From: Cupriavidus taiwanensis
GTDB taxonomy: Bacteria > Pseudomonadota > Gammaproteobacteria > Burkholderiales > Burkholderiaceae
Assembly: GCF_900250115.1 (NCBI RefSeq)
Contig: NZ_LT984803.1
Span: 3,375,583-3,439,582 of the forward strand
Length of the DNA stretch: 64,000 bases
Direction of reading: 5' to 3'
Shown one piece after another: positions 1-64,000 of this stretch (position 1 is its first letter; each line of letters starts with the position of its first letter). Under the pieces are notes generated by a model, which was not told the DNA's origin, did no database searches, and saw only the letters and a program-made list of their open reading frames with translations. The translations under genes and the position numbers were made by a program.

Positions 1-123
1 GGCCGGGTTGTCCGACGGCACCTTGACCAGTTCGGCCAGGAAGGCTTCCTGCTGCGGGCGGTGCTGGTCGATGAACTGCGTCAGCGTGGTTTCGATGGGG
101 TTCATATTGTCTCGTGCGGTCAT
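1..123 (-). CDS. M20-family metallopeptidase, N-terminal fragment
   Basis: Only the first 41 codons are inside the window; the gene continues past base 1. The ATG is at 121-123. The peptide includes a short amphipathic stretch and then VKVPSDNP, the kind of segment that opens ArgE/DapE/CPG2-type M20 amidohydrolases. That family hydrolyses N-acyl or N-carbamoyl amino acids and related amides with a two-metal centre, but the metal ligands lie outside the window. It is downstream of, and on the same strand as, the carbamoylase-like gene at 178-1443, which suggests a shared operon for amide or ureido-compound catabolism. The exact substrate cannot be told. Confidence 0.6.
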   Translation of the reverse strand, partial: MTARDNMNPIETTLTQFIDQHRPQQEAFLAELVKVPSDNPA

Positions 124-177
124 GACTTGTTCTCGTAACGACTGAAGGAGGTTCGGGTATGGCTTCCGGGCGCTGGC

Positions 178-1443
178 TTATTGCGGCAGCCGGAAGTGCT
201 CGACGAAATCGCTGAACACGCGCGCGGACAGTGCGGCATCCTCGGCGGTCATGGTTTCGGTGGGATGGTGGCTGATGCCGCCGTTGCCGCAGCGCACGAA
301 CAGCATGGCGACATCGGCGATGGCGGCAATCGCCATGGCGTCGTGGCCGGCGCCCGACGGCAGGTGGCGCACCGGCACGCCCTGGCGGGCGATGGCGGCG
401 GCCCATTGCTCTTGCAGCCACGGGGCGCAGGGGACGCTGTTGGCCTCGTGGGTCTTGCGGATCTGCGTGCGCACGTTGCGGCGCGCGCAGACGCGCTCGA
501 TTTCGGCCAGCACGTCGTTGACGGCGGCCTCGCGCTCGGCGTCCTCGCCGGCGCGGATGTCGATGGAAAACACGGCGCGGCCCGGCACCACGTTGGTGGC
601 GCCGTTGGGCACGTTGAACTGGCCCACGGTGCCGACCAGGCCCGGCTTGCCGCCGCAGCGCTTCTCGATATACAGGCCGATCTCGGCACCGGCCATGGCG
701 GCATCGCGGCGCATGTCCATCGGCACCGTGCCGGCGTGGCCGGCCAGGCCTTCCAGTTCGACGATAAAGCGCGTGGCGCCGGAAATCGCCGTGACCACGC
801 CGACCGGCAGGCCCTCGTTCAGCAGCACCGGGCCCTGCTCGATATGCACCTCGATGAAGGCCGCGACCTTGCTGCGGTCATGCTTGGCGGCGGGCAGGTC
901 GGCGGCGTCGAAGCCGGCCTCGCGCATCACTTCGCGCATGGTCTTGCCGCTGTCGTCGACGTTGTCCAGCACCTTCGTGTCGAAGGTGCCGGCGATGGCA
1001 CGGCTGCCCAGCAGCGTGGCCTTGAAGCGCACGCCCTCTTCCTCCGCAAAGCCGACCACTTCGAGCGCGAACGGGAAGCGCTTGCCCTGGCGGTTCCACT
1101 CTGCCACGCAGGCGATCGGCAGGATCACGCCCAGGTTGCCGTCATAGCGGCCGGCGTCGCGCACGGTGTCGAAATGCGAGCCGGTCAGCAGCGCCGGCGC
1201 GTCTGGCGTGGTGCCCTCGTAGCGGCCGATCACGTTGCCGGCGGCATCGCGCCGCACCGTCATGCCGGCCTGCTGCATCCATTCGGTCAGCTGGGCGGCG
1301 GCGCCGTGGTGGGCCTCGGTCAGGTAGGTGCGGGTGAGCATGCCGGGTTGCTCGGTGTGGACGGCCAGGGCATCGGCCCAGGCCATGATGCGCGTGCCTA
1401 CCTCTGCGGCTGCCGGCGTGCCGGCCGACGGATTTGCTGCCAT
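178..1443 (-). CDS. Zn-dependent amidase/hydantoinase-carbamoylase family (N-carbamoyl-L-amino acid hydrolase-like)
   Basis: The protein is 421 residues. The start at 1443 is chosen because AGGAGA lies just upstream; the open frame runs further 5' but that part is low-complexity and shadows the promoter region. It has the M20/HyuC-AmaB-AllC signature: GSHFDTVRDAGRYDGNLG, then AEEEGVRF, and later EVHIEQGP, AGTVPMDMR and a C-terminal SGAGHDA with a late HHPTE metal-ligand motif. Such enzymes remove carbamoyl or ureido groups from N-carbamoyl amino acids, ureidopropionate or allantoate in the cytosol, using two divalent metals. The neighbours (M20 peptidase, DAACS carrier, GntR regulator) fit catabolism of an imported carboxylated amide. 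Family assignment is strong; substrate is not determined. Confidence 0.88.
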   Translation of the reverse strand: MAANPSAGTPAAAEVGTRIMAWADALAVHTEQPGMLTRTYLTEAHHGAAAQLTEWMQQAGMTVRRDAAGNVIGRYEGTTPDAPALLTGSHFDTVRDAGRYDGNLGVILPIACVAEWNRQGKRFPFALEVVGFAEEEGVRFKATLLGSRAIAGTFDTKVLDNVDDSGKTMREVMREAGFDAADLPAAKHDRSKVAAFIEVHIEQGPVLLNEGLPVGVVTAISGATRFIVELEGLAGHAGTVPMDMRRDAAMAGAEIGLYIEKRCGGKPGLVGTVGQFNVPNGATNVVPGRAVFSIDIRAGEDAEREAAVNDVLAEIERVCARRNVRTQIRKTHEANSVPCAPWLQEQWAAAIARQGVPVRHLPSGAGHDAMAIAAIADVAMLFVRCGNGGISHHPTETMTAEDAALSARVFSDFVEHFRLPQ

Positions 1444-1570
1444 GCGTGTCTCCTGCTGGAAGTGCGTGAATGCCGCGGCGGCGTGGCTGGCGGGGTGCCA
1501 GTGCGGGCGGGTCGCCCATGGCCGAAGCTCTATTCTGTGCGATTCATGGTAGCACAGTGAATTCAAAAAT

Positions 1571-1591
1571 TGCATACAAAAATGATATGCA
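1571..1591. promoter_or_regulatory. Inverted repeat in the divergent promoter region, possible GntR operator
   Basis: TGCATA and TATGCA arms are separated by nine AT-rich bases inside the 395-bp divergent interval between the carbamoylase gene (minus) and the carrier gene (plus). FCD-type GntR regulators usually bind short AT-rich palindromes of this kind, and such a regulator is encoded at 3284-3976. The assignment is inference from position and symmetry. The rest of the interval (1444-1838) shows no other gene-like frame. Confidence 0.35.
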
Positions 1592-1838
1592 CTATATTCG
1601 GTTCCACGTTCAGACAATCCGCCACGGACAATCCGGTCCGGACAGCGGATTGCGTGGATTCCGCCCCAACAGGGGGGCTGTCCGCGCGGTGGCGCGTTCC
1701 GGACCAGGAGCCCCGCCCGAGACGTAAGGCCGGCAGCCCACCCAGCCGTCAGAGCAGTACGGGGCCGCCGGTGATTCCTGGATCGAAAATGGGCCAGCCA
1801 GCGCACACGCAAAGGGCCGGCCCGGCACGGAGACAACC

Positions 1839-3236
1839 ATGCAGCACGCAGTTCCCTCGCAGCACCGCCCGGGCACCCCACGCCTGCACACCCGCTTTAC
1901 CCGCTCGCTGTTCGGCCAGGTGCTGATCGCCCTGGTGATCGGCACGGCACTCGGCCTCGCCTTCCCCGAATTCGCCGCCAAGCTCAAGCCGCTCGGAGAT
2001 GCCTTTATCAAGCTGATCAAGATGCTGATCGGCCCGATCGTGTTCTGCGTGGTGGTGGCCGGCATCTGCGGCGCCGGCGAGCTGAAAAAGGTTGGCCGCG
2101 TCGGCATCAAGGCGGTGGTGTATTTCGAGATCGTCACCACCATCGCGCTGGCGCTGGGCATCCTGCTGGCCTATGTGTTCCAGCCGGGCGTGGGCATGAA
2201 CGTCGATCCCCGTTCGCTCGACGCCTCGGCCATCGCCGGCTTTATCGACAACGCCACCAAGGTCAAGGACCAGGGCACGGTCGACTTCCTGCTCAAGCTG
2301 ATCCCCAATACCGTGTTTGGCGCCTTCGCCAACGGCGACGTGCTGCAGGTGCTGCTGGTATCGGTCCTGTTCGGCTGCGCGCTGTCGCTGGTGGGCGAGC
2401 CGGGCCGGCCGCTGGTCAAGCTGATCGATACCTTCTCGCACACGCTGTTCAAGATGATGGGCTTCATCATCAAGCTGGCGCCGCTGGGCGTGCTGGGCGC
2501 GGTGGCCTTCACCGTCGGCAAGTACGGCATCGGCTCGCTCAAGCAGCTGGGCTTCCTGGTGTTCCTGTTCTATGGCGCGGTGATCATTTTCGTGCTGGTG
2601 GTGCTGGGCACGATCATGCGCGTGTGCGGCTTCTCGGTGATCAAGCTGATCCGCTACCTGCGCGCCGAGTTGCTGGTGGTGCTGGGCACGGCCTCGTCCG
2701 ACAGCGTGCTGCCGCAGGTGATGAAAAAGCTGGAGTTCATGGGCATCAAGAAGTCGGTGGTGGGCCTGGTGATTCCGACCGGCTACTCATTCAACCTGGA
2801 TGCGTTCTCGATCTACCTGACGCTGGCCGCGGTGTTCATCGCGCAGGCCACCAACACGCCGCTGGCGATGGCCGACCTGCTTGGCATCCTGGCGGTGGCC
2901 CTCGTCACCTCGAAGGGCGCGCACGGCATTCCCGGCTCGGCCATCGTGATCCTGGCCGCGACGCTGTCGGCCCATCCCGCGATCCCGGCGATCGGCCTGG
3001 TGCTGGTGCTGTCGGTGGACTGGTTTATCGGCATCGCGCGCGCGCTCGGCAACCTGATCGGCAACTGCGTCGCCACCGTGGTGGTGGCCGCTTGGGAGAA
3101 GGATATCGACCGCGCCCGCGCCCATGGGGTGCTGAACGGCACCATCGAGGCATCCGACCTGGATGCCGGGCTGGCCGCGATGGCGCAGGACGCCGCTGCT
3201 CCGACCATCGTGCCGGGCCCGGTCGCAGGGCGCTAG
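1839..3236 (+). CDS. dctA: DctA/GltP-type dicarboxylate:cation symporter (DAACS family)
   Basis: The protein is 465 residues, the usual length for the family, with about eight hydrophobic segments and two re-entrant loops. Seen directly: the serine-rich hairpin GTASSDSVLPQVMKKLEF, the substrate/sodium segment GLVIPTGYSFNLDAFSIYLT, and the later TSKGAHGIPGSAIVIL loop that is typical of C4-dicarboxylate carriers. It should import succinate, malate, fumarate or a related acid with protons or sodium at the inner membrane. The start at 1839 has a GGAGA-like site a few bases upstream. It is divergent from the carbamoylase gene and followed by a GntR regulator gene, so the carrier probably brings in the substrate or product of that pathway. 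The symbol is by family; physiological substrate may differ. Confidence 0.88.
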   Translation: MQHAVPSQHRPGTPRLHTRFTRSLFGQVLIALVIGTALGLAFPEFAAKLKPLGDAFIKLIKMLIGPIVFCVVVAGICGAGELKKVGRVGIKAVVYFEIVTTIALALGILLAYVFQPGVGMNVDPRSLDASAIAGFIDNATKVKDQGTVDFLLKLIPNTVFGAFANGDVLQVLLVSVLFGCALSLVGEPGRPLVKLIDTFSHTLFKMMGFIIKLAPLGVLGAVAFTVGKYGIGSLKQLGFLVFLFYGAVIIFVLVVLGTIMRVCGFSVIKLIRYLRAELLVVLGTASSDSVLPQVMKKLEFMGIKKSVVGLVIPTGYSFNLDAFSIYLTLAAVFIAQATNTPLAMADLLGILAVALVTSKGAHGIPGSAIVILAATLSAHPAIPAIGLVLVLSVDWFIGIARALGNLIGNCVATVVVAAWEKDIDRARAHGVLNGTIEASDLDAGLAAMAQDAAAPTIVPGPVAGR

Positions 3237-3283
3237 AATCACGCATCTCCCCCACCGCGCAGCCTCTGCGCAAGTGCGCTGCC

Positions 3284-3976
3284 ATGCCCGAGCATATCGA
3301 TCCTGACATGACCGCCGAAGCGATCGCCGACGACATCGTCGGGGCGATCGTTTCGCACCGCCTGCCGCCCGGCACCAAGCTGCGCGAGGAGGCGCTGGCC
3401 AGCGTCTATCGCGTCAGCCGTACCAAGGTGCGCGCGGCGCTGCTGATGCTGTCCAAGGACAAGGTCATCCAGATCGTGCCGGACAAAGGGGCATTCGTGG
3501 CCAAGCCCAGCGCCGAGGAGGCGCGCGAGGTGTTCGCCGTGCGCCGCATCCTCGAAGCCGCGCTGGCGCGCGAGTTTGTCGCCAAGGCCACCGCCGCCGA
3601 CTACAAGCGCATCGACCGCCACCTCGCGGCCGAGCGCAAGTCGCTGGCGGGCAACGATGCCCAGGTGCGCACCCGGCTGCTGGGCGACTTCCATATCGTG
3701 CTGGCCGAGGTGGTCGGCAACGGCGTGCTGACCGAGATGATGCGCGAGCTGTCGGCGCGCAGCGCGGTCATCACCATGCTGTACCAGTCGCGCCGCGACG
3801 CGGCCTGCTCGTCGGACGAGCACCGCGAGTTTATCGAGGCGGCCCGCGCCGGCGATGTCGAGCGCGCCGTCACGCTGATGGTGGACCACCTGGGCCACGT
3901 CGAAGGCGCGCTGCATTTCGAGGAAACCGCGCCGGTGGCGCGCGGCAAGGACCTGGTTGCCGCGTTGCTGGCCTAG
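3284..3976 (+). CDS. GntR-family transcriptional regulator, FCD (FadR-like) subgroup
   Basis: The protein is 230 residues. An N-terminal winged helix (LPPGTKLREEALASVYRVSR, then RAALLMLSKDKVIQIVPDKG) is followed by an all-helical FCD ligand domain with the metal-binding pattern around DFHIVLAEVVGN and, near the end, DEHREFIEAARAG and VDHLGHVE. The ATG at 3284 is the first credible start; the longer open frame upstream overlaps the carrier gene. Such proteins are mostly repressors released by a carboxylate ligand. The gene sits about 47 bp after the carrier gene and on the same strand, so it probably controls the divergent carbamoylase/carrier promoters. Confidence 0.9.
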   Translation: MPEHIDPDMTAEAIADDIVGAIVSHRLPPGTKLREEALASVYRVSRTKVRAALLMLSKDKVIQIVPDKGAFVAKPSAEEAREVFAVRRILEAALAREFVAKATAADYKRIDRHLAAERKSLAGNDAQVRTRLLGDFHIVLAEVVGNGVLTEMMRELSARSAVITMLYQSRRDAACSSDEHREFIEAARAGDVERAVTLMVDHLGHVEGALHFEETAPVARGKDLVAALLA

Positions 3977-4132
3977 GCGCCTGCCCTTCCCCTCTCTCCG
4001 GCCTTGGTGCCGGCCACTTGACGTGAGTCAAAGCACCCCGGGCCGCCCGCGCGCAAACTTCGTCTCGCCATGAAGACGCGGGGGCGCACTTCATGAGCAA
4101 CTTGCCTGTCGGCACCTCATCGTCGGCAGGCT

Positions 4133-4169
4133 GCCCGCACGCTGCAACGGTGTGCGGGCTTTCTTTTTT
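4133..4169 (+). terminator. Rho-independent terminator
   Basis: A perfect 8-bp stem (GCCCGCAC with GTGCGGGC), an 11-base loop and a following TTTCTTTTTT run. It lies about 155 bp after the GntR gene stop. It separates that unit from the acyl-CoA cluster. The interval 3977-4537 holds this hairpin and no convincing gene. Confidence 0.85.
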
Positions 4170-4537
4170 CTGAGGACTGGCTTCCGCGCCGCGGAATGTC
4201 GCCCTCCCCGCGGCCTGGCCACCGCGCACTCCCGACCCGGTTTTTTCCCTTTGCCGCCAGCGAGTTGCAGCGCACGGGCGGCGTTCCGCCCCCCTCCCGA
4301 GGCGGCGTCGGCGGCCGGCGATATTGCCGGCCAGCGTGAAATCGAATCCCGGCTTCGGGTTAGGATCCCGGAGGCCCTCCCAAGAGGCCGGCGCCACCTT
4401 CGCAGTTCGCGGGCGGACGCACACCAGAACAGAAACATGGAGACCGCCATGCGCCATCGCGCGATACCTGCCGCGCCTTCGCGCCGGCGCCAGCCTCCCC
4501 CCACTTTGTGCTGACCTCCGATCGAAAAGGACTTCCC

Positions 4538-5341
4538 ATGCCCAGTGCCTTCCGCCCCGACGCCTTTGCCGGCAAGACCGTATTCGTCGCCGGCGCCTCG
4601 TCCGGCATCAACCTTGGCATCGCGCACGGCTTTGCGCGCGCCGGCGCGCGGCTGGCGCTGATCAGCCGCACCGCCGAGCGCATCAAGGCCGCCGCCGACA
4701 CCATCACCGCGGCCGGCGGCACCGCCATCGGCATGGCCGCCGACGTGCGCGACTACGCCGCGGTCGAAGCCGCCCTGGCGCGTGCGCAGGACGAGCTGGG
4801 CCCGATCGACGTGGTCATTTCCGGCGCCGCCGGCAATTTCCTGGCGCCGGTGGTGGGCATGTCGGCCAATGCCTTCAAGACCGTGGTCGATATCGACCTG
4901 CTCGGCACCTTCAACGTGTTCCGCGCCAGCTTCGACCACCTCAACAAGCCGGGGGCGTCGCTGATCGCGATCACCGCGCCGCAGGCGGTCAACGCCATGA
5001 TGTTCCAGGCCCATGCCTGCGCCGCCAAGGCCGGCATCAACATGCTGATCAAGTGCCTGGCGATGGAATGGGGCCCGGCCGGCGTGCGCGTGAACGGCAT
5101 CTCGCCCGGCCCGATCGCCGACACTGAAGGCATGGCGCGGCTGGCCCCGACGCCCGAGGTCGAGGCCCGCTACAAGGCGCGCCTGGCGCTGCGCGACTAC
5201 GGCAGCAAGGACGACATCGCCGACGCCGCGATGTACCTGAGCAGCGACAACGCCCGCTACGTCACCGGCACCATCCTCGACTGCGACGGCGGCAGCAAGC
5301 TCGGCGACGCCTCGGCCGACGCGCTGAAGCAGCCGCAATAG
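4538..5341 (+). CDS. SDR-family oxidoreductase, 2,4-dienoyl-CoA reductase-like
   Basis: The protein is 267 residues. It begins at the ATG preceded by AAAAGGA; an upstream GTG gives a 10-residue extension without a good site. Rossmann motif GASSGINLGIAHGFARAG, adenine-pocket AADVRD, then SGAAGNFLAP, which is typical of DECR/PDCR-type dienoyl-CoA reductases. The usual SDR Tyr of YxxxK is not present: the segment reads HACAAKAG, as in the DECR subgroup, where other residues take the role. The likely reaction is NADPH-dependent reduction of a 2,4-dienoyl-CoA, or a related enoyl-CoA step. It heads a cluster with two crotonase-fold genes, so the unit acts on acyl-CoA intermediates. Confidence 0.82.
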   Translation: MPSAFRPDAFAGKTVFVAGASSGINLGIAHGFARAGARLALISRTAERIKAAADTITAAGGTAIGMAADVRDYAAVEAALARAQDELGPIDVVISGAAGNFLAPVVGMSANAFKTVVDIDLLGTFNVFRASFDHLNKPGASLIAITAPQAVNAMMFQAHACAAKAGINMLIKCLAMEWGPAGVRVNGISPGPIADTEGMARLAPTPEVEARYKARLALRDYGSKDDIADAAMYLSSDNARYVTGTILDCDGGSKLGDASADALKQPQ

Positions 5342-5394
5342 ACGGCGGTACCGGATCTCGCACCCGCAACGACACAGAAACCAGGAGAACCACC

Positions 5395-6174
5395 ATGACG
5401 GCAACCGTCCTCTACCAAGCCAGCGAAGGCGTGGCCACGCTGACCCTGAACCGCCCGGAGGTGCTCAATGCACTGAACGCCGACATCCTGCGCGAACTGC
5501 GCGAGGCCGTGGACCGCGCCGCGGCCGACGCCGAGGTGCGCGCCGTGCTGCTGACCGGCGCCGGCCGCGGCTTCTGTGCCGGCGCCGACCTGGCCGCGCG
5601 CCAGGGCGGCGGCGTGTCCGATTCCGGCACGCTGCTGCGCGAGCGCTACCACCCGATCATCATGGCGCTGCGCGAGATGCCCAAGCCGGTCATCACCGCG
5701 GTCAATGGCGTCGCCGCCGGTGCCGGCATGAGCGTGGCGCTGGCGGGCGACGTGGTACTGGCGGCGCGCTCGGCCAGCTTCCTGCAGGCGTTCTCCAAGA
5801 TCGGCCTGATCCCGGATGCCGGCAGCACCTACTTCCTGCCGCGCTACGCCGGCGAGATGCGCGCCCGCGCGCTCGCCATCCTGGCCGAGAAGATCGACGC
5901 CGAAGAGGCCCACCGCATCGGGCTGGTGTGGAAGATCCATGACGACGCCGCGCTGCTGGACGAGGCCGGCAAGCTGGCCCGCCACCTGGCAACCATGCCG
6001 ACCATGGCCTACGCCATGATCAAGCAGGCCCTCAACCAGAGCCTCGGCAACGACCTGGCCGCGCAGCTGGAAGTGGAAGCCACGCTGCAGTCGCGCGCGA
6101 GCCGCAGCGAAGACTGCCAGGAAGGCGTGGCCGCCTTCGTCGAGAAGCGCAAGCCGCAGTTCAAGGGCCGCTGA
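5395..6174 (+). CDS. Enoyl-CoA hydratase/isomerase, PaaG-like
   Basis: The protein is 259 residues with a CAGGAGA ribosome site before the ATG. Crotonase-fold motifs: NRPEVLNALN, GAGRGFCAGADLA forming the first oxyanion-hole strand, NGVAAGAGMSVALAGD forming the second, and FSKIGLIPDAGSTYFLPR, which resembles the PaaG group (ring 1,2-epoxyphenylacetyl-CoA isomerase) more than plain hydratases. The conserved Asp in IPDAGS is the one PaaG-type isomerases use. It follows the SDR gene by about 50 bp, in the same direction. It may be an enoyl-CoA isomerase or hydratase for an unsaturated or aromatic-derived acyl-CoA. No phenylacetate oxygenase genes are nearby, so a paa role is unproven. Confidence 0.85.
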   Translation: MTATVLYQASEGVATLTLNRPEVLNALNADILRELREAVDRAAADAEVRAVLLTGAGRGFCAGADLAARQGGGVSDSGTLLRERYHPIIMALREMPKPVITAVNGVAAGAGMSVALAGDVVLAARSASFLQAFSKIGLIPDAGSTYFLPRYAGEMRARALAILAEKIDAEEAHRIGLVWKIHDDAALLDEAGKLARHLATMPTMAYAMIKQALNQSLGNDLAAQLEVEATLQSRASRSEDCQEGVAAFVEKRKPQFKGR

Positions 6175-6220
6175 GCGCAGCGGCCAGCACGCACCACTGC
6201 CACTGACAAGGAGCCCGCGC

Positions 6221-7054
6221 ATGAGCGCCAGCAACGAACGTATCCTGGTGACGGTCGAAGGCGGTGTCGCCGACGTCCGCCTGAACCGCCCCGACAAGAT
6301 GAACGCGCTCGACCAGGCCATGTTCGATGCCCTGATCGAGACCGGCGAACAGCTCGCGCGCCTGCCGGACCTGCGCGCCGTGGTGCTGTCCGGCGCAGGC
6401 CGCGCGTTTTGCGCCGGGCTCGACATGGGCCGCATGGCGGGCATGCTGTCGGACGACGCGGGCGCGTCGCAGCACGACAGCATCGGCGCGGGCCGGCTCG
6501 GCCAGCGCACCCACGGCCTCTCCAATCGCCCGCAGTACGCCTGCATGGTGTGGCGCGAGCTGCCGGTGCCGGTCTTCGCCGCGGTGCATGGCGTGGCCTT
6601 TGGCGGCGGGCTGCAGGTGGCGCTGGGCGCCGATGTGCGCTACGTCGCGCCGGATGCCAGGCTGTCGGTGATGGAGCTGAAATGGGGGCTGGTGCCCGAC
6701 ATGGCCGGCATGGTGCTGACGCGCGGGCTGGTGCGCCCCGATGTGCTGCGCGAGCTGATCTACAGCGCGCGCGTGCTGAGCGGCAGCGAGGCGTGCGCGC
6801 TGGGCCTGGGCACCTGCCTGGCCGACGATCCGCGCGCCGCGGCGCTGGCCGCGGCACGCGAAGTCGCGCAGAAGAATCCGGACGCCATCCGCGCCGCCAA
6901 GCGCCTGATGGCAGTGGCGGAGTACGGCGACGCCGCCGCCATCCTGCAGGCCGAGTCGGACGAGCAGGACCGGCTGGTGGGCTCGCCCAACCAGCGCGAG
7001 GCGGTGCTGGCCAACCTGGAAAAACGCGCGCCGCGCTTCGAGCCGGGCGGCTGA
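6221..7054 (+). CDS. Crotonase/enoyl-CoA hydratase family protein
   Basis: The protein is 277 residues with AAGGAG before the ATG. Crotonase motifs are clear: NRPDKMNALD, GAGRAFCAGLDMGRM, HGVAFGGGLQVALGAD. The region after the first oxyanion strand carries a 35-40 residue insertion rich in Gly/Ala/Ser that many short hydratases lack. The second catalytic Glu of classic hydratases is not obvious (ELKWGLVPDMAGM in that area), so an isomerase or another crotonase activity is as likely as hydration. It is the third gene of the acyl-CoA cluster, 46 bp after the second. Confidence 0.85.
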   Translation: MSASNERILVTVEGGVADVRLNRPDKMNALDQAMFDALIETGEQLARLPDLRAVVLSGAGRAFCAGLDMGRMAGMLSDDAGASQHDSIGAGRLGQRTHGLSNRPQYACMVWRELPVPVFAAVHGVAFGGGLQVALGADVRYVAPDARLSVMELKWGLVPDMAGMVLTRGLVRPDVLRELIYSARVLSGSEACALGLGTCLADDPRAAALAAAREVAQKNPDAIRAAKRLMAVAEYGDAAAILQAESDEQDRLVGSPNQREAVLANLEKRAPRFEPGG

Positions 7055-7064
7055 AGCCGGCCGC

Positions 7065-7445
7065 TCAACGGTCGGCATGGCGGTGGCGCCGTCGGCGCCA
7101 CCACAGCGCATAGATCGCGACGTTCACCACCAGCACCACCAGGCCCAGCCACAGCTGCACCGCGAGCGTCAGCCCCGCCGGATAGATCAGCGGCAGCAGG
7201 TAGCGCTCGACAAAGCCGCCGCTGTAGCCGGCCTGCCCGGCGACCCGCCGCAGCATGTTTTCCAGCGGCGTCAGCGGGCAGAGCCAGCCGGCCCATTCGA
7301 TCAGCACGCCCCACACCGCCGCCGGCAGGTGCACCCATGCGGCGCGCGGCCAGCGCAATACCAGCAGGCCACCCGCCACCACGAACACGATGAACAGCGC
7401 GTGCGCGATCACGACCAGATCGGCCAGCCAGGCGGCGATGGGCAT
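7065..7445 (-). CDS. DUF2784-family membrane protein
   Basis: The protein is 126 residues with three or four hydrophobic helices (about residues 5-30, 38-55, 88-112). The pattern WLCPLTPLEN followed by a YLLPLIYP segment is characteristic of DUF2784, a small integral membrane family of unknown function. The C-terminus is a positively charged WWRRRRHRH tail, expected to face the cytosol. The gene converges on the crotonase gene with only 10 bp between stops, and it is downstream of the LysR gene on the same strand. Confidence 0.8.
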   Translation of the reverse strand: MPIAAWLADLVVIAHALFIVFVVAGGLLVLRWPRAAWVHLPAAVWGVLIEWAGWLCPLTPLENMLRRVAGQAGYSGGFVERYLLPLIYPAGLTLAVQLWLGLVVLVVNVAIYALWWRRRRHRHADR

Positions 7446-7462
7446 GGCGTGCGGCGGCGGCC

Positions 7463-8383
7463 TCAGTTGCCGCCCGCCGTTTCCATCCAGTAGCCCGGGC
7501 GCGCGAACTGCGCCTTCAGGTGTTCGATGAAAAAGCGGATCTTGGCTGGCACCGGACGCTGCTGCGGATACACGGCGAGGATGTCGTAGGCCGGCAGCGC
7601 GTATTCGTCCAGCACCGTGATCAGCTCGCCGCTCTCCAGCTGCGGCAGGATCTCCCAGGTGGAACGCCAGCCCAGGCCCAGGCCCTCGCCGGTCCAGCGG
7701 TGCAGCAGCTCGCCGTCGTTGCAGTCCAGATTGCCGTTGACGCGCACGGTCACGGCCTTGCCGTTCTGGCTGAAGTACCAGCCGCGCTGCTGGCCGCCCT
7801 GCAGGTTGAACGCCAGGCAGTTGTGCTGGGCCAGGTCATCCAGGGTCTGCGGCACGCCATGCTTGGCAAAGTACGCCGGCGTGCCGCACACCACGCGCTT
7901 GTTCGACGCCAGCTTGATCGCGACAAAGTTCGGATCGATGGCGCCGCCGATGCGGATGCCGACGTCATAGCCCTCGCGCACCAGGTCGACCACGCGGTCG
8001 GTCAGGTTGAAGGAGATCTGCACCTCCGGATTGCTGGCCAGGAACGCCGGCGCGTGCGGCGCCACGTGCTTGCGCCCGAATGCCGCCGGCGCCGACACGA
8101 TCAGGTGGCCGGTGGCCTTGTGCTTGCCTTCGGCGATCAGCATCTCGGCGCGGTCGAGGTCGGCCAGCGCCTTCTTGCACTGCTCCATGAACACCGCGCC
8201 CTGCTCGGTCACGGCGATGCGGCGCGTGGACCGGTGCAGCAGCTTGACGCCGATGCGGGCTTCGAGCGCGTTGATGCGGCGGCCGATCATTACCGGCGTG
8301 ACGTTCTGCGTCAGCGCCGCGGCCGCCATGCTGCCGTGCTCCACCACGGCGATAAAGGCTTCGATTTGCTTGAGTTTGTCCAT
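7463..8383 (-). CDS. LysR-family transcriptional regulator
   Basis: The protein is 306 residues. The start at 8383 gives the canonical N-terminus MDKLKQIEAFIAVVEHGSM with a LysR winged helix (residues about 3-60, ending RRINALEARIGVKLLHR), followed by a periplasmic-binding-protein-like effector domain (from about 90) with RVVDLVREGYDVGIRIG and the WRSTWEILPQLESGEL segment of the CrgA/AaeR-like group. The longer upstream frame is low-complexity and spans tandem repeats, so it is rejected. The ligand is not predictable from sequence. It is followed closely by the DUF2784 gene; its targets may be that gene or itself. Confidence 0.9.
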   Translation of the reverse strand: MDKLKQIEAFIAVVEHGSMAAAALTQNVTPVMIGRRINALEARIGVKLLHRSTRRIAVTEQGAVFMEQCKKALADLDRAEMLIAEGKHKATGHLIVSAPAAFGRKHVAPHAPAFLASNPEVQISFNLTDRVVDLVREGYDVGIRIGGAIDPNFVAIKLASNKRVVCGTPAYFAKHGVPQTLDDLAQHNCLAFNLQGGQQRGWYFSQNGKAVTVRVNGNLDCNDGELLHRWTGEGLGLGWRSTWEILPQLESGELITVLDEYALPAYDILAVYPQQRPVPAKIRFFIEHLKAQFARPGYWMETAGGN

Positions 8384-8476
8384 CGGATATTGGTCTCCCG
8401 GGCGCCATTGTGCGGCATCGCCGGGGTTGTGGCATCCCTGTGCGGCTGATGGGCCGGATCGAGGCCGGCGCATAAA

Positions 8477-8520
8477 GGGCCGAATATGGGCCGCATAAGG
8501 GCCGCATAAGGGCCGCAGCC
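8477..8520. repeat. Four tandem 11-bp repeats upstream of the LysR gene
   Basis: Units starting GGGCCG at 8477, 8488, 8499 and 8510; the two middle copies are identical (GGGCCGCATAA). They lie about 95-140 bp upstream of the LysR start, in the interval 8384-8565. The 11-bp spacing is one DNA helical turn, so each copy would face the same side of the helix, which suits a protein-binding array. Slippage-derived repeat is the simple alternative. Confidence 0.8.
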
Positions 8521-8565
8521 GGCGCCCGCCACGGGCACGCGGCGGCACCCGCTACGCGGGCAGGA

Positions 8566-9258
8566 TCAGCCCGCGCCGGCCGTGCGCTTGCCGAGCTGCG
8601 CGTTCAGCTCGGCCGCCTCGCCCAGCACATGGGCCAGGCGCCGCAGCGGCCGGCTGCATTGCAGATGCAGGTACAGGTAGCAGGCGGCGCCGCTTACGAC
8701 CATCACGCCGTAGAGCCACAGCAGCGCGCCGGCCATGGCCTGCTGGCGCGGCAGCGCGGCCATCACCGCGGCGGCCGGCGCCAGCGCCAGCAGCACCGCC
8801 AGCGTGCGCGCCGCGCCTTCCCAAAGCCGCAGTTGCAGCGCCACGCGCCGCTGGCGCGCCTGCAGTTGCTGCGGCGGAATCCGCGCCAGCCGGCGCAGCA
8901 GCGCGTCCTCGGCGGCGCTGTCGCGGTCCAGCTCGGCGGCCTGCCAGCGCAGCGGATCGCGCAGCCGCGCCAGCACCGTGCCGGCGCGCGCCAGTCCCGC
9001 GCCGACATAGCAGGCGGCGGCCAGGGCCAGCAGGGCCTCGAAGCCGCGCAGCGACCACAGCGGCACGGGATGCTTCAGCCCCACGCGCCACACGGCCAGG
9101 CCGGCGCCACACAGGAGCGTCGCGGCCAGCGCCGCGACAAAGCCGAGCCACAGCGCGCGCCGGCTGTCCGGCGCGGACCCGGGGGTGGACGCGGACTCGG
9201 GCGCGGCGGCGGCAAGCGCTTCCAGCAGTTCGTAGGTGGACGGCAGCCTGGAATACAT
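8566..9258 (-). CDS. Hypothetical membrane protein, 230 residues
   Basis: I do not recognise the family. The N-terminus (about 1-30) is polar and Ala/Ser/Pro-rich. Two hydrophobic segments follow at about 35-57 and 68-88, a charged and helical stretch (residues 95-145, with many Arg/Gln and a RIPPQQLQARQRR segment), then two more hydrophobic segments at about 150-170 and 178-200. This predicts four membrane helices with a cytosolic middle loop. The ATG at 9258 is the first in frame after a low-complexity upstream extension. It has its own promoter region shared with the divergent gcl gene. Confidence 0.65.
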   Translation of the reverse strand: MYSRLPSTYELLEALAAAAPESASTPGSAPDSRRALWLGFVAALAATLLCGAGLAVWRVGLKHPVPLWSLRGFEALLALAAACYVGAGLARAGTVLARLRDPLRWQAAELDRDSAAEDALLRRLARIPPQQLQARQRRVALQLRLWEGAARTLAVLLALAPAAAVMAALPRQQAMAGALLWLYGVMVVSGAACYLYLHLQCSRPLRRLAHVLGEAAELNAQLGKRTAGAG

Positions 9259-9541
9259 GGTCGGCCCGGATGGCAGGGAATGCCGTCATTTTGCCGCAGC
9301 GCGCCGCGGCGGCACGTCGGCGCACGGGCGTACCCGCTGCTGCGCGGCGTGTCCGTACCGTCACACCACATATCCAATGGCATGCATCGGCGTACCTGGG
9401 CCGACCGTCCGACCGCGCTTTCCGGCCCATATTGCGTACTACAGGTATCGAATCAACTGATCGCTCTTCTGTTTATCCCAACCGGCTTGCGGGAATAGGA
9501 TCGACTCCAACGAAATTCCCACCATTACCGGAGACAAGATC

Positions 9542-11326
<1,785 letters not shown>

Positions 11327-11439
11327 GCAACACCATTCCAGCATGGAACGCGCGGGCCACGGCCCGCGCGAAGCCAAGTGCCCCCTGCAGCAGGGCTCCA
11401 CACCGGCGGAGCGACAACACAATTAAACCGGAGAGACTC

Positions 11440-12222
11440 ATGACTAAACTTGCGGCCAACCTCACCATGCTGTTCAACGAAGTGGGTTTTCTCGACCGCT
11501 TCGAAGCCGCCGCGCGCGCGGGCTTCCGCGGCGTGGAATTCCTGTTCCCCTATGCGTTCCACGCGGACCAGATCGCTGACCGCCTGAACCGCTTCCAGCT
11601 CGACCTGGTGCTGCACAACCTGCCCGCCGGCAAGTGGGATGCGGGCGAGCGCGGCATTGCCTGCCACCCGGACCGCGTCGGCGAGTTCCAGGACGGCGTG
11701 GGCGAGGCCATCAAGTACGCCAAGGTGCTGGGCGTGCGCCAGCTGAACTGCCTGGTCGGCATCCTGCCGCAGAACGTCAAGCGCGAGCAGGCCCAGGAAA
11801 CGCTGGTGGAAAACCTGCGCTTCGCCGCCAGCGCGCTGGCCGCCGAGCATATCGACCTGCTGGTCGAGCCGATCAACACCTTCGACATCCCCGGCTTCTT
11901 CCTGTCGCGCACGCAGCAGGCGCTGGACCTGATTACCCAGGTCAACGCGCCCAACCTGTACGTGCAGTACGACATCTATCACATGCAGCGGATGGAAGGC
12001 GAGATCGCCAACACCATCAAGGCCAACCTGCCGAAGATCAAGCATGTGCAGCTGGCCGACAACCCGGGCCGCAACGAGCCGGGCACGGGCGAGCTGAACT
12101 ACCAGTACCTGTTCAGGTTCCTGGACGAGATCGGCTACAGCGGCTGGATCGGCTGCGAGTACAAGCCGAAGACCACCACCGAAGCCGGCCTGGGTTGGCG
12201 CGCCGCGCACGGCGTGCAGTAA
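11440..12222 (+). CDS. hyi: Hydroxypyruvate isomerase
   Basis: The protein is 260 residues, the family length. Hyi interconverts tartronate semialdehyde and hydroxypyruvate on a TIM-barrel fold. The N-terminal AANLTMLFNEVGFLDRF segment, the metal/acid motif LVEPINTFDIPGFFL, and the C-terminal GCEYKPKTTTEAGLGW with the second Glu are all visible. A GGAGAG site precedes the ATG. It lies 113 bp after gcl in the usual order for this pathway. Confidence 0.95.
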   Translation: MTKLAANLTMLFNEVGFLDRFEAAARAGFRGVEFLFPYAFHADQIADRLNRFQLDLVLHNLPAGKWDAGERGIACHPDRVGEFQDGVGEAIKYAKVLGVRQLNCLVGILPQNVKREQAQETLVENLRFAASALAAEHIDLLVEPINTFDIPGFFLSRTQQALDLITQVNAPNLYVQYDIYHMQRMEGEIANTIKANLPKIKHVQLADNPGRNEPGTGELNYQYLFRFLDEIGYSGWIGCEYKPKTTTEAGLGWRAAHGVQ

Positions 12223-12253
12223 CTACTGTCGCTTTTCAATTCCCGCTTGTTTG

Positions 12254-12390
12254 CTCCCCTCTCCCGCTAGCGGGAGAGGGCAGGAGTGTCAAAAGCTGAG
12301 GCCTGCGAGTTAAAACCGCAGGCCCCGCTTGATGTGGCGCCTTGCTAGCCCACCCCTCTCCCCAACCCTCTCCCCCTGAGGGGAGAGAGT
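12254..12390. repeat. Palindromic REP-like intergenic elements
   Basis: The hyi-glxR interval (12223-12509) contains a perfect palindrome around 12257-12280 (CCCTCTCCCGCTAG read against its complement) and a second related imperfect element around 12353-12390 with CCCCTCTCC and GGGGAGAG arms. No coding frame is supported here. Such CT-rich palindromes are common extragenic repeats in Burkholderiaceae genomes and may stabilise or attenuate the upstream part of the transcript. Confidence 0.7.
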
Positions 12391-12509
12391 GATAACACCT
12401 TGCTAAGGCTAGCTCGGGCGGCTTGGGAGCACCCAACACCGCGCTCCCCTTCTGTGCCGGAGCTTCAGAAACCACCAGCTTCAATTTTATTTTTCCAAGG
12501 AGACATCAC

Positions 12510-13430
12510 ATGGCAACCACTCGCAACGTCGGCTTCATCGGCCTGGGCATCATGGGCGCACCGATGGCGGGCCACCTGCGCGCCGCCGGCCACACGCTGT
12601 TCGTGCATGACGTCAACCCGGCCCCGCAAGCGCTGGTCGATGCAGGCGTGACCGTCTGCACCAGCGCCGAGGAAGTCGCCAAGCGTGCCGACATCATCGT
12701 CATCATGGTGCCGGACACGCCGCACGTGGAAGCGGTGCTGTTCAGCGAGAAGGGCGTGGCCGCCGCGTTCAAGGCTGCCGGCAAGGAAGCCAGCTACAGC
12801 AAGATCGTGGTCGACATGAGCTCGATCTCGCCGATCGCCACCAAGGACTTCGCCGCGCGCATCAACAAGCTGGGCGCTTCGTACCTGGACGCACCGGTGT
12901 CGGGCGGTGAAGTGGGCGCCAAGGCGGCTTCGCTGACGATCATGGTCGGCGGCCCGCAGGAGGCCTTCGACCAGGTCAAGCCGCTGTTCGAACTGATGGG
13001 CAAGAACATCACGCTGGTGGGCGGCAACGGCGACGGCCAGACCACCAAGGTGGCCAACCAGATCATCGTCGCGCTGAACATCCAGGCCGTGTCCGAAGCG
13101 CTGCTGTTCGCCTCCAAGGCCGGCGCCGATCCGGCCAAGGTGCGCGAGGCGCTGATGGGCGGCTTTGCGGCCTCGCGCATCCTGGAGGTGCATGGCGATC
13201 GCATGGTCAAGCGCACCTTCGATCCGGGCTTCCGCATCGAGCTGCACCAGAAGGACCTGAACCTGGCGCTGCAGGGCGCCAAGGCGCTGGGCGTGGCACT
13301 GCCCAACACCGCCACCGCGCAGGAGCTGTTCAATACCTGCTCGGCCAACGGCCTGGGCAAGCAGGACCACTCGGCCCTGTGCCGCGCGATCGAGATCATG
13401 TCGAACCACCAGATCGCCAACGCCAAGTAA
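12510..13430 (+). CDS. glxR: 2-hydroxy-3-oxopropionate reductase (tartronate semialdehyde reductase)
   Basis: The protein is 306 residues. The ATG at 12510 follows CCAAGGAG; the longer upstream frame is not supported. It is a beta-hydroxyacid dehydrogenase: NAD(P) motif GFIGLGIMGAPMAGHL, substrate motif DAPVSGGEVGA (about 125), and the catalytic Lys in TTKVANQ (about 175). It reduces tartronate semialdehyde to D-glycerate. Position after gcl and hyi gives the function. Gcl plus this enzyme are enough to turn two glyoxylate into glycerate, with Hyi handling the isomer. Confidence 0.95.
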   Translation: MATTRNVGFIGLGIMGAPMAGHLRAAGHTLFVHDVNPAPQALVDAGVTVCTSAEEVAKRADIIVIMVPDTPHVEAVLFSEKGVAAAFKAAGKEASYSKIVVDMSSISPIATKDFAARINKLGASYLDAPVSGGEVGAKAASLTIMVGGPQEAFDQVKPLFELMGKNITLVGGNGDGQTTKVANQIIVALNIQAVSEALLFASKAGADPAKVREALMGGFAASRILEVHGDRMVKRTFDPGFRIELHQKDLNLALQGAKALGVALPNTATAQELFNTCSANGLGKQDHSALCRAIEIMSNHQIANAK

Positions 13431-13439
13431 GCAGCAACC

Positions 13440-13543
13440 TGTCGTCCCCGCCCAGCGGGGACGACACGCTTTGCAGTACCGCTTTGTACCCACTGCGTAC
13501 CCGACGTACCCGACGTACCCAGCGTACCCAGCGTACCCGTCAG
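13440..13543. repeat. Perfect hairpin followed by 9-bp GTACCC tandem repeats
   Basis: At 13440-13466 an 11-bp perfect stem (GTCGTCCCCGC with GCGGGGACGAC, 3-base loop) stands just after the reductase stop, without a T-run. From about 13486 to 13540 the unit GTACCC plus three bases repeats about six times in two flavours (GTACCCGAC, GTACCCAGC). The array ends about 15 bp before the ATG of the glycerate kinase gene, so it covers the place where a ribosome site should be. This may tune expression or vary in copy number. Confidence 0.8.
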
Positions 13544-13558
13544 CACCCAGGATTCTTC

Positions 13559-14872
13559 ATGCTCGTCACCGAACCCCAAGCCGCCCTGCTGTCGCCCCAG
13601 CGCACCGCAGCCAACGCTGAACCGCGCGCGCTGCTGCGCGACCTGTTCGATACCGCGGTCGCCGCCGTCAGCGCCAGCCACTGCCTGCCGCCGCACCTGC
13701 CCGCGCCGCCGAAGGGCCGCACCGTGGTGATCGGCGCCGGCAAGGCCGCCGCGGCGATGGCGCAGGCGGTGGAAGCGAACTGGCAAGGCGAGCTGTCGGG
13801 GCTGGTGGTGACGCGCTACGGCCACGGCGCCGACTGCAAGCGCATCGAAGTAGTCGAAGCCGCGCACCCGGTTCCCGACGAAGCCGGCGCGCGCGCCGCG
13901 CAGCGCATGGTGGAACTGGTGCACGGCCTGAGCGCCGACGACCTGGTGCTGTGCCTGATCTCCGGCGGCGGTTCCGCGCTGCTGGCCGCGCCCGCGCCGG
14001 GCCTGACGCTGGCCGACAAGCAAGCCGTGAACAAGGCGCTGCTCAGGAGCGGTGCCAGCATCGGCGAGATGAACTGCGTGCGCAAGCACCTGTCGGCGCT
14101 CAAGGGCGGCCGCCTGGCGCTGCACTGCGCGCCGGCTCGCGTGGAGACGCTGCTGATTTCCGATATCCCCGGCGATGACCCGACGCTGATCGCCAGCGGC
14201 CCGACGCTGCCGGATGCGACCACCTGCGCCGATGCGCTGGCGGTGATCGCCAAGTACGGCATCGAGGTGCCGGCCAACGTGCGCGCGCACCTGGAGAGCG
14301 GGGCCGGCGAAACCCCCAAGCCCGGCGATGCCCGCTTCCACGGTCACCGCAGCGTGACGCTGGCCACCGCGCAGCAAGCGCTGGAAGCCGCCGCGGCGCG
14401 TGCGCGCGAACTGGGTTTCGAGGCCCACATCCTGTCCGACTGCATCGAGGGCGAAGCGCGCGAAGTGGCCGAAGTGCATGCCGCGATCGCGCGCCAGGTG
14501 GCGCAGCGCGGCCAGCCGTTCAGCAAGCCGTGCGTGATCCTGTCCGGCGGCGAGACCACCGTGACCGTGCGCGGCAAGGGCCGCGGCGGGCGCAATGCCG
14601 AGTTCCTGCTGGCGCTGGCGGTGGCGCTCGACGGCCTGCCCGGCGTGCACGCCATCGCCGGCGACACCGATGGCATCGACGGCTCGGAGGACAACGCCGG
14701 CGCCCTGCTGTCGCCGGACACGCTGACCCGTGCCGGCGCGCGCGGGCTTAATGCGCGCGCGCACCTCGAAAACAATGACGGCTACGGTTTCTTCGCCGGC
14801 CTGGACGACCTGATCGTCACCGGCCCGACCCGTACCAACGTAAACGACTTCCGCGCGATCCTGATCATCTGA
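13559..14872 (+). CDS. ttuD: Glycerate 2-kinase, MOFRL/TtuD type
   Basis: The protein is 437 residues, matching the DUF4147-MOFRL family. The ATG at 13559 follows the GTACCC repeat tract; the frame open further upstream is repeat-encoded and rejected. Motifs: VVIGAGKAAAAMAQAVE near the start, LCLISGGGSALLAAPAPG (about 130), and the C-terminal GGRNAEFLLALA with AGDTDGIDGSEDNAG of the MOFRL domain. These enzymes phosphorylate D-glycerate to 2-phosphoglycerate using ATP, although some older annotations call them hydroxypyruvate reductase. With the upstream genes it completes glyoxylate to 2-phosphoglycerate, and pyruvate kinase is the next gene. Confidence 0.93.
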   Translation: MLVTEPQAALLSPQRTAANAEPRALLRDLFDTAVAAVSASHCLPPHLPAPPKGRTVVIGAGKAAAAMAQAVEANWQGELSGLVVTRYGHGADCKRIEVVEAAHPVPDEAGARAAQRMVELVHGLSADDLVLCLISGGGSALLAAPAPGLTLADKQAVNKALLRSGASIGEMNCVRKHLSALKGGRLALHCAPARVETLLISDIPGDDPTLIASGPTLPDATTCADALAVIAKYGIEVPANVRAHLESGAGETPKPGDARFHGHRSVTLATAQQALEAAAARARELGFEAHILSDCIEGEAREVAEVHAAIARQVAQRGQPFSKPCVILSGGETTVTVRGKGRGGRNAEFLLALAVALDGLPGVHAIAGDTDGIDGSEDNAGALLSPDTLTRAGARGLNARAHLENNDGYGFFAGLDDLIVTGPTRTNVNDFRAILII

Positions 14873-14946
14873 CGATCGCCGCCAACGTAGTACCGACTGA
14901 CTCGCGGCGCCGACGCGCCGCTACCGAGAATGGAAGAGGAGACATC

Positions 14947-16410
14947 ATGAGACGCCAGCGCAAAGCGAAGATCGTGGCCACGCTCGGCCCGGCCAGCACC
15001 GACATCGCGGTGATCCGCGCGCTGTTCGAGGCCGGCGCGGACGTGTTCCGGCTGAACTTCAGCCACGGCACCCACGACGACCACCGCGCGCGCTACGACG
15101 CGGTGCGCCAGGTCGAGGTCGAGAGCGGCCGCCCCATCGCCGTGCTGGCCGACCTGCAGGGCCCCAAGCTGCGCATCGGCACCTTCGCGGCGGGCAAGGT
15201 CGCGGTGCGCACCGGCGATGTGTTCGTGCTCGACAGCGACCCGACCCCGGGCGACGGCACCCGCGTCTACCTGCCGCACCCGGAGCTGTTCCAGGCCGCG
15301 CAACCCGGCCAGTCGCTGCTGATCGACGACGGCAAGGTGCGCCTGGCGATCGAGTCGGTCACCACCGGCACCATTACCACGCGCGTCGCCAACAACGGCA
15401 CGCTGTCCGACCGCAAGGGCGTGAACGTGCCCGACGCGGTGATCCCCATCCCCGCGCTAACCGAGAAGGACCGCAAGGACCTGGACTTCGCGCTGTCGCT
15501 GGGCGCCGACTGGATCGGCCTGTCGTTCGTGCAGCGCCCGTCCGACATCGTCGAGGCGCGCGAGATCGTCGGCACCCGGGCCGGGATCCTGTCCAAGATC
15601 GAAAAGCCCGCCGCGCTGCAGCAGCTGGAAGAGATCGTGCGGGTGTCCGATTCGGTGATGGTGGCGCGCGGCGACCTCGGCGTGGAGCTGCCGCCCGAGC
15701 GCGTGCCCGGCGTGCAGAAGCGCATCCTGCGCGTGTGCCGCCAGCTGGGCAAGCCGGTGGTGATCGCCACGCAGATGCTGGAGTCGATGATCGACTCGCC
15801 GGTGCCGACCCGCGCCGAAGCGTCGGACGTGGCCAGCGCGATCTATGAAGGCGCCGATGCGGTGATGCTGTCGGCCGAGTCGGCCAACGGCCGCTACCCG
15901 GTGCCGGCGGTGTCGATGATGAACCGCATTGTCACCGAGGTCGAGCGCGACCCGCTGTACCGCAACCTGCTCGACGCCCAGCACGAGACCCCACTGAACA
16001 CCCGCCAGGATGCCATTTGCGCCGCGCTGCGCGAAGTTACGCACATCATCGGCGCGGCGGCGACGGTGACCTATACCTCGTCCGGCTCGACCGCGCTGCG
16101 GGCCGCGCGCGAGCGGCCGTGCGCGCCGATCGTCAGCATCACGCCCAACCTGGAGATCGCCCGCCGGCTGGCGATCGCCTGGGGCATCCACTCCACCGTG
16201 AGCCCGGACGTGCAGAGCGTCGACGAAATGGTCGAAGCCGCCACCCGCGCCGCCGTTGCCGAAGGCTACGCCGCGCCGGGTGACCAGATCACCATCGCCG
16301 CGGGCATGCCGTTCGGCCAGGGCGGCACCACCAACCTGCTGCGCGTGGCCGAAGTCAGCGCCAGCGCGGTGGCCGCCGCGCCGGCCGCACGCGAGGCCGC
16401 GCTGGCCTGA
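14947..16410 (+). CDS. pyk: Pyruvate kinase
   Basis: The protein is 487 residues with GAGGAGA before the ATG. It converts phosphoenolpyruvate and ADP to pyruvate and ATP. Motifs: KIVATLGPAS at the N-terminus, DLQGPKLRIG, the B domain from about 70 to 170, ILSKIEKPAALQQLEEI with the catalytic Lys, and MVARGDLGVELPPERVPGVQK. The C-terminal domain carries TSSGSTALRAARERP, the usual effector region. It lies 74 bp after the glycerate kinase gene on the same strand and probably serves as the dedicated outlet of the glyoxylate route rather than the only pyruvate kinase of the cell. Confidence 0.97.
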   Translation: MRRQRKAKIVATLGPASTDIAVIRALFEAGADVFRLNFSHGTHDDHRARYDAVRQVEVESGRPIAVLADLQGPKLRIGTFAAGKVAVRTGDVFVLDSDPTPGDGTRVYLPHPELFQAAQPGQSLLIDDGKVRLAIESVTTGTITTRVANNGTLSDRKGVNVPDAVIPIPALTEKDRKDLDFALSLGADWIGLSFVQRPSDIVEAREIVGTRAGILSKIEKPAALQQLEEIVRVSDSVMVARGDLGVELPPERVPGVQKRILRVCRQLGKPVVIATQMLESMIDSPVPTRAEASDVASAIYEGADAVMLSAESANGRYPVPAVSMMNRIVTEVERDPLYRNLLDAQHETPLNTRQDAICAALREVTHIIGAAATVTYTSSGSTALRAARERPCAPIVSITPNLEIARRLAIAWGIHSTVSPDVQSVDEMVEAATRAAVAEGYAAPGDQITIAAGMPFGQGGTTNLLRVAEVSASAVAAAPAAREAALA

Positions 16411-16456
16411 GCGCGCGGGAGCGCGTTCCCGCTGCGGAACCTGCAGGCCCTGACGG

Positions 16457-16542
16457 AACCGGGTGCAAACCCGGTTTCTTCGCTTTGCCGCACACCGCCC
16501 GCATTGCCCGTCTCCAGGGCGAGCGGGCGGTGTTTTTTTTTT
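16457..16542 (+). terminator. Two consecutive terminator hairpins after pyruvate kinase
   Basis: The first hairpin is AACCGGG/CCCGGTT at about 16457-16477, followed by TTCTTCG. The second is a 10-bp perfect stem CACCGCCCGC/GCGGGCGGTG at 16493-16532, followed by ten T residues. Together they close the gcl-hyi-glxR-ttuD-pyk run. Confidence 0.92.
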
Positions 16543-16657
16543 GTGCCGGCGGTGCGCATGCGCCGGCACGGCGCGCTGCCGGAGCGAGCACCAAGGCGCG
16601 GATTGCTATACTGAATTCCACTTTCCCCACCCTCTTCCCCAAGTCCCCGGAGCCCCC

Positions 16658-17527
16658 ATGCGCCTAGATGACGAAGCCGAAAGCCAGCACGTTGAAGACC
16701 GCCGCGGTGGATTCGGCGGGCTTGGCGGCAAGTCGATCGGCATCGGCACGGTCATCATCGCGCTGGCGGCGTCGTATTTCTTCGGCATCGACCCGATGCT
16801 GATCATGCAGGGCGCGTCGGTGCTGCAGGGCTCCGGCCCGCAGCAGCAACAGCAGCAGGCCAACCGGCCGCCGGCGACGGACCACATGACCGTGTTTACG
16901 CGCAAGGTGCTGGGCAATACCGAGCGCACCTGGCAACACATCTTCGAAACCCAGCTCAACCGCCGCTATGCGCCGCCGACGCTGGTGCTGTTCTCCGGCG
17001 CCACGCCGACGGCATGCGGCACCGGCCAGTCCGCGATGGGGCCGTTCTACTGCCCCGGCGACCAGAAGGTCTATATCGACCTGGCTTTCTATGACGAATT
17101 GCGCCAGCGCTTCGGCGCCGGCGGCGACTTTGCCCAGGCCTATGTGATCGCGCACGAGATCGGCCACCATGTGCAGAACCTGCTGGGCGTTTCGGACAAG
17201 GTCGACAACGCGCGCCGGCGCATGGGCGAGACCCAGGCCAACCAGCTGTCGGTGCGCATGGAGCTGCAGGCCGACTGCCTCGCCGGGGTGTGGGCCGCCA
17301 CCGCGCAGCGCGCCAACCAGCAGCTGCTGGAACCCGGCGATATCGAAGAAGGCCTGAAGGCCGCCGCTGCGATCGGCGACGACCGGCTGCAGCGCCGGTC
17401 GCAGGGCTATGTCGTGCCCGAAGCGTTTACCCATGGCTCCAGCGAGCAGCGCGTGCGCTGGCTGCGCCGCGGCATCGAGTCCGGCGACATCCGCAAGTGC
17501 GACGCCTTCGCCGCGCGCGACCTGTAG
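16658..17527 (+). CDS. YpfJ-type neutral zinc metallopeptidase
   Basis: The protein is 289 residues from the ATG at 16658; the longer frame is through the terminator and is rejected. Residues about 27-45 form one membrane anchor (GIGTVIIALAASYFFGI), followed by a Gln-rich linker (QQQQQQ). The catalytic motif is AHEIGHHVQNLLG with a downstream ELQADCLAGVWA that supplies the third ligand. It fits the YpfJ/DUF2342-like membrane-anchored zinc protease family of unknown substrate. It is probably monocistronic, between the pyk terminators and a clear promoter at 17580. Confidence 0.9.
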   Translation: MRLDDEAESQHVEDRRGGFGGLGGKSIGIGTVIIALAASYFFGIDPMLIMQGASVLQGSGPQQQQQQANRPPATDHMTVFTRKVLGNTERTWQHIFETQLNRRYAPPTLVLFSGATPTACGTGQSAMGPFYCPGDQKVYIDLAFYDELRQRFGAGGDFAQAYVIAHEIGHHVQNLLGVSDKVDNARRRMGETQANQLSVRMELQADCLAGVWAATAQRANQQLLEPGDIEEGLKAAAAIGDDRLQRRSQGYVVPEAFTHGSSEQRVRWLRRGIESGDIRKCDAFAARDL

Positions 17528-17579
17528 TTCCTGGCCGCGCCCCCAACCTCCGTGGGGGGCCGACAATGTGATGTTTGCG

Positions 17580-17609
17580 TTGTCCAGGCCGCGCTTCCCT
17601 GTCTATAAT
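17580..17609 (+). promoter_or_regulatory. Sigma-70 promoter upstream of the RND pump gene
   Basis: TTGTCC at 17580-17585 and TATAAT at 17604-17609 with an 18-bp spacer. It is about 220 bp upstream of the RND ATG at 17833, so a leader of about 210 nt is implied. The rest of the interval 17528-17832 holds no supported gene. Confidence 0.65.
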
Positions 17610-17832
17610 CGCCGGCAAGGCCGCAGTATGACGGCCGCTCGCCGGCGTTGATCCTTACCGATCCTTCCCGCCGCAGCGCCGGGTCCATTCCCGCCGGCCC
17701 CCCGTACCCTCGGTACGCGCGCCACTTGCCGCAGTCGTTCGCGGCGTCTCCGCACCCAAGCCGTTCCGTTCCAACCGCAGCGGAGCCACGGCCGATCTTC
17801 ACTTGCCGTGCCCGTGCCAGCCCTGACCTGAC

Positions 17833-20800
17833 ATGGCGTCGTTTTTCCTGAAGCGCCCGGCGTTCGCCTGGGTGCTGGCCATCCTGACAGTGGTGGCGGG
17901 CCTGCTGGCCCTGAACCGCATTCCGATCGCCCAATATCCGGCGGTGGCGCCGCCTACGGTGATCATCTACGCCGACTATCCCGGCGCGTCCGCGCGCACC
18001 GTGGAAGACCGCGTCACCGCGGTGCTGGAGCAGCAGATGCATGGCATTCCGGGCCTGCTCTACCTCGATTCCAGCAGCGAGGGCGGCACCGCCACGGTGA
18101 CGCTCGGCTTCCGCCAGGGCACCGACCCGCAACTGGCGCAGGTCAATGTGCGCAACCGCGTGGCCCAGGCCGAGCCGCTGCTGCCCGAGGCGGTGCGGCG
18201 CGGCGGGGTCTATGTCGACCAGGCCAGCAGCAGCGCCTTCATGTATGTGTCGCTGGTCTCGGACAGCGGCCAGCTCGACGAAACCGCGCTGGGCGACTTT
18301 GCCGCGGGCTCGGTGCTGCCGCTGCTGCGCCGCCTGCCCGGCATCGGCAAGGCCGAGCCCTACGGCGCCGAGTACGCGCTGCGGATCTGGTTCGATCCTG
18401 ACAAGCTGCATGCCTTCAACCTGACCACGGCCGAAGTCGAGGCCGCCATTCGCGCGCGCAACGGCAACGTGACGCCGGGCCAGCTGGGCGGCGCGCCGGC
18501 GGTGCCGGGCCAGCCGTTCCAGGCGATCGTGCGCCCGCCCGCGCCGATGAGCGACGCGCAGGCGTTCGGGCGCATCGTGGTGCGCGCCGCCACCGATGGC
18601 TCGGCGGTGCTGCTGCGCGATGTGGCGCGGGTGGAACTGGCCGCCAGCGACTACCGCTACGGCTCCACGCTGAACACCCGCAATGCCGCGTCGATCGGCC
18701 TGAAGCTGGCCGATGGCGCCAACGTGCTGCAGACCTCGCGCGCCGTGCGCGCCGCGCTCGATGCCGCCAGCACGGGCTTCCCGGGCGACGTGCGCTACGA
18801 GATCTCGTATGACGGCGCCACCTTCGTGCAGGCCTCGATCTCGCGCGTGGTGCTGACCCTGATCGAGGCCACGGTGCTGGTGTTCCTGATCCTGTACCTG
18901 TTCCTCGGCAACCTGCGCGCCACGCTGATCCCGTTCATCGTGGTGCCGGTATCGCTGCTGGGCACGGTCGCATGCCTGTATGCGCTGGGCCTGTCGCTGA
19001 ACGTGATCACGCTGTTCGGCGTGGTGCTGGCGATCGGCATCCTGGTCGACGACGCCATCGTGGTGGTGGAAAACGTCGAGCGCATCATGCGCAGCGATGG
19101 CGTGGGCGCGATGCAGGCCGCGGCGCGCTCGATGCGCGAAGTCTCCGGCGCGCTGGTCGCGGTGACGCTGGTGCTGTGCGCGGTGTTCGTGCCGATGGCG
19201 TTCTTCGGCAGCGCGGTGGGCGTGATCTACCGGCATTTCGCCGTGACGCTGGCGGTGTCGATCGCGTTCTCGCTGTTCTTTGCGCTGACGCTGGCGCCGG
19301 CAATGTGCGCGAGCCTGCTGCGCCACAGCGCGGCGCCGGCGCGCGGGCCGCTGGCCTGGTTCGATGCGCGCTTCGCCGCCTTCACCGCGCGCTACGCCGG
19401 CTGGGTGCAGGCGCTGCAGCGCCGCCGGCTGCGCTGGCTGGCGCTGTACCTGGCGCTGACGCTGGCGTGCGGCTATGCGCTGTGGAAGATGCCGAGCGGT
19501 TTCCTGCCGGAAGAGGATACCGGCGAGATCGTGGTCGATGTGGAGTTGCCAGCGGGCAGCACGCAGGCCGACACGCGCCGGCTGGTCGCCGGCCTCGAGC
19601 AATGGATGCGCGACCAGCGCTACCCGGTGCGTTCCAGCTTTGCCGTGCTGGGCTGGTCCAGCGGCGGCAGCGGCGAGCAGCGCGCCAGCCTGTTCATCGG
19701 CCTCTCCGACTGGAAGGCACGCGGGCGCGAGCACACCGCGCAGGCGGTGCTGGAGCGGCTCGCGGCCGGCCTGGAGAGCTGGCCCGGCCGTGGCGCCGCG
19801 CAACTGTTCGCCTACAACAGCTCGGCGCTGCCGGAACTGGGCAGCATCGGCGGCCTGGATATGCGCCTGGTGGCGCGCCAGCCGGTGGGCCGCGAGAAGC
19901 TCTTCGCCGCGCGCGACAAGCTGATCGACCGCGCCAGGCAGGACCCGGTGCTGGGCGAGGTGCGCGCCACCACCGGCCAGCCGGTGCCGGCGCTGGACCT
20001 GAAGATCGACTACCGCAAGGCCGAGGCCTTCGGCGTCGATGCCGAGGCCGTGCATCACACACTGTCGGCGACGCTGGGCTCGCGCTATATCGACGAAGTC
20101 GCGCGCGAAGGCCGGGTGCGGCGCGTGATCCTGCAGGCCGACGCGCCGTTCCGCATGCAGCCGGACCAGCTCGCGCGCGTGCATGTGCGCAACGCCCACG
20201 GCACGATGGTGTCGCTGGCAGCCTTCGCCTCGCTGGAATGGGGGCAAGGCGAGGTCACGCTGGAGCGCTTCGACGGCTTCAGCTCGGTGCGCATCAATGC
20301 CGAAGTGGCGCCGGGCTACACCACCGGCGCGGCGATGACGCGGCTGGCCGGGCTGGTACGCGAGCTGGGGCCCGAATTCGACGTGCGCTGGACCGGCCGG
20401 GCCTACGAGCAGGAGCAGACCGGCACGCAGGCGCCGTGGCTGTTCGCGCTGTCGCTGCTGTTCATCTTCCTGTGCCTGGTGGCGCTCTATGAAAGCTGGA
20501 CCTTGCCGCTGGCGGTGATTGCGATCGTGCCCACCGGCCTGATGGGCGCGGCCGCCGCGATCTGGCTGCGCGGCATGCCCAACGACGTCTACTTCAAGGT
20601 GGGCGTGGTGGTGATCATGGGGCTGGCGGCCAAGAACGCGATCCTGATCGTTGAATATGCCGAGCAATTGCGGCGCGGCGCCGCGGGCGCGATGGGCGTG
20701 GCCCAGGCCGCCACGCGCGCGGCGCGCCAGCGGCTGCGGCCGGTGGTGATGACCTCGCTGGCGTTCGTGCTGGGGGTGGTGCCGCTGGCCATCAGCACCG

Positions 20801-20970
20801 GCCCGGGCGCGGGCGCGCAGCAGGCGGTCGGCACCGGCGTGCTGGGCGGCATGCTGGGCGCGACCGTGCTGGGCACGCTCGCGGTGCCGCTGCTGTACGC
20901 GGCGATCGCGCGCCGCGTGTCGCGCACGCAGCCGGCTGCGGAACAGGCGGCAGCGGCATCCACGGAATAG
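17833..20970 (+). CDS. RND-type multidrug efflux transporter, HAE1 family inner-membrane subunit
   Basis: The protein is 1045 residues, full length. Features seen: N-terminal MASFFLKRPAFAWVLAIL helix, IPIAQYPAVAPPTV, the large periplasmic loop, the proton-relay helix with GILVDDAIVVVENVERIM (two adjacent Asp residues), a second loop from about 560, and the C-terminal six helices including the GLAAKNAILIVEYAEQLR motif. It should exchange protons for drugs or solvents in a tripartite pump. Unusually, no membrane-fusion protein or outer-membrane channel gene lies on either side, so it must pair with subunits encoded elsewhere. The tail is short and Ala-rich. Substrate unknown. Confidence 0.95.
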   Translation: MASFFLKRPAFAWVLAILTVVAGLLALNRIPIAQYPAVAPPTVIIYADYPGASARTVEDRVTAVLEQQMHGIPGLLYLDSSSEGGTATVTLGFRQGTDPQLAQVNVRNRVAQAEPLLPEAVRRGGVYVDQASSSAFMYVSLVSDSGQLDETALGDFAAGSVLPLLRRLPGIGKAEPYGAEYALRIWFDPDKLHAFNLTTAEVEAAIRARNGNVTPGQLGGAPAVPGQPFQAIVRPPAPMSDAQAFGRIVVRAATDGSAVLLRDVARVELAASDYRYGSTLNTRNAASIGLKLADGANVLQTSRAVRAALDAASTGFPGDVRYEISYDGATFVQASISRVVLTLIEATVLVFLILYLFLGNLRATLIPFIVVPVSLLGTVACLYALGLSLNVITLFGVVLAIGILVDDAIVVVENVERIMRSDGVGAMQAAARSMREVSGALVAVTLVLCAVFVPMAFFGSAVGVIYRHFAVTLAVSIAFSLFFALTLAPAMCASLLRHSAAPARGPLAWFDARFAAFTARYAGWVQALQRRRLRWLALYLALTLACGYALWKMPSGFLPEEDTGEIVVDVELPAGSTQADTRRLVAGLEQWMRDQRYPVRSSFAVLGWSSGGSGEQRASLFIGLSDWKARGREHTAQAVLERLAAGLESWPGRGAAQLFAYNSSALPELGSIGGLDMRLVARQPVGREKLFAARDKLIDRARQDPVLGEVRATTGQPVPALDLKIDYRKAEAFGVDAEAVHHTLSATLGSRYIDEVAREGRVRRVILQADAPFRMQPDQLARVHVRNAHGTMVSLAAFASLEWGQGEVTLERFDGFSSVRINAEVAPGYTTGAAMTRLAGLVRELGPEFDVRWTGRAYEQEQTGTQAPWLFALSLLFIFLCLVALYESWTLPLAVIAIVPTGLMGAAAAIWLRGMPNDVYFKVGVVVIMGLAAKNAILIVEYAEQLRRGAAGAMGVAQAATRAARQRLRPVVMTSLAFVLGVVPLAISTGPGAGAQQAVGTGVLGGMLGATVLGTLAVPLLYAAIARRVSRTQPAAEQAAAASTE

Positions 20971-21082
20971 AAAAACGCCTGCCAGGCGAAGAGAGAAGGA
21001 GGAGGAGGTCGGCCGGGCAGGCGGGAGAGAAAACCTGCGGCCACCGCAGTGGCCGCGTCAGGTCTGGAGCAGACCCGGGAGA

Positions 21083-21496
21083 TCAGACGCGATAGCCGTA
21101 CAGAGAACCGTCGCCGCTGCGCGAGTTGTCGAGCGCGCGTTCGGCCACGTCACCGGTAAAGCTGTGCGTGCCTTCGCTGAAGGTGTCGAACTTGCCGCGC
21201 TTCGAGATCTCGCCGCTGAAGCTGTGCGCCCCTTCGCTGAAGGTATCGAACTTGCCGTCGCGGCGCGAGCCTTCCGAGTACGGGTCGAAGCGGCCGGTGC
21301 GGGCGCCGTCGGTGTAGGTGTCGAACTTGCCTTGCCTGGCGCCGTCCGTATACACGTCGTACTTGCCAACCCGCAGCGCGTCGGCATACACATCGAACTT
21401 GCCAACCTTGCTGGCAGCGGGGGCAGCCATCGCCGCAGCGGACGCGGCCACTGCCGCGAACACGAGCGCGCCGCCAAGGATACGTCTGGCGATCAT
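21083..21496 (-). CDS. Secreted GKFD-repeat protein
   Basis: The protein is 137 residues. The start at 21496 follows AAGGAG; the longer frame is not needed. A signal peptide (residues 1-26, ending AAMAAPAA) is followed by six tandem repeats of 12-20 residues with consensus GKFDxYxDGAR. Early repeats read VGKYDVYTDGAR and QGKFDTYTDGAR; the last two carry an insertion, GKFDTFSEGAHSFSG and GKFDTFSEGTHSFTG. The repeats have no Cys and are rich in Gly, Asp and aromatic residues, so a repeated beta-hairpin or metal-binding surface is possible. It is presumably periplasmic or exported. Function unknown; the neighbours (RND pump, Rnk) give no clue. Confidence 0.75.
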   Translation of the reverse strand: MIARRILGGALVFAAVAASAAAMAAPAASKVGKFDVYADALRVGKYDVYTDGARQGKFDTYTDGARTGRFDPYSEGSRRDGKFDTFSEGAHSFSGEISKRGKFDTFSEGTHSFTGDVAERALDNSRSGDGSLYGYRV

Positions 21497-21754
21497 TTGG
21501 GACTCCTTCAACTGATTTCGTCGTTCTTTCTTGTAGGTCCGGGATAAGACTCCGGCCGCCCTGCAATCCATGTTGCGATGCGAGCACGGACTGAAGATTA
21601 GTCATAGCCCGCGCCAGCAGAAATACTGCTGCGACGAATGGTGCGTTGCGAGTCGTGAAACGACTGGCTTGCCGATGAATGGTGTCCGCGGATCGCCGGC
21701 GGCACGCCGCCACGAGCCTGTGCGCATGGCGGCGGCCGCACCCGCGCGGGCGGC

Positions 21755-22174
21755 TCAGAGCGTGTACTGGCCGCTGGCCTCGGGCTGGAACGCGATCTCG
21801 GCGACACTCACCTGCTGCTCGCGACCATCGGGCAGGCGGTAGCTGACGGTCTGGCCGGCGCGCGCCCCCAGCAGCGACTGGCCCACCGGCGACAGCACCG
21901 ACAGCCGGCCGGCGTCGAAGTCAGCCGCATCGGGGTACACCAGGGTCCAGTTGCGCGGCGCCTGTTCGCCCGGCAGCGTGCACACCACGCGCGTGTTCAT
22001 GGTGACCACGTCGGTCGGAATCTCTTCGGGTGCGACGATGGTGGCGCGCGCCAGCAGGCTGTCGAGCATGTCCTCGAGCTGGGCGGAGCCGGCGCGGCTG
22101 GCAATGCGCTCCAGGCGGGTGACGTCGAGCTCGGTCAGGTACAGGGTGGCGGTCTGGGTCTTGGTGGCCGTCAT
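21755..22174 (-). CDS. rnk: Rnk/GreA-like RNA polymerase-binding protein (regulator of nucleoside diphosphate kinase)
   Basis: The protein is 139 residues, near the Rnk length. GGAGGA precedes the ATG at 22174. The N-terminal helical part (LTELDVTRLERIASR) is short, and the C-terminal FKBP-like domain carries VVTMNTRVVC, the LVYPDAADFDAGRLSVLSPVGQSLLGARAG core and a final VAEIAFQPEA strand, the GreA/GreB C-domain pattern. Rnk lacks the long acidic coiled coil of GreA and competes for the secondary channel of RNA polymerase. The gene stands alone. Confidence 0.87.
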   Translation of the reverse strand: MTATKTQTATLYLTELDVTRLERIASRAGSAQLEDMLDSLLARATIVAPEEIPTDVVTMNTRVVCTLPGEQAPRNWTLVYPDAADFDAGRLSVLSPVGQSLLGARAGQTVSYRLPDGREQQVSVAEIAFQPEASGQYTL

Positions 22175-22693
22175 GGCGGGTCCTCCGGCAGTCGTGGGTG
22201 GGCGCGGCCGGCCTGCATGGCGGGCGGCAGCGGTCAGGTCTTGCGGGTTGGCGTGCCGCACAGCGGCGCGCGCATCAACGGATCGGCAAAAGCGTTGCGG
22301 CGATCGCCGGCAACAACGGAAACGCTGGCTCGGGCCCGGTTCGGCCCGGGCCCCGCTATGGGAGACGAATCAGGCTTGGAACCGGGCGGAATCAGGCGGT
22401 GCGCTGATCCGGCGGGGAGACATCGCGCGCTTGGCGCGCTCGGGCAGGCTGGCGGCCAGGGCGACCGCGGACGCGTGCGCGCGGCCGGTCCGCGGCGGGC
22501 GGACAGGCGCATCGGGCATCGGCGTCAGGCGATCGGTCATCGTCATTGCGGAAAAGGATTAATGGCAGCGGATGGCTTGCTGCAATGGCAAGCCCGGAAG
22601 TGGTGGCTCACCTGCCTTGCTGCGCCGGGTTCGTGCACCGTGCTGGTGCGAAGCCGGAGCGGCCATCGTAGCACAGCGTCGCGCGCGGGGTCG
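22175..22693. other. 519-bp interval with one weak small ORF
   Basis: Between rnk and the cadR-type gene. One small frame on the minus strand, 22370-22546 (58 residues, Arg/Pro/Ala-rich, starting MTMTDRLTPMPDAP), is followed by a GC-rich hairpin around 22329-22352, but it has no visible ribosome site. I do not call it as a gene. Nothing else is evident. Confidence 0.4.
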
Positions 22694-23125
22694 TCACCCG
22701 TTGGTGGCATGGCACTCGCAGCCCGCCCCCGCTGCGGCCTGCTGCAGGTTCTGCAGGATGCCGCACTCGCTGGCCGGCTGGTGATGGCGGCAGGTCTCGC
22801 GCAATGCGCGCAACTGGCCCTCGAGCGCCTCCAGCGCGACGCGCTGGGCGTGGATCTGGGCGATCTGGCGGTCCAGCAGCGTGTTGATGTCGTCGCAGTC
22901 TTGCGACGGGTTGCGCTCGAACTCGCGCAGCCGCCTGACGTCCGACAGGCTCATCCCCAGCGAACGGCAATGGCGTACGAAGTTCAGCTGCACCACATGG
23001 CCCTCGTCATAGCGGCGGTAGCCGTTGGCCTCGCGTCGGGGCGCGTCGAGCAGCCCTTCGCGCTCGTAATAACGAATGGTCTCGACATCGCAGCCGCTGG
23101 ACCGTGACAGTTCGCCGATACGCAT
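22694..23125 (-). CDS. cadR: MerR-family Cd(II)/Pb(II)-responsive regulator (CadR/PbrR type)
   Basis: The protein is 143 residues. The ATG at 23125 is preceded by AAGGAG seven bases upstream; the upstream ATG at 23143 would give a 6-residue extension inside the operator. MerR helix-turn-helix: MRIGELSRSSGCDVETIRYYE, then GYRRYDEGHVVQLNFVRHCR. The dimer helix is followed by Cys residues of the CadR/PbrR pattern: C in NPSQDCDDIN, C in RETCRHHQP, C in ASECGIL, and a C-terminal GCECHATNG metal tail. It should distort its own operator and activate metal-resistance genes. No cadA or pbr transporter gene is next to it here. Confidence 0.9.
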   Translation of the reverse strand: MRIGELSRSSGCDVETIRYYEREGLLDAPRREANGYRRYDEGHVVQLNFVRHCRSLGMSLSDVRRLREFERNPSQDCDDINTLLDRQIAQIHAQRVALEALEGQLRALRETCRHHQPASECGILQNLQQAAAGAGCECHATNG

Positions 23126-23143
23126 GTGCCTGCTCCTTGCCAT

Positions 23144-23164
23144 ACCCTGTAACCACTACAGGGT
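23144..23164. promoter_or_regulatory. CadR/PbrR operator dyad
   Basis: Perfect 8-bp inverted repeat ACCCTGTA / TACAGGGT with five bases between them, placed right upstream of the cadR-type start. This closely matches the known operator layout of PbrR/CadR promoters (about 21 bp between the -35 and -10 boxes). It could also serve the plus-strand gene at 23315. Confidence 0.85.
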
Positions 23165-23314
23165 TGGCGATATTGTAGGCCAGCCTTCCGCATCCTGCAG
23201 CGGGTGGCGAAACGGTCGCAAACGTCCGTGTGCTACCACCGCCACGGCGGCGCCCGCGCGTTGCCGCATCCTGTAGAATTCCTTCCACTTCCACCGATAA
23301 GCCGTCCCCTGTTC

Positions 23315-23698
23315 GTGCGCGCCCTGCGGCTGCTCCTGCTGGTCATGATGCTGGCCTTCCTGCCCCTGCCGGGCTGGGCGGCTGCGTTCGCGCACGCCGT
23401 GGTGTCCACCGCCGCAGCCACGGCCGTACCTGCCGCTGCGCCCGGCGCCGAGGCTGCCGGCGATAGCGCCGATGCCGATCCAGCTGCTGTCACAGGCGAC
23501 CGCGCAGGCGATCCGCTGCCGCCTCCCGAAGCCGCCGAGCCGCAATGGCAGCCCGGCGCCGACCTGGCCGAGCAACTGCTGCCCGCCACGCCATTGCGCC
23601 TGGGCCCGTGGGCCGGCCGTGCCGGGCCGCCGCGCTATGCCGGCGCGCTGCTGCCCGAACCCGACCTGCCGCGGCTGCCGCGACCGCCGCGCGCCTGA
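23315..23698 (+). CDS. Small exported or membrane-anchored protein, unknown
   Basis: The protein is 127 residues from a GTG at 23315, chosen because it places the hydrophobic leader [20 protein letters not shown] at the N-terminus; upstream codons are unsupported. The rest is Ala/Pro/Gly-rich and of low complexity, with [19 protein letters not shown] and [15 protein letters not shown] stretches, and no Cys or other catalytic-looking residues. It lies divergently from cadR across the operator and upstream of htpX. A short periplasmic proline-rich protein is likely; function unknown. The high-GC codon bias fits coding but this composition also gives spurious frames. Confidence 0.5.
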
Positions 23699-23823
23699 GC
23701 CCCCACGGCGCGGCCCGGCCGCGCCCGTCCGAACCCGCGTGCCGCGCACCAGTGCGGCGCGCGCCTGCGGCCCGACCGCATCCTTGCGCCGCACGGCGCG
23801 ACCTACCACTGCTCCACACACAC

Positions 23824-24702
23824 ATGAAACGCGTACTGCTTTTCCTGGCGACCAACCTCGCCGTCATGCTCGTCCTCAGCATCACCGCCAGCGTGCTGGG
23901 GGTGAACCGCTTCCTGACCGCCAACGGGCTCAACTTGGGCATGCTGCTGGCGTTCGCCGCGCTGATGGGCTTCGGCGGCGCCTTTATCTCGCTGCTGATG
24001 TCCAAGACCATCGCCAAGTGGTCGACCGGCGCGCAGGTCATCACCCATCCCAGCACCAGCACCGAGCTGTGGCTGGTGCAGACCGTCGAGAAGCTGGCGC
24101 AGCGCGCCGGCCTGCCGATGCCGGAAGTGGCCATCTACGAGGGCGAGCCCAATGCCTTCGCCACCGGCGCCACCAGGAACAGCTCGCTGGTGGCGGTGTC
24201 CACCGGCCTGCTCCAATCGATGTCGCACGAAGAGGTCGAGGCCGTGCTCGCGCACGAGGTCGCGCACGTTGCCAACGGCGACATGGTCACGCTGACGCTG
24301 ATCCAGGGCGTGGTCAACACCTTCGTCATTTTCCTCGCGCGCGTGGTCGGCTACTTCGTCGATTCGATGCTGCGCAAGAACGACGAGGAATCGAGCGGCC
24401 CGGGCATCGGCTACATGGCCACGGTGATCGTGTGCGAAATCGTGTTCGGCATCCTGGCCAGCATCATCGTGGCCTGGTTCTCGCGCCGGCGCGAGTTCCG
24501 CGCCGATGCCGGCGCCGCCAGCATGATGGGCACCCCCACGCCGATGGTCGCGGCGCTGCGCCGCCTGGGCGGGCTGGATCCGGACGGGCTGCCGCAGAAC
24601 ATGCAGGCGATGGGCATCGCCGGCGGCAAGTCGTGGATGGCGCTGTTCTCGAGCCACCCGCCGATCGAGCAGCGCATCGCCGCGCTGCAGTCGGCGCGCT
24701 GA
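23824..24702 (+). CDS. htpX: HtpX zinc metalloprotease
   Basis: The protein is 292 residues, the family length. Two N-terminal membrane helices (about 5-27 and 38-58), the HEVAH zinc motif in [11 protein letters not shown] (about residue 140), two further hydrophobic segments (155-180 and 195-220) and the third ligand Glu in [12 protein letters not shown]. HtpX degrades misfolded inner-membrane proteins, with FtsH. The final ATG at 23824 gives the canonical [15 protein letters not shown] start. Confidence 0.97.
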
Positions 24703-24711
24703 CACACGGGT

Positions 24712-25116
24712 TCAGTCGAACACCCGGCCGCGCAGCGCCTTGACCTGGCTGCGCTGGCTCTTGCTCTCCAGCCGGCGCCGTCGCGATGCCAGCGTCGGCC
24801 GCGTCGGCCGGCGCACGCGCGGCGGCGTGGCCACGCTGCGCACCAGCTCGTGCAGGCGCCGCACCGCCTCGTCGCGGTTCTGGTCGAGGCTGCGGAACTG
24901 CTGCGCCTTGATCACCACCACGCCGTCGCGCGTGATGCGGTGGTCATGCAGCGCCAGCAGCCGATACTTGTGCTCGGGCGCCAGCGACGACGCCCGCACG
25001 TCGTAGCGCAGGTGCACGGCATTGGATACCTTGTTGATGTTCTGGCCGCCCGCCCCCTGGGCCCGGATCGCGGTGATCAGGTATTCGTGATGGGGGATGA
25101 CGAGGTCGTCGGTCAT
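24712..25116 (-). CDS. arfB: Alternative ribosome-rescue factor / peptidyl-tRNA hydrolase ArfB
   Basis: The protein is 134 residues. Release-factor-like domain with AQGAGGQNINKVSNAVHLRYD, where the GGQ motif hydrolyses the peptidyl-tRNA ester on stalled ribosomes. The basic C-terminal tail (RRRRLESKSQRSQVKALRG) is the segment that inserts in the empty mRNA channel. It converges on htpX with a gap of 9 bp. Confidence 0.93.
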   Translation of the reverse strand: MTDDLVIPHHEYLITAIRAQGAGGQNINKVSNAVHLRYDVRASSLAPEHKYRLLALHDHRITRDGVVVIKAQQFRSLDQNRDEAVRRLHELVRSVATPPRVRRPTRPTLASRRRRLESKSQRSQVKALRGRVFD

Positions 25117-25144
25117 GCCTGGATCATAGCAAGCGTGGTCGGCG

Positions 25145-25972
25145 CTAGCGCCACGCATAAGCGATGCCGACGCCGTAGGTCAGCTGGTTGCGGGTGCCGC
25201 GCTGGGTCACGATCGGGCTGTCGGCGGCAGCGCCGGTCAGGCGCTGGCCGTACACCATCGCGCCGCCATGCCAGTGCTTGTCGAACTGCCAGATCAGCGC
25301 CAGCCAGCCGGTGAACTGCTCGAGGCCGCCGCCCGGGCTGTACGCCGGCAGGCCGCTGGCGGCCGCATCGGCCGGCGTCACGCCGAAATAGGTGTGATTG
25401 AAGCTGGCGCTGACCCAGGTCGCACCCAGCCCCGCCCCCGCATAGAGACGGGGGTGCAGCGGCACCCAAAGCGAGCCGGTCGCGTTGACGCGCGCGCCGC
25501 CATAGACGATGCCGGCGTTGGTCATCACGTTGACGCCGCCGCGCAGCCGCCACGGCACGGATCCCGAATGGATGTACTCGTAGCCGATGAATGCGCCGGC
25601 CTCGACCGTGGTGTCGATCTCGTGCAGGCGCGACACCACCGGATCGTCGACGTCGTTGCGGCCCAGCCGCAAGCCCACCGCGGGTCCCCACTGGAACCCG
25701 GTCAGTCCGCCGAAATTGAACTGGGCATAAGGCCCGTACCATTCGAGCAGGCGTCCTGCCGGGGTGACATAGCGCACGCCGGGCACCACGCCGACCACGC
25801 GGTCCTTGCCGCCGGCAAACTCGGTGGTGGACCCGATCCCGACGCCGGCCATATTGGGCAACGAGCCAGGCAGGTCCAGCGGCGTGGCAACGGCCGCCGC
25901 GCTTGCGCAGGCGAGCGCCAGTGTTGCCAGCCCGCGCAGGATCGGGCCCGCAATCGTCATCGGAATCGCCAT
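25145..25972 (-). CDS. MipA/OmpV-family outer-membrane protein
   Basis: The protein is 275 residues. A signal peptide (residues 1-29, ending SAAAVATPLD) precedes a series of short amphipathic beta-strands: GIGSTTEFAGGKDRVVGVVPGVRYV, YAQFNFGGLTGFQWGPAVG, then a C-terminal YGVGIAYAWR ending in a hydrophobic residue plus Arg, as outer-membrane barrels of this family often do. MipA/OmpV proteins are small barrels proposed as scaffolds or porins. Only 28 bp separates its stop from the ArfB start, but a joint operon is not implied. Confidence 0.8.
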   Translation of the reverse strand: MAIPMTIAGPILRGLATLALACASAAAVATPLDLPGSLPNMAGVGIGSTTEFAGGKDRVVGVVPGVRYVTPAGRLLEWYGPYAQFNFGGLTGFQWGPAVGLRLGRNDVDDPVVSRLHEIDTTVEAGAFIGYEYIHSGSVPWRLRGGVNVMTNAGIVYGGARVNATGSLWVPLHPRLYAGAGLGATWVSASFNHTYFGVTPADAAASGLPAYSPGGGLEQFTGWLALIWQFDKHWHGGAMVYGQRLTGAAADSPIVTQRGTRNQLTYGVGIAYAWR

Positions 25973-26282
25973 TGGCTATATATCGCGAAGAGCGGCGTCG
26001 GTACGCCGCGTCGGTCGGTCTGGTGAATTTATCAGCACCGGCACGCGCTACCGCCAAAGTTGTCCTGAAAGTTTTCGTCGGGCTCCTTAAGTTTTGCCGG
26101 AGCCATTTCCGATGGGATGCTCCGCCAATGGTGGCTGTAACGATACTTTTCCGAGGCCTATTGTTTCCATTGGAGAAACGAGGCGTCGCCGTGCTTTGCC
26201 CTTTATTCCGCGTGACTCATCATGAGGTCAGCTTCGCTGATCACTGCGTCAATGCAGTGCGAAAGTCTCTTGGAGCTTGCTC
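25973..26282. other. 310-bp promoter interval between the MipA-like and diguanylate cyclase genes
   Basis: The divergent interval is AT-richer than its flanks. It contains repeated AAGTTTT motifs around 26068-26095 and a GGAG ribosome site at 26272 used by the plus gene. No RNA gene or ORF with support. Confidence 0.4.
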
Positions 26283-28049
26283 ATGCGCCCCCGTCTCGCC
26301 AACCTGCTCGATCGCCTCTGGGAACAAGCCGTGCGCACGCCGCAGCGTTTCGTGGTGCTGTCGTTTGCGGTGGCCGCGATGCTGCTGGTCCTGTTCTTTG
26401 GCTATGGCCTCGCGCTGTTGCGCGACCATCAGATCCAGTCGCTGCAGCAGGATCAGCAACTGCAGGTCGCGGGCATCAGTTCGGTACTCAACGTCGAAGC
26501 CGAGCGGGTGATGAGCGTGCGCGCCTACGCGCAGCACCTGATAAGGCTGCAGAGCGGCCCGCATGCGATCGCGCCGGATCCGCCGCTGAAGGCGGCTTTT
26601 GACCACCGCAACGACGCCGTGTGGACGATGCCGGCCCCGGAGGGCGATGCCGTCCTGGTCGGGGTCAGCCCCGCGACACTTGCGAACCTGGACGGATTCT
26701 CCCGCCGCGACGCCGATCTGCTGCCGGGCCTGTACGTGGCGCGCGGGCTGAGCCACCTGATCAGCGCCGAGCCGGTCAACCCGCTGGTGGCGCGCAAACT
26801 CCTCTATGTCTCGACCAACGGCTTCTTCGTCGCCTATCCGCCAGTGCCGCCGGCAGAGGCCGCCGCCACGCTGCGGCACATCGCCGCCGCCGGCTATTTG
26901 CGCGAGCACCAGCCACAAGACAACCCCGGCCAACCCATGCGCTGGCACTTCGCCCCAGCCGCCGACGGTACGCCTGACGGATATCTCTCGCTGAGCGTGC
27001 CGGTCTACCTTGACCGCCAGTTCCGCGGCGTGGCGATCATGGAAATCCCCCAACATAGCCTGGACGCGTACCTGACCCGGACCACGCGGCCGGACGTGCA
27101 GCGCTTCCTGGTCGATGCCGACGGCAACCTGGTCGGTGCCAGCACGCGCGACGTCAGGCGTGGCGAAACACTGTCCGCGGTGCTGCCGGCCTCGTGGCAC
27201 GAAGCCACGGCGCAGGAAATGTTCCGGCGCGGTTCGGGCACGCTGCGGGCGGGGGACGGCAGCCGCATCCTGTTCCAGCGCATCGGCAACAGCAGCCTGG
27301 CGCTGGTCGATTACTTTTCGGCCACCGACCTGCTGCTGCGCGTGGCGTCGCACCTGAGCGCCGTGCTCGGCGCCAGCACGCTGGCGCTGGCACTGCTGAT
27401 GTGGGTCACGTTGCAGGGCATTGGCAAGCTGTTCTCGCACTACCAGGCGCGCGGCGAAGCGCTGCGCGAACTGGCCGGGACCGACACGCTGACCGGTCTG
27501 GCCAACCGCCGCGAGTTCAAGGCACGCTTCGATATCGAATACCAGCACAGCCGGCGCGAGCAGACGCCGATGTCGCTGCTGATGATCGATATCGACCGCT
27601 TCAAGCGCATCAACGACCACTGGGGCCACGCCAGCGGCGACCGCGTGCTGACAGCGCTGGCCGGCGTCATGCGCGCCACGGTGCGGGCCATCGACCTTCC
27701 CGCGCGCGTGGGCGGCGAAGAGTTCGCCGTCCTGCTGCCGCGCACCGCGCTGGACGAGGCGGTCCGCATCGCCGAGCGCCTGCGCAGGATCATTGGCCAG
27801 ACCACATGCGCGCCGGCCGCGGACGCGGCAGACCAGGCAGAGATCCGCTTCACGGTATCGATCGGCGTATCGGATATGGGCGGGGATGCCAACGACAGCC
27901 TCGACACCATGATGCAGGTTGCGGATCGCAGGCTGTACGCGGCCAAGGCGGCGGGCCGCGACCGGGTGGTCAGCGATGACCGCGTAGCGGAAAGCGCGGC
28001 CGCGCCAGCGCAGCAGCCGCCGGCTGTCGCATCACACATCGGAAGATAA
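26283..28049 (+). CDS. Membrane-bound diguanylate cyclase with periplasmic sensor
   Basis: The protein is 588 residues from the ATG at 26283, with TGGAG seven bases upstream. A membrane helix at about 25-47, a periplasmic Cache-like sensor (about 50-355), a second helix (about 358-385), and a GGDEF domain from about 400. The active site is GGEEF at about 477, with an RxxD inhibitory site (RAID) five residues before it, and TDTLTGLANRREF at the start of the domain. It makes c-di-GMP from two GTP and is probably product-inhibited. The stop codon at 28047-28049 touches the left att repeat, so the gene is the chromosomal left border of the island and is not disrupted. Confidence 0.93.
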   Translation: MRPRLANLLDRLWEQAVRTPQRFVVLSFAVAAMLLVLFFGYGLALLRDHQIQSLQQDQQLQVAGISSVLNVEAERVMSVRAYAQHLIRLQSGPHAIAPDPPLKAAFDHRNDAVWTMPAPEGDAVLVGVSPATLANLDGFSRRDADLLPGLYVARGLSHLISAEPVNPLVARKLLYVSTNGFFVAYPPVPPAEAAATLRHIAAAGYLREHQPQDNPGQPMRWHFAPAADGTPDGYLSLSVPVYLDRQFRGVAIMEIPQHSLDAYLTRTTRPDVQRFLVDADGNLVGASTRDVRRGETLSAVLPASWHEATAQEMFRRGSGTLRAGDGSRILFQRIGNSSLALVDYFSATDLLLRVASHLSAVLGASTLALALLMWVTLQGIGKLFSHYQARGEALRELAGTDTLTGLANRREFKARFDIEYQHSRREQTPMSLLMIDIDRFKRINDHWGHASGDRVLTALAGVMRATVRAIDLPARVGGEEFAVLLPRTALDEAVRIAERLRRIIGQTTCAPAADAADQAEIRFTVSIGVSDMGGDANDSLDTMMQVADRRLYAAKAAGRDRVVSDDRVAESAAAPAQQPPAVASHIGR

Positions 28050-28131
28050 TTGGCGCGCCATACAGGACGTGGCTGGGCACTGGGAGGAAATTGTGCTTTG
28101 GCCGGCGCCGAACAAGAAGGCTCGTTCGTAG
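28049..28131 (+). other. Left attachment site plus orphaned 3' end of the recombinase gene
   Basis: 28049-28059 is the left copy of the att repeat. Reading on from it in the frame used by the recombinase at 63491 (TGG CGC GCC, then ATA CAG GAC) gives 26 codons, WRAIQDVAGHW and onward to PAPNKKARS, and a TAG at 28129-28131. In the circular form of the island this would be the natural C-terminus of the recombinase (about 554 residues). In the integrated state it is stranded 35 kb away. Seen directly: the repeat and the open frame. Inferred: the joining on excision. Confidence 0.75.
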
Positions 28132-28174
28132 TGGACTACGTGCCTAAAGCGACTAGACGCAGGTCACACGACCC

Positions 28175-28270
28175 AGGCGCATGAATATGCAATGATTACA
28201 TATCATGCGCCTACAACGCATATGCTATAGATTTCTGCATTGTAATCATGGATGCACCATCACTTTAGAA
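28175..28270 (+). repeat. Structured repeat, copy A
   Basis: The first of three copies. Arms AGGCGCATGA (28175) and TCATGCGCCT (28203) form a perfect 10-bp stem; a second stem TACAACGCA/TGCATTGTA (28212 and 28236) follows with one mismatch; then the conserved tail TTGTAATCATGG and ATCACTTTAGA. Flanks up to 28434 contain nothing else that is supported, apart from a short ACGGCG/CGCCGT hairpin near 28291. Confidence 0.8.
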
Positions 28271-28434
28271 GAACCGCGCCTCGCGGGTGGAACGGCGAAA
28301 CGCCGTCAGCAAGCGACCGTCCGAATGACTTCTGTCGCCTCGCGGCAAACTGGCAGCAGGATAAGGTAGTGTATAAGCGCCCTCCCCGCCGGCTCAGCAA
28401 CGCGAGGAATGAGAAAACCGACGAGCAGACCTCT

Positions 28435-29142
28435 TCACAACTTAGGTTTGCCTACGTTGGCCTGCTCTCTCAGTTCTTTCAGTCGAGCGGCTTCGCGAGT
28501 CGTTTGTACTTTTACCGTACCTGCATCCAAGGAAGAGCCAGCCCCTTGGAACAGGATGGTGATTCCGTCAGGTCTTTCCCACGCCGCCTCGATAATCTCG
28601 AACGTCGCCCCCATTCTGTTTTGTTTCGACACTAGACGCTTCAGCCCAGGCTTGCCGAACTTGGCCACGAGCAGCTCGTAGTCCCTTTGTTGAGAATCGA
28701 CTCCAAGTGTCGACAAATTGATGCCGTGAACGACACCGTCGATGATACTCACGCCCGCTCCGCTTCCTTTAACCAAGGCAGGGCTCTGAGAAATTGGCCA
28801 CTTCACCCAGACGATTTCTGTGCCCCCGGCACTTCCCCCGATGTACCCCTCATTGTTGTGTTGGAAACATGCGTACGACGAATACATCTGGTACTGCAGT
28901 TTCGCCGTCGGATTGGAGTGATACCTGTAAGGGGAGCTGGGCTCGTTGGGACACTCTGGAAATCCCCCCAACTGCTTAAGCATGACTATCCCGAAAATCC
29001 CGGTATCCCTTGGACCTTCAACCGGCGCCGGTGCCGCCGGCGAGCTCGCAACTGATGTTGCACGTGGCGGTACTGGCGCACAGCCTGATAGAAGGCTACC
29101 CGCTGCCATGATTCCGGCAATCAGCAGACGATTCTGTCGCAT
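28435..29142 (-). CDS. Lipoprotein of unknown function
   Basis: The protein is 235 residues. GGGAGGG precedes the ATG. A lipoprotein signal is present: MRQNRLLIAGIMAAGSLLSGC, with the lipobox LLSGC and cleavage before Cys21. A Pro/Ala/Ser linker (22-45) precedes a globular region with YHSNPTAKLQYQMYSSYACF, GGSAGGTEIVWVKWP and a final DAGTVKVQTTREAARLKELRE helix. I do not recognise the fold. It stands alone between two copies of the structured repeat (A and B), which makes it look like a separate one-gene cassette in the island. Confidence 0.75.
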   Translation of the reverse strand: MRQNRLLIAGIMAAGSLLSGCAPVPPRATSVASSPAAPAPVEGPRDTGIFGIVMLKQLGGFPECPNEPSSPYRYHSNPTAKLQYQMYSSYACFQHNNEGYIGGSAGGTEIVWVKWPISQSPALVKGSGAGVSIIDGVVHGINLSTLGVDSQQRDYELLVAKFGKPGLKRLVSKQNRMGATFEIIEAAWERPDGITILFQGAGSSLDAGTVKVQTTREAARLKELREQANVGKPKL

Positions 29143-29419
29143 ATGACCCTCCCCCTTGTTGTTGTGCTGCAGCGCAGATACTAGAGGAAAGAACGGTTAT
29201 CTGCCCTCGGTGAATTGGATGAGGAAAGGCTTAGTTTCCATGGGCTAGGGTCCCGGGTGGCCAAAGCGGAGCACGCACCGCACTACGCTGCATTCCCTTG
29301 CAGGGTCACTCTCCAACTCCGTCTATTGAGAAGGCGCTCGTCGCCGCGCTGATATCCCCGAGGAGTAGCAATTCATGGCCGCGATTCTTGGCTAGCGTCT
29401 TGAGTCAAGTTGTACCCAC

Positions 29420-29515
29420 AGGCATCCGATATGCAGGAAAATACATATCAGATGCCTACAACGCATCTGACGTGGTTTTTTGCGTTGTAATCATGGCTGT
29501 TTCGTCACTTTAGAC
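29420..29515 (+). repeat. Structured repeat, copy B
   Basis: Arms AGGCATCCGATATG (29420) and CATATCAGATGCCT (29444) pair at 13 of 14 positions. The second stem TACAACGC/GCGTTGTA (29457 and 29482) is perfect. The tail TTGTAATCATGG and CGTCACTTTAGA matches the other copies. It lies within 29143-29575, upstream of the lipoprotein gene; the rest of that interval shows nothing supported. Confidence 0.8.
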
Positions 29516-29575
29516 TGACACATTGGTGGCATGTTCGAGCAGACCACTAAGGTGTGCGTCTGCCACTGGCGATGT

Positions 29576-30340
29576 CTATGCTGCGATATCTGCTGGTCGC
29601 GCCATAAAATGGCGCACTTGCAGTCTTCGGCTCTCCTTCCCTTCTCGCGGAAACCAGACGTTATTTCCGCGCACTAAATCTTCGTCAGCCAGGAAAGACA
29701 TGAGGTTGTGGACAAAATAACCAGGCGCCATCTGCTCGACCGTGTATTGGTGCCAATGCTCGTAGTGAGCTTGCCCAGAATCGGGGTGGTACGGCCAGTA
29801 CTTTATGAACGTTGATGGACCAATCGAGACGTGATTGACAATGCGAGTCACTTGACCTTGGGCTGCGGTGTCGATGTGCTCCAGCAATCTGCCGGAAGTC
29901 CCATCACCTTCGAACGCGAAAATACCTGAAAATAGTCGCTTCTCTGTCTCGTACCGGAGAACCAACCCACAATTATCGGCAAGCTTGGCCGCCGCTCGGC
30001 GGAATCCTGTTGAATTCAAACGAGATTTCACCTCAACAATTCCCACACATGCGGCCGGCGGAACAAAAACAAGGTCGCCACCTTTGTAGAGTACTGGTAC
30101 TCTATTATCATAAATTAGTACATCAATTTGCGTAGACGGCCCACTGTCCGTAACAACAAATCCTGACGCCACAGAATAATTCGACGGCAAGGTTCTCGAT
30201 ATTAGCGCACGCAAGACCGACTCCTTCCACGCCCCGTCCGTCGCCCAGTGGCGGTCTTCTATGAGGTGCCTCACTCGGTTTTTAAGAGCGTCGCACTCTT
30301 CTGTAATCGACTTCAAATAGGATGTAATGTCGATAGGCAT
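29576..30340 (-). CDS. DUF6602-like protein with PD-(D/E)XK nuclease-type core
   Basis: The protein is 254 residues from the ATG at 30340, which follows GAGGAG; the ATG-less extension to 30418 lacks a site. An N-terminal helical segment (DITSYLKSITEECDALKNRV) precedes an alpha/beta core with STQIDVLIYDN and, after one strand, CVGIVEVKSRL. The D...EVK spacing is the PD-(D/E)XK pattern, so a DNA- or RNA-cleaving activity is possible. The family (DUF6602) recurs in bacterial defence and mobile contexts. It is likely a free-standing unit: the terminator at 30510 separates it from the deaminase genes upstream. Confidence 0.7.
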   Translation of the reverse strand: MPIDITSYLKSITEECDALKNRVRHLIEDRHWATDGAWKESVLRALISRTLPSNYSVASGFVVTDSGPSTQIDVLIYDNRVPVLYKGGDLVFVPPAACVGIVEVKSRLNSTGFRRAAAKLADNCGLVLRYETEKRLFSGIFAFEGDGTSGRLLEHIDTAAQGQVTRIVNHVSIGPSTFIKYWPYHPDSGQAHYEHWHQYTVEQMAPGYFVHNLMSFLADEDLVRGNNVWFPREGKESRRLQVRHFMARPADIAA

Positions 30341-30509
30341 ACAAATCTCCTCTAGTGATTTCGGGTCGGATTCTAGGGACCGGTTGCTACCCGCAGGCGA
30401 TTCAATATGGGCGGACACATTGACTCCCCCGCTACGCCGAATTCAGCTAGCACTTTCATCACTGACGAGGAGCTGCGATTGGCAGTGCGAATGTCACAGC
30501 CACATAAGT

Positions 30510-30535
30510 AAAAAAGGCCCGAATGGGCCTTTTTG
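30510..30535. terminator. Bidirectional terminator
   Basis: AAAAAGGCCC-GAAT-GGGCCTTTTT: a perfect 10-bp hairpin with A- and T-runs on both sides, just downstream of the small gene at 30573-30824 on the minus strand. It should end the deaminase unit. Confidence 0.92.
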
Positions 30536-30572
30536 CTAAACTGCTTTAACGAAGCAACGTTAGGTCAACATA

Positions 30573-30824
30573 TTACCAACCAAGCGCGTCAGCATATTTA
30601 TGCAGCGCGCACGTTACTTCTGGCGAGTAAATATCTCTGACCTCCACCGCTACTAATGCCGGTCGGTGTACTCGCTTCGGCGAACTAACTTCACGGTTGG
30701 AGATGACTACTGCAAGCGCCGGACGCACCGTTCCATGCGCATCTTGAGTCACCTCATGCGTGACATTTTCCCCTGAAGTGAAGTCAAGAGACAACTGGCC
30801 TGCCTCGAGGTCATCCTTAGTCAT
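30573..30824 (-). CDS. Small protein downstream of the anti-phage deaminase gene, 83 residues
   Basis: The start at 30824 follows AGGAGA; an upstream ATG at 30905 would add a basic stretch without a site. The sequence starts MTKDDLEAGQLSLDF and contains RPALAVVISNREVS and a C-terminal EVTCALHKYADALGW. No family is recognised; it looks like a small globular alpha/beta protein. It is 85 bp after the deaminase gene and shares its terminator, so it is probably co-expressed and could be a partner or regulator. Confidence 0.6.
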   Translation of the reverse strand: MTKDDLEAGQLSLDFTSGENVTHEVTQDAHGTVRPALAVVISNREVSSPKRVHRPALVAVEVRDIYSPEVTCALHKYADALGW

Positions 30825-30909
30825 GGGCTCTCCTGTTGCAGCGCGCGATGGTACCACAGAAGCTGTTTGTCTACTATATGTGATGCGACCGACATCCGCA
30901 ACCATTTCA

Positions 30910-32535
30910 TTACCCTTTGGGACTCGAATCTACAGGGAAATCCTTTTCAAATTCCTGAGACACCTTGGTTTCAAAATCACGGTATGAATCCAGGTATTCC
31001 ACCATGATTTTTGACGTCACGCCTTCTTCGATTCCATTCCATTCCAAGAATCTGCCGTCCGCGTCCTTTCTCTTATCTCGGAAAAAGAACTTTGAATATA
31101 GCCTTGGAGCGACGCCGGAAAAATGGATGAACTTGACCTTATTCGCGTGCTCAGAGGCCTTTTTAGCTCCGTCCTCATACGCCTCCCCGTCAATTTCAGC
31201 ATCATGGTCTAGCACCACAATTGAATCGCTATGCGAAATCAAGGCCAGGCTTTTTTCGTAGGGCTCAATGTAGTAGACCGTATCTATTCCCGCCGCAACG
31301 ATATGCCTAGCACAATTGTGGCAGGGAAAGGTCGTCGTATATAACGTGCCCCCAATGGTACTAGCACCACCTTGTCGAGCAACTGAGACTATGGCGTCCA
31401 TCTCCGCATGAACGGCACGAGAAAATTCGATGAGGTCCGGGACGCCTGAGTACTTGTAGGCCAAATCCACGATTGACTCCATTTTCTCTTCCAAAGCTCT
31501 TCGCAGACCTTCGTCACCGACAATATTCGGGAGGTCTGCGGCTAAACCCGCCCTCATGTTCTCTTTTCTTTGCCGCTTCTGGGAGTCATTCTCACAAATC
31601 TTTTCTTCCAGGAATGCGCATCGCTTATCAACTTTGCTTTCTACGGTATAGAGACCGCCACCGTATTGTGGGACATCGTTGCAGCCAACACCCAATAGCT
31701 TCCCGCTCGTGTCAAGAATCGAAGCACCGACTTGTCTGGAAAAACACGCCGAACGCAGCCCGCTGGAATGCGCTACGTACATGGCATGCTCATGCTTCGT
31801 AGGTGTTACAGAATTGTGGCCATGTGCCAAGTTTAGAAAACGCGTTATCTGTTTAGGCGCGGCCTCATCTCGTCCTAGCGGATGCTGAATGAAATAGTCT
31901 GCAAGTTTGAAGGCTTTTTCTAGTTGCTGCCCATCTTGGTTCACCTCTTTTCTATCGCGGTCCATAATCCGCTTTGCATCGTTTTCTACTAGACCGTCAT
32001 CCTTCAGGCGTGCAAGTCTATGCTCTTCGGTACTTAAAACGCCAACAAGATAGAAGATGTTGCGATATGTTAATCGCAGAAGAGCCGCCTCTTCCGGATG
32101 CTTTACCTGGTCTATCAGATAGGCAACCTTAGGCAGTTCTTTTGCGCTGTCGCCGGCCTCCGGGTACTTTGCGAGCTTGGACCGCTTAATAAAGTTGACC
32201 GCGTACTGCGCCAATATATCACGTCCATGCTCGCGTCTTAGAACGTTGCCCCCCGTCTGATTCTCCAAGTAACGGATATCCGCGTCTCCGGGCAGCAATT
32301 CATGTTCCCATTGGGACCTGTTTTTCTTTATAAAGTCGCTCAGCTTGACCCGTTCCACTGCATACCCCATGGCCTGAAGCTGTTGGTGACACTCCGTAAT
32401 AACGCGTGGAAGACCACAGCCTGCGGCGCCCATAAAAGCTATGACAAGCTCCTTTGACGCGCGCCGCTCAAGGACGGCTCGAACGTCTCCGTTTAGACGC
32501 TTTTTGTGTATCTGTATAACAGCCGGTTCACCCAT
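30910..32535 (-). CDS. Anti-phage dCTP/dCMP deaminase (AvcD-like)
   Basis: The protein is 541 residues. An N-terminal P-loop-kinase-like domain (about 1-240) has a degenerate loop at about 35-42 (FMGAAGCGLPRV; the Lys-Ser/Thr of a normal Walker A is absent). The C-terminal cytidine/deoxycytidylate deaminase domain carries the zinc site: HAE at about 375-377 and PCHNC at about 404-408. Enzymes of this architecture (AvcD and DCD defence deaminases) convert dCTP/dCMP to dUTP/dUMP on infection and starve phage DNA synthesis. Vibrio AvcD is held inactive by an RNA, AvcI, encoded just upstream; the 381-bp interval 32536-32916 is the place to look for one here. The gene reads into the 83-residue gene. 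Confidence 0.88.
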   Translation of the reverse strand: MGEPAVIQIHKKRLNGDVRAVLERRASKELVIAFMGAAGCGLPRVITECHQQLQAMGYAVERVKLSDFIKKNRSQWEHELLPGDADIRYLENQTGGNVLRREHGRDILAQYAVNFIKRSKLAKYPEAGDSAKELPKVAYLIDQVKHPEEAALLRLTYRNIFYLVGVLSTEEHRLARLKDDGLVENDAKRIMDRDRKEVNQDGQQLEKAFKLADYFIQHPLGRDEAAPKQITRFLNLAHGHNSVTPTKHEHAMYVAHSSGLRSACFSRQVGASILDTSGKLLGVGCNDVPQYGGGLYTVESKVDKRCAFLEEKICENDSQKRQRKENMRAGLAADLPNIVGDEGLRRALEEKMESIVDLAYKYSGVPDLIEFSRAVHAEMDAIVSVARQGGASTIGGTLYTTTFPCHNCARHIVAAGIDTVYYIEPYEKSLALISHSDSIVVLDHDAEIDGEAYEDGAKKASEHANKVKFIHFSGVAPRLYSKFFFRDKRKDADGRFLEWNGIEEGVTSKIMVEYLDSYRDFETKVSQEFEKDFPVDSSPKG

Positions 32536-32916
32536 TTCTTATCCCCAAGCGCATCTTGGATTAGTCTTATTTTGTGTGGGGCAGTTCTAGAGGTCGGTAA
32601 GCGTAACGCTGCAACAATCGACGCGGGCACGGCGAATGAACGAAGCAGTATTAATTCGACTCTCATCTCCCCCGACATTTCGACCGTAAATGATAGAGAC
32701 CCCAACTTGCCAGCGCTATAGGTAATGGCTCCCCACTAAAGTAGTAGGCTACGGGGGGTTGACGCCACCCGAAATCGGCCCGAAAGGAAGATTAGCGAGT
32801 TGCGCGACAGTGGGAAACAAATGCCCTATAGGGAATGGTGCTAGGGACACCCCAGTGAGTGGTCGGCTGTGATTCAACCGGGCTGCGACCAGGCTCGGTC
32901 GCAGCGGCCCATCCTT
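32536..32916. other. 381-bp non-coding interval upstream of the deaminase gene
   Basis: No ORF with support. It contains the hairpin listed at 32882-32905 and an A/G-rich tract around 32778-32800. By analogy with Vibrio avcI-avcD, an antitoxin RNA on the minus strand is possible; nothing in the primary sequence proves it. Confidence 0.35.
32882..32905 (-). terminator. Hairpin after the DUF499 gene, possible terminator
   Basis: A perfect 9-bp stem GCTGCGACC/GGTCGCAGC with a six-base loop, about 12 bp beyond the DUF499 stop on the minus strand. There is no T-run, so it is a weak or Rho-assisted end of the operon. Confidence 0.5.
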
Positions 32917-35703
32917 TCAGTCGAGATTATCGTTTAGCCCTAACTCTCTCAGCGCAGCCTTTACTTCTTCCAACTGCTGTTGAGTTACCCCTGCCGAGGG
33001 GGCCACATTCACCTCGAGCTTGAGCGAGAGCCCTCCGCCGGTAGCGTACTTTGCGAGGACCTTGGTGTAGAAGTTCATCCACTTCTGCGCTGGGACATCT
33101 CCGGTCCATTTGAAACCTGGCAACGAGTTCGGGCGCTTTGGCGGCTCCGACGTCAACCCTGGCGACCTAGGCGGCAGGTCCTTGTCTTCAATGGGAGGCT
33201 GCGCCAAAGGAGCTTGAGGCGATGAAGTTCGTGCGCCTACGTCCTGCTCCTGCGCATCGCGATACGCGCGTGCAGTCTCCTGGGTCAGCAGGTAGGTCTC
33301 GTCCGAGATTTCGATGTCTTCGATGGACAGCGTCTGCTCGAACATGAATGGCTGATACTTCCCATTAGCCGCCTTGCCAACGTATGCGAGTAGTCCTCCT
33401 TGGACGCCTCGGGCAATCGTCTCCGTCAACGCAGCGGCATTCAATAGCCGAGGGAATACCGGGGATGAGTAGAAGGCATCGCGAATCGAGCGAGTGCTCC
33501 ACTCGGTGAAGGCCGGAGACCAGTTGCGCACAAGGAAGTTGGGGCTGATTCCGGACTGAATCTCATCGGCCTGCTTCAGATGAGTGAGCAGGAATTGTGT
33601 CAGCGTCTCTGCCGCACTACTGTGAACCAGTCCCATGTCGAGCAAGCGCAAGCTGTTTTCCTTGCCAAGGAAGAGCACATTCTTGTACGAGCGCCAAACC
33701 GTCTCACGCAGGTCTCGCTGTGCTTTGCGGACGTTCTCGCTAAGCTGGTTGCGCTGGCTCTCGTCGACGTTGATGGTCGGAAGCTCTTCGTTAATTTCCT
33801 CCCAGGCCAGCAAGCGCTTGGCGTCATCGTTGAGTTGAGCCGTGGACTGAGCGACCGCGAAGAGTAGCGCGCTCTTGAACGTCCGGCCTGTCGTTCCCGC
33901 CTCGCGAATCAGTCCTTCGATGAAGCCGCGAGTGGACCTGTCGTCCTCCAGCGAACGTTCAGGGCTCAGAACCACTAGCGTCAGGACGGGGCGGTCAGGG
34001 ACCTGATTGCTGCGCTCAGGGAAGAAGATTCGCTCAACAGGTGCCTGGCCTCCAAACACCTTCTGAACCTCATTTCGAACCCGCTCCGCGATGCTGTCAG
34101 CCTTAATGTTTGCACGTCGGTCGGCGTATCGCTTGTTGAGGTTCTCTTTAAAGCTGAAGTGATAGCGGTTGCGCTCGACAGTCAGGTAGTAGCAGGCATC
34201 GGCGAGTGTTTCGAGAGCGGTCTCGATGTTGCCGATGTCCATGTCAGGTTCGGCCACGTCAAGACGAATTTCCGGAACAGAAGCCTCAGACTTGGACATG
34301 CCCCCATTCGATTCAAAAAAGATGGCTGTCGCTGCCTTTCGGTGGATTCGCCACTTTCTAATCTCCTCGGTGGCCTCGTTGTCCAGCCGGACCGCATGGC
34401 TGTCCTTCTTGCCAGCGATATCTGTACCGACGGCAGCTTCGAGGCGATGCTCACCAAGCTGCTCGAACAGGGCTGCTCGGAATTGGGGGTCGTCGAGGGG
34501 CGCGGTGCCAAGACCAATCATGGCATCCCTGTGAGCGCCCTTAAACCCGGCCTGGTAGGCCTTGGCAACCCACAGGGCCAAGAGGCGGAGGACACCTCGT
34601 GTCTGCTGAAAGCGTGGCAGGGCTTGCCACTTGCGTTCGAAGACCGACAGCACTGTCGGATGGAACGGGTAGGTCGCTGCGAAGGCTTCCCTAGAGGAGT
34701 CAGCAGGGAACCAATCCGGGACCTGGTGCTTGTGGTCTCGTACCCAGTCGCCAAACTCGTTGCACGTGGCATAGGCGTCTCGGTTGAGCATGACTCGACC
34801 ATCCGGACTCAACTGCGATTCGTCCCACTCGAACAGTCGGCGTCGAATGATTTCCGACGTCTCGGAGTCAGCGGACATCATGACAGCCTTGCCCACTCGG
34901 TCCAGGAGCTTCTTCAGCCGGTCGTAGTCCGAGAAGTCCTCAGCGGTCATCTCCAATTCAGACGCGGGAATTGAGACCGCGAGCACAGCGTTGTCCCGAC
35001 CGCGAACCTCCTCCGACAGGTTGTGGAGAAAATTATAAAGTTGCGCAGCCAAACCGCTCTTGCGGCAGCGGCTTACGAAGTTCATCAGCTCGTCCATGAC
35101 GATGAGAACGGGCTGGTTCTGGGGCAGAAATTTTCGGATGACGTCGCCACCTGGGGCGATGCCTTGCTCTTCGTGCTCTTTGAGTACAAATAGCGCCGCG
35201 TCACCGCCAAGCTGGTAGGCCAATTCGCCCCAAGGGGTCTTGCGCAGGGGAGTACCGTCGTCCCCGCCGCGTCCGCTGATGGGGTCGAACTCTGTGCCGA
35301 CAAATACCGCGACCTTAGCCTGAGGAACCGCCTTGATGCCGGCTAACTCCATCAGCCGACGCACGCCTTGCCACTCCCGCGCAGCGTCTCCGCTGCGAGC
35401 AAGGTGGTACAGCAAGAGCAAAGAGTGCGTTTTGCCGCCACCAAACTGCGTAGTCATGTTGAAGACTGCAGACGTCTCGGTCTTGATGCCGGAGAGCCGG
35501 CGCAGAACCTCAGCAGCAAGGCCGGTGAGACTCTTAGTCAAGAACGTACGTTCGAAGAACCGTGCAGGGTTTTGGTAAACCTCAGGCGCGCGTTTATCGC
35601 GCACCTGGTCTAGGTGAACTGCGAACTCGGATGCGTCGAGTGGTCGGTCCTCCCGCAGGTCCTCCCTGGGAGTGACTACCTTATACCAAGGCTTAATTGC
35701 CAT
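32917..35703 (-). CDS. DUF499-family AAA+-like ATPase of a methylase-helicase defence system
   Basis: The protein is 928 residues. Walker A is FGGGKTHS at about 87-94 and Walker B is VLIVMDELMNFV at about 199-210; the FNMTTQFGGGKTH context is the signature of DUF499 (COG1483) ATPases. The C-terminus (from about 840) is Pro-rich, then a small domain ending KAALRELGLNDNLD. DUF499 proteins recur with DUF1156 methylases and SNF2-type helicases in predicted restriction-like phage-defence clusters; exactly that set is upstream here. It is the last gene of the operon, 20 bp after a small ORF. A role as regulator or loader of the nuclease-helicase is inferred. Confidence 0.85.
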   Translation of the reverse strand: MAIKPWYKVVTPREDLREDRPLDASEFAVHLDQVRDKRAPEVYQNPARFFERTFLTKSLTGLAAEVLRRLSGIKTETSAVFNMTTQFGGGKTHSLLLLYHLARSGDAAREWQGVRRLMELAGIKAVPQAKVAVFVGTEFDPISGRGGDDGTPLRKTPWGELAYQLGGDAALFVLKEHEEQGIAPGGDVIRKFLPQNQPVLIVMDELMNFVSRCRKSGLAAQLYNFLHNLSEEVRGRDNAVLAVSIPASELEMTAEDFSDYDRLKKLLDRVGKAVMMSADSETSEIIRRRLFEWDESQLSPDGRVMLNRDAYATCNEFGDWVRDHKHQVPDWFPADSSREAFAATYPFHPTVLSVFERKWQALPRFQQTRGVLRLLALWVAKAYQAGFKGAHRDAMIGLGTAPLDDPQFRAALFEQLGEHRLEAAVGTDIAGKKDSHAVRLDNEATEEIRKWRIHRKAATAIFFESNGGMSKSEASVPEIRLDVAEPDMDIGNIETALETLADACYYLTVERNRYHFSFKENLNKRYADRRANIKADSIAERVRNEVQKVFGGQAPVERIFFPERSNQVPDRPVLTLVVLSPERSLEDDRSTRGFIEGLIREAGTTGRTFKSALLFAVAQSTAQLNDDAKRLLAWEEINEELPTINVDESQRNQLSENVRKAQRDLRETVWRSYKNVLFLGKENSLRLLDMGLVHSSAAETLTQFLLTHLKQADEIQSGISPNFLVRNWSPAFTEWSTRSIRDAFYSSPVFPRLLNAAALTETIARGVQGGLLAYVGKAANGKYQPFMFEQTLSIEDIEISDETYLLTQETARAYRDAQEQDVGARTSSPQAPLAQPPIEDKDLPPRSPGLTSEPPKRPNSLPGFKWTGDVPAQKWMNFYTKVLAKYATGGGLSLKLEVNVAPSAGVTQQQLEEVKAALRELGLNDNLD

Positions 35704-35723
35704 TTACGTGACCTCAATTCTCT

Positions 35724-35990
35724 TTAGTTGTTCGCAGTACTTGAGGGGCATGCTCCAAAACCCTCGGCCCCCTGAACGAGTCCGTGGTGTGCGCTGGACG
35801 AACCCAAGTCGACGTTCGTCTTGGCAACGAGCTCGTAGGTCTCAGTTATGCCTCCGCTGAGCTTATGGAAAAAGCAAGTAAAGCCGAGCCTGCAGTCCCA
35901 CAGCTCTGCGACGCTCAAGAAGCGCCCGCGTGGGCACCCGGCCTGCAGGGGCACAGCAGGCATTCGATACGTATGCAACGACTGTGGCAT
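35724..35990 (-). CDS. Possible 88-residue protein between the methylase and ATPase genes
   Basis: The frame starts at an ATG that overlaps the methylase stop (TGATG), the classic sign of translational coupling, and ends 20 bp before the DUF499 start. The sequence starts MPQSLHTYRMPAVPLQAG, has three Cys in the first half, and ends GFGACPSSTANN. I find no family. It would fill an otherwise unexplained 286-bp gap within a tight operon. The alternative is that it is non-coding spacer; composition is not decisive. Confidence 0.45.
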   Translation of the reverse strand: MPQSLHTYRMPAVPLQAGCPRGRFLSVAELWDCRLGFTCFFHKLSGGITETYELVAKTNVDLGSSSAHHGLVQGAEGFGACPSSTANN

Positions 35991-38914
35991 CAAAACCCCA
36001 GCCCCTTCTTACGCGCCAGTAGGCCATCTACCCAGCGCTTCTCGTCGGTTCCTGTCGGGTAGAGCGCAGACAGAGCTTGCGCCAGCATCCAGAATTGTTG
36101 ATTACCACCTACCGTGGGCGTATTGACGAAGACGCGCATCGCCTCGCTACGGCCCGCCGCGAAGAGCAGCATTGCTTGATGAACTCGGTCAAGCGCTGTC
36201 TTTCCCGCATCCATCATCATCCGAGACCCGGCAAGCGGCTCTTCGGGAATGTCGTCTGCAAACAGCCCCAGCTGGGAAGGTGCCTTCGCTAACTTGCGGC
36301 GTGGTTCCATTGCTTCTTTGCCAAGGAGGTAGTTGGCGCGCTCGCCAACTCCCAGGAGTCTTGCCGTATCGCCCGTAATTTCGACTAGACCGCTAAGGTC
36401 CTCAAGATGAATGCCAAGGCCTTGCGAAATCTTTCGAGCCGCATCGAATTCAAGCCTAAAGCCACTCTTCTTCGAGGCCACCGCAGATTCCTCCTCGTCT
36501 CCGTCGTCGGATTCTTGGTCATCGCCTCCCTCATCGAGGTTCGTTGCTGCCTTCCTAAGCGTCCACAGCCACATCGCCGTCAATCGAGCATCCTCTTCGA
36601 GAGAGGTAGCGTCGGCCTCGACGAAGACTGAGTTCAGTGCCTCCCGGGAGACAGTAGCCCAAACAATTTCCAAGAACTCTGGAAGCGGGACAACGTCGCC
36701 GTTTGCCTTCTCGACTCGCTCGTATCGTGAGTAAATTTCCAATGCCGGACCGAGGCACGCAAAGATTGCGTCCGCACCGACAACGCCTTCCGCCGACAGC
36801 CGACGCATCCATTCGCTGATGCGCGTGGGGAGCTCTGACGAAACGTCGCGCCAGTCTCCTACATTGTTCCGGTCAGGAAGACGGGGCCGGCAAACTATGT
36901 GAACCGAGGACTGCAGCGACGCCGCGCCCGCTGCCTGGGTTCGAGTCTGACGCTCTGTGTCAATGGGCCAGGACCCCGTAATGCGCCAACCTGAGTCGAC
37001 CACTGCGCCCAGAATGGCTTCCCAAGACTCCGTGCTTGAATCAGCGAACACGATGACCGCAATGCCATCTTGTCTGGTCGCCTTCATCCCGGCTGCAAGC
37101 GCCTTGAGCATCTCTGCCTTGTAGTAGCTCGCGTCCTTGGTCTCCCCTTTTGGGCCCTTGTTTGCGTTGGTGACGATGATTTCATCGTCTTGATTCACTA
37201 GACCTTCGCGGAACAGCTCCGGATGGATGCCCTTGAATGCCTCTCGCTCCCAGACATAGAAGACGTTTGAGAGGTCTGCATACGGAATAGCCGCGAAGTA
37301 GGGAGGGTCACAAAGGAGGGCGCTGGCTGACCCGTCTGGCAGGACTTGGTCTTGCGCCCGGCTTTGAACCACCTCACAACCGCGCTGCATCCAACGGTTC
37401 TGCTCCAGCACCTTCACAACCCAGTCGACCGCTCCATTCCAATTAGCAGGACCAGAACTCAACGGGTTCGATTCCGCAAAATCCCACACCACCTGCAGGG
37501 CCTGCTTCCCAAAGGCGCCTTCGATGGTCGCCCTGGAGGCATTCCAGCGGGAGAGCGAGCTGTTCTGGAATATGAAGCGACTAACAGCACAATTCAGCGT
37601 CGCTCGAATGGCCTGCGCCAGTCCCGGCTCCGTCTCTGAGAAGTCAAGACTCATCAGTGCTCGCTGAAATGCGCGAATGGCGAGCGCCTGGCGTGCAGTG
37701 TACATGTCCCCGAACGTACGAATACCGATGCGCGTGACAGCACTTAGGCCGCGTGTGTTCTTGTACGGTCGGATGTCATTGATTTCATCTCGCGGCTCGT
37801 CGGCGTCAGCGCGGTCCGCGACGGCGCGCGCAACCGATGCGAGGTCAACCTCCGCCGGTTCGCGGAAACGTCGGCTGCCGCCATCTTGGACATAGACAGA
37901 GAGTAGTTGCGCGTCCTCGGCACCGCCACGCTGCGCCTCAAGTTGAACTCTGACCGCTTTGGCCTTGGTTGTGTACCCGCAGGAGGGAATCGGGCAGGTC
38001 ACGCTGCCACCTGCCACAGACGCCTTGCTTAGAGTCTTGGCGCCACGCTGGAGCGCAACACCTATGTACTTCCCCTCAATGTTCCAGTCGTAGTGCCATT
38101 TTTCGCCCTCCTTGGTGACCTGCATGCTCCGGATAAGAGGAACACGAGCTCCGCATCCTGGCCCCTCGCATCGGATAGTGCGGGCCCACAGGTAGGCAAT
38201 CGGCTCGCCCTGCCCATCTGACTCGTAGTACTCGGCCAGCCGGAGTTTTGCAGCACTCGCTACCTGAGCGGCCCTCTCTCGCACGCCCTCTAAAAGCTTA
38301 TCTTGGTATCTCGGAAAGTAAGTGAGAAGAACACGATTGAGCGAGACAGCTATGGGGTTGAGGTCAGAAGCAAAGGAGTCAGCACCGATGCGATTTGCTT
38401 CTAGAGGTATCGAGCCACCACCACAGAAGGGGTCGAAGACCAGAGGTCTGCCATCAGCATCATTGGTGAGCGCTCGATGAGCGCAAAGGGTGAGGGTCTC
38501 GGCCACAGACAAGTAGGCCTTGGAATTAGCGTTGTCCCAGTCGGCAAAGTCTGCAATAAAATCAAACAGAGCGTCCTGCAGTTCCTCCGCTGAGTCCAGC
38601 AGTTCCGGCTTTGTTCGATAGCGAATGAATCGCTGGTATGAGTTCGGACTTACTTTGTTCAGTTGTTCAGCGGCCCAAAGCTGCATCTGGCGCTTGGCTA
38701 CGGCGATGAACTCAGCAGGCGTTGCGGCATCGGTTGGGGCAGGCCAGAGTGCTGCGCAAGACATGGCGCGGCAGGAAGCAAGCGGTCGGCGTGCCCACCA
38801 AATATGAAGGGTCGAAAGATGGCCATGTCGAAGCGATTTCTCCCGTCTTGAGTGAGCAGAAATTCGGGCAATTGGCAGGTCCACCTCGATGAGGCGCTTT
38901 GGATATGACTTCAT
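35990..38914 (-). CDS. DUF1156-family adenine-specific DNA methylase with zinc ribbon
   Basis: The protein is 974 residues from the ATG at 38914 (KSYPKRLIEVDLPIARIS start); the longer frame runs through the helicase stop. The N-terminal DUF1156 segment has HIWWARRPLASCRAMSCAAL. Motif I FDPFCGGGSIPLEANRIG is at about 158; a zinc-ribbon pair (CEGPGCG and CPIPSCG) lies at about 250-310; motif IV DPPYFAAIPYADLS is at about 534. Such methylases (COG1743) are expected to put N6-methyladenine on host DNA as self-mark. It lies 13 bp after the helicase gene. Confidence 0.88.
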   Translation of the reverse strand: MKSYPKRLIEVDLPIARISAHSRREKSLRHGHLSTLHIWWARRPLASCRAMSCAALWPAPTDAATPAEFIAVAKRQMQLWAAEQLNKVSPNSYQRFIRYRTKPELLDSAEELQDALFDFIADFADWDNANSKAYLSVAETLTLCAHRALTNDADGRPLVFDPFCGGGSIPLEANRIGADSFASDLNPIAVSLNRVLLTYFPRYQDKLLEGVRERAAQVASAAKLRLAEYYESDGQGEPIAYLWARTIRCEGPGCGARVPLIRSMQVTKEGEKWHYDWNIEGKYIGVALQRGAKTLSKASVAGGSVTCPIPSCGYTTKAKAVRVQLEAQRGGAEDAQLLSVYVQDGGSRRFREPAEVDLASVARAVADRADADEPRDEINDIRPYKNTRGLSAVTRIGIRTFGDMYTARQALAIRAFQRALMSLDFSETEPGLAQAIRATLNCAVSRFIFQNSSLSRWNASRATIEGAFGKQALQVVWDFAESNPLSSGPANWNGAVDWVVKVLEQNRWMQRGCEVVQSRAQDQVLPDGSASALLCDPPYFAAIPYADLSNVFYVWEREAFKGIHPELFREGLVNQDDEIIVTNANKGPKGETKDASYYKAEMLKALAAGMKATRQDGIAVIVFADSSTESWEAILGAVVDSGWRITGSWPIDTERQTRTQAAGAASLQSSVHIVCRPRLPDRNNVGDWRDVSSELPTRISEWMRRLSAEGVVGADAIFACLGPALEIYSRYERVEKANGDVVPLPEFLEIVWATVSREALNSVFVEADATSLEEDARLTAMWLWTLRKAATNLDEGGDDQESDDGDEEESAVASKKSGFRLEFDAARKISQGLGIHLEDLSGLVEITGDTARLLGVGERANYLLGKEAMEPRRKLAKAPSQLGLFADDIPEEPLAGSRMMMDAGKTALDRVHQAMLLFAAGRSEAMRVFVNTPTVGGNQQFWMLAQALSALYPTGTDEKRWVDGLLARKKGLGF

Positions 38915-38927
38915 GTAATTCTTGTTC

Positions 38928-41900
38928 TTATGTGGCTGCTTGAAGAATCGCGTTCGGTTTAACGTGATACTGCTCGATACGCACAACCGGCTCCCAGTCC
39001 ATCTGGAGCGCGGGGTCGCGAACAACTTTGACCTCCGGCGTGGTCGAGCAGTTGAAGACGACGTAGAGCCAGTAGTCATGACGAAGCCGCTGAGCTGTCC
39101 GATACTCATTGGATGACAGGGCAACCTCGCCAACAAGGGCTCGACCCTTCACTTCGATGAATCGCACTTCCAGTGCGGAGGCCGGGTCGTCGGGATGCGG
39201 GCGTCGCGAGATTAAGTCGAATCCGCGATTATCGCACTCCACGCTTTCGACCTCCCAACCGCGCGCACGCTCCATCGCAATGACCGCATCAACTGCGATA
39301 CGCTCAATTTCGTCGTCACGAACGAATGGCGCCATGCCCGGTGCACTTCGGTCTGGATGAGGCAGCACCCAACCGACCCCGAGGCGGCGAATGTCGCTGA
39401 TGGTGCAGTGCCGCTCCTGTGAGAGTTCCACTCGTCTGCGCTCTAGCCGCGCGTTGAGTTCTTCAAGCTTGTCTTCTGTTAGCTTGATGTTGGCCGCTAC
39501 CGGCGAGTCGGTGTCGCCCGTAGACTGCTGCTCATGGAGCTCGGCCATGCGCATATTCTGGCGGTGAATTAGCTCGTTGAGGCTAATTTCCATGTGTTTG
39601 GCAATGGTCTCAATCTCCTTAAGGCGATGGCCCTTGACTTCCTCCAGGAAAGGCTGGAGCGCTTCGGTAACCAAGAAGTGCTCAGCGGCCTTCTCATCGG
39701 CCACGACTAGGTCGGGAGCAGCAGTGTTCTTCGGCGCCGCCACGATGTCCAACAAAAAGGTCGGTTGCTTGAGCTCTATGGCTCCATCGAGGCTTTGGAG
39801 GACAATGAACAGTCGCTTGTGCAGCTCATTCCCGCGGCCGTCTCGGATGGACGACGAGAAGACGCTGAACCTGGCCGGGACGGCGCGGTTCATGTCCAGA
39901 AAGATGGCACCTCGCGCAAGGTCATCGCGCACATGCTCCTGAAGGTCCTCGCGTACCACCTCAAACAGCGGGTGCCCAGGCGTCACCCAGTCGGCCGTTG
40001 GGTCCTTCTTGAGTTTTTCCTTGTCGAAGACAACCTGCTTGTACTCTCGCCCTAAGCGCCCAAATCGAGGCTCCAGGCGCTCGCCGATGGACCATAGGTG
40101 TCTAGGGACTCGACCGACTCGGAACGTGCTGCGGTCACGTTGCGGCTCGCTGACAGTAACTCCAGTTACTGGCGCAGCTTGCAGAAAGAAGTCTTGAATG
40201 ACCTCGGGCACCAAGCGTCGTTCGCGCGCCTCGGCCGACTTGCCCAGGATGGCCGACAGGTTCAGCTCCTTCTTGGCCAGGCCCTCCAGCGTCGATGCAG
40301 TAATGCCGCGAAAGCGCTCTGTATCTACTTCTTCAATGATGCGCTGCTTAATGAGCTCCTCGGTCATGTTGTTGTGCGCGTACATGTCGCGCAACATCCG
40401 CTCGAGCTGATTGGCCGGGAACAGGTCTCCCAGCACATTAAAGACTTTACCGGTCTGGTTGGGGTCAAGGTCCAACTCAATCTGCTCGATACGCTCAAAG
40501 AGCTTCTGCATCACACGGCCCTCGCGAGTGTTCGTCGTGACGAAGTTGAAGATGAGGCAGTCCTTCTCCTGGCCATAGCGATGGATACGCCCCATGCGCT
40601 GCTCGAGACGGATAGGGTTCCAGGGAATGTCGTAGTTAATCATTAGCCAGCAGAATTGCAGGTTAATGCCCTCACCTGCCGCTTCCGTGGCGACGAGAAC
40701 CTGACAGCTCTCGCGGAATTCACGCTCCGCGTAGATACGCGTCCCTGGAGTATCTCGGTCTCCAATCTTCATGCCGCCATGAATCTGGGTAACCGTCAGC
40801 CCCCATTCGCGCAGCTTGCCCAGGGGGCGACCGTCACGTCCGTCTCCAACGAGAAAGTCCAGAGTGTCCTTGTGCTCCGTGAAGATGAGCAGCTTCATCG
40901 TCGCATCTGAAAACAATCCTTTCTCTGTGAGCAGCCTCTTAAGATGTCGGACCTTGACCTCCTGCTCTTTCGCCTCAAGACCCTTCGCCTGCCGAATCAG
41001 CTTGTCGAGGTCGAAGATTTCTTCGCGCAAATGCTCTGGATTGAACGAGGCGACGGTTTCCTCGAGGTCAGATAGCAGCTCTTGTTGCTCATTCTCCGGC
41101 AACTCGTCGAAGTCGTCTGGAAGGCGGCTGGCAATCTGCTCTTGGCGATATTTTTCCGGGTTTTCGAGGATGCGTTCCCGCTTTCCCTTCATTCTCTCAA
41201 GGCTCCGCCGGACGGCGTAGGTGCTCGACGCGAATCGGCGCTGGAGCATCGCCATCGTGAACCCCACCGCGCGGCCTCGCGCACTATCGTCACGAGCTGC
41301 GCGAATTGACTGGTTCTCCACGTAGCGAGTCAGCTGGTCGTAGAGGTCGTACTCCTCGTCGCTGATAGCGAAGTCGCTCGTCTTGACAATACGGCGGGTA
41401 AACAGCGCTTTCACCTTACCCGTCTCCGGGTCCGGGAAGGTCACCAAAGCCTCCTTGACACGTCGAAGGTAGAACGGTGCATCCTGCTGGAGCATGGCCG
41501 CCTCCAAGCTGCTCACGTCGCCGTAGACATCCTTGTCGAGCAGCGACAGGAAGAGACAAAAATTCTCCGCGTCCCCTTTGTGTGGTGTCGCCGTCATTAG
41601 CAGGAAGTGGTCTGTCATCTGCGACAGATGCTCTCCGAGCTGAAACGCCAGGGTCTTCTTGTCCGAGCTGTACGCGGACATCTTGTGGGCCTCATCGACA
41701 ATGATGAGGTCCCAGTGGCTTCGCAGCAGCGAGTCGCGGGCATCCTCGACACGGGATACCCAGGACACCGAGGTAATGACCTGGTTCTTCTCCTGCCAGG
41801 GATTGCTGCCGTAGTTTGCGCGCAGCACGTCGCTGCGAACCACCTCGAACTGCTCACGGAACTTGTCTTTGAGTTCGCGCTGCCACTGGAACGAGAGGTT

Positions 41901-42374
41901 CGCTGGCGAGACGATGAGGGTGCGCTTGACTAGGCCGCGAATCTTCAGCTCCTTAATAAGGAGCCCGGCCATGATGGTCTTGCCAGCGCCCGGGTCGTCA
42001 GCGAGCAGGAAACGGATGCGCGGCAGTTTCAGGAAATAATCGTAGACCGCCTCAAGCTGGTGAGGCAGCGGGTCCACACGAGCGATTGACAGGGAAAAGT
42101 ATGGGTCGTACTCGTAGGCGAGACCCAGCCGCATGGCCTCCACCCCTAAACGAAAGCGCATCGGGTCCCCGTCGTACGGCTCCTTCTCCGGGCTGGCGCT
42201 CAGCTCCTCGAGCTGTTCCTGGGTCAATATGGGGTCATACATCCTCTCCGAGCGAAGACCCTTGCCGAACATCTTGAGGGACGCGCCAAATTCCTGAACA
42301 AGCACTACCTGGACAGGCTCAGGGAACAGTGGACCCGACACGATGACGCCGGCTTTCAGTTCTGGCTTCTTCAC
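38928..42374 (-). CDS. SNF2/SF2 helicase with C-terminal DUF3883-like (Mrr-type) domain
   Basis: The protein is 1148 residues from a GTG at 42374, placed one base after the RHH gene stop. Motifs: Walker A DDPGAGKT (126-133), DEAH (227-230), TATPHKGD, and the C-terminal helicase motifs ATEAAGEGINLQF and QRMGRIHRYGQ (about 600). The last 120 residues carry DAVIAMERARGWEVESVE, GFDLISRRP and FIEVKGRA: the D...E-x-K nuclease-like core of DUF3883. Other bacterial defence systems (e.g. DISARM) use SNF2-type helicases with methylases; here the partner set is DUF1156-DUF499. It probably translocates on DNA and cuts unmodified DNA. Confidence 0.87.
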   Translation of the reverse strand: MKKPELKAGVIVSGPLFPEPVQVVLVQEFGASLKMFGKGLRSERMYDPILTQEQLEELSASPEKEPYDGDPMRFRLGVEAMRLGLAYEYDPYFSLSIARVDPLPHQLEAVYDYFLKLPRIRFLLADDPGAGKTIMAGLLIKELKIRGLVKRTLIVSPANLSFQWQRELKDKFREQFEVVRSDVLRANYGSNPWQEKNQVITSVSWVSRVEDARDSLLRSHWDLIIVDEAHKMSAYSSDKKTLAFQLGEHLSQMTDHFLLMTATPHKGDAENFCLFLSLLDKDVYGDVSSLEAAMLQQDAPFYLRRVKEALVTFPDPETGKVKALFTRRIVKTSDFAISDEEYDLYDQLTRYVENQSIRAARDDSARGRAVGFTMAMLQRRFASSTYAVRRSLERMKGKRERILENPEKYRQEQIASRLPDDFDELPENEQQELLSDLEETVASFNPEHLREEIFDLDKLIRQAKGLEAKEQEVKVRHLKRLLTEKGLFSDATMKLLIFTEHKDTLDFLVGDGRDGRPLGKLREWGLTVTQIHGGMKIGDRDTPGTRIYAEREFRESCQVLVATEAAGEGINLQFCWLMINYDIPWNPIRLEQRMGRIHRYGQEKDCLIFNFVTTNTREGRVMQKLFERIEQIELDLDPNQTGKVFNVLGDLFPANQLERMLRDMYAHNNMTEELIKQRIIEEVDTERFRGITASTLEGLAKKELNLSAILGKSAEARERRLVPEVIQDFFLQAAPVTGVTVSEPQRDRSTFRVGRVPRHLWSIGERLEPRFGRLGREYKQVVFDKEKLKKDPTADWVTPGHPLFEVVREDLQEHVRDDLARGAIFLDMNRAVPARFSVFSSSIRDGRGNELHKRLFIVLQSLDGAIELKQPTFLLDIVAAPKNTAAPDLVVADEKAAEHFLVTEALQPFLEEVKGHRLKEIETIAKHMEISLNELIHRQNMRMAELHEQQSTGDTDSPVAANIKLTEDKLEELNARLERRRVELSQERHCTISDIRRLGVGWVLPHPDRSAPGMAPFVRDDEIERIAVDAVIAMERARGWEVESVECDNRGFDLISRRPHPDDPASALEVRFIEVKGRALVGEVALSSNEYRTAQRLRHDYWLYVVFNCSTTPEVKVVRDPALQMDWEPVVRIEQYHVKPNAILQAAT

Positions 42375-42375
42375 A

Positions 42376-42579
42376 TCAATCCTTCTTTGTTTGGCCCACG
42401 TCGGCTCGAGAATGCCCCGAATCAGGTAAACGCAAGCCCTTGAGCTCGCAGTGCTGAAGGACGAGATACTCCAGCATGTTTGAAAGAGTACGGTGTTCCC
42501 TTGCAGCGGCCAGGCGGAGAAGGTCCTTCACCTCCGGCGACATACGCAGGTTGATGGCTGTGGTCTTGCCTTCGTTCAT
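42376..42579 (-). CDS. Ribbon-helix-helix regulator heading the methylase-helicase operon
   Basis: The protein is 67 residues. It has the short Arc/CopG pattern: a beta-strand TTAINLRMSPEVKDLLRLAA, a helix-turn-helix (EHRTLSNMLEYLVLQHC), and a charged tail. It is one base away from the helicase start, and just downstream of an inverted repeat at 42592-42621, so it probably represses its own operon. It could otherwise be the antitoxin-like part of the defence unit; no toxin is adjacent. Confidence 0.75.
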   Translation of the reverse strand: MNEGKTTAINLRMSPEVKDLLRLAAAREHRTLSNMLEYLVLQHCELKGLRLPDSGHSRADVGQTKKD

Positions 42580-42591
42580 GTGAGTCCCTGC

Positions 42592-42633
42592 ATCGGTGCA
42601 ACGTCTTTACAATGTACCGATACTAGCGGTCAA
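42592..42633 (-). promoter_or_regulatory. Promoter and operator of the RHH-helicase-methylase operon
   Basis: Inverted repeat ATCGGT/ACCGAT (42592-42597 and 42616-42621) overlaps a plausible minus-strand promoter: TTGACC (42628-42633) and TGTAAA 16 bp downstream. The arrangement fits autorepression by the RHH protein. The remainder of 42580-42833 shows no gene. Confidence 0.55.
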
Positions 42634-42833
42634 TGAAGCGGCTGTAAATGCGCCTCGACGTAGTTGGCAAGTACGACGAGGGACAAGGCACGTTTCCGTC
42701 CGCGCTGGTGTATGTCGTGGGGGGATGGGAGGCCGAGTCAGGCCGCTGCGAGCTTGGGTGGAGAGCGCTTCGAGATGCAGCGGCATCCAATAGGGCAAGC
42801 AGATAGGATTGCTGCTGCCCGGCAACATCTCCC

Positions 42834-43160
42834 CTAGGAAGATGGCTTCGGCCGGCGTGCAATCGCCTCAATACGCTCCTCCAAGGAAGGTTTTCGAGGG
42901 GGGAGCGGCTGCGGAAACAACAAGTACAAGTGGCGAGCGTGACCAAGAGTTTTCAGCGCGCGCAGGAAGGTCTCCAGGGTTCCTTGTCCATGCGTCTCGA
43001 ATCGCTTATAGGTTCGCAGCGCAATACCGGCCGAGGCAGCAAATTCCGCCTGAGAGAGCTTCGCCTTTTTCCTCTCGCGCCTCACCCTCATAGCGAGATA
43101 TCCACAGAGCCCTGTTTCATCTAGCTGCCGGAGTAGCGCGAGTTCTTGTTCTGGTGTCAT
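42834..43160 (-). CDS. XRE-family HTH regulator
   Basis: The protein is 108 residues. An N-terminal helix (MTPEQELALLRQLDETGL) precedes a HTH: AMRVRRERKKAKLSQAEFAASAGIALRTYKRFETHG, about residues 23-58. The tail is Pro/Arg-rich. It is divergent from the giant gene at 43332, across a palindrome at 43177-43188, and is probably its repressor. Confidence 0.8.
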   Translation of the reverse strand: MTPEQELALLRQLDETGLCGYLAMRVRRERKKAKLSQAEFAASAGIALRTYKRFETHGQGTLETFLRALKTLGHARHLYLLFPQPLPPRKPSLEERIEAIARRPKPSS

Positions 43161-43176
43161 GGCTCTTCATTTGTAG

Positions 43177-43188
43177 GCCAAATTTGGC
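43177..43188. promoter_or_regulatory. Palindrome between the XRE gene and the giant-protein operon
   Basis: A perfect 12-bp palindrome GCCAAATTTGGC 17 bp upstream of the XRE start and about 145 bp upstream of the plus gene. This is a typical size and place for an XRE operator. A TATATT box at about 43240 could serve the plus operon but lacks a good -35. Confidence 0.5.
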
Positions 43189-43331
43189 ACTAAAACTGTG
43201 GATAGCCTAGCAGCTGTTATCTCGAATTTAAAGACTGTTGTTATATTGAGAGCACTTAACCCTCAAACCACCCCCCAGATAGGTCGTCTGGCCGGGTGAA
43301 GTGGCGTAGCTGCCAAAAAAGGAGCCGACCA

Positions 43332-46300
43332 ATGACAACCTCGCGCCCGCAAGGCGGCTCGAGCGTATCTGCTCGCGACCGTACCCCTTCCCTTCAATTG
43401 TCAAAGGTCGCAGACCTGCTTGCCAAAAGCATCCGCGATAGCAAGGCGGCATCTGGCGTTTCCTTCGTTCATCTCGATGGACATCGTATTCGGGTTAATA
43501 CTCGCGCTGCACTCCAGCCGTTCTTGAATGACGACTTCAAGAACGCCTTCACGCCGGGGCTTGAGACGGGCTTCGTGCGAGACATGGAAATGCCTCCTTT
43601 TGGCTCGACTGCGCGTGTCGGTGGCCGACTGCTCGATGGCTCGGCTGCCGCCACCTCGAAGGCGATTACCGCTCTGCATAATGCAATTTCTGATGTCTTA
43701 GACTCAGCATTGGGCGACGCAGACCTGACTGCATTGACGGTCTCATCCTTAGAGCAATTGCTTGGAACACTGGCTAACTCAATCAACGAGCGTAAGCCAG
43801 ACCTTCCGGCATCGGCGAGCATGGTGCCGGTGGCGTTCGGTCAGCCGGGGCGGAAAGCTGATGAGCGCAGCCAGGATTTAGCACGCGTGCTATCAGCAAT
43901 CGAGACTGTGGATGGCAAGGACTGGCTCGATGCGCTTCTGAATGGCATTGCAACGCGATTGCGCAGCAATGACGTCGAACCAGAAGAAATTGACGACATC
44001 CTAGTTGCCATCAGGGCCCAACGTAGTCAACCCGGGAGTCAGATAGCGCGGTTCCTGGATTTTCTAGACGATGAAGCGCTGTCGCGAGTGCGGCTCCAGG
44101 TAACTATGCGACTGATGGAGGCGATTGCAGCGCAATCGGCCAAAGAGGGACTGAAGGCTTACGTAAGTCGCGTTATCACATGCTTTAACGCATTCGCTGG
44201 CATTGACGGTTCTGCGCTGACCCTTGACATCGGTACGCTATATGGCCAGCACAACTCCCCTCAGTTTCACGAACATCTGCGCACGGTTGGATTCTACGGT
44301 TGCCTTCCCGTGTGGCCGGAGTGGTCAGTACAGCTTTTCGAGGGTCGCGCCGAACCTTCTCAGGGTTTCAAAACTAAACGAGAGGTTTCATATTGCTTCC
44401 GAGTCAATGGCACAAATCCCCGAACCGGTAAGGCTGCCTTCGATTCGCGGCTCGATAACATTCGTGAGCGTGTCCTAGACGAGCCGAGTGCCGACGCTAA
44501 CGTGAAGTGGAAAGTAGCGGAATTGGTGTTCCTCTGGCTTGTGGTTCCCGATTCGCTTACAAATCCTTCTTCATTGGATGTAGTCCGAGCTGCGGCAGAT
44601 GTTGCAGCACGGTTGAAACGCAATCCTGTGGGCACCTTGGGCGACTTGCATGCGGACCTTATCGGAAGATGCAAGACGATGGATGACATCGCCAGCGAAA
44701 TGGTGGAGGTCTTGAAGTCCAAGTCGGCTAACCTCATCCAGTTCGCGGGTCGAAATGCTGACAAGTTCACCGTTGCTGTTTCGCGAAGCATCGTGAACTG
44801 GGAAGCAGTCGAATCGATGTCGTCCTCATCGACAAATATTCTAGTTAGCCGCGAGCGCGGCTCTGACTCCGTTGAGTGGTTTAACCATTTGACCGTAGCT
44901 AACACTGCCATGGTCCCAGGCAGCATTGCGTCGTACGGTGTTGAAATTGCTCTACAGGAGCGTTCGCTGACTACGGCGGGTCGTTCTGCGGAAGTCCACT
45001 TGCGACGTGAGCTTCAGCATCCGGTTCTTCCAGTCAGGTATCTGCCATTCACGCGAAACAACGCTGGCGAATGGACGCCGCACAGTGTCGATACACGGGT
45101 GATGGATGCAGGCGTGGGAATCGACATCGAGTATTCCCTCAAGTATTTACAACTTTCGAGAACGAAAGACGACGAAAAGGCCGCGTCCGAGCAGCTACGT
45201 GCGGCGACCCTAACGGCTTTTGCCCTACTTGTGTACATCACACTCTGGGAGTTGTCGCGGCGCGTTCAGGCTACGGCTGCCAGTGCATCCCTATCGATGA
45301 CGATGGTACGGCTACAGCACACCGGTAAGCAGAACAGTCGTGAGGCTGACGCGCACGACGCGAACACGGTGATATTCGCGGTTAGCCAGGCAATAGAAAA
45401 GGCTTTGACGCGGGAAATGCCGGTCAAGCTTCAAGGGCTCACGACCCAGACCAAGGACCAGAACGATAGCCTGCGATGGAAACGTAGGGGCGCCCTCCAT
45501 GCCCTGCTCGGCGGGCAACCGCTGAACTTTCGCATGGAGGGAGGACTCGACAAGGTCGCGCTGGTGACCTATGTAACGCGTCCATGTGACACGCATCCTT
45601 CCTTTCCCGATGCGGATGGCTTCCTCTTCCAGAGTCGCACCTATCGCGCGGCGCGCGAGAACGGAGCAACCATTCTGAGAGTGGAATCGATGCAGTCGCG
45701 CCTAGTCGAAAGCCGGAAGGATTTCCAGGCACCGCAACTCATCCTCGAGGAAATCGCACGGCTTGAGAAAGACGGCTTCGAGCACATAATGTTGCTGTCC
45801 CATCATTTCGGTAACCGGCACATCGGTCGCGCGGCGGAGCGGCACGCTCCGCACGGCACGCTGCAATTCCTCGATGAAGCCGCGAAGCGTTTTCCAGGCG
45901 TTCATGTCTATCCATTGCGACGAGATGTCTTTAAGGCAACAAGGCTAAGAAAGCGCGGAACGATGGAGAGCGGCTTCGAGGTCGTTAACTTTGCGGACCA
46001 TCAAGCCATGTACGACCAGTTCGAGGGTGGCGACCTTCGGACGCTAATGCCGATATATACGTTCGCCACGCTTGTTGTAGTCGACGAAGACTCACGACCG
46101 CAGTCTGGGTTCTGCACTTACTTCTTCGACGCGGAACAACGGCTTAGCAACATTGAGCTGAAAGAGACAGTTCGTCAGAACATTCTGGGCGTCGGTAAAG
46201 GAGACGCCCAGAACACGCGCGCATCTCTCATCAGCGTGCTTCGCGCCATCCATTTCATGGAAAGCGAAAAGCCTGCGTTCAAGACCCAACTGCTGCCTGT

Positions 46301-46451
46301 ACTCGACCCGTTTGACTGGGCCACTCCCGCGCGCACCTCTGCCGCAGGCGAAGTTGAAATCATGACCCGTCGAGGTTCCCGCTCGGTTTTGCTGTCTGTG
46401 CCGGCGGTACTGGCGCATGTCACCAAAGTCCTGCACAAGGATACCGAATGA
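43332..46451 (+). CDS. Unrecognised 1039-residue protein, first gene of the giant pair
   Basis: Start at 43332, with AGGAG eight bases upstream; the frame open earlier adds a basic stretch without a site. I do not recognise the family. N-terminal half (1-480) is helical; SSTNILVSRERGSDSVEWF is near the middle. The last 300 residues alternate strand and helix: KVALVTYVTRPCD, ATILRVESMQSRLVES, LILEEIARLEKDGFEHIMLL, RFPGVHVYPLRRDVFKAT, TFATLVVVDEDSRPQSGF. That order resembles an RNase H/PIWI-type fold, but no full catalytic set is evident, so this is only a hypothesis. Its stop overlaps the helicase start by 4 bp (ATGA), so the two are translated as a pair. GC and codons match the rest of the island. 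Confidence 0.8.
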   Translation: MTTSRPQGGSSVSARDRTPSLQLSKVADLLAKSIRDSKAASGVSFVHLDGHRIRVNTRAALQPFLNDDFKNAFTPGLETGFVRDMEMPPFGSTARVGGRLLDGSAAATSKAITALHNAISDVLDSALGDADLTALTVSSLEQLLGTLANSINERKPDLPASASMVPVAFGQPGRKADERSQDLARVLSAIETVDGKDWLDALLNGIATRLRSNDVEPEEIDDILVAIRAQRSQPGSQIARFLDFLDDEALSRVRLQVTMRLMEAIAAQSAKEGLKAYVSRVITCFNAFAGIDGSALTLDIGTLYGQHNSPQFHEHLRTVGFYGCLPVWPEWSVQLFEGRAEPSQGFKTKREVSYCFRVNGTNPRTGKAAFDSRLDNIRERVLDEPSADANVKWKVAELVFLWLVVPDSLTNPSSLDVVRAAADVAARLKRNPVGTLGDLHADLIGRCKTMDDIASEMVEVLKSKSANLIQFAGRNADKFTVAVSRSIVNWEAVESMSSSSTNILVSRERGSDSVEWFNHLTVANTAMVPGSIASYGVEIALQERSLTTAGRSAEVHLRRELQHPVLPVRYLPFTRNNAGEWTPHSVDTRVMDAGVGIDIEYSLKYLQLSRTKDDEKAASEQLRAATLTAFALLVYITLWELSRRVQATAASASLSMTMVRLQHTGKQNSREADAHDANTVIFAVSQAIEKALTREMPVKLQGLTTQTKDQNDSLRWKRRGALHALLGGQPLNFRMEGGLDKVALVTYVTRPCDTHPSFPDADGFLFQSRTYRAARENGATILRVESMQSRLVESRKDFQAPQLILEEIARLEKDGFEHIMLLSHHFGNRHIGRAAERHAPHGTLQFLDEAAKRFPGVHVYPLRRDVFKATRLRKRGTMESGFEVVNFADHQAMYDQFEGGDLRTLMPIYTFATLVVVDEDSRPQSGFCTYFFDAEQRLSNIELKETVRQNILGVGKGDAQNTRASLISVLRAIHFMESEKPAFKTQLLPVLDPFDWATPARTSAAGEVEIMTRRGSRSVLLSVPAVLAHVTKVLHKDTE

Positions 46452-49400
46452 GTGAGTTCACCTCGACCCTGCCTTTCCAGAAGCAGGCGGAACTGTGGGG
46501 GCAGACATACGAAATCCTGGTCAAACGCGGGGTACTCGCATGTCTTCTTGAACGCAAGCTGCTAAGTGGCGGGCATCCAGCCCTTCAGCCGTGGCGCGAG
46601 GTACGCCTGACTAAGGTTTCAGCGGCCCTCGCGAAGCACCTCGACGTCATCGACGAGAATGCGCGTGAACTCATCAAGGCGGCCGTCGACCATATCGCGT
46701 TGACTGCTTACGGGGTCGGCTATACAGCCATGCGTGAGTATCTCAAGCACATCGGCAAACCAGTCACAAACGGAAAGCTTAAAGTACGCGCACTATGGTG
46801 CCCGTTGACGCTGCCAGGGGAGTCGACGGCGGCTCCTGAAAGCCGGCAAGCTGCCCGGGAACAACTTCATGCGGAGCTAGGGCTACCCGGGCCGGTCGAC
46901 CCGGCTTTATCGGAAAAAGGGCAACCAGCAAATGCCGACTTCATGCTCTGGCTGTCCGGCACCCATCGAGAAGATTATCTGCTGGTGCAGGAGTACTCGT
47001 TTGACATGCCCGGCGATATGGGTGACTTTCGCCACCAGCAGGCCCACCTCGATGAACTATTACGGCATCGGCGGCTCGTTGACTCGCGCAGCGTGTTCGC
47101 CCGCGTGGCAGCGGAGATTGATGGCGAAACATTCGATATATCCGATGACATCCGAGAGCATCTAACGGCCTTGACGAGCGAGAACAAGCCCTTCTACAAG
47201 CTTTGTCAGGCCTGCGGTTATGGCGAATCTACTGCCCGTGTCCTTGCCCATGCAGACTTGATAGAGAAGCCTATTGCTGTTCGTGCACTCGCTATCACCC
47301 CGAATGGGCTAGAAAGCCTCGCAGCGCGATTCGACAATGCAATGACGAAGGAGCCACGTCGCAGTTTGATGGAGCAGATGGGCGAAGCCTACCGGCGTGC
47401 GCCGAAGCTCGCCGACGGGGACGACGACGGATTGACTCAAAAGGTGGGGGCGGTCTTCAACAGCCTTTTGCGCAAGCTTCCTCGTAAGCTGCAGGACGGA
47501 ATGAAGGGGTTGCGCAAAATTCCGACTCCAGGGGAGGATTACCTCTTTGAGTTCGAAGAAGAGGTTCCTTCCTTCGCCAATCCAATGCAGTTGTTTGCAA
47601 TGGACGACGCGCTCTCCTTGGTAGAGGAGACCCCTGCAATAAACGAGTATTTTGGCGGGCAAGCAAGGGCGGAAATCGGTGCCAAGATGCGGAGTGTTGC
47701 CGGAACTACAGGACACATTTCCCTGCGCGACATGCACGCGTCTGCAATCGTCGCCGGAATGGAGCAGGCGATGGCGGGTGAACTGAACGTAATCGCACTC
47801 GAAGGAAATCCTGGAATCGGCAAGACCACCGCTGTGCGTCGATATCTCTCGGCGAAGCCAGAAGGATATCTCTTCTTGTATGTCAGTCCCCGCGTGGTCA
47901 TTAACCGGGACGTAACGGAAAGTCTTGCACGAAAGGATGGTAAGCCCACTGGCATCTTAACCGTCACGTCCAACGCACAACTCAATGCAGCGGCGAAGCG
48001 CTTTCACGCCGAGAAGGTTGATGCGGGTCTCGCGGAGCCGAAGTTAGTCGAAGGTGCTGTGGTCGCTGATGGGGTTAGCGACCTCGTTGTCCCAGAAGGC
48101 TCCACCATCCTCGTGTTGAGTCCCGAGGAAGAAACAGCGATTGACACGCACTTTGCTGGCGAGAGCTATCGTAAAACGACCCTGTCGGAATCAGAGGACC
48201 AAGTGCTCGATGCACGCCGGATAGGAGTTCTGGCCGGTGTGTCGCAGATGACTCGGGAGCTGTTGACGTTGAACAAGCATGTCAATCGCGTAGTGATTAC
48301 AGCCGCGTTGCAGGGCTTCCGCGAACGCAGCGGCGGCAAGACGACGATGGATGCATTGTCTAACCTCTTCGAAAACAAGGCTGAGTCGAAGGCCGGTATC
48401 GCGGAGCGTCGACTTTTCAGCCAGCGCATTCCGAATGTGGTCGTGATGGTTGATGAGCTTGCCGGCGACGGAGCGGGGGCTCCGTTCGTCGACGCGGTTG
48501 CGCGATGGCTCAACAATGAATTCTTGGATTGTTTCGAGAATGAGGTAAGCCCCTTCACCGTCACGCTTGTGGTGTCGGACGCGTCCCTCGGGAATGAAGT
48601 TGTCCTCGACCGCTATCTCAACGCGGGCAAGCGTACTCCGGACAAGGTGCTCATTTCACGCTCGCGCGGTGAGCAGCCATTCGCCGTTGCAGTCACACCG
48701 GTACGAATTGGTGGCGGAACTCGTCGGACGTATCACGTGATGACGAATAGCTTTCCCGCCAGCGAACTGCACATCCGATACCAGGCGAAATTGACCGCCG
48801 TCAGCTTAGAGGAAAGCCCAACCGGCCTACCGGAGACACCACGACAGGCAATTCGCAGAGTCGCGGAAGATGCGTTGATGCAAACGGCCGTGAACGAAAT
48901 CTGTAGCGCGCTTGGCGAAGGTGCCGTGCAGGTTATCTATTTCGCACAGGACAAGAACTTCTTGAGTGACCTGCGAAAACGGCTCTCAGAAGAGAGTTGT
49001 CACGGCCTCTCGAATGATACGGTTGAAGTTCTCGACTCCTCTGTGCCCGGATGGAAGCGTGCCGAACTAGTGAAGCCTGAGCGGCGAGACTCCATTCGAG
49101 TGTTCCTGATGACATCGTCTGGAGCACGCGGTGTGTCGTTTCCAAAGACTGACTGGATAATTGCCAATATGCCACGCTTCAATGTTGAAGCCGCACTTAT
49201 GGAAATCGCCCAGCTCATTTATAGAGGGCGCGGCATGTACGTGAACGAGGATGGCGCCTCAGTATCAGGGGACTTCGCTAGACGACACCTCGTGATGTTG
49301 ACCGAGGACTTTGTGATTAGCGACGAGGAGATTGACCAACGCCAGTGGCTCCGGCAGTCCCTTGACCTCATGACGCTGCTGGTGATGCTGCGGGCCACTA

Positions 49401-50326
49401 TCTTTACTCGAATTACAGGTGCCGCAGGACTGCGGCAGAAGCTTGCGCTTGTGCCCGTGGGCGCGGTTGGTGTTGAAGAGCTTGTTAGCCTGATGTCGCA
49501 GAACGTATCGAAGTTCATGCGTGAGGCGGAGGTGTTCCAGCGCCGCGCGTCCGACCGCTCGCTCATTGGTTTGGCCAAGAATGCACAAGCGAACGTGAAC
49601 AATCTCTTCTCGCGGACACGGCTACAGGCGAACAGCCAGCGCGACCGGGATGGGCGCACCATGGTCAAGCTCGCGGAGATGCAGGGCCTGCGCGACATCG
49701 CGATAGCCGGCGTCGCACCGCTGCTAGTCGAGCATGAGGGCAAGAGCATACCCGAGCATGTCTATTTTACCGGGCCAGTTGTGATGGAAGATTGGGAGAG
49801 TTTTGCGAAGCAGGAAGCTTTCACCTTCGAAGGTCATGAGACGCAAATTGCTCAGTGCAGCAAGGAATTACTCGGGCAGCTCTATCGGATTGACCAAAAC
49901 CATCGGTTCCCGTCGTCTCTCAGGCAACCGGCCTTGAATCTATTCCGATTGATAAGTCGCGAAAAAGAAGGGGCGGCAAACGAATTCAATACACTGAAAG
50001 ACTTGAAGTCACCCAATACGTGGGTGGCAGTGCCGACTGGGTATGCGCAGTTCCTCTACAACGGCAACTCTATGGAAGGACGGCGCTTCGTTGCCGATGA
50101 GCCGGAATTGTGGCGCGATGCGCTCGCCAAGGCGCTTGGTGCGACTTCAGCGGTGATGCCGCCGATTCCTCATTTCGAGTCATTCCCGTGGGCCGCGTCT
50201 GTTGGGCAGGTCAACCCTCTCAAACTTGATTTGGTGTTCGATGACCGTTACTTCATGGCATCAAATGAACTCAATTTGCTCAACACCCTGCTTCTCGAGG
50301 CCGCTGCATCAGAAGAATCTACGTGA
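46448..50326 (+). CDS. 1292-residue SF2-like helicase/ATPase, second gene of the giant pair
   Basis: The start is the ATG in ATGA shared with the upstream stop. The first 440 residues have no recognisable motif. Walker A is EGNPGIGKTTAV (about 452-463), Walker B VVMVDELAG (about 665), then MTSSGARGVSFPKTDW (about 890) and the motif VI-like QLIYRGRG (about 920), where helicases have QxxGRxxR. The C-terminal 370 residues are unassigned. It is an ATP-driven nucleic-acid motor; a broad DinG/DEAD-like relation is possible. Substrate unknown. It follows the 1039-residue gene and is followed, after 424 bp, by the TerY-P triad. Confidence 0.75.
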   Translation: MSEFTSTLPFQKQAELWGQTYEILVKRGVLACLLERKLLSGGHPALQPWREVRLTKVSAALAKHLDVIDENARELIKAAVDHIALTAYGVGYTAMREYLKHIGKPVTNGKLKVRALWCPLTLPGESTAAPESRQAAREQLHAELGLPGPVDPALSEKGQPANADFMLWLSGTHREDYLLVQEYSFDMPGDMGDFRHQQAHLDELLRHRRLVDSRSVFARVAAEIDGETFDISDDIREHLTALTSENKPFYKLCQACGYGESTARVLAHADLIEKPIAVRALAITPNGLESLAARFDNAMTKEPRRSLMEQMGEAYRRAPKLADGDDDGLTQKVGAVFNSLLRKLPRKLQDGMKGLRKIPTPGEDYLFEFEEEVPSFANPMQLFAMDDALSLVEETPAINEYFGGQARAEIGAKMRSVAGTTGHISLRDMHASAIVAGMEQAMAGELNVIALEGNPGIGKTTAVRRYLSAKPEGYLFLYVSPRVVINRDVTESLARKDGKPTGILTVTSNAQLNAAAKRFHAEKVDAGLAEPKLVEGAVVADGVSDLVVPEGSTILVLSPEEETAIDTHFAGESYRKTTLSESEDQVLDARRIGVLAGVSQMTRELLTLNKHVNRVVITAALQGFRERSGGKTTMDALSNLFENKAESKAGIAERRLFSQRIPNVVVMVDELAGDGAGAPFVDAVARWLNNEFLDCFENEVSPFTVTLVVSDASLGNEVVLDRYLNAGKRTPDKVLISRSRGEQPFAVAVTPVRIGGGTRRTYHVMTNSFPASELHIRYQAKLTAVSLEESPTGLPETPRQAIRRVAEDALMQTAVNEICSALGEGAVQVIYFAQDKNFLSDLRKRLSEESCHGLSNDTVEVLDSSVPGWKRAELVKPERRDSIRVFLMTSSGARGVSFPKTDWIIANMPRFNVEAALMEIAQLIYRGRGMYVNEDGASVSGDFARRHLVMLTEDFVISDEEIDQRQWLRQSLDLMTLLVMLRATIFTRITGAAGLRQKLALVPVGAVGVEELVSLMSQNVSKFMREAEVFQRRASDRSLIGLAKNAQANVNNLFSRTRLQANSQRDRDGRTMVKLAEMQGLRDIAIAGVAPLLVEHEGKSIPEHVYFTGPVVMEDWESFAKQEAFTFEGHETQIAQCSKELLGQLYRIDQNHRFPSSLRQPALNLFRLISREKEGAANEFNTLKDLKSPNTWVAVPTGYAQFLYNGNSMEGRRFVADEPELWRDALAKALGATSAVMPPIPHFESFPWAASVGQVNPLKLDLVFDDRYFMASNELNLLNTLLLEAAASEEST

Positions 50327-50750
50327 CATGCTAGTGTGTCGGTAGCATCGCGCAACAACTACTTCTTGTCTACGCCCGTCGCCCGGCGACAAAGCTAGTC
50401 TACTTGAGGTGCACCAGGGGTACCTCAGCAGTGTGCCGCCCCTGCTACAGCGATGCTGAGCAGCCGTCAAGGCGCACAAACAGGCTCGGCGACGGTGTTC
50501 AAATAGCCTCCGTTGCGCGCAAAACTGTAGGAGCGCTCAGCAAAATCTCCGTAAAATCAAATACCTATGAGTGTCACCACAACTAGCTGAAACTGCGCTG
50601 GAGCGTTCATGCCGGCCCGGAAATTTGGGTGCAAAATCAGACCCGACGCGCCCAAAGGCTTACCTCTTCTGGAGGGCGTACCGGCCAACGACTTTTCCGC
50701 GCCGGTCGCTGTGGCTATGATTGAGGACGTTCGATAATCGGGGGTACGTG
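50327..50750. other. 424-bp interval before the TerY-P triad
   Basis: No supported gene; a 60-codon frame at 50404-50586 looks spurious. A GTCGCC/GGCGAC hairpin lies at about 50379-50392. The triad probably has its own promoter here, but I cannot pick a convincing one. Confidence 0.4.
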
Positions 50751-51425
50751 ATGTCAGAGAATGAGTTTGCCGTTCAGGTGCCGTTCGGCACCGATAGCTT
50801 TGCGGACAATCCTGAGCCGCGCTGTCCATGTCTCCTTCTACTGGATACCTCTGCCTCGATGGCCGGTACGGCGATTAGGGAGCTGAACGCGGGTGTCGTC
50901 GCATTCAAGGACGAGTTGGCCGCTGACACGCTGGCCATGAAACGTGTCGAAGTGGCGGTGGTCACCTTTGGCCCGGTGCAGGTCAGGAACACCTTCCAGA
51001 CTGCGCCCAATTTCATTCCGCCCCAACTGGAGGCAACGGGCGACACGCCGATGGGCAATGCGATTAAGCAAGGCCTCGAGTTGCTGCGCCAGCGCAAGGA
51101 GGAATATCGAGCGAACGGCATCTCTTTCTATCGTCCGTGGGTGTTTCTCATCACCGACGGTGCCCCCACCGACGAGTGGCAATCTGCCGCCGCCTTCATT
51201 CGAGAAGGCGAGGCTTCGAAGTCGTTTGCCTTTTTCGCGGTTGCCGTTGATGGCGCAAATATGGAGGTGTTGCGCCAGATTTCCGTCCGGGAGCCGGTTA
51301 AGCTCCACGGGCTGAAGTTCCGGGAGCTGTTCCAATGGCTCTCGAACTCGATGAAGTCGGTGTCACAGTCGACACCTGGTACGGCAGTAGCGCTTCCCGC
51401 TCCTTCCGGGTGGGCTGTGGTGTGA
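50751..51425 (+). CDS. TerY-like VWA-domain protein of a TerY-P triad
   Basis: The protein is 224 residues from the ATG at 50751 ([15 protein letters not shown]); an earlier ATG lacks context. A VWA fold with a complete MIDAS: DTSASM (about 34), a Thr in TGDTPMG (about 100), and [10 protein letters not shown] (about 138). TerY-type VWA proteins are the metal-dependent adaptor of the three-gene TerY-P unit (VWA, PP2C, kinase), described by comparative genomics and included in lists of tested anti-phage systems. The next gene overlaps by 4 bp. Confidence 0.85.
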
Positions 51426-52183
51426 CTTGGAGAGTCATCAGCGCAAGTACCATCGGCACCGCGCACGTATCCAACGGCGGACACTGCCAGGACACCTGCT
51501 TCGTTGACGTGCTGTTTGGTCAAGACCGAGCGCCCTACCTTGTCTGCCTAGTCTCGGACGGCGCTGGCAGCGCACAGTTTGCTGCCCAAGGGTCAGACTT
51601 GGCATGCTCGACAGCGGTGGCCAGCATCGAGGCGACGCTACAACGCGGGGATGGTGTTCGCGTGGCAGACATCGCCGAGTGGGTGATTGCTATCCAGGAA
51701 GCGGTGAGGCGCGCAGCGGCCGCTGTTGAGGCGACGCCTCGCGACTACGCATGTACGCTCGTTGGTGCCGTGGTGGGCACCTGTAATGCGGTGTTCTTTC
51801 AAATTGGCGATGGTGCGATTGTGGTCTCGAATCGAGTCGCGCAGGGGGTTGTGTTCTGGCCAGAGGCGGGACCGTACGCGAACATGACGCACTTCGTCAC
51901 GGACGAAGATGCTCTGGACCACCTGTGCATTGAGATGGCTTCAGTGGAAGTCGAGGAGATTGCACTCTTTAGCGATGGACTTCAGAGGCTGGCCTTGGCC
52001 TTTGACACCAGACTACCGCACCACCCCTTCTTCGACCCGATGTTTGGTGTCCTGCGCAGCAAGAAGCTGGAAGAGTGCGAGGCAGTCAGCGCGCAACTTT
52101 CCAAGTTCCTCAGCAGCCCGCAAGTCAACGAGCGGACCGACGACGATAAGACCCTGATTCTGGCCACCCGCAGGACGGCATAA
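51422..52183 (+). CDS. PP2C-type Ser/Thr phosphatase of the TerY-P triad
   Basis: The protein is 253 residues from a GTG that overlaps the VWA stop (GTGA). Starting at 51335 would overlap the VWA gene by 91 bp and add residues that PP2C domains do not have; [14 protein letters not shown] is where the domain normally begins. Metal-binding Asp motifs: CQDTCF, SDGAGSA, a [16 protein letters not shown] and a terminal [10 protein letters not shown]. The phosphatase should oppose the kinase of the next gene. One base-level join (TAAATG) links it to that gene. Confidence 0.88.
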
Positions 52184-54124
52184 ATGGAGCTTTATGACGG
52201 GCAAGGCCGGCGCATTACGTTAGGCAGGGTACTCGGGCGTGGCGGAGAAGGCTCCGTTCACGAGGTGCCGTCAATCAGCCCGCACTTGGTAGCCAAGGTC
52301 TATCACGAAGCCATCTCGCCCGAGAAGCAGGCGAAACTGCGTGCTATGGTTAGGCGCGTGGACGACCGGCTAAAGGAAATTGCGGCTTGGCCACTGCAAA
52401 CTCTTCACCCTGCTGCAAACGGGCCTGTTCGCGGATTCCTGATGCCCAAGGCGGCTCAGGCCGAGCCGCTTCATCACCTCTACGGGCCGGGGCATCGAAA
52501 GCAACAGTTTCCCGGCACCGATTGGGCCTTCCTGGTGAACACCGCGCGTAACGTGGCATCCGCATTTACCACGGTCCACGCCGGCGGTTGCGTGATTGGT
52601 GATGTCAACCCAAATCTGGTGTTCGTTGGCCGCAATACACTGGCTCGCCTTATTGACTGCGACTCGTTCCAAATTCCAAATGGAAGCGCGCCGTACCTAT
52701 GCGAAGTCGGGGTTCCGCTCTTCACGCCGCCGGAACTGCAGGGGCTGTCCAGTTTCAGGAACGTACTGCGCACGCCCAATCACGACAACTTTGGACTGGC
52801 ATTGCTCGTGTTCCATCTCCTTCTGATGGGACGGCATCCGTTTTCAGGGCGCTTCTCTGGTAGCGGTGATATGCCGCCAGAAAAAGCCATTAGGGAATTC
52901 CGCTATGCATTCTCTGCGCCGGCGGGTCGCAGGAGCATGCTACCGCCCCCTAATACAGTGGGGCCTGAGATTCTGCCACCGTCGATGGCAGCAATGTTCG
53001 AGCAGGCATTCACGGAAAGCGGCGCCCAGCCAGGGGGCCGACCGACTGCCCAGAATTGGGTCGCTGCCCTGGACGGACTCAAGAGCCAGCTCCGAACCTG
53101 TGGCACCGACGCTGTTCACAAGTTTTACGGTGGGCTAGGTAGCTGCCCTTGGTGCGAGCTGGAGCACCGTGCTGGTATTGTCTTCTTCGTAGGTCTCATC
53201 ACCGCAACGGCGCCAGGAGCGGTCCCGTCAACGTTTGACCTGGCTCGAGTATGGGCAGCCATTTTGGCCGTGCCCTCCCCCGGGACGGCACCGGCCCCTG
53301 CCTTCACCAAGCCCAACAACTTGAAGCCCAAGCCTCTACCGCCTGACGTGCGGAACGCGAGGATGTGGAGGGTAGCGCGCCGTTGGGCTGCGGGAGCTGT
53401 GATTCTTGCGAGCGTTGTTGTCGCCCCGAAATATCTGGTCTTCGCCTTAATTCTGGCAGCCATGCTTTTCTTTAGCGGGCAATCAAATTCGCCAGAGCAA
53501 GGGCTGCGTAAGGCTGCGCTCGATAATGCGAAGAGGGTTTCCTCGGCCGCCTGGTCACAGTGGAGCAACGTTGCCACGGACAAGCAATTTCAAGACAAGC
53601 TCGATGAGCTGAAGCAGATGCGCCGTGAGTACGAAGACTTGGCCAACAGATTTGCCAACGACAAGCTGAAACTGCAGGCAAATGCCCGCGAGCTGCAGCT
53701 GCGTAAGTATCTGGAAAGATTCTTCATCTCCGACCATGATATTCCGGGCATCGGCCCAACACGCAAGGCAACGCTGGCGTCATTCGGAATTGAGTCGGCT
53801 GCGGACGTTTCTTGGAACCAAATCCACGCCATTAAGGGGTTCGGCGAGCGCCTTACGCGCGAGATTGTGGGCTGGCGCAAAAAACTGGAAGCGCGATTCG
53901 TGTTTGACCCGAACAAAGGCATTGACCCGGCCGACATCGCGGCTTTGCAGCAGCGATACACGCAGCTCAAGCGGCAGCTGGAAGCCCAGCTCGCGTCTGG
54001 TTCTGAGCAACTCAAGCAGGTGCGGCTCAAGACCGAGCAGCAAAGGACCATTCTTCGCGAGATGGTGCTCAACGCTAATCTGCTGGTCGCCCAAGCGGAG
54101 GAAGACTACAAGGCCTTCCTCTAA
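52184..54124 (+). CDS. Protein kinase with zinc ribbon, membrane helix and helix-hairpin-helix (TerY-P kinase)
   Basis: The protein is 646 residues and starts immediately after the phosphatase stop. Kinase domain, about 1-310: GRGGEGSVHEV (nucleotide loop), VAKVYHEA (Lys), CVIGDVNPNLVFV (catalytic Asp and Asn in a GDxNPxN form instead of HRD), DCDSF (in place of DFG). A CPWC half-zinc ribbon at about 324, one hydrophobic helix at about 405-427, a coiled coil to about 505, and a helix-hairpin-helix (IPGIGPTRKATLASFG, then IKGFGERLTREIVGW) at about 520-560, then a second coiled coil. The HhH suggests DNA binding; the whole is the canonical triad kinase, here with a membrane anchor. Confidence 0.85.
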   Translation: MELYDGQGRRITLGRVLGRGGEGSVHEVPSISPHLVAKVYHEAISPEKQAKLRAMVRRVDDRLKEIAAWPLQTLHPAANGPVRGFLMPKAAQAEPLHHLYGPGHRKQQFPGTDWAFLVNTARNVASAFTTVHAGGCVIGDVNPNLVFVGRNTLARLIDCDSFQIPNGSAPYLCEVGVPLFTPPELQGLSSFRNVLRTPNHDNFGLALLVFHLLLMGRHPFSGRFSGSGDMPPEKAIREFRYAFSAPAGRRSMLPPPNTVGPEILPPSMAAMFEQAFTESGAQPGGRPTAQNWVAALDGLKSQLRTCGTDAVHKFYGGLGSCPWCELEHRAGIVFFVGLITATAPGAVPSTFDLARVWAAILAVPSPGTAPAPAFTKPNNLKPKPLPPDVRNARMWRVARRWAAGAVILASVVVAPKYLVFALILAAMLFFSGQSNSPEQGLRKAALDNAKRVSSAAWSQWSNVATDKQFQDKLDELKQMRREYEDLANRFANDKLKLQANARELQLRKYLERFFISDHDIPGIGPTRKATLASFGIESAADVSWNQIHAIKGFGERLTREIVGWRKKLEARFVFDPNKGIDPADIAALQQRYTQLKRQLEAQLASGSEQLKQVRLKTEQQRTILREMVLNANLLVAQAEEDYKAFL

Positions 54125-54141
54125 CCAGGTCTCGACCAGAC

Positions 54142-55131
54142 TTATTCGGTGACGGTAATACTCTGGCCGGTATCCTTGTTTGTCAGGCGTCCGCCACAAC
54201 GCTCAATGCGCTGCCCCCGCTGCCACTGAGCCAGTCCTTCCTTGTCCGCGACGCCGCCAGGTGTCAGCTTCGTGTAGTCCGAGAGGTATAGGTAAAGGCC
54301 CTTCGAGGCGACTGCTCCTAGCCAAAACATTTCACAGCGCGCGGTGGCTGACGTGCCTACCAAGGGCGCTTTTTTGGGGGTCTTAATAAAATCGGGCGAT
54401 GCGGGGGGGGTTGTAGCTAGCTTCGCTTCGGTCGCTGCGTTTGGTGTACTCGCCGCTGTAGCGGCCTCCCGAGCATCCTCGGCGAGCCAATCTTGCCGGC
54501 AACTCAACTGCCTGTAAGAGCTTGCACATATGCTGCGGTTCTCCCGGTGTTCGGCATCTCGTACTGCCTTGGCTTGCTCCGGCGAAAGGTCCTGGTGCCG
54601 GCACATGGCCAAGTATTTTCCGGTGAGGCAAGTACGCAAATTTTCCTGCAACTCCGCTTGATTGACCGCGACCCGCTGCTCGGCAGTTAGCTTGTTGCGG
54701 TCACACAACGCGGCGTAACGGCCTTTAATGCATGTCGCATAGTTTGCGCGGCGCTCGGCCTCATCGACTGCTATGCGTTGGTCAGGAGTCAACTTATTGT
54801 GGTCGCACAGCGCTGCATAGTTGCCCTTAATACACGTTACGTAGTTTGCCCGACGCTCGGCCTCATCAACTGCGATGCGCTGGTCTGGGGTCAGCCATGC
54901 GTGCTGACAAAGCGAGGGATAGCGGCCATCGAGGCATTTTGCATGGTTTTGCGCAAGCTCGGCTTGTCGAACCGCCGCAGCTTGGTCCGGCGCCAGTCGG
55001 TCATGTTGACAGAGCGCCGGATATTTTCCGGACAAGCAGGTTGCCAAGTTTCGGTCATATTGAGCGAGCGACGTGCACGGCCACACTCCAAGAGCAGCCA
55101 GCAGACCGACTAGGACGGTGATTGCTCTCAT
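54142..55131 (-). CDS. Secreted protein with six Cys-pair repeats
   Basis: The protein is 329 residues. A signal peptide (residues 1-23, ending TSLAQ) is followed by about six repeats of 30-32 residues. Each has the form CxxGxYxxLCxxxxLxxxQ with an AVxxAExxxN helix after it; two Cys lie nine residues apart in most. The C-terminal third has a Pro/Ala linker and a small domain, SATARCEMFWLGAV through LTPGGVADKEGLAQWQRGQ. The fold is probably periplasmic with disulphide-tied helical repeats, resembling Sel1-type arrays in organisation but not in sequence. It overlaps the J-domain gene by 4 bp and converges on the kinase gene with 17 bp between. Function unknown. Confidence 0.75.
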   Translation of the reverse strand: MRAITVLVGLLAALGVWPCTSLAQYDRNLATCLSGKYPALCQHDRLAPDQAAAVRQAELAQNHAKCLDGRYPSLCQHAWLTPDQRIAVDEAERRANYVTCIKGNYAALCDHNKLTPDQRIAVDEAERRANYATCIKGRYAALCDRNKLTAEQRVAVNQAELQENLRTCLTGKYLAMCRHQDLSPEQAKAVRDAEHRENRSICASSYRQLSCRQDWLAEDAREAATAASTPNAATEAKLATTPPASPDFIKTPKKAPLVGTSATARCEMFWLGAVASKGLYLYLSDYTKLTPGGVADKEGLAQWQRGQRIERCGGRLTNKDTGQSITVTE

Positions 55132-56594
55132 GACCGGGTTCCTGGCGTGCCATCCGCTGGCGCCGAAACACCGCTGGCTGGTGAAGGCGCACCTTGGTCC
55201 GGGTCAGTCACATAGCTCTTGCCGTTAAATCGTGCCAGGAAGGTTCCGGAAACAGGCGCAGCGACGCCACTGTCGTTCATCCGGGTGCCGGTTACTTTGA
55301 GTTCGAGGGGATAATACAGGCTCTTGTTATCACGCGCGAAGCGCACTGAGACGTTGAATTCTTCGCAAGCGCTTTTCTGGCTTCCGCATTGGGATGTTCC
55401 GGTGTTGCTGCCGCCTGTAGTCACCTCTGCGAGCTTCCGGATGCCTTTTTGCTCAATGCTAAATATGTCAATGGAGCTGGCCGTAACTCCCTGTCCGCCC
55501 CATTCATGCCGAAACACCAACCCAGGATGCTTCTTGCCGATTTCGACTAGTGCGACCGATGACAGGTCGTACTTTCCCCACGCCCCCATCATCCCCAAAT
55601 CCTGCAATGGTGTTGCGGCAATCTCCTCGCCCGCCTTGGACCGAGTTGTGATGATGGCCGAGACGACGGTCGCACATGCGTGACAGTCGTAGCTCTGCGT
55701 TTGTACCGGTATAGACTGCAGAAGGTAGAGAACTCGAGCCCCGAATGGTAGCGGTACACGCAAGGCCACTTCGGTGTTGAAGATTCCTTGCTCGGCTTCA
55801 GGCAAAGACTCCCCGGCGGGGAGACGGAACGAATCCTTGGTGCGCACGGCAGTCCCGCGCGTTGCATCCAGTGTTCGCAGTTCCACCACGGATGATAGGA
55901 ACGAATAGGGCCCAGGTGCCGCTCGTTCCTCTGGCCCACTTGCCGATACACTTGCCGGTGTGCTTGCGGGGCTAGTTGCAGCCACACCGGCCTCTGTGGC
56001 GTTTGGCCCGTCACCCTTACTGGACTCCTTGGGCATCAAGTACAATACTCCAGCAAGAACCACCACGATTCCCAATAGGGATAGAACCCCGTTCGAGTCC
56101 CGGCGAAGTGTCCCCACTGTTTTTCCGGCAGCATAGCCGGCGGCCGCCATAGGAGTGGCCTGAGATTGACCAGGAAGGGAACCGCTTGTCCCGAACATAG
56201 CGCTGACTGCTTCCGCTATGTCCACTGGGCATTGATGCGATACAAGCAAGTCCCGAATCAACTCGCCTGTGTAACCCTGGCCGCGCAGCTCAACAGCCCA
56301 TTCCACCATACTGTTGACAAACGTCGCTTCGGGGTCGACGGCTCTCGACCGTGCATTGGCGAACCGGTAAGAGCCCCCTGGGTGACGCTGAACATCGTAT
56401 GCCCCGCGCGCTGTTTCGTCCGAAAGCACAGAATAGGCCTCGGCCAGCCGCGCAAAGCGATGGGCGGCATCGGATGGACTATTTTCGCCGTGCGCAGGAT
56501 GAACCTTTGCGGCCGCATACCGATAGGCTGCTTTGATTTCTGTTACTGAGGCGTCCTCGCGTACACCTAGCACGCCATAGTAGTTCTCTGTCAT
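55128..56594 (-). CDS. Membrane J-domain protein lacking the HPD aspartate
   Basis: The protein is 488 residues with GGAGG before the ATG. The J-domain is at residues about 3-68: YYGVLGVREDASVTEIKAAY, then VHPAHGENS instead of the obligatory HPD, then FARLAEAYSVLSDETARGAYD. Without Asp it should not stimulate an Hsp70. A membrane helix lies at about 168-188 (LLGIVVVLAGVLYLMP), and the 300-residue C-terminal part, probably periplasmic, is beta-rich with a Cys pair (CHAC) and Cys in SQCGSQKSACEE. It shares an ATGA overlap with the Cys-repeat gene, so the pair probably functions together at the membrane. Confidence 0.78.
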   Translation of the reverse strand: MTENYYGVLGVREDASVTEIKAAYRYAAAKVHPAHGENSPSDAAHRFARLAEAYSVLSDETARGAYDVQRHPGGSYRFANARSRAVDPEATFVNSMVEWAVELRGQGYTGELIRDLLVSHQCPVDIAEAVSAMFGTSGSLPGQSQATPMAAAGYAAGKTVGTLRRDSNGVLSLLGIVVVLAGVLYLMPKESSKGDGPNATEAGVAATSPASTPASVSASGPEERAAPGPYSFLSSVVELRTLDATRGTAVRTKDSFRLPAGESLPEAEQGIFNTEVALRVPLPFGARVLYLLQSIPVQTQSYDCHACATVVSAIITTRSKAGEEIAATPLQDLGMMGAWGKYDLSSVALVEIGKKHPGLVFRHEWGGQGVTASSIDIFSIEQKGIRKLAEVTTGGSNTGTSQCGSQKSACEEFNVSVRFARDNKSLYYPLELKVTGTRMNDSGVAAPVSGTFLARFNGKSYVTDPDQGAPSPASGVSAPADGTPGTRS

Positions 56595-56830
56595 GCCCTC
56601 CCCCGTGCGAACGTCGCGATGTGGGCTTCAATAATCCCTATTCTGCTGGAGTTTACAAGGTCTGGCTAAAGGGCTGCGGGCAAAGGCCCGCATTAGCGAG
56701 GTCGCGTGTCGGTATGGCTACAGCCTGCGATAAGGGACTAGCTATTCCCCTTCTCCCATGGTCTACGAAGTAACAGCACGGGTAAGATACCTTCCGCACC
56801 GAAAGTGTGATTGCACCCTATAGATGCATT

Positions 56831-57667
56831 ATGCTTGAGGCTTCGTCGAACTCTTCGAGCCACGTGATGGTATCTCCCAGAATCGTCGCCAAAATCGAAT
56901 CCGAAGCACCGACCTTGCGGCTCGCTGTCCTCATAGATGCCGACAATGCCCAAGCGGCCGTTATTGAGGGAATTCTTGCCGAAATCGCGCGATTTGGCGA
57001 GGCTTCCGTGAAGCGAATTTATGGTGACTTCACCTCTCCGAGTAGCTCCTCCTGGAAGAAGGTGCTCCACAAATACGCCATCAAACCGGTGCAGCAGTTC
57101 GCCTATACCACCGGGAAGAATGCGACAGATAGCACCCTCATCATCGATGCTATGGACTTGCTGTATACCCGACGGTTCGATGGTTTTTGCCTGGTGACCA
57201 GCGACAGCGATTTTACAGGTCTGGCAACACGCATTCGGGAAGAAGGGCTCATGGTTTTTGGCTTCGGCGAGCAAAAAACTCCTGATGCCTTTCGTAACGC
57301 GTGTCACAAATTCGTTCTCACGGAGGTGCTACGTTCCAGCCAAGCAGAATCGGAAAGAGTCACGGCCTCGAAACCAGACGCTTCCTCAACTTCTGTGCCC
57401 CAGACGGACTCTTCTGCCCCTCAGACTTCCACCTTCCCAAGAGAATTCTTACTCTCCGCCCTCGAACAATCGGCCGATGAAAGTGGCTGGGCGCATCTAG
57501 GCACGTTTGGCAGCTACCTGACAAAACTACAGCCCGACTTCGACTCCCGGGTCTACGGCTTCAAAAAGCTCTCGGACTTGGTAAAGGCAAAGGCAGACAT
57601 TTTCCTCATGGAGGAACGCGCTGTTCCTGGGCAGAGCCAAAAGCAACTCTATCTCAAACCCAGGTAG
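56831..57667 (+). CDS. NYN-domain ribonuclease-like protein with C-terminal OST-HTH/LOTUS domain
   Basis: The protein is 278 residues from the ATG at 56831 (MLEASSN); the ATG at 56867 is also possible. NYN/PIN-like active-site acids: RLAVLIDADNAQAA, YGDFTSP, a later Asp in TLIIDAMDLL, and VTSDSDFTGLATRIRE. A Ser/Thr-rich linker follows, then residues about 200-275 (LLSALEQSADESGWAHLGTFGSYLTKLQPDFDSRVYGFKKL) form the OST-HTH domain that binds RNA. It is the LabA/MARF1-like arrangement. RNA cleavage is likely; a defence role is inferred from the location. It is divergent from the J-protein gene with 236 bp between. Confidence 0.85.
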   Translation: MLEASSNSSSHVMVSPRIVAKIESEAPTLRLAVLIDADNAQAAVIEGILAEIARFGEASVKRIYGDFTSPSSSSWKKVLHKYAIKPVQQFAYTTGKNATDSTLIIDAMDLLYTRRFDGFCLVTSDSDFTGLATRIREEGLMVFGFGEQKTPDAFRNACHKFVLTEVLRSSQAESERVTASKPDASSTSVPQTDSSAPQTSTFPREFLLSALEQSADESGWAHLGTFGSYLTKLQPDFDSRVYGFKKLSDLVKAKADIFLMEERAVPGQSQKQLYLKPR

Positions 57668-57786
57668 TTACAGCTCGGCACCGACGTCCATTCAGTTCGC
57701 GTTCAGCGCCCGGCCGGCTGTTCACAAGGGACTATGTACTGGAAGATGGTGTTGGAAAAGACTCGCACGTTGGTTGCAATGCGCCG

Positions 57787-58104
57787 CTATCTCTCCAGAT
57801 ACTCGCCTGTGATGTCTTTCGCGTCCGAGACTTTGTTCTCCCATGTCGCCACGAGCCAATAAAGCTGCCAGAGCCCTTTCTCACGAGCTGGAGGACCAGC
57901 CAAGACAAAGCGCAGGCCATCTTTGGTCACGCCCGTCCGCGTACCCGAACTAAAAGACGTAATGGGTGGGCTGACTCGGTGAGGACCGGTACGCGTGCAT
58001 CTGCCAACGAAATGCCGGGAGCCGGCGTAAGTCTGCAAGACCCGCCAGTCTCTTAGGACTGCATCCCCGGCCGTATCCCTCGGCTCAGAAAGCCATTCAT
58101 GCAT
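57787..58104 (-). CDS. Small hypothetical island protein, 105 residues
   Basis: The start at 58104 follows GAGAGGG. The sequence has MHEWLSEPRDTAGDAVLRDW, TRTGPHRVSPPITSF, VTKDGLRFVLAGPP, and a C-terminal LWQLYWLVATWENKVSD then DITGEYLER. It has the look of a small beta-rich globular protein. No family recognised. Its C-terminus resembles that of the frame just upstream (58122-58317), indicating a local duplication. Confidence 0.6.
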   Translation of the reverse strand: MHEWLSEPRDTAGDAVLRDWRVLQTYAGSRHFVGRCTRTGPHRVSPPITSFSSGTRTGVTKDGLRFVLAGPPAREKGLWQLYWLVATWENKVSDAKDITGEYLER

Positions 58105-58121
58105 AGTTGCCCTCTCATCCC

Positions 58122-58317
58122 TTAATCCGACTCTGCAGGAGGGATGCCTCCCTTTTTTGTTTGCTCGCAGTACTCGCCACTGATGTCCGTGGTCTCTGAA
58201 ACGCGGAAGCTTTGACACCGAAAGCTCCAAAGCAACTCATCTGGTCGAAACCTGGCGCTACCTTGTCGGCGGAAAGCTTCCTGCTGCAAAAAGATGAGCC
58301 GGTCGCCACCGTATCGG
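58122..58317 (-). pseudogene. Probable decayed paralogue of the 105-residue gene
   Basis: In this frame the translation carries ELLWSFRCQSFRVSE and TTDISGEYCEQ, matching the tail of the next gene (LWQLYWLVATWENKVSD, DITGEYLER). The frame has no good start: it would begin within the upstream 118-residue gene. A GTG at 58321 overlaps the stop of that gene but lies in a different frame. A frameshifted or truncated copy is the simplest reading; a short genuine gene with an unusual start remains possible. Confidence 0.4.
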
Positions 58318-58674
58318 TCACTCCTTGGGCAAGATTCGGACCCGCGCTTCGCCCGCCCGTACGCGCGCAACTATCCAATCCACCTCTGACCTGCCCAAGT
58401 TCCATACGGCCTGCTTGTCACGAATCCCCTTCTCCATTCGATTGAGCAAAGCCTCTTGGCTCCAATCCGGATGCTCGTCCGCCTTGCGGCGGCAGTAGTT
58501 CGAGAGTTGGTCAACCAGGTCGGCGCACATGAGGTAGCGCTCAACCCGTTCCTCATGAGTAAGTCCAACGACGTATGTACCATCGACTACCCGGGTAGCA
58601 AACTTCGGCTGCGCACCGCCCACCGCAGCAGGAAATGGGTCGTTTGGAAAGTCGAGCGGAATTTCGACAGTCAT
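58318..58674 (-). CDS. Hypothetical island protein, 118 residues
   Basis: The start at 58674 follows GGAGAGAAG. The sequence runs MTVEIPLDFPNDPFPAAVGG, a beta-hairpin-like RVVDGTYVVGLTHEER, and then helices RYLMCADLVDQLSNYCRRKA and LLNRMEKGIRDKQAVWNLGRSEVDWIV, with a basic end. The pattern of short strand plus helical bundle is known from many small genes on integrative elements. Function unknown. It precedes, with no gap, the decayed paralogue and the 105-residue gene. Confidence 0.7.
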   Translation of the reverse strand: MTVEIPLDFPNDPFPAAVGGAQPKFATRVVDGTYVVGLTHEERVERYLMCADLVDQLSNYCRRKADEHPDWSQEALLNRMEKGIRDKQAVWNLGRSEVDWIVARVRAGEARVRILPKE

Positions 58675-58754
58675 TAGCTTCTCTCCATACATCGCATCAA
58701 CGGTTCGTTTCCTTGTTCAGTGATGAATAACCGCCATGGTTCATCTTTAATATC

Positions 58755-59267
58755 TCAACGGACTCCGCTAAGAAAATCCTGCCAATCCCAAGAGAAAGCA
58801 CAATCATATGGAGTCAGGTCCTCCCGGATAATGGGACGTGTAGAATGAGCCGTATTCAGACGGAACAGGAATTGCGCTGGTTCTGGTATCTCGGACATCC
58901 TCACGTATGTAAGTCCGTCCGACCGGTGTACGGGAACATCGAGTGTTACCGGCTTGGGTGAAAGCTGCTCAGAGCCAGTCATCGCAACGGCGATGCCTCG
59001 CGCGACTAGGTCCCAAATGCTAGTGGCGTACCGTGGATATTCGTGCAGCTCGCCTTGTCTCTCTTGAGACAAGCCTTCTTCGCGCAGTTTGATTGCATAC
59101 GTAGCGAGCGCGGCGCCGTGCTTCCGTACAAGCTCAGCGGATGCAATAACTTGACCGGAACAAGCGTTGCCGCCAGGCAAGAGTTCTATTGTTACTCTCA
59201 ACATTTCTACACCTGCCTCACAGGTTGGTTGAGCCGCAATGAATGCGTCCAGAATGTCAAGCTCCAC
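58755..59267 (-). CDS. Hypothetical island protein, about 170 residues
   Basis: Start at a GTG, 59267. The frame remains open upstream to about 59353 with a protein-like stretch (HREFTYCPTSHLESEPYE) but has no ATG, so the true start may be missing or shifted. The sequence is helical in the first half (DILDAFIAAQPTCEAGVEML, ELVRKHGAALATYAIKLREEG) and ends WDWQDFLSGVR. I do not recognise a function. It belongs to the small-gene cluster with the next two genes on this strand. Confidence 0.6.
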   Translation of the reverse strand: MELDILDAFIAAQPTCEAGVEMLRVTIELLPGGNACSGQVIASAELVRKHGAALATYAIKLREEGLSQERQGELHEYPRYATSIWDLVARGIAVAMTGSEQLSPKPVTLDVPVHRSDGLTYVRMSEIPEPAQFLFRLNTAHSTRPIIREDLTPYDCAFSWDWQDFLSGVR

Positions 59268-59411
59268 ATTCGAGGGAATCTCATACGGCTCCGACTCGAG
59301 ATGAGATGTCGGACAATATGTGAATTCGCGGTGGCCGCTCGTTCCATATCAGCGACCAGGGCAAATGGTTCTTCGGCACATCGACAGTGCGATGCATCAT
59401 CGGCCTCAACG

Positions 59412-59750
59412 TCAATCGATGATGAGTCGCGCGTCAGCTTCAAGTCGCGCAGCCCAGATTTCAGCTGCGACGCTGACCGATTGCGAAATGCCGTTGTGCA
59501 GGCACCAGCCGGCCCACAGTCGATTAGTCTCTTCCGAGTGGCCCGGCGCATCTGCCAGTCGATACACCCGTCCGCTGGCTGTTCCGGCTGACATCAAATG
59601 CAAATCGAACCAAATGGTGGCACTGCTGACCCGTACGCGCCCGTCCACAGTATGGCCAGCCAGATGCCACGCGCCGCCCACCAGTTGACGAATGTCCCAT
59701 CGTCTCAGCTCAGTGACTGGCTCCCTCTGGATAGTTGGTGCGAGGCGCAT
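59412..59750 (-). CDS. Hypothetical island protein with beta-rich core, about 112 residues
   Basis: The ATG at 59750 is the first plain start; a TTG at 59855 would extend it by 35 residues but has poor spacing to GGAG. The sequence contains RWDIRQLVGGAWHLAGHTVDG, RVRVSSATIWFDLHLMSAGT and SGRVYRLADAPGHSEETNRLW, a small barrel-like pattern often seen in hypothetical proteins on islands. The end is AARLEADARLIID. Function unknown; a metabolite- or nucleic-acid-binding role is conceivable. Confidence 0.55.
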   Translation of the reverse strand: MRLAPTIQREPVTELRRWDIRQLVGGAWHLAGHTVDGRVRVSSATIWFDLHLMSAGTASGRVYRLADAPGHSEETNRLWAGWCLHNGISQSVSVAAEIWAARLEADARLIID

Positions 59751-59892
59751 TGATGTGGCTATGCTCCTCTCAGTTGCGACAGCGTGAACTCGCGGAAGGG
59801 CAAGCTCGCTGAAGGCAACTTCGACTCTTGTTCTGGACTTGCATTGCGTCCCCAATGCTCCAGTAAGCGTCGGGTTGGACGCCTACATTGCA

Positions 59893-60255
59893 TCATTTGG
59901 CGCCACCAAATATCGCTCGATGGCGGCGGGCCAACTCGACCTTGACTCGACGCAGTTCTGCCTGGACATCACCCCACAGTGTGCGCGATATTTCGCCATC
60001 GAAAGCGCCAGCGGCTTTGCGCGCGAATTCGATGAGAATGTCGACTTCGATTGGCGCAAACTCTGCTGTTTCCGTGAGGCGGGCATCCTCATCGATGAAG
60101 AATCGCTCACGCATGTGCGGGGGCAAGAGCATCGCTCTACATGATATTTCGGACACATGCCAGCGAAGAAAATCGGCTCGCCAGTCGACCTCGCCAGGGA
60201 GTTCGCCTGCTGGCAGTCTCACCTCTTCGTCGTCGAAGTAGCAAAGCGCACTCAT
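59893..60255 (-). CDS. Hypothetical island protein, about 120 residues
   Basis: The ATG at 60255 gives MSALCYFDDEEVRLPAGELP. The open frame extends to a TTG at 60384 with sensible-looking residues, but no ribosome site, and that would end within copy C of the structured repeat. The body has EVDWRADFLRWHVSEISCRAM, LLPPHMRERFFIDEDARLTE and a helical end (AELRRVKVELARRHRAIFGG). Function unknown. It is the first gene of the 60.3-58.7 kb minus-strand cluster. Confidence 0.6.
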   Translation of the reverse strand: MSALCYFDDEEVRLPAGELPGEVDWRADFLRWHVSEISCRAMLLPPHMRERFFIDEDARLTETAEFAPIEVDILIEFARKAAGAFDGEISRTLWGDVQAELRRVKVELARRHRAIFGGAK

Positions 60256-60388
60256 GTTGAACTTGGACAAGACGAGTCGGAGTGTTGCTGGGGTATAGCG
60301 AGTCAACGAGAACCTCTGTAGAGACACAACAACTCTCGCAATTTCAGCCGAGTTTGCGAGATGTCTAAACTTGATAGTGCTCAATTGT

Positions 60389-60490
60389 AGGCATATACGT
60401 TGTATATGTAAACGTCAACAACGTCTATGGCTACAACTCTCATGCTATAGACGTCAACGTTGTAATCATGGATATATCGTCACTTTTAGA
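60389..60490 (+). repeat. Structured repeat, copy C
   Basis: Arms AGGCATAT + ACGTTGT (60389) and ACAACGT + CTATGGCT (60418), a second stem TACAAC/GTTGTA (60432 and 60459), plus an alternative perfect pair ACGTCTAT/ATAGACGT (60421 and 60447). The tail TTGTAATCATGG and CGTCACTTTTAGA matches copies A and B. It fills most of the divergent interval between the minus gene cluster and the double-HTH regulator, so it could be the operator of that regulator. Confidence 0.8.
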
Positions 60491-60508
60491 ATCTGACGGT
60501 TCCATGAT

Positions 60509-60970
60509 ATGGCGTCGCTGCGGCAGACCTTCGCTCACAACCTACGGCGACTCCGCGAGGAGCGAGGTTGGTCACAGGACGACCTAGCTGAGCGCCTCGA
60601 GACAGACCGGACCTCTATTAGCCGCATTGAGCGGCTTGCCCCAAACGTTGCCCTTGACAAAGTGGCGCTGTTGGCGCTGGCATTTGGTGTCGATTCGCGG
60701 CACCTACTGTCCGAGGCACCACTTGATGTGAGGACTGCCGGTACCAGCTCCCGGAGAGAGTTGCCCACGCCGCAATTTGTTGGTGCGTCGGTTCGCCGCC
60801 ACAGAGAGGCGGCGGGAATCTCCCAACGAGAACTGGGCGACAGGGTCGGTCTGGACCGTAATCACATCTCAAGAATAGAGGTGGGTTCGACAAATATCGC
60901 CTTGGATACCTTGGAGAAAGTTGCAACCGCTCTAGGGGTGTCAGCCGTAGATTTGCTTGGGCAGAAGTAG
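60509..60970 (+). CDS. Double-HTH XRE-family regulator
   Basis: The protein is 153 residues with two complete XRE helix-turn-helix domains in tandem: residues about 6-65 (NLRRLREERGWSQDDLAERLETDRTSISRIER) and about 90-150 (VRRHREAAGISQRELGDRVGLDRNHISRIEVG), joined by a Ser/Thr/Arg-rich linker. Two DNA-binding domains in one chain suggest recognition of a repeated or bent site, which the neighbouring structured repeat (copy C) could supply. It may control the island's excision or the small-gene cluster. Confidence 0.85.
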   Translation: MASLRQTFAHNLRRLREERGWSQDDLAERLETDRTSISRIERLAPNVALDKVALLALAFGVDSRHLLSEAPLDVRTAGTSSRRELPTPQFVGASVRRHREAAGISQRELGDRVGLDRNHISRIEVGSTNIALDTLEKVATALGVSAVDLLGQK

Positions 60971-61586
60971 GCCTGAGCATTCTCTAGTCACTTGGAGCCT
61001 CATGGGTCAACGTTTACGGTGACTGGAAAGACGATGCCAGTAACAGCTATGAGCGTACTGAGAGCCGGACCTGCCCGTCAGTGATTCAGCCACATTGAAA
61101 GGTTGGGCGTACAAGCTATAATTTTCTTTCGAGAATCGAAGTTTTTTCTGGGTCCCGGCACCCGTCGTCTCGCGCGCCACTTGGCGTATGGTGAAACACC
61201 GGATATTGGTCGATTCTCCCCGTTCTATCGGATGTACCCGCCGGCAATGCGAGCGCCCAGCGGCATGATGAGCTATTGGAGGCTTGTTATGTCCGCTATT
61301 TGCCTCGCGCTCCTCGCGCACTCAACCGCTTCATCCTCCTTCCCTCTAGGGGCACGTTACTCCGGCCATCGAAAGTGCGTGCGCACGTGCGTTTGCTGCA
61401 AAGGCACATCGTAGGGTCCTTCAAACCGGTACCGAAGTCATGTGCCCGCGGCAAACAATTGATTTGTCGTTCAGAGGGGCAAGAATTTCCGTACGCCTGG
61501 CGAGTGCCTATGGCGACACACGACTTCTTCCTGGAGAACGTGAGGTGTTCATCGCGCTATTAACCAGCTACGCAGGCTCTCTCAAG
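60971..61586. other. 616-bp interval with no supported gene
   Basis: Several frames of 80-100 codons exist here on both strands (e.g. 61103-61414), but none has a ribosome site, motif or neighbour-like codon bias. Some of the DNA may be debris left by earlier recombination, since a duplicated recombinase 5' end follows directly. Confidence 0.4.
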
Positions 61587-62012
61587 AATGAGCAATGTGA
61601 TGACGGACAGAAATCGGCAACGGCCAATCTAACACCGAAAAAGACCCTCCTTCGCTGCCGCGTGGCGAAAACCCGCATTTGGAGACAACCATGAAAATCG
61701 CACTATACGCCCGCTTCGGGACTCAACATCAAGGGGCGCAAGGGATGTCGATGAAGACCAAATTGCAGCCTGCGGAAAACGGGCCAAGAAAAAGTCAGGC
61801 TTCGCTCGCAAATGCACAATGTGACGACGGGAGAAAATCGGCAGCGACCAGTATGCAATGAAAAAGCCCCTCGCTGCGCGGCGAAAACTCATATTTGGAG
61901 AAAGCCATGAGAATCGCATTGTATGTCCGCGTCTCGACAGACCGTCAAGCGGAACAAGGGATGTCGATGGAGGACCAGATTGCAGCCTGCAAGAGGTGGG
62001 CTAAGGAAAAAG
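61587..62012 (+). repeat. Imperfect tandem duplication of the recombinase promoter and 5' coding end
   Basis: Copy 1 is 61587-61794 and copy 2 is 61811-62012. Both share AATGTGA-GACGG near the start, AAATCGGCA, a GGCGAAAAC tract, TTTGGAGA before the ATG, and the opening codons of the recombinase including GGGATGTCGATG. Copy 1 has many substitutions and lost the reading frame after about 40 codons. Confidence 0.85.
61691..61861 (+). pseudogene. Truncated recombinase N-terminus without catalytic Ser
   Basis: Translation opens MKIALYARFGTQHQGAQG, parallel to MRIALYVRVSTDRQAEQG of the intact gene. The catalytic Ser (RVST) is Gly here (RFGT), and the frame stops after 56 codons. It could at most encode a small N-domain fragment; a relic of a duplication or a neighbouring integration event is more likely. 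Confidence 0.8.
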
Positions 62013-63748
62013 GACACACAGTCGTCGAAATTTTCCAGGAGCGGGGGGCGTCAGCATTTGCACTCGAAAAAAGGCGACCTGAATTTGACCGCATGATTGC
62101 TGCCGCACTATCCGACGCGAAGCCGTTTGACCTGATTGCTGTCCACATGCAGAGTAGATTCTACCGCCGAAATGCGGACCGAGAACTACTAGAGAGGCAA
62201 CTGGAAAGCAAGGGTGTCCATCTGGTTACACTCGGCCAGCCTCGTCCGGAAGACGAAACGTCATCCTTTATCCTGCGAAATGTCACTGGAATTGTCGATG
62301 AAGCTCAGAGCATTGCAAGCGGAAAACGTGTGGCGGAGTGCATGGCAGCAAGTGCCAAAGCCGGGTATTTTAACGGAGCAAGGCCTCCATATGGGTACAA
62401 AACACAAGCGACAGACATCCCCGCTCGCAGCGGAGTAAAGAAGATTCTCGTAATCAACGAAGAAGAAGCGGTTATTGTCCGCCGAATCTTCGCGCTAGCG
62501 CGATTTGGGAAGAGCGCCATGGTGATGGGGATGAAGCGAATCGCAGAGGAATTGAATGCAAACGGAATTCTTCGTCGAGGCACCCAATGGAACATCAGAT
62601 ATGTTGAAGCAGTACTCAAGAATTCCGTTTATTACGGAAAGCTAATCACTTTTCGAAGAAACTCGAGAACAGGGGCGATTAATCCGCCTTCGAAATGGAT
62701 TACCACAAAAGTTCCGCCGATACTGCCCAAGGCCGTTTTCGATGAGGTCCAAGGCAATCTAGCGAAACGAAGACCACCTAACACTGAAAATCGAGCGTCC
62801 CAGGTACCTACGTTGCTAACGGGTCTACTTATCTGCAATCACTGCAAAAAAGGGTTGATGCTAATGACAGGCAAATCGGGCAAGTACAAATACTACCGCT
62901 GCCTCTCCAAGCAAAAAATCAGCCCTGACGCATGTACCTGCCCAAACTTTCCGAAAGCCGAGTTGGAGAAAGTTGTACTCACTGCCGTGGTCGACCGAGT
63001 TCTAACTCCGCAACGCGTGAGTCACCTCATGGGCGAACTGGGAGAGCTTTGGAAAGACGCGAAGAAGCCTGATGCCGGACATCTGCGAACATTACGGACA
63101 CGAGTATCTGCCCTGGATAGCTCCTTGGCTCGCATCTACGAGGAGCTCGATAAAGAGCATCTTGACCTCGATTCATCGCTGCAAAACTTCATCCGTGCGA
63201 AGCAACAGGCGCGAGCAACGGTCATTGAAGAGTTGCGAGTGCTCGACGCACGCTTGCATCTTCCCTTCCGAAAGTTCGGATGTGACCAGATTGAAAGCTT
63301 CGTTGGGGCAGCAAAGACCACACTTAGTGACCCGGCCAACCCTATTGCAAGGCAATTCTTGCGCGCAGTGGTCACGGAAATTCGTGTGGATGCGAAGAAA
63401 TGCCGGATTCGGGGCAATCGAGCACAACTAGCGTCGGCCATTTCGCGTTGGAAAGGCAACGAAGAAGAAGTGCCCAGCGACGTATCAGATTGGCGCGCCC
63501 GGCTGGGATCGAACCAGCAACCCCTGCCTTCGGAGGGCAGTACTCTATCCATTGAGCTACGGGCGCACAGGACGGTTTTGCAACCGGTTTTGCGGGTACA
63601 GCGGTTGCGGCGGGCGAATGCCGCCGCAGGAAAGTCGCATAGGATACCGCTTTTGCCCGGCGCCGTCCATGCGGGGCCGCCACGGGCGCCGGGGAACGTC
63701 TCGCAACCGCCGCTTTTTGGCACTGGCAGGGGGTCTTTGGCGCTATAA
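61907..63748 (+). CDS. Large serine recombinase (island integrase), 3' end replaced by integration
   Basis: Start at ATG 61907 with TTTGGAG eight bases upstream. The catalytic domain opens MRIALYVRVSTDRQAEQG (Ser10), then RRPEFDRMIAAAL and LIAVHMQSRFYRR. A recombinase domain (from about 155, GARPPYGYKT) with RRIFALARFGKSAM, a zinc ribbon (CNHC, then CLSKQKISPDACTC) at about 310-345, and a coiled coil (about 375-450). After residue 528 the frame crosses the tRNA-Arg gene and chromosomal flank, giving 85 foreign residues to 613 in total. The enzyme should insert the island at the 3' end of tRNA-Arg; the native tail seems to be at 28060-28131. Confidence 0.9.
   Translation: MRIALYVRVSTDRQAEQGMSMEDQIAACKRWAKEKGHTVVEIFQERGASAFALEKRRPEFDRMIAAALSDAKPFDLIAVHMQSRFYRRNADRELLERQLESKGVHLVTLGQPRPEDETSSFILRNVTGIVDEAQSIASGKRVAECMAASAKAGYFNGARPPYGYKTQATDIPARSGVKKILVINEEEAVIVRRIFALARFGKSAMVMGMKRIAEELNANGILRRGTQWNIRYVEAVLKNSVYYGKLITFRRNSRTGAINPPSKWITTKVPPILPKAVFDEVQGNLAKRRPPNTENRASQVPTLLTGLLICNHCKKGLMLMTGKSGKYKYYRCLSKQKISPDACTCPNFPKAELEKVVLTAVVDRVLTPQRVSHLMGELGELWKDAKKPDAGHLRTLRTRVSALDSSLARIYEELDKEHLDLDSSLQNFIRAKQQARATVIEELRVLDARLHLPFRKFGCDQIESFVGAAKTTLSDPANPIARQFLRAVVTEIRVDAKKCRIRGNRAQLASAISRWKGNEEEVPSDVSDWRARLGSNQQPLPSEGSTLSIELRAHRTVLQPVLRVQRLRRANAAAGKSHRIPLLPGAVHAGPPRAPGNVSQPPLFGTGRGSLAL
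63489..63499. other. Right attachment site
   Basis: ATTGGCGCGCC, identical to 28049-28059 and in the same orientation. It covers the tRNA-Arg CCA end, the discriminator base and five acceptor-stem bases, plus two bases beyond. Confidence 0.8.
63491..63566 (-). tRNA. tRNA-Arg (anticodon CCG)
   Basis: The minus-strand sequence folds as a full cloverleaf of 76 bases with encoded CCA: acceptor GCGCCCG/CGGGCGC, D-arm with TAGCTCAATGGATAGAG, anticodon stem CTGCC/GGCAG with loop CTCCGAA (anticodon CCG, Arg), and T-arm GGTTCGATCCC. The gene is intact, with its 3' end facing the island. It is antisense to the end of the recombinase frame. Confidence 0.96.
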
Positions 63749-63749
63749 T
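63744..63749 (+). promoter_or_regulatory. -10 box beyond the island
   Basis: TATAAT, with CTGGCA 15 bp upstream and TTGGCA 21 bp upstream as imperfectly spaced -35 candidates. It should drive the plus-strand gene starting at 63878. Confidence 0.5.
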
Positions 63750-63877
63750 CGCCAGCTATTTGCGTCAAATCGTGCCCTGCGCGCCGTCGGCGCAACGAGT
63801 CGACCGGGGTCAAATCCGGGCGGCTGGTTGTCGGCGACAATCGGGCCCCGGTCCGGGAGACAGTCCGAGGTACGCAA

Positions 63878-64000
63878 ATGGCAACAGACCCAAGTCAGGC
63901 AAGGGCCGCAGGGGAGCGCGGGCGGTCCGGATGGGGCCGGACAGTGGTCAGCGAAAGGCCACGCCAGGGCCAGAAAAAGCAAGCCGAACGTAAGCGGCCA
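63878..64000 (+). CDS. Chromosomal gene, N-terminal fragment, very basic
   Basis: Forty-one codons from an ATG at 63878 to the edge of the window with no stop. The peptide is MATDPSQARAAGERG and then mostly Arg, Lys, Gln and Gly (RPRQGQKKQAERKRP). This is a disordered basic N-terminus such as occurs in RNA-binding proteins. The family cannot be told. The frame shifts in other directions look spurious. Confidence 0.45.
   Translation, partial: MATDPSQARAAGERGRSGWGRTVVSERPRQGQKKQAERKRP

Follow-up and report, generated by a model that had tools for sequence, protein, structure and literature searches.

A 64,000-nucleotide stretch of DNA from Cupriavidus taiwanensis (the whole of which we call the window) encodes two large proteins, A and B, that form a co-inherited, selected pair and are very probably independent of the VWA-PP2C-kinase triad encoded beside them. 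We lean slightly toward reading the pair and its XRE-type neighbor as a self-contained mobile two-gene cassette, probably anti-phage or anti-plasmid, with the triad an independent neighbor. On our best reading the cassette is rare, undescribed and XRE-linked, with A sensing nucleic acid and B serving as both motor and effector.

A and B are inherited together

Protein A, of a family that has no name, is encoded on the + strand at 43332-46451 (1039 residues from its ATG; an alternative GTG start at 43296 would extend the open frame to 1051). The gene for protein B, a 1292-residue SF2 helicase-like ATPase, follows on the same strand at 46448-50326 and shares 4 bp (ATGA) with that of A. Divergent from A, on the - strand at 42834-43160, lies the gene for an XRE-type HTH protein (PF01381 HTH_3, E 5e-5), the putative regulator of the cassette, whose position is kept both in Cupriavidus sp. 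U2 (locus L001; 87% identity) and in locus L020 (E 1.6e-21). This arrangement of two overlapping genes under a divergent XRE regulator had been described in an earlier note on this DNA, and the coordinates and the HTH_3 match confirm it.

The order of the two genes is strikingly constant: B lies directly downstream of A, on the same strand, in all 14 records with A, and 14 of the 15 records with B have A ahead of it. The records come from Cupriavidus, Acinetobacter and Acetobacter and include cyanobacterial plasmids. Across eight taxa the pairwise identities of A correlate with those of B (r 0.996, Mantel p 0.0002), and comparison with U2 gives dN/dS values of 0.071 (A) and 0.060 (B), so that both genes are under purifying selection and are not chance frames. 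The DNA common to the window and U2 starts beside the XRE gene and ends at the stop codon of B; it forms one blastn block (window 42813-50324, L001 9478-16989) containing XRE, A and B only. B itself is rare and sporadic: it was found in one genome of a draw of 398 and in three of a draw of 349, the draws overlapping and its own genome being counted in both. No relatives turned up among the viral contigs scanned, and neither A nor B had a match in phage records. Six accessions of A and B homologues occur in none of the papers searched, a negative that reaches no further than those accessions because the pair goes by no established name.

The neighborhood suggests defense

Several neighbors of the pair are of a defense type. 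Upstream in the window, between 30910 and 42374 on the - strand, are HmaA (E 5e-200), HmaB (3e-105), HmaC (3e-127) and a dCTPase-type match (E 8e-156). Behind B lie Mrr in U2, GmrSD_N in L020, an HNH gene 29 bp away in Acinetobacter piscicola, and a PDC-S37/Hhe-type gene in Acinetobacter sp. PK01; that this gene varies among loci counts against our reading. It is this gene neighborhood alone, that is guilt by association, that leads us to consider a defense role probable. The earlier proposal of a candidate new system set among defense modules thus stands as regards the Hma and dCTPase-type neighbors and the conserved unnamed pair; its inclusion of the triad does not.

In the strongest competing explanation the pair would function in maintaining, transferring or recombining mobile DNA, and not in defense. 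In its favor, B occurs in 11 plasmid records, six of them typed conjugative and one mobilizable, and in U2 genes of TnsB/TniB/TniQ type are located about 5 kb upstream of the pair. However, the remaining four plasmid records are typed non-mobilizable, in the window and in U2 the pair sits on a large contig that is not a plasmid, and restriction-type genes are among the neighbors, all of which makes this explanation unlikely in our judgment. If the preferred defensive role is correct, with protection against phages or plasmids, the pair would add a two-gene helicase system and an unnamed sensor family to the catalogs.

B keeps a helicase core

B retains the motifs of an SF2 helicase, and helicase activity is predicted from them. 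Its core (residues 430-1000; 47735-49447, + strand) carries GxPGIGKT (453-460), DE (669-670), DAS (711-713) and QxxYRGRG (922-929), and the residues of the Walker A, the DE-box, motif V and the arginine-rich motif VI are invariant in seven non-redundant homologues. Helicase_C is found in all nine B homologues (best E 8e-8), which agrees with the earlier description of B as helicase-like, and the best match of the B profile to the PDB, MSS116 (E 3e-4), covers the helicase core only. The only PADLOC models that B homologues match fall on the P-loop region: mad8, which also matches an unrelated helicase, in two of nine homologues (best E 5e-5), and the DinG-like Csf4 in one (E 0.034). A VWA match within B (E 0.023; two of nine homologues) was dismissed as chance.

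Ahead of the core is a conserved N-terminal domain (residues 1-420; 46448-47707, + strand) in which a nuclease-like pattern can be picked out by eye. Its conserved residues are D164, E/D182, S184, K247, K251, Q254 and Y258. Measured against D...(D/E)xK, D164 and E/D182 are kept, but Ser replaces the Lys of ExK in seven of seven homologues. Homology to PDDEXK_1 was not supported, with an hhalign score of 13.2 that 4 of 40 decoys reached. From these residues we can suggest, tentatively and with some doubt, that the domain is derived from a nuclease.

A may have an RNase H-type C-terminus

That A belongs to no recognised family, as first supposed, is upheld by searches that returned no family in Pfam, PADLOC or NCBIfam at E<=1 and none in PHROGs at E<=0.01; the models on which defense catalogs draw miss it. 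Nine A homologues fared similarly, with no PADLOC family in any of those scanned and only chance-level Pfam matches (best E 0.042), and the A profile had no PDB match at E<=10. Two weak matches to A (G072 and G116) were put down to chance; at E<=0.01 the A profile does not recover their ORFs, which by eye read as RecN-like and polyketide-synthase-like.

The part of A that may be placed is its C-terminus (residues 690-1039; 45399-46448, + strand), a candidate RNase H-like and perhaps PIWI-like domain suggested by a low-confidence model, by Foldseek and VIA rows and by conservation. Q701-G702, Y930, H974 and E979 are invariant. The structure models are poor (pLDDT 40.5 for residues 690-1039, and 35.7), and their Foldseek rows are mostly folds that we class as RNase H-like; no PDB row has an E value under 0.001, and matches of this kind, by the tool's own warning, may be meaningless. 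In a viral fold library, the single row below E 0.001 had an rmsd of 26 and was disregarded. The VIA list places exopolyphosphatases on top and argonautes lower, with no pPIWI-RE among the matches listed. We put an RNase H fold for A at about even chances; that A is PIWI-like we regard as the more doubtful proposition. A check of A for a MID plus PIWI fold gave RNase H-like rows from poor models and a pAgo profile score at decoy level: homology to pAgo was not supported, as 9 of 30 decoys made by column shuffling reached the hhalign score of 14.7, and reversing the profile gave 17.4. The best local alignment from that comparison nevertheless pairs a QG...LGGxP stretch of A with a Q...KLGG stretch of pAgo. 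Should A prove PIWI-like, it would show how widely inactive PIWI sensors have spread.

Comparison with named systems

The pair recalls the pPIWI-RE systems of PMC3702460 in that an SF2 helicase is encoded beside a large protein whose C-terminus is a candidate domain of PIWI/RNase H type, in a sporadic and mobile setting. That it is a highly divergent member of those systems is nevertheless quite improbable. The available text of PMC3702460 gives a strict gene order of REase, DinG helicase and pPIWI-RE, whereas here A precedes the helicase in 14 of 14 records. B also lacks the DinG-like cysteine cluster (the only recurring cysteines are C118, in six of seven homologues, and C256, in three of seven), and the window B matches Helicase_C and no DinG-type model. 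None of nine A homologues carries the pPIWI-RE Pfam domain at E<=1. That model also had no matches in 60, 249 and 369 genomes (overlapping draws), but as none of 14 control genomes matched it either, these zeros carry no weight. R750 of A is kept in six of seven homologues and E979 in all seven, a comparison made within A only that leaves both residues unplaced against the conserved Arg and Glu of pPIWI-RE.

Hachiman HamAB is likewise a two-gene system of a helicase and a partner, and serves as a model for a helicase that senses and a partner that acts, going by the available text of PMC12278908. A, in contrast, is 1039 residues long with no recognised nuclease and has a PADLOC family in none of nine homologues; no Hachiman protein was matched by the B homologues in PADLOC. 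More generally, no specific model of a PADLOC-listed defense system matched A or B, and on the searches run the pair did not prove to be a named system, the second outcome by which the earlier note would have been refuted.

For the cassette as we prefer to read it, we propose the following mechanism. The XRE protein would silence the pair. A would bind foreign nucleic acid in a particular state, such as an RNA-DNA hybrid or a duplex of guide and target, through its C-terminal domain, which may be RNase H-like or PIWI-like and is probably catalytically inactive. A in its bound form would then recruit or activate B, which would translocate on DNA and destroy or block it by means of its own N-terminal domain or a neighboring nuclease. 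A bolder version, which we think somewhat unlikely, is that A founds a further prokaryotic PIWI-type lineage, probably inactive, whose helicase partner has a derived nuclease-like domain, the two forming a guided or hybrid-sensing two-gene defense in proteobacteria and cyanobacteria.

The triad is a separate unit

The triad begins 424 bp after B on the same strand, as had been reported, and runs as one operon in the order VWA (50751, ATG, to 51425; PF00092, E 3e-8), PP2C (51422, a GTG and the likely start, to 52183; PF13672, E 1e-46) and kinase-like protein (52184-54124; weak Pkinase match, E 0.012, and HHH_5, E 0.006), all on the + strand. The shared strand and short distance are what suggested a single system in which kinase and phosphatase switch the helicase, a reading we find very improbable because the triad is absent from 11 of the 12 pair loci whose flanks were fetched, all seven fetched triad loci (from 81 plasmid records holding a kinase relative) lack A and B, and the DNA common with U2 stops at the end of B. 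The neighborhood survey that had been proposed thus finds pair and triad adjoining in one of 12 loci, this window only, and leaves the suggested phospho-switched link unsupported; the pair occurring without the triad is an outcome that the earlier note had itself named as refuting it. Setting the two apart prevents a spurious kinase-controlled helicase system from entering the record.

The triad is a separate unit of YegL-PphC-YegI type in the same island: its closest annotated counterpart is E. coli yegL-pphC-yegI, and its kinase is related to a protein annotated YegI. It had also been taken for TerY-P, a known anti-phage unit. It does share a VWA, PP2C and Ser/Thr-kinase trio with TerY-P and CoCoNuT, but in the available text of PMC11090510 the kinase of the TerY-P-like module, which is defensive by itself, bears an OB-fold and that of CoCoNuT a zinc ribbon, whereas the tail here has a hydrophobic stretch, an HHH and a single CPWC pair. 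The anti-phage claim is weak because of this different tail and the relation to YegI. In PADLOC, the VWA and PP2C proteins have no family at E<=1 and the kinase matches PD-T4-6 alone, and that weakly (best E 1.5e-4); no CoCoNuT genes were recognised near the triad.

Convergent to the triad, on the - strand, are genes for a repeat protein (54142-55131) and a J-domain protein (55128-56594), which accompany the triad, not the pair, in C. oxalaticus L014, one of the seven fetched triad loci; between that locus and the window the dS of the triad is saturated. In Cupriavidus sp. P-10 a single plasmid carries both pair and triad, with about 110 kb between them.

Gene layout and distribution of the pair

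The window encodes A, a 1039-aa protein (43332-46451, + strand), and B, a 1292-aa helicase-like protein (46448-50326, + strand), whose genes have 4 bp in common; an XRE regulator gene (42834-43160) is divergent from A, and a triad of VWA, PP2C and kinase-like genes begins 424 bp after B. These positions agree with those of an earlier note, which joined pair and triad in one defence system. We find that A and B are a unit and that the triad is separate from it.

A is present in 14 records altogether: the window, Cupriavidus sp. U2 (91% identity to the window copy), four proteobacterial plasmids, six cyanobacterial plasmid records (found with a Trichormus protein as query) and two genomes of the same order, reached via B. 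Searched against a small set, window A reaches E 3e-5 with the Trichormus protein and E 8e-6 with the Tolypothrix relative of that protein. In 14/14 records B comes directly after A and shares its strand, the order being read from fetched loci or, for NZ_CP047244 and AP018239, from match coordinates. B occurs in 15 records, and the one lacking A, from Stanieria, holds a truncated copy adjoining a transposase. With the window's own genome counted and two chance matches dropped, A is found in 1 of 369 genomes; for B the counts, which likewise include that genome, are 1 of 398 and 3 of 349 in overlapping draws.

The 4-bp overlap is retained in the window and in five relative loci (L001, the U2 locus, and L002, L009, L010 and L011); the spacing is a few bases in L004 and L005 and about 100 bases in L012. 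Identity in A tracks identity in B across 8 taxa (r 0.996, Mantel p 0.0002), and comparing the window with U2 gives dN/dS values of 0.071 (A) and 0.060 (B). Broken copies also occur, with B split into two ORFs in L003, A split likewise in L020, and B short in L021. Three loci (the window, L001 and L020) retain XRE next to the pair, and blastn aligns window 42813-50324 with L001 9478-16989 as a single block, so the common cassette is XRE-A-B, ending at B's stop. About 5 kb upstream of the U2 pair lie TnsB/TniB/TniQ-type transposition genes (L001 291-5148, +), a possible carrier of the cassette.

The triad is separate from the pair

The proposed union of pair and triad is not supported by gene neighbourhood: among the 12 of 14 pair loci with fetched flanks, it is only in the window that the pair has proteins resembling the window VWA, PP2C or kinase (phmmer E<=1e-3) next to it. 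The L021 stretch stops within A, and the L020 contig stops about 3 kb behind B. At L012 a different Ser/Thr kinase, which does not match that of the window, is annotated 4.7 kb beyond B. Kinase relatives occur in 81 plasmid records. VWA, PP2C and kinase stand together in all seven triad loci fetched (L014 from C. oxalaticus, and L052-L057), and neither A nor B appears in any of them within flanks of up to 10 kb (in L014 the upstream flank spans about 4.5 kb). In the Stanieria plasmid (L013 10034-21040), vWA and DnaJ genes are annotated some 6-9 kb beyond the truncated B and show no relation at E 1e-3 to the VWA of the window.

One E. coli record annotates the triad as yegL, pphC, yegI, followed by the chaperone yegD, which is also the arrangement in E. 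coli K-12. Convergent behind the triad lies a chaperone-related gene: in Cupriavidus a repeat protein together with a J-domain protein (window 54142-56594, -; L014 7865-10251, -), in E. coli yegD (L055 11942-13294, -). Among the seven fetched loci, the repeat and J-domain genes recur in L014 alone, and L055 is the only other locus with a chaperone-related gene. In the available text of PMC11090510, the kinase carries an OB-fold in TerY-P-like defence modules and a zinc ribbon in CoCoNuT triads, whereas the window kinase has a hydrophobic stretch and HHH. Behind the triad block, 56807-57667 (+) encodes a protein with an NYN nuclease and OST-HTH/LOTUS.

Family status and sequence features

A is without a recognised family, as had been noted from sequence: nothing matches it in Pfam, PADLOC or NCBIfam at E<=1, nor in PHROGs at E<=0.01. 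B by itself gives weak P-loop and Helicase_C matches, and its description as helicase-like is upheld by Helicase_C in 9/9 homologues (best E 8e-8). In the literature searched, none of six accessions belonging to homologues of A and B is mentioned.

Across 7 non-redundant homologues, B keeps invariant or nearly so GxPGIGKT (453-460), DE (669-670), DAS (711-713), T889, R894-G895 and QxxYRGRG (922-929), an SF2-type set, and has no cysteine cluster. Its N-terminal domain retains D164, E or D182, S184, K247, K251, Q254 and Y258, a set reminiscent of the RecB/Cas4 nuclease pattern in which Ser replaces Lys; a profile comparison with PDDEXK_1 members scored 13.2, a value that 4/40 decoys also reached, and does not confirm the resemblance. 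PADLOC matches the P-loop region of B homologues to mad8 (2/9, best E 5e-5) and to DinG-like Csf4 (1/9, E 0.034); since mad8 hits a DUF4011 helicase that is unrelated as well, we read both as generic ATPase matches.

Hachiman is a parallel in logic only, as far as the available part of PMC12278908 goes. The nearest known idea is the pPIWI-RE systems (PMC3702460, consulted in part); one of them, from Pseudomonas stutzeri, is described in the accessible text of PMC10991935 as an RNA-guided DNA nuclease. The pair differs from pPIWI-RE, as portrayed in the accessible portion of PMC3702460, in gene order, helicase type and Pfam membership, and on these grounds we set membership aside. The pair may be a new PIWI-type lineage.

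Defence context

The defence genes that the earlier note placed near the pair are indeed there, upstream on the opposite strand: HmaA, HmaB and HmaC of the HMA (helicase-methylase-ATPase) defence system (32917-42374, -; strong PADLOC matches) and a 541-aa dCTPase-type protein (30910-32535, -; PADLOC E 8e-156). Elsewhere B is followed by Mrr in U2, GmrSD_N in L020, HNH at 29 bp in A. piscicola and a PDC-S37/Hhe-type gene in Acinetobacter sp. PK01. Because of these neighbours and its rarity among genomes, the pair probably has a defence role. In the account we favour, XRE would hold the cassette silent, A would sense a nucleic-acid state, and B would be the motor and perhaps the destroyer.

A large serine recombinase frame (61895-63748, +) overlaps a tRNA-Arg gene (63491-63566, -), and an integrated island may have its boundary here.
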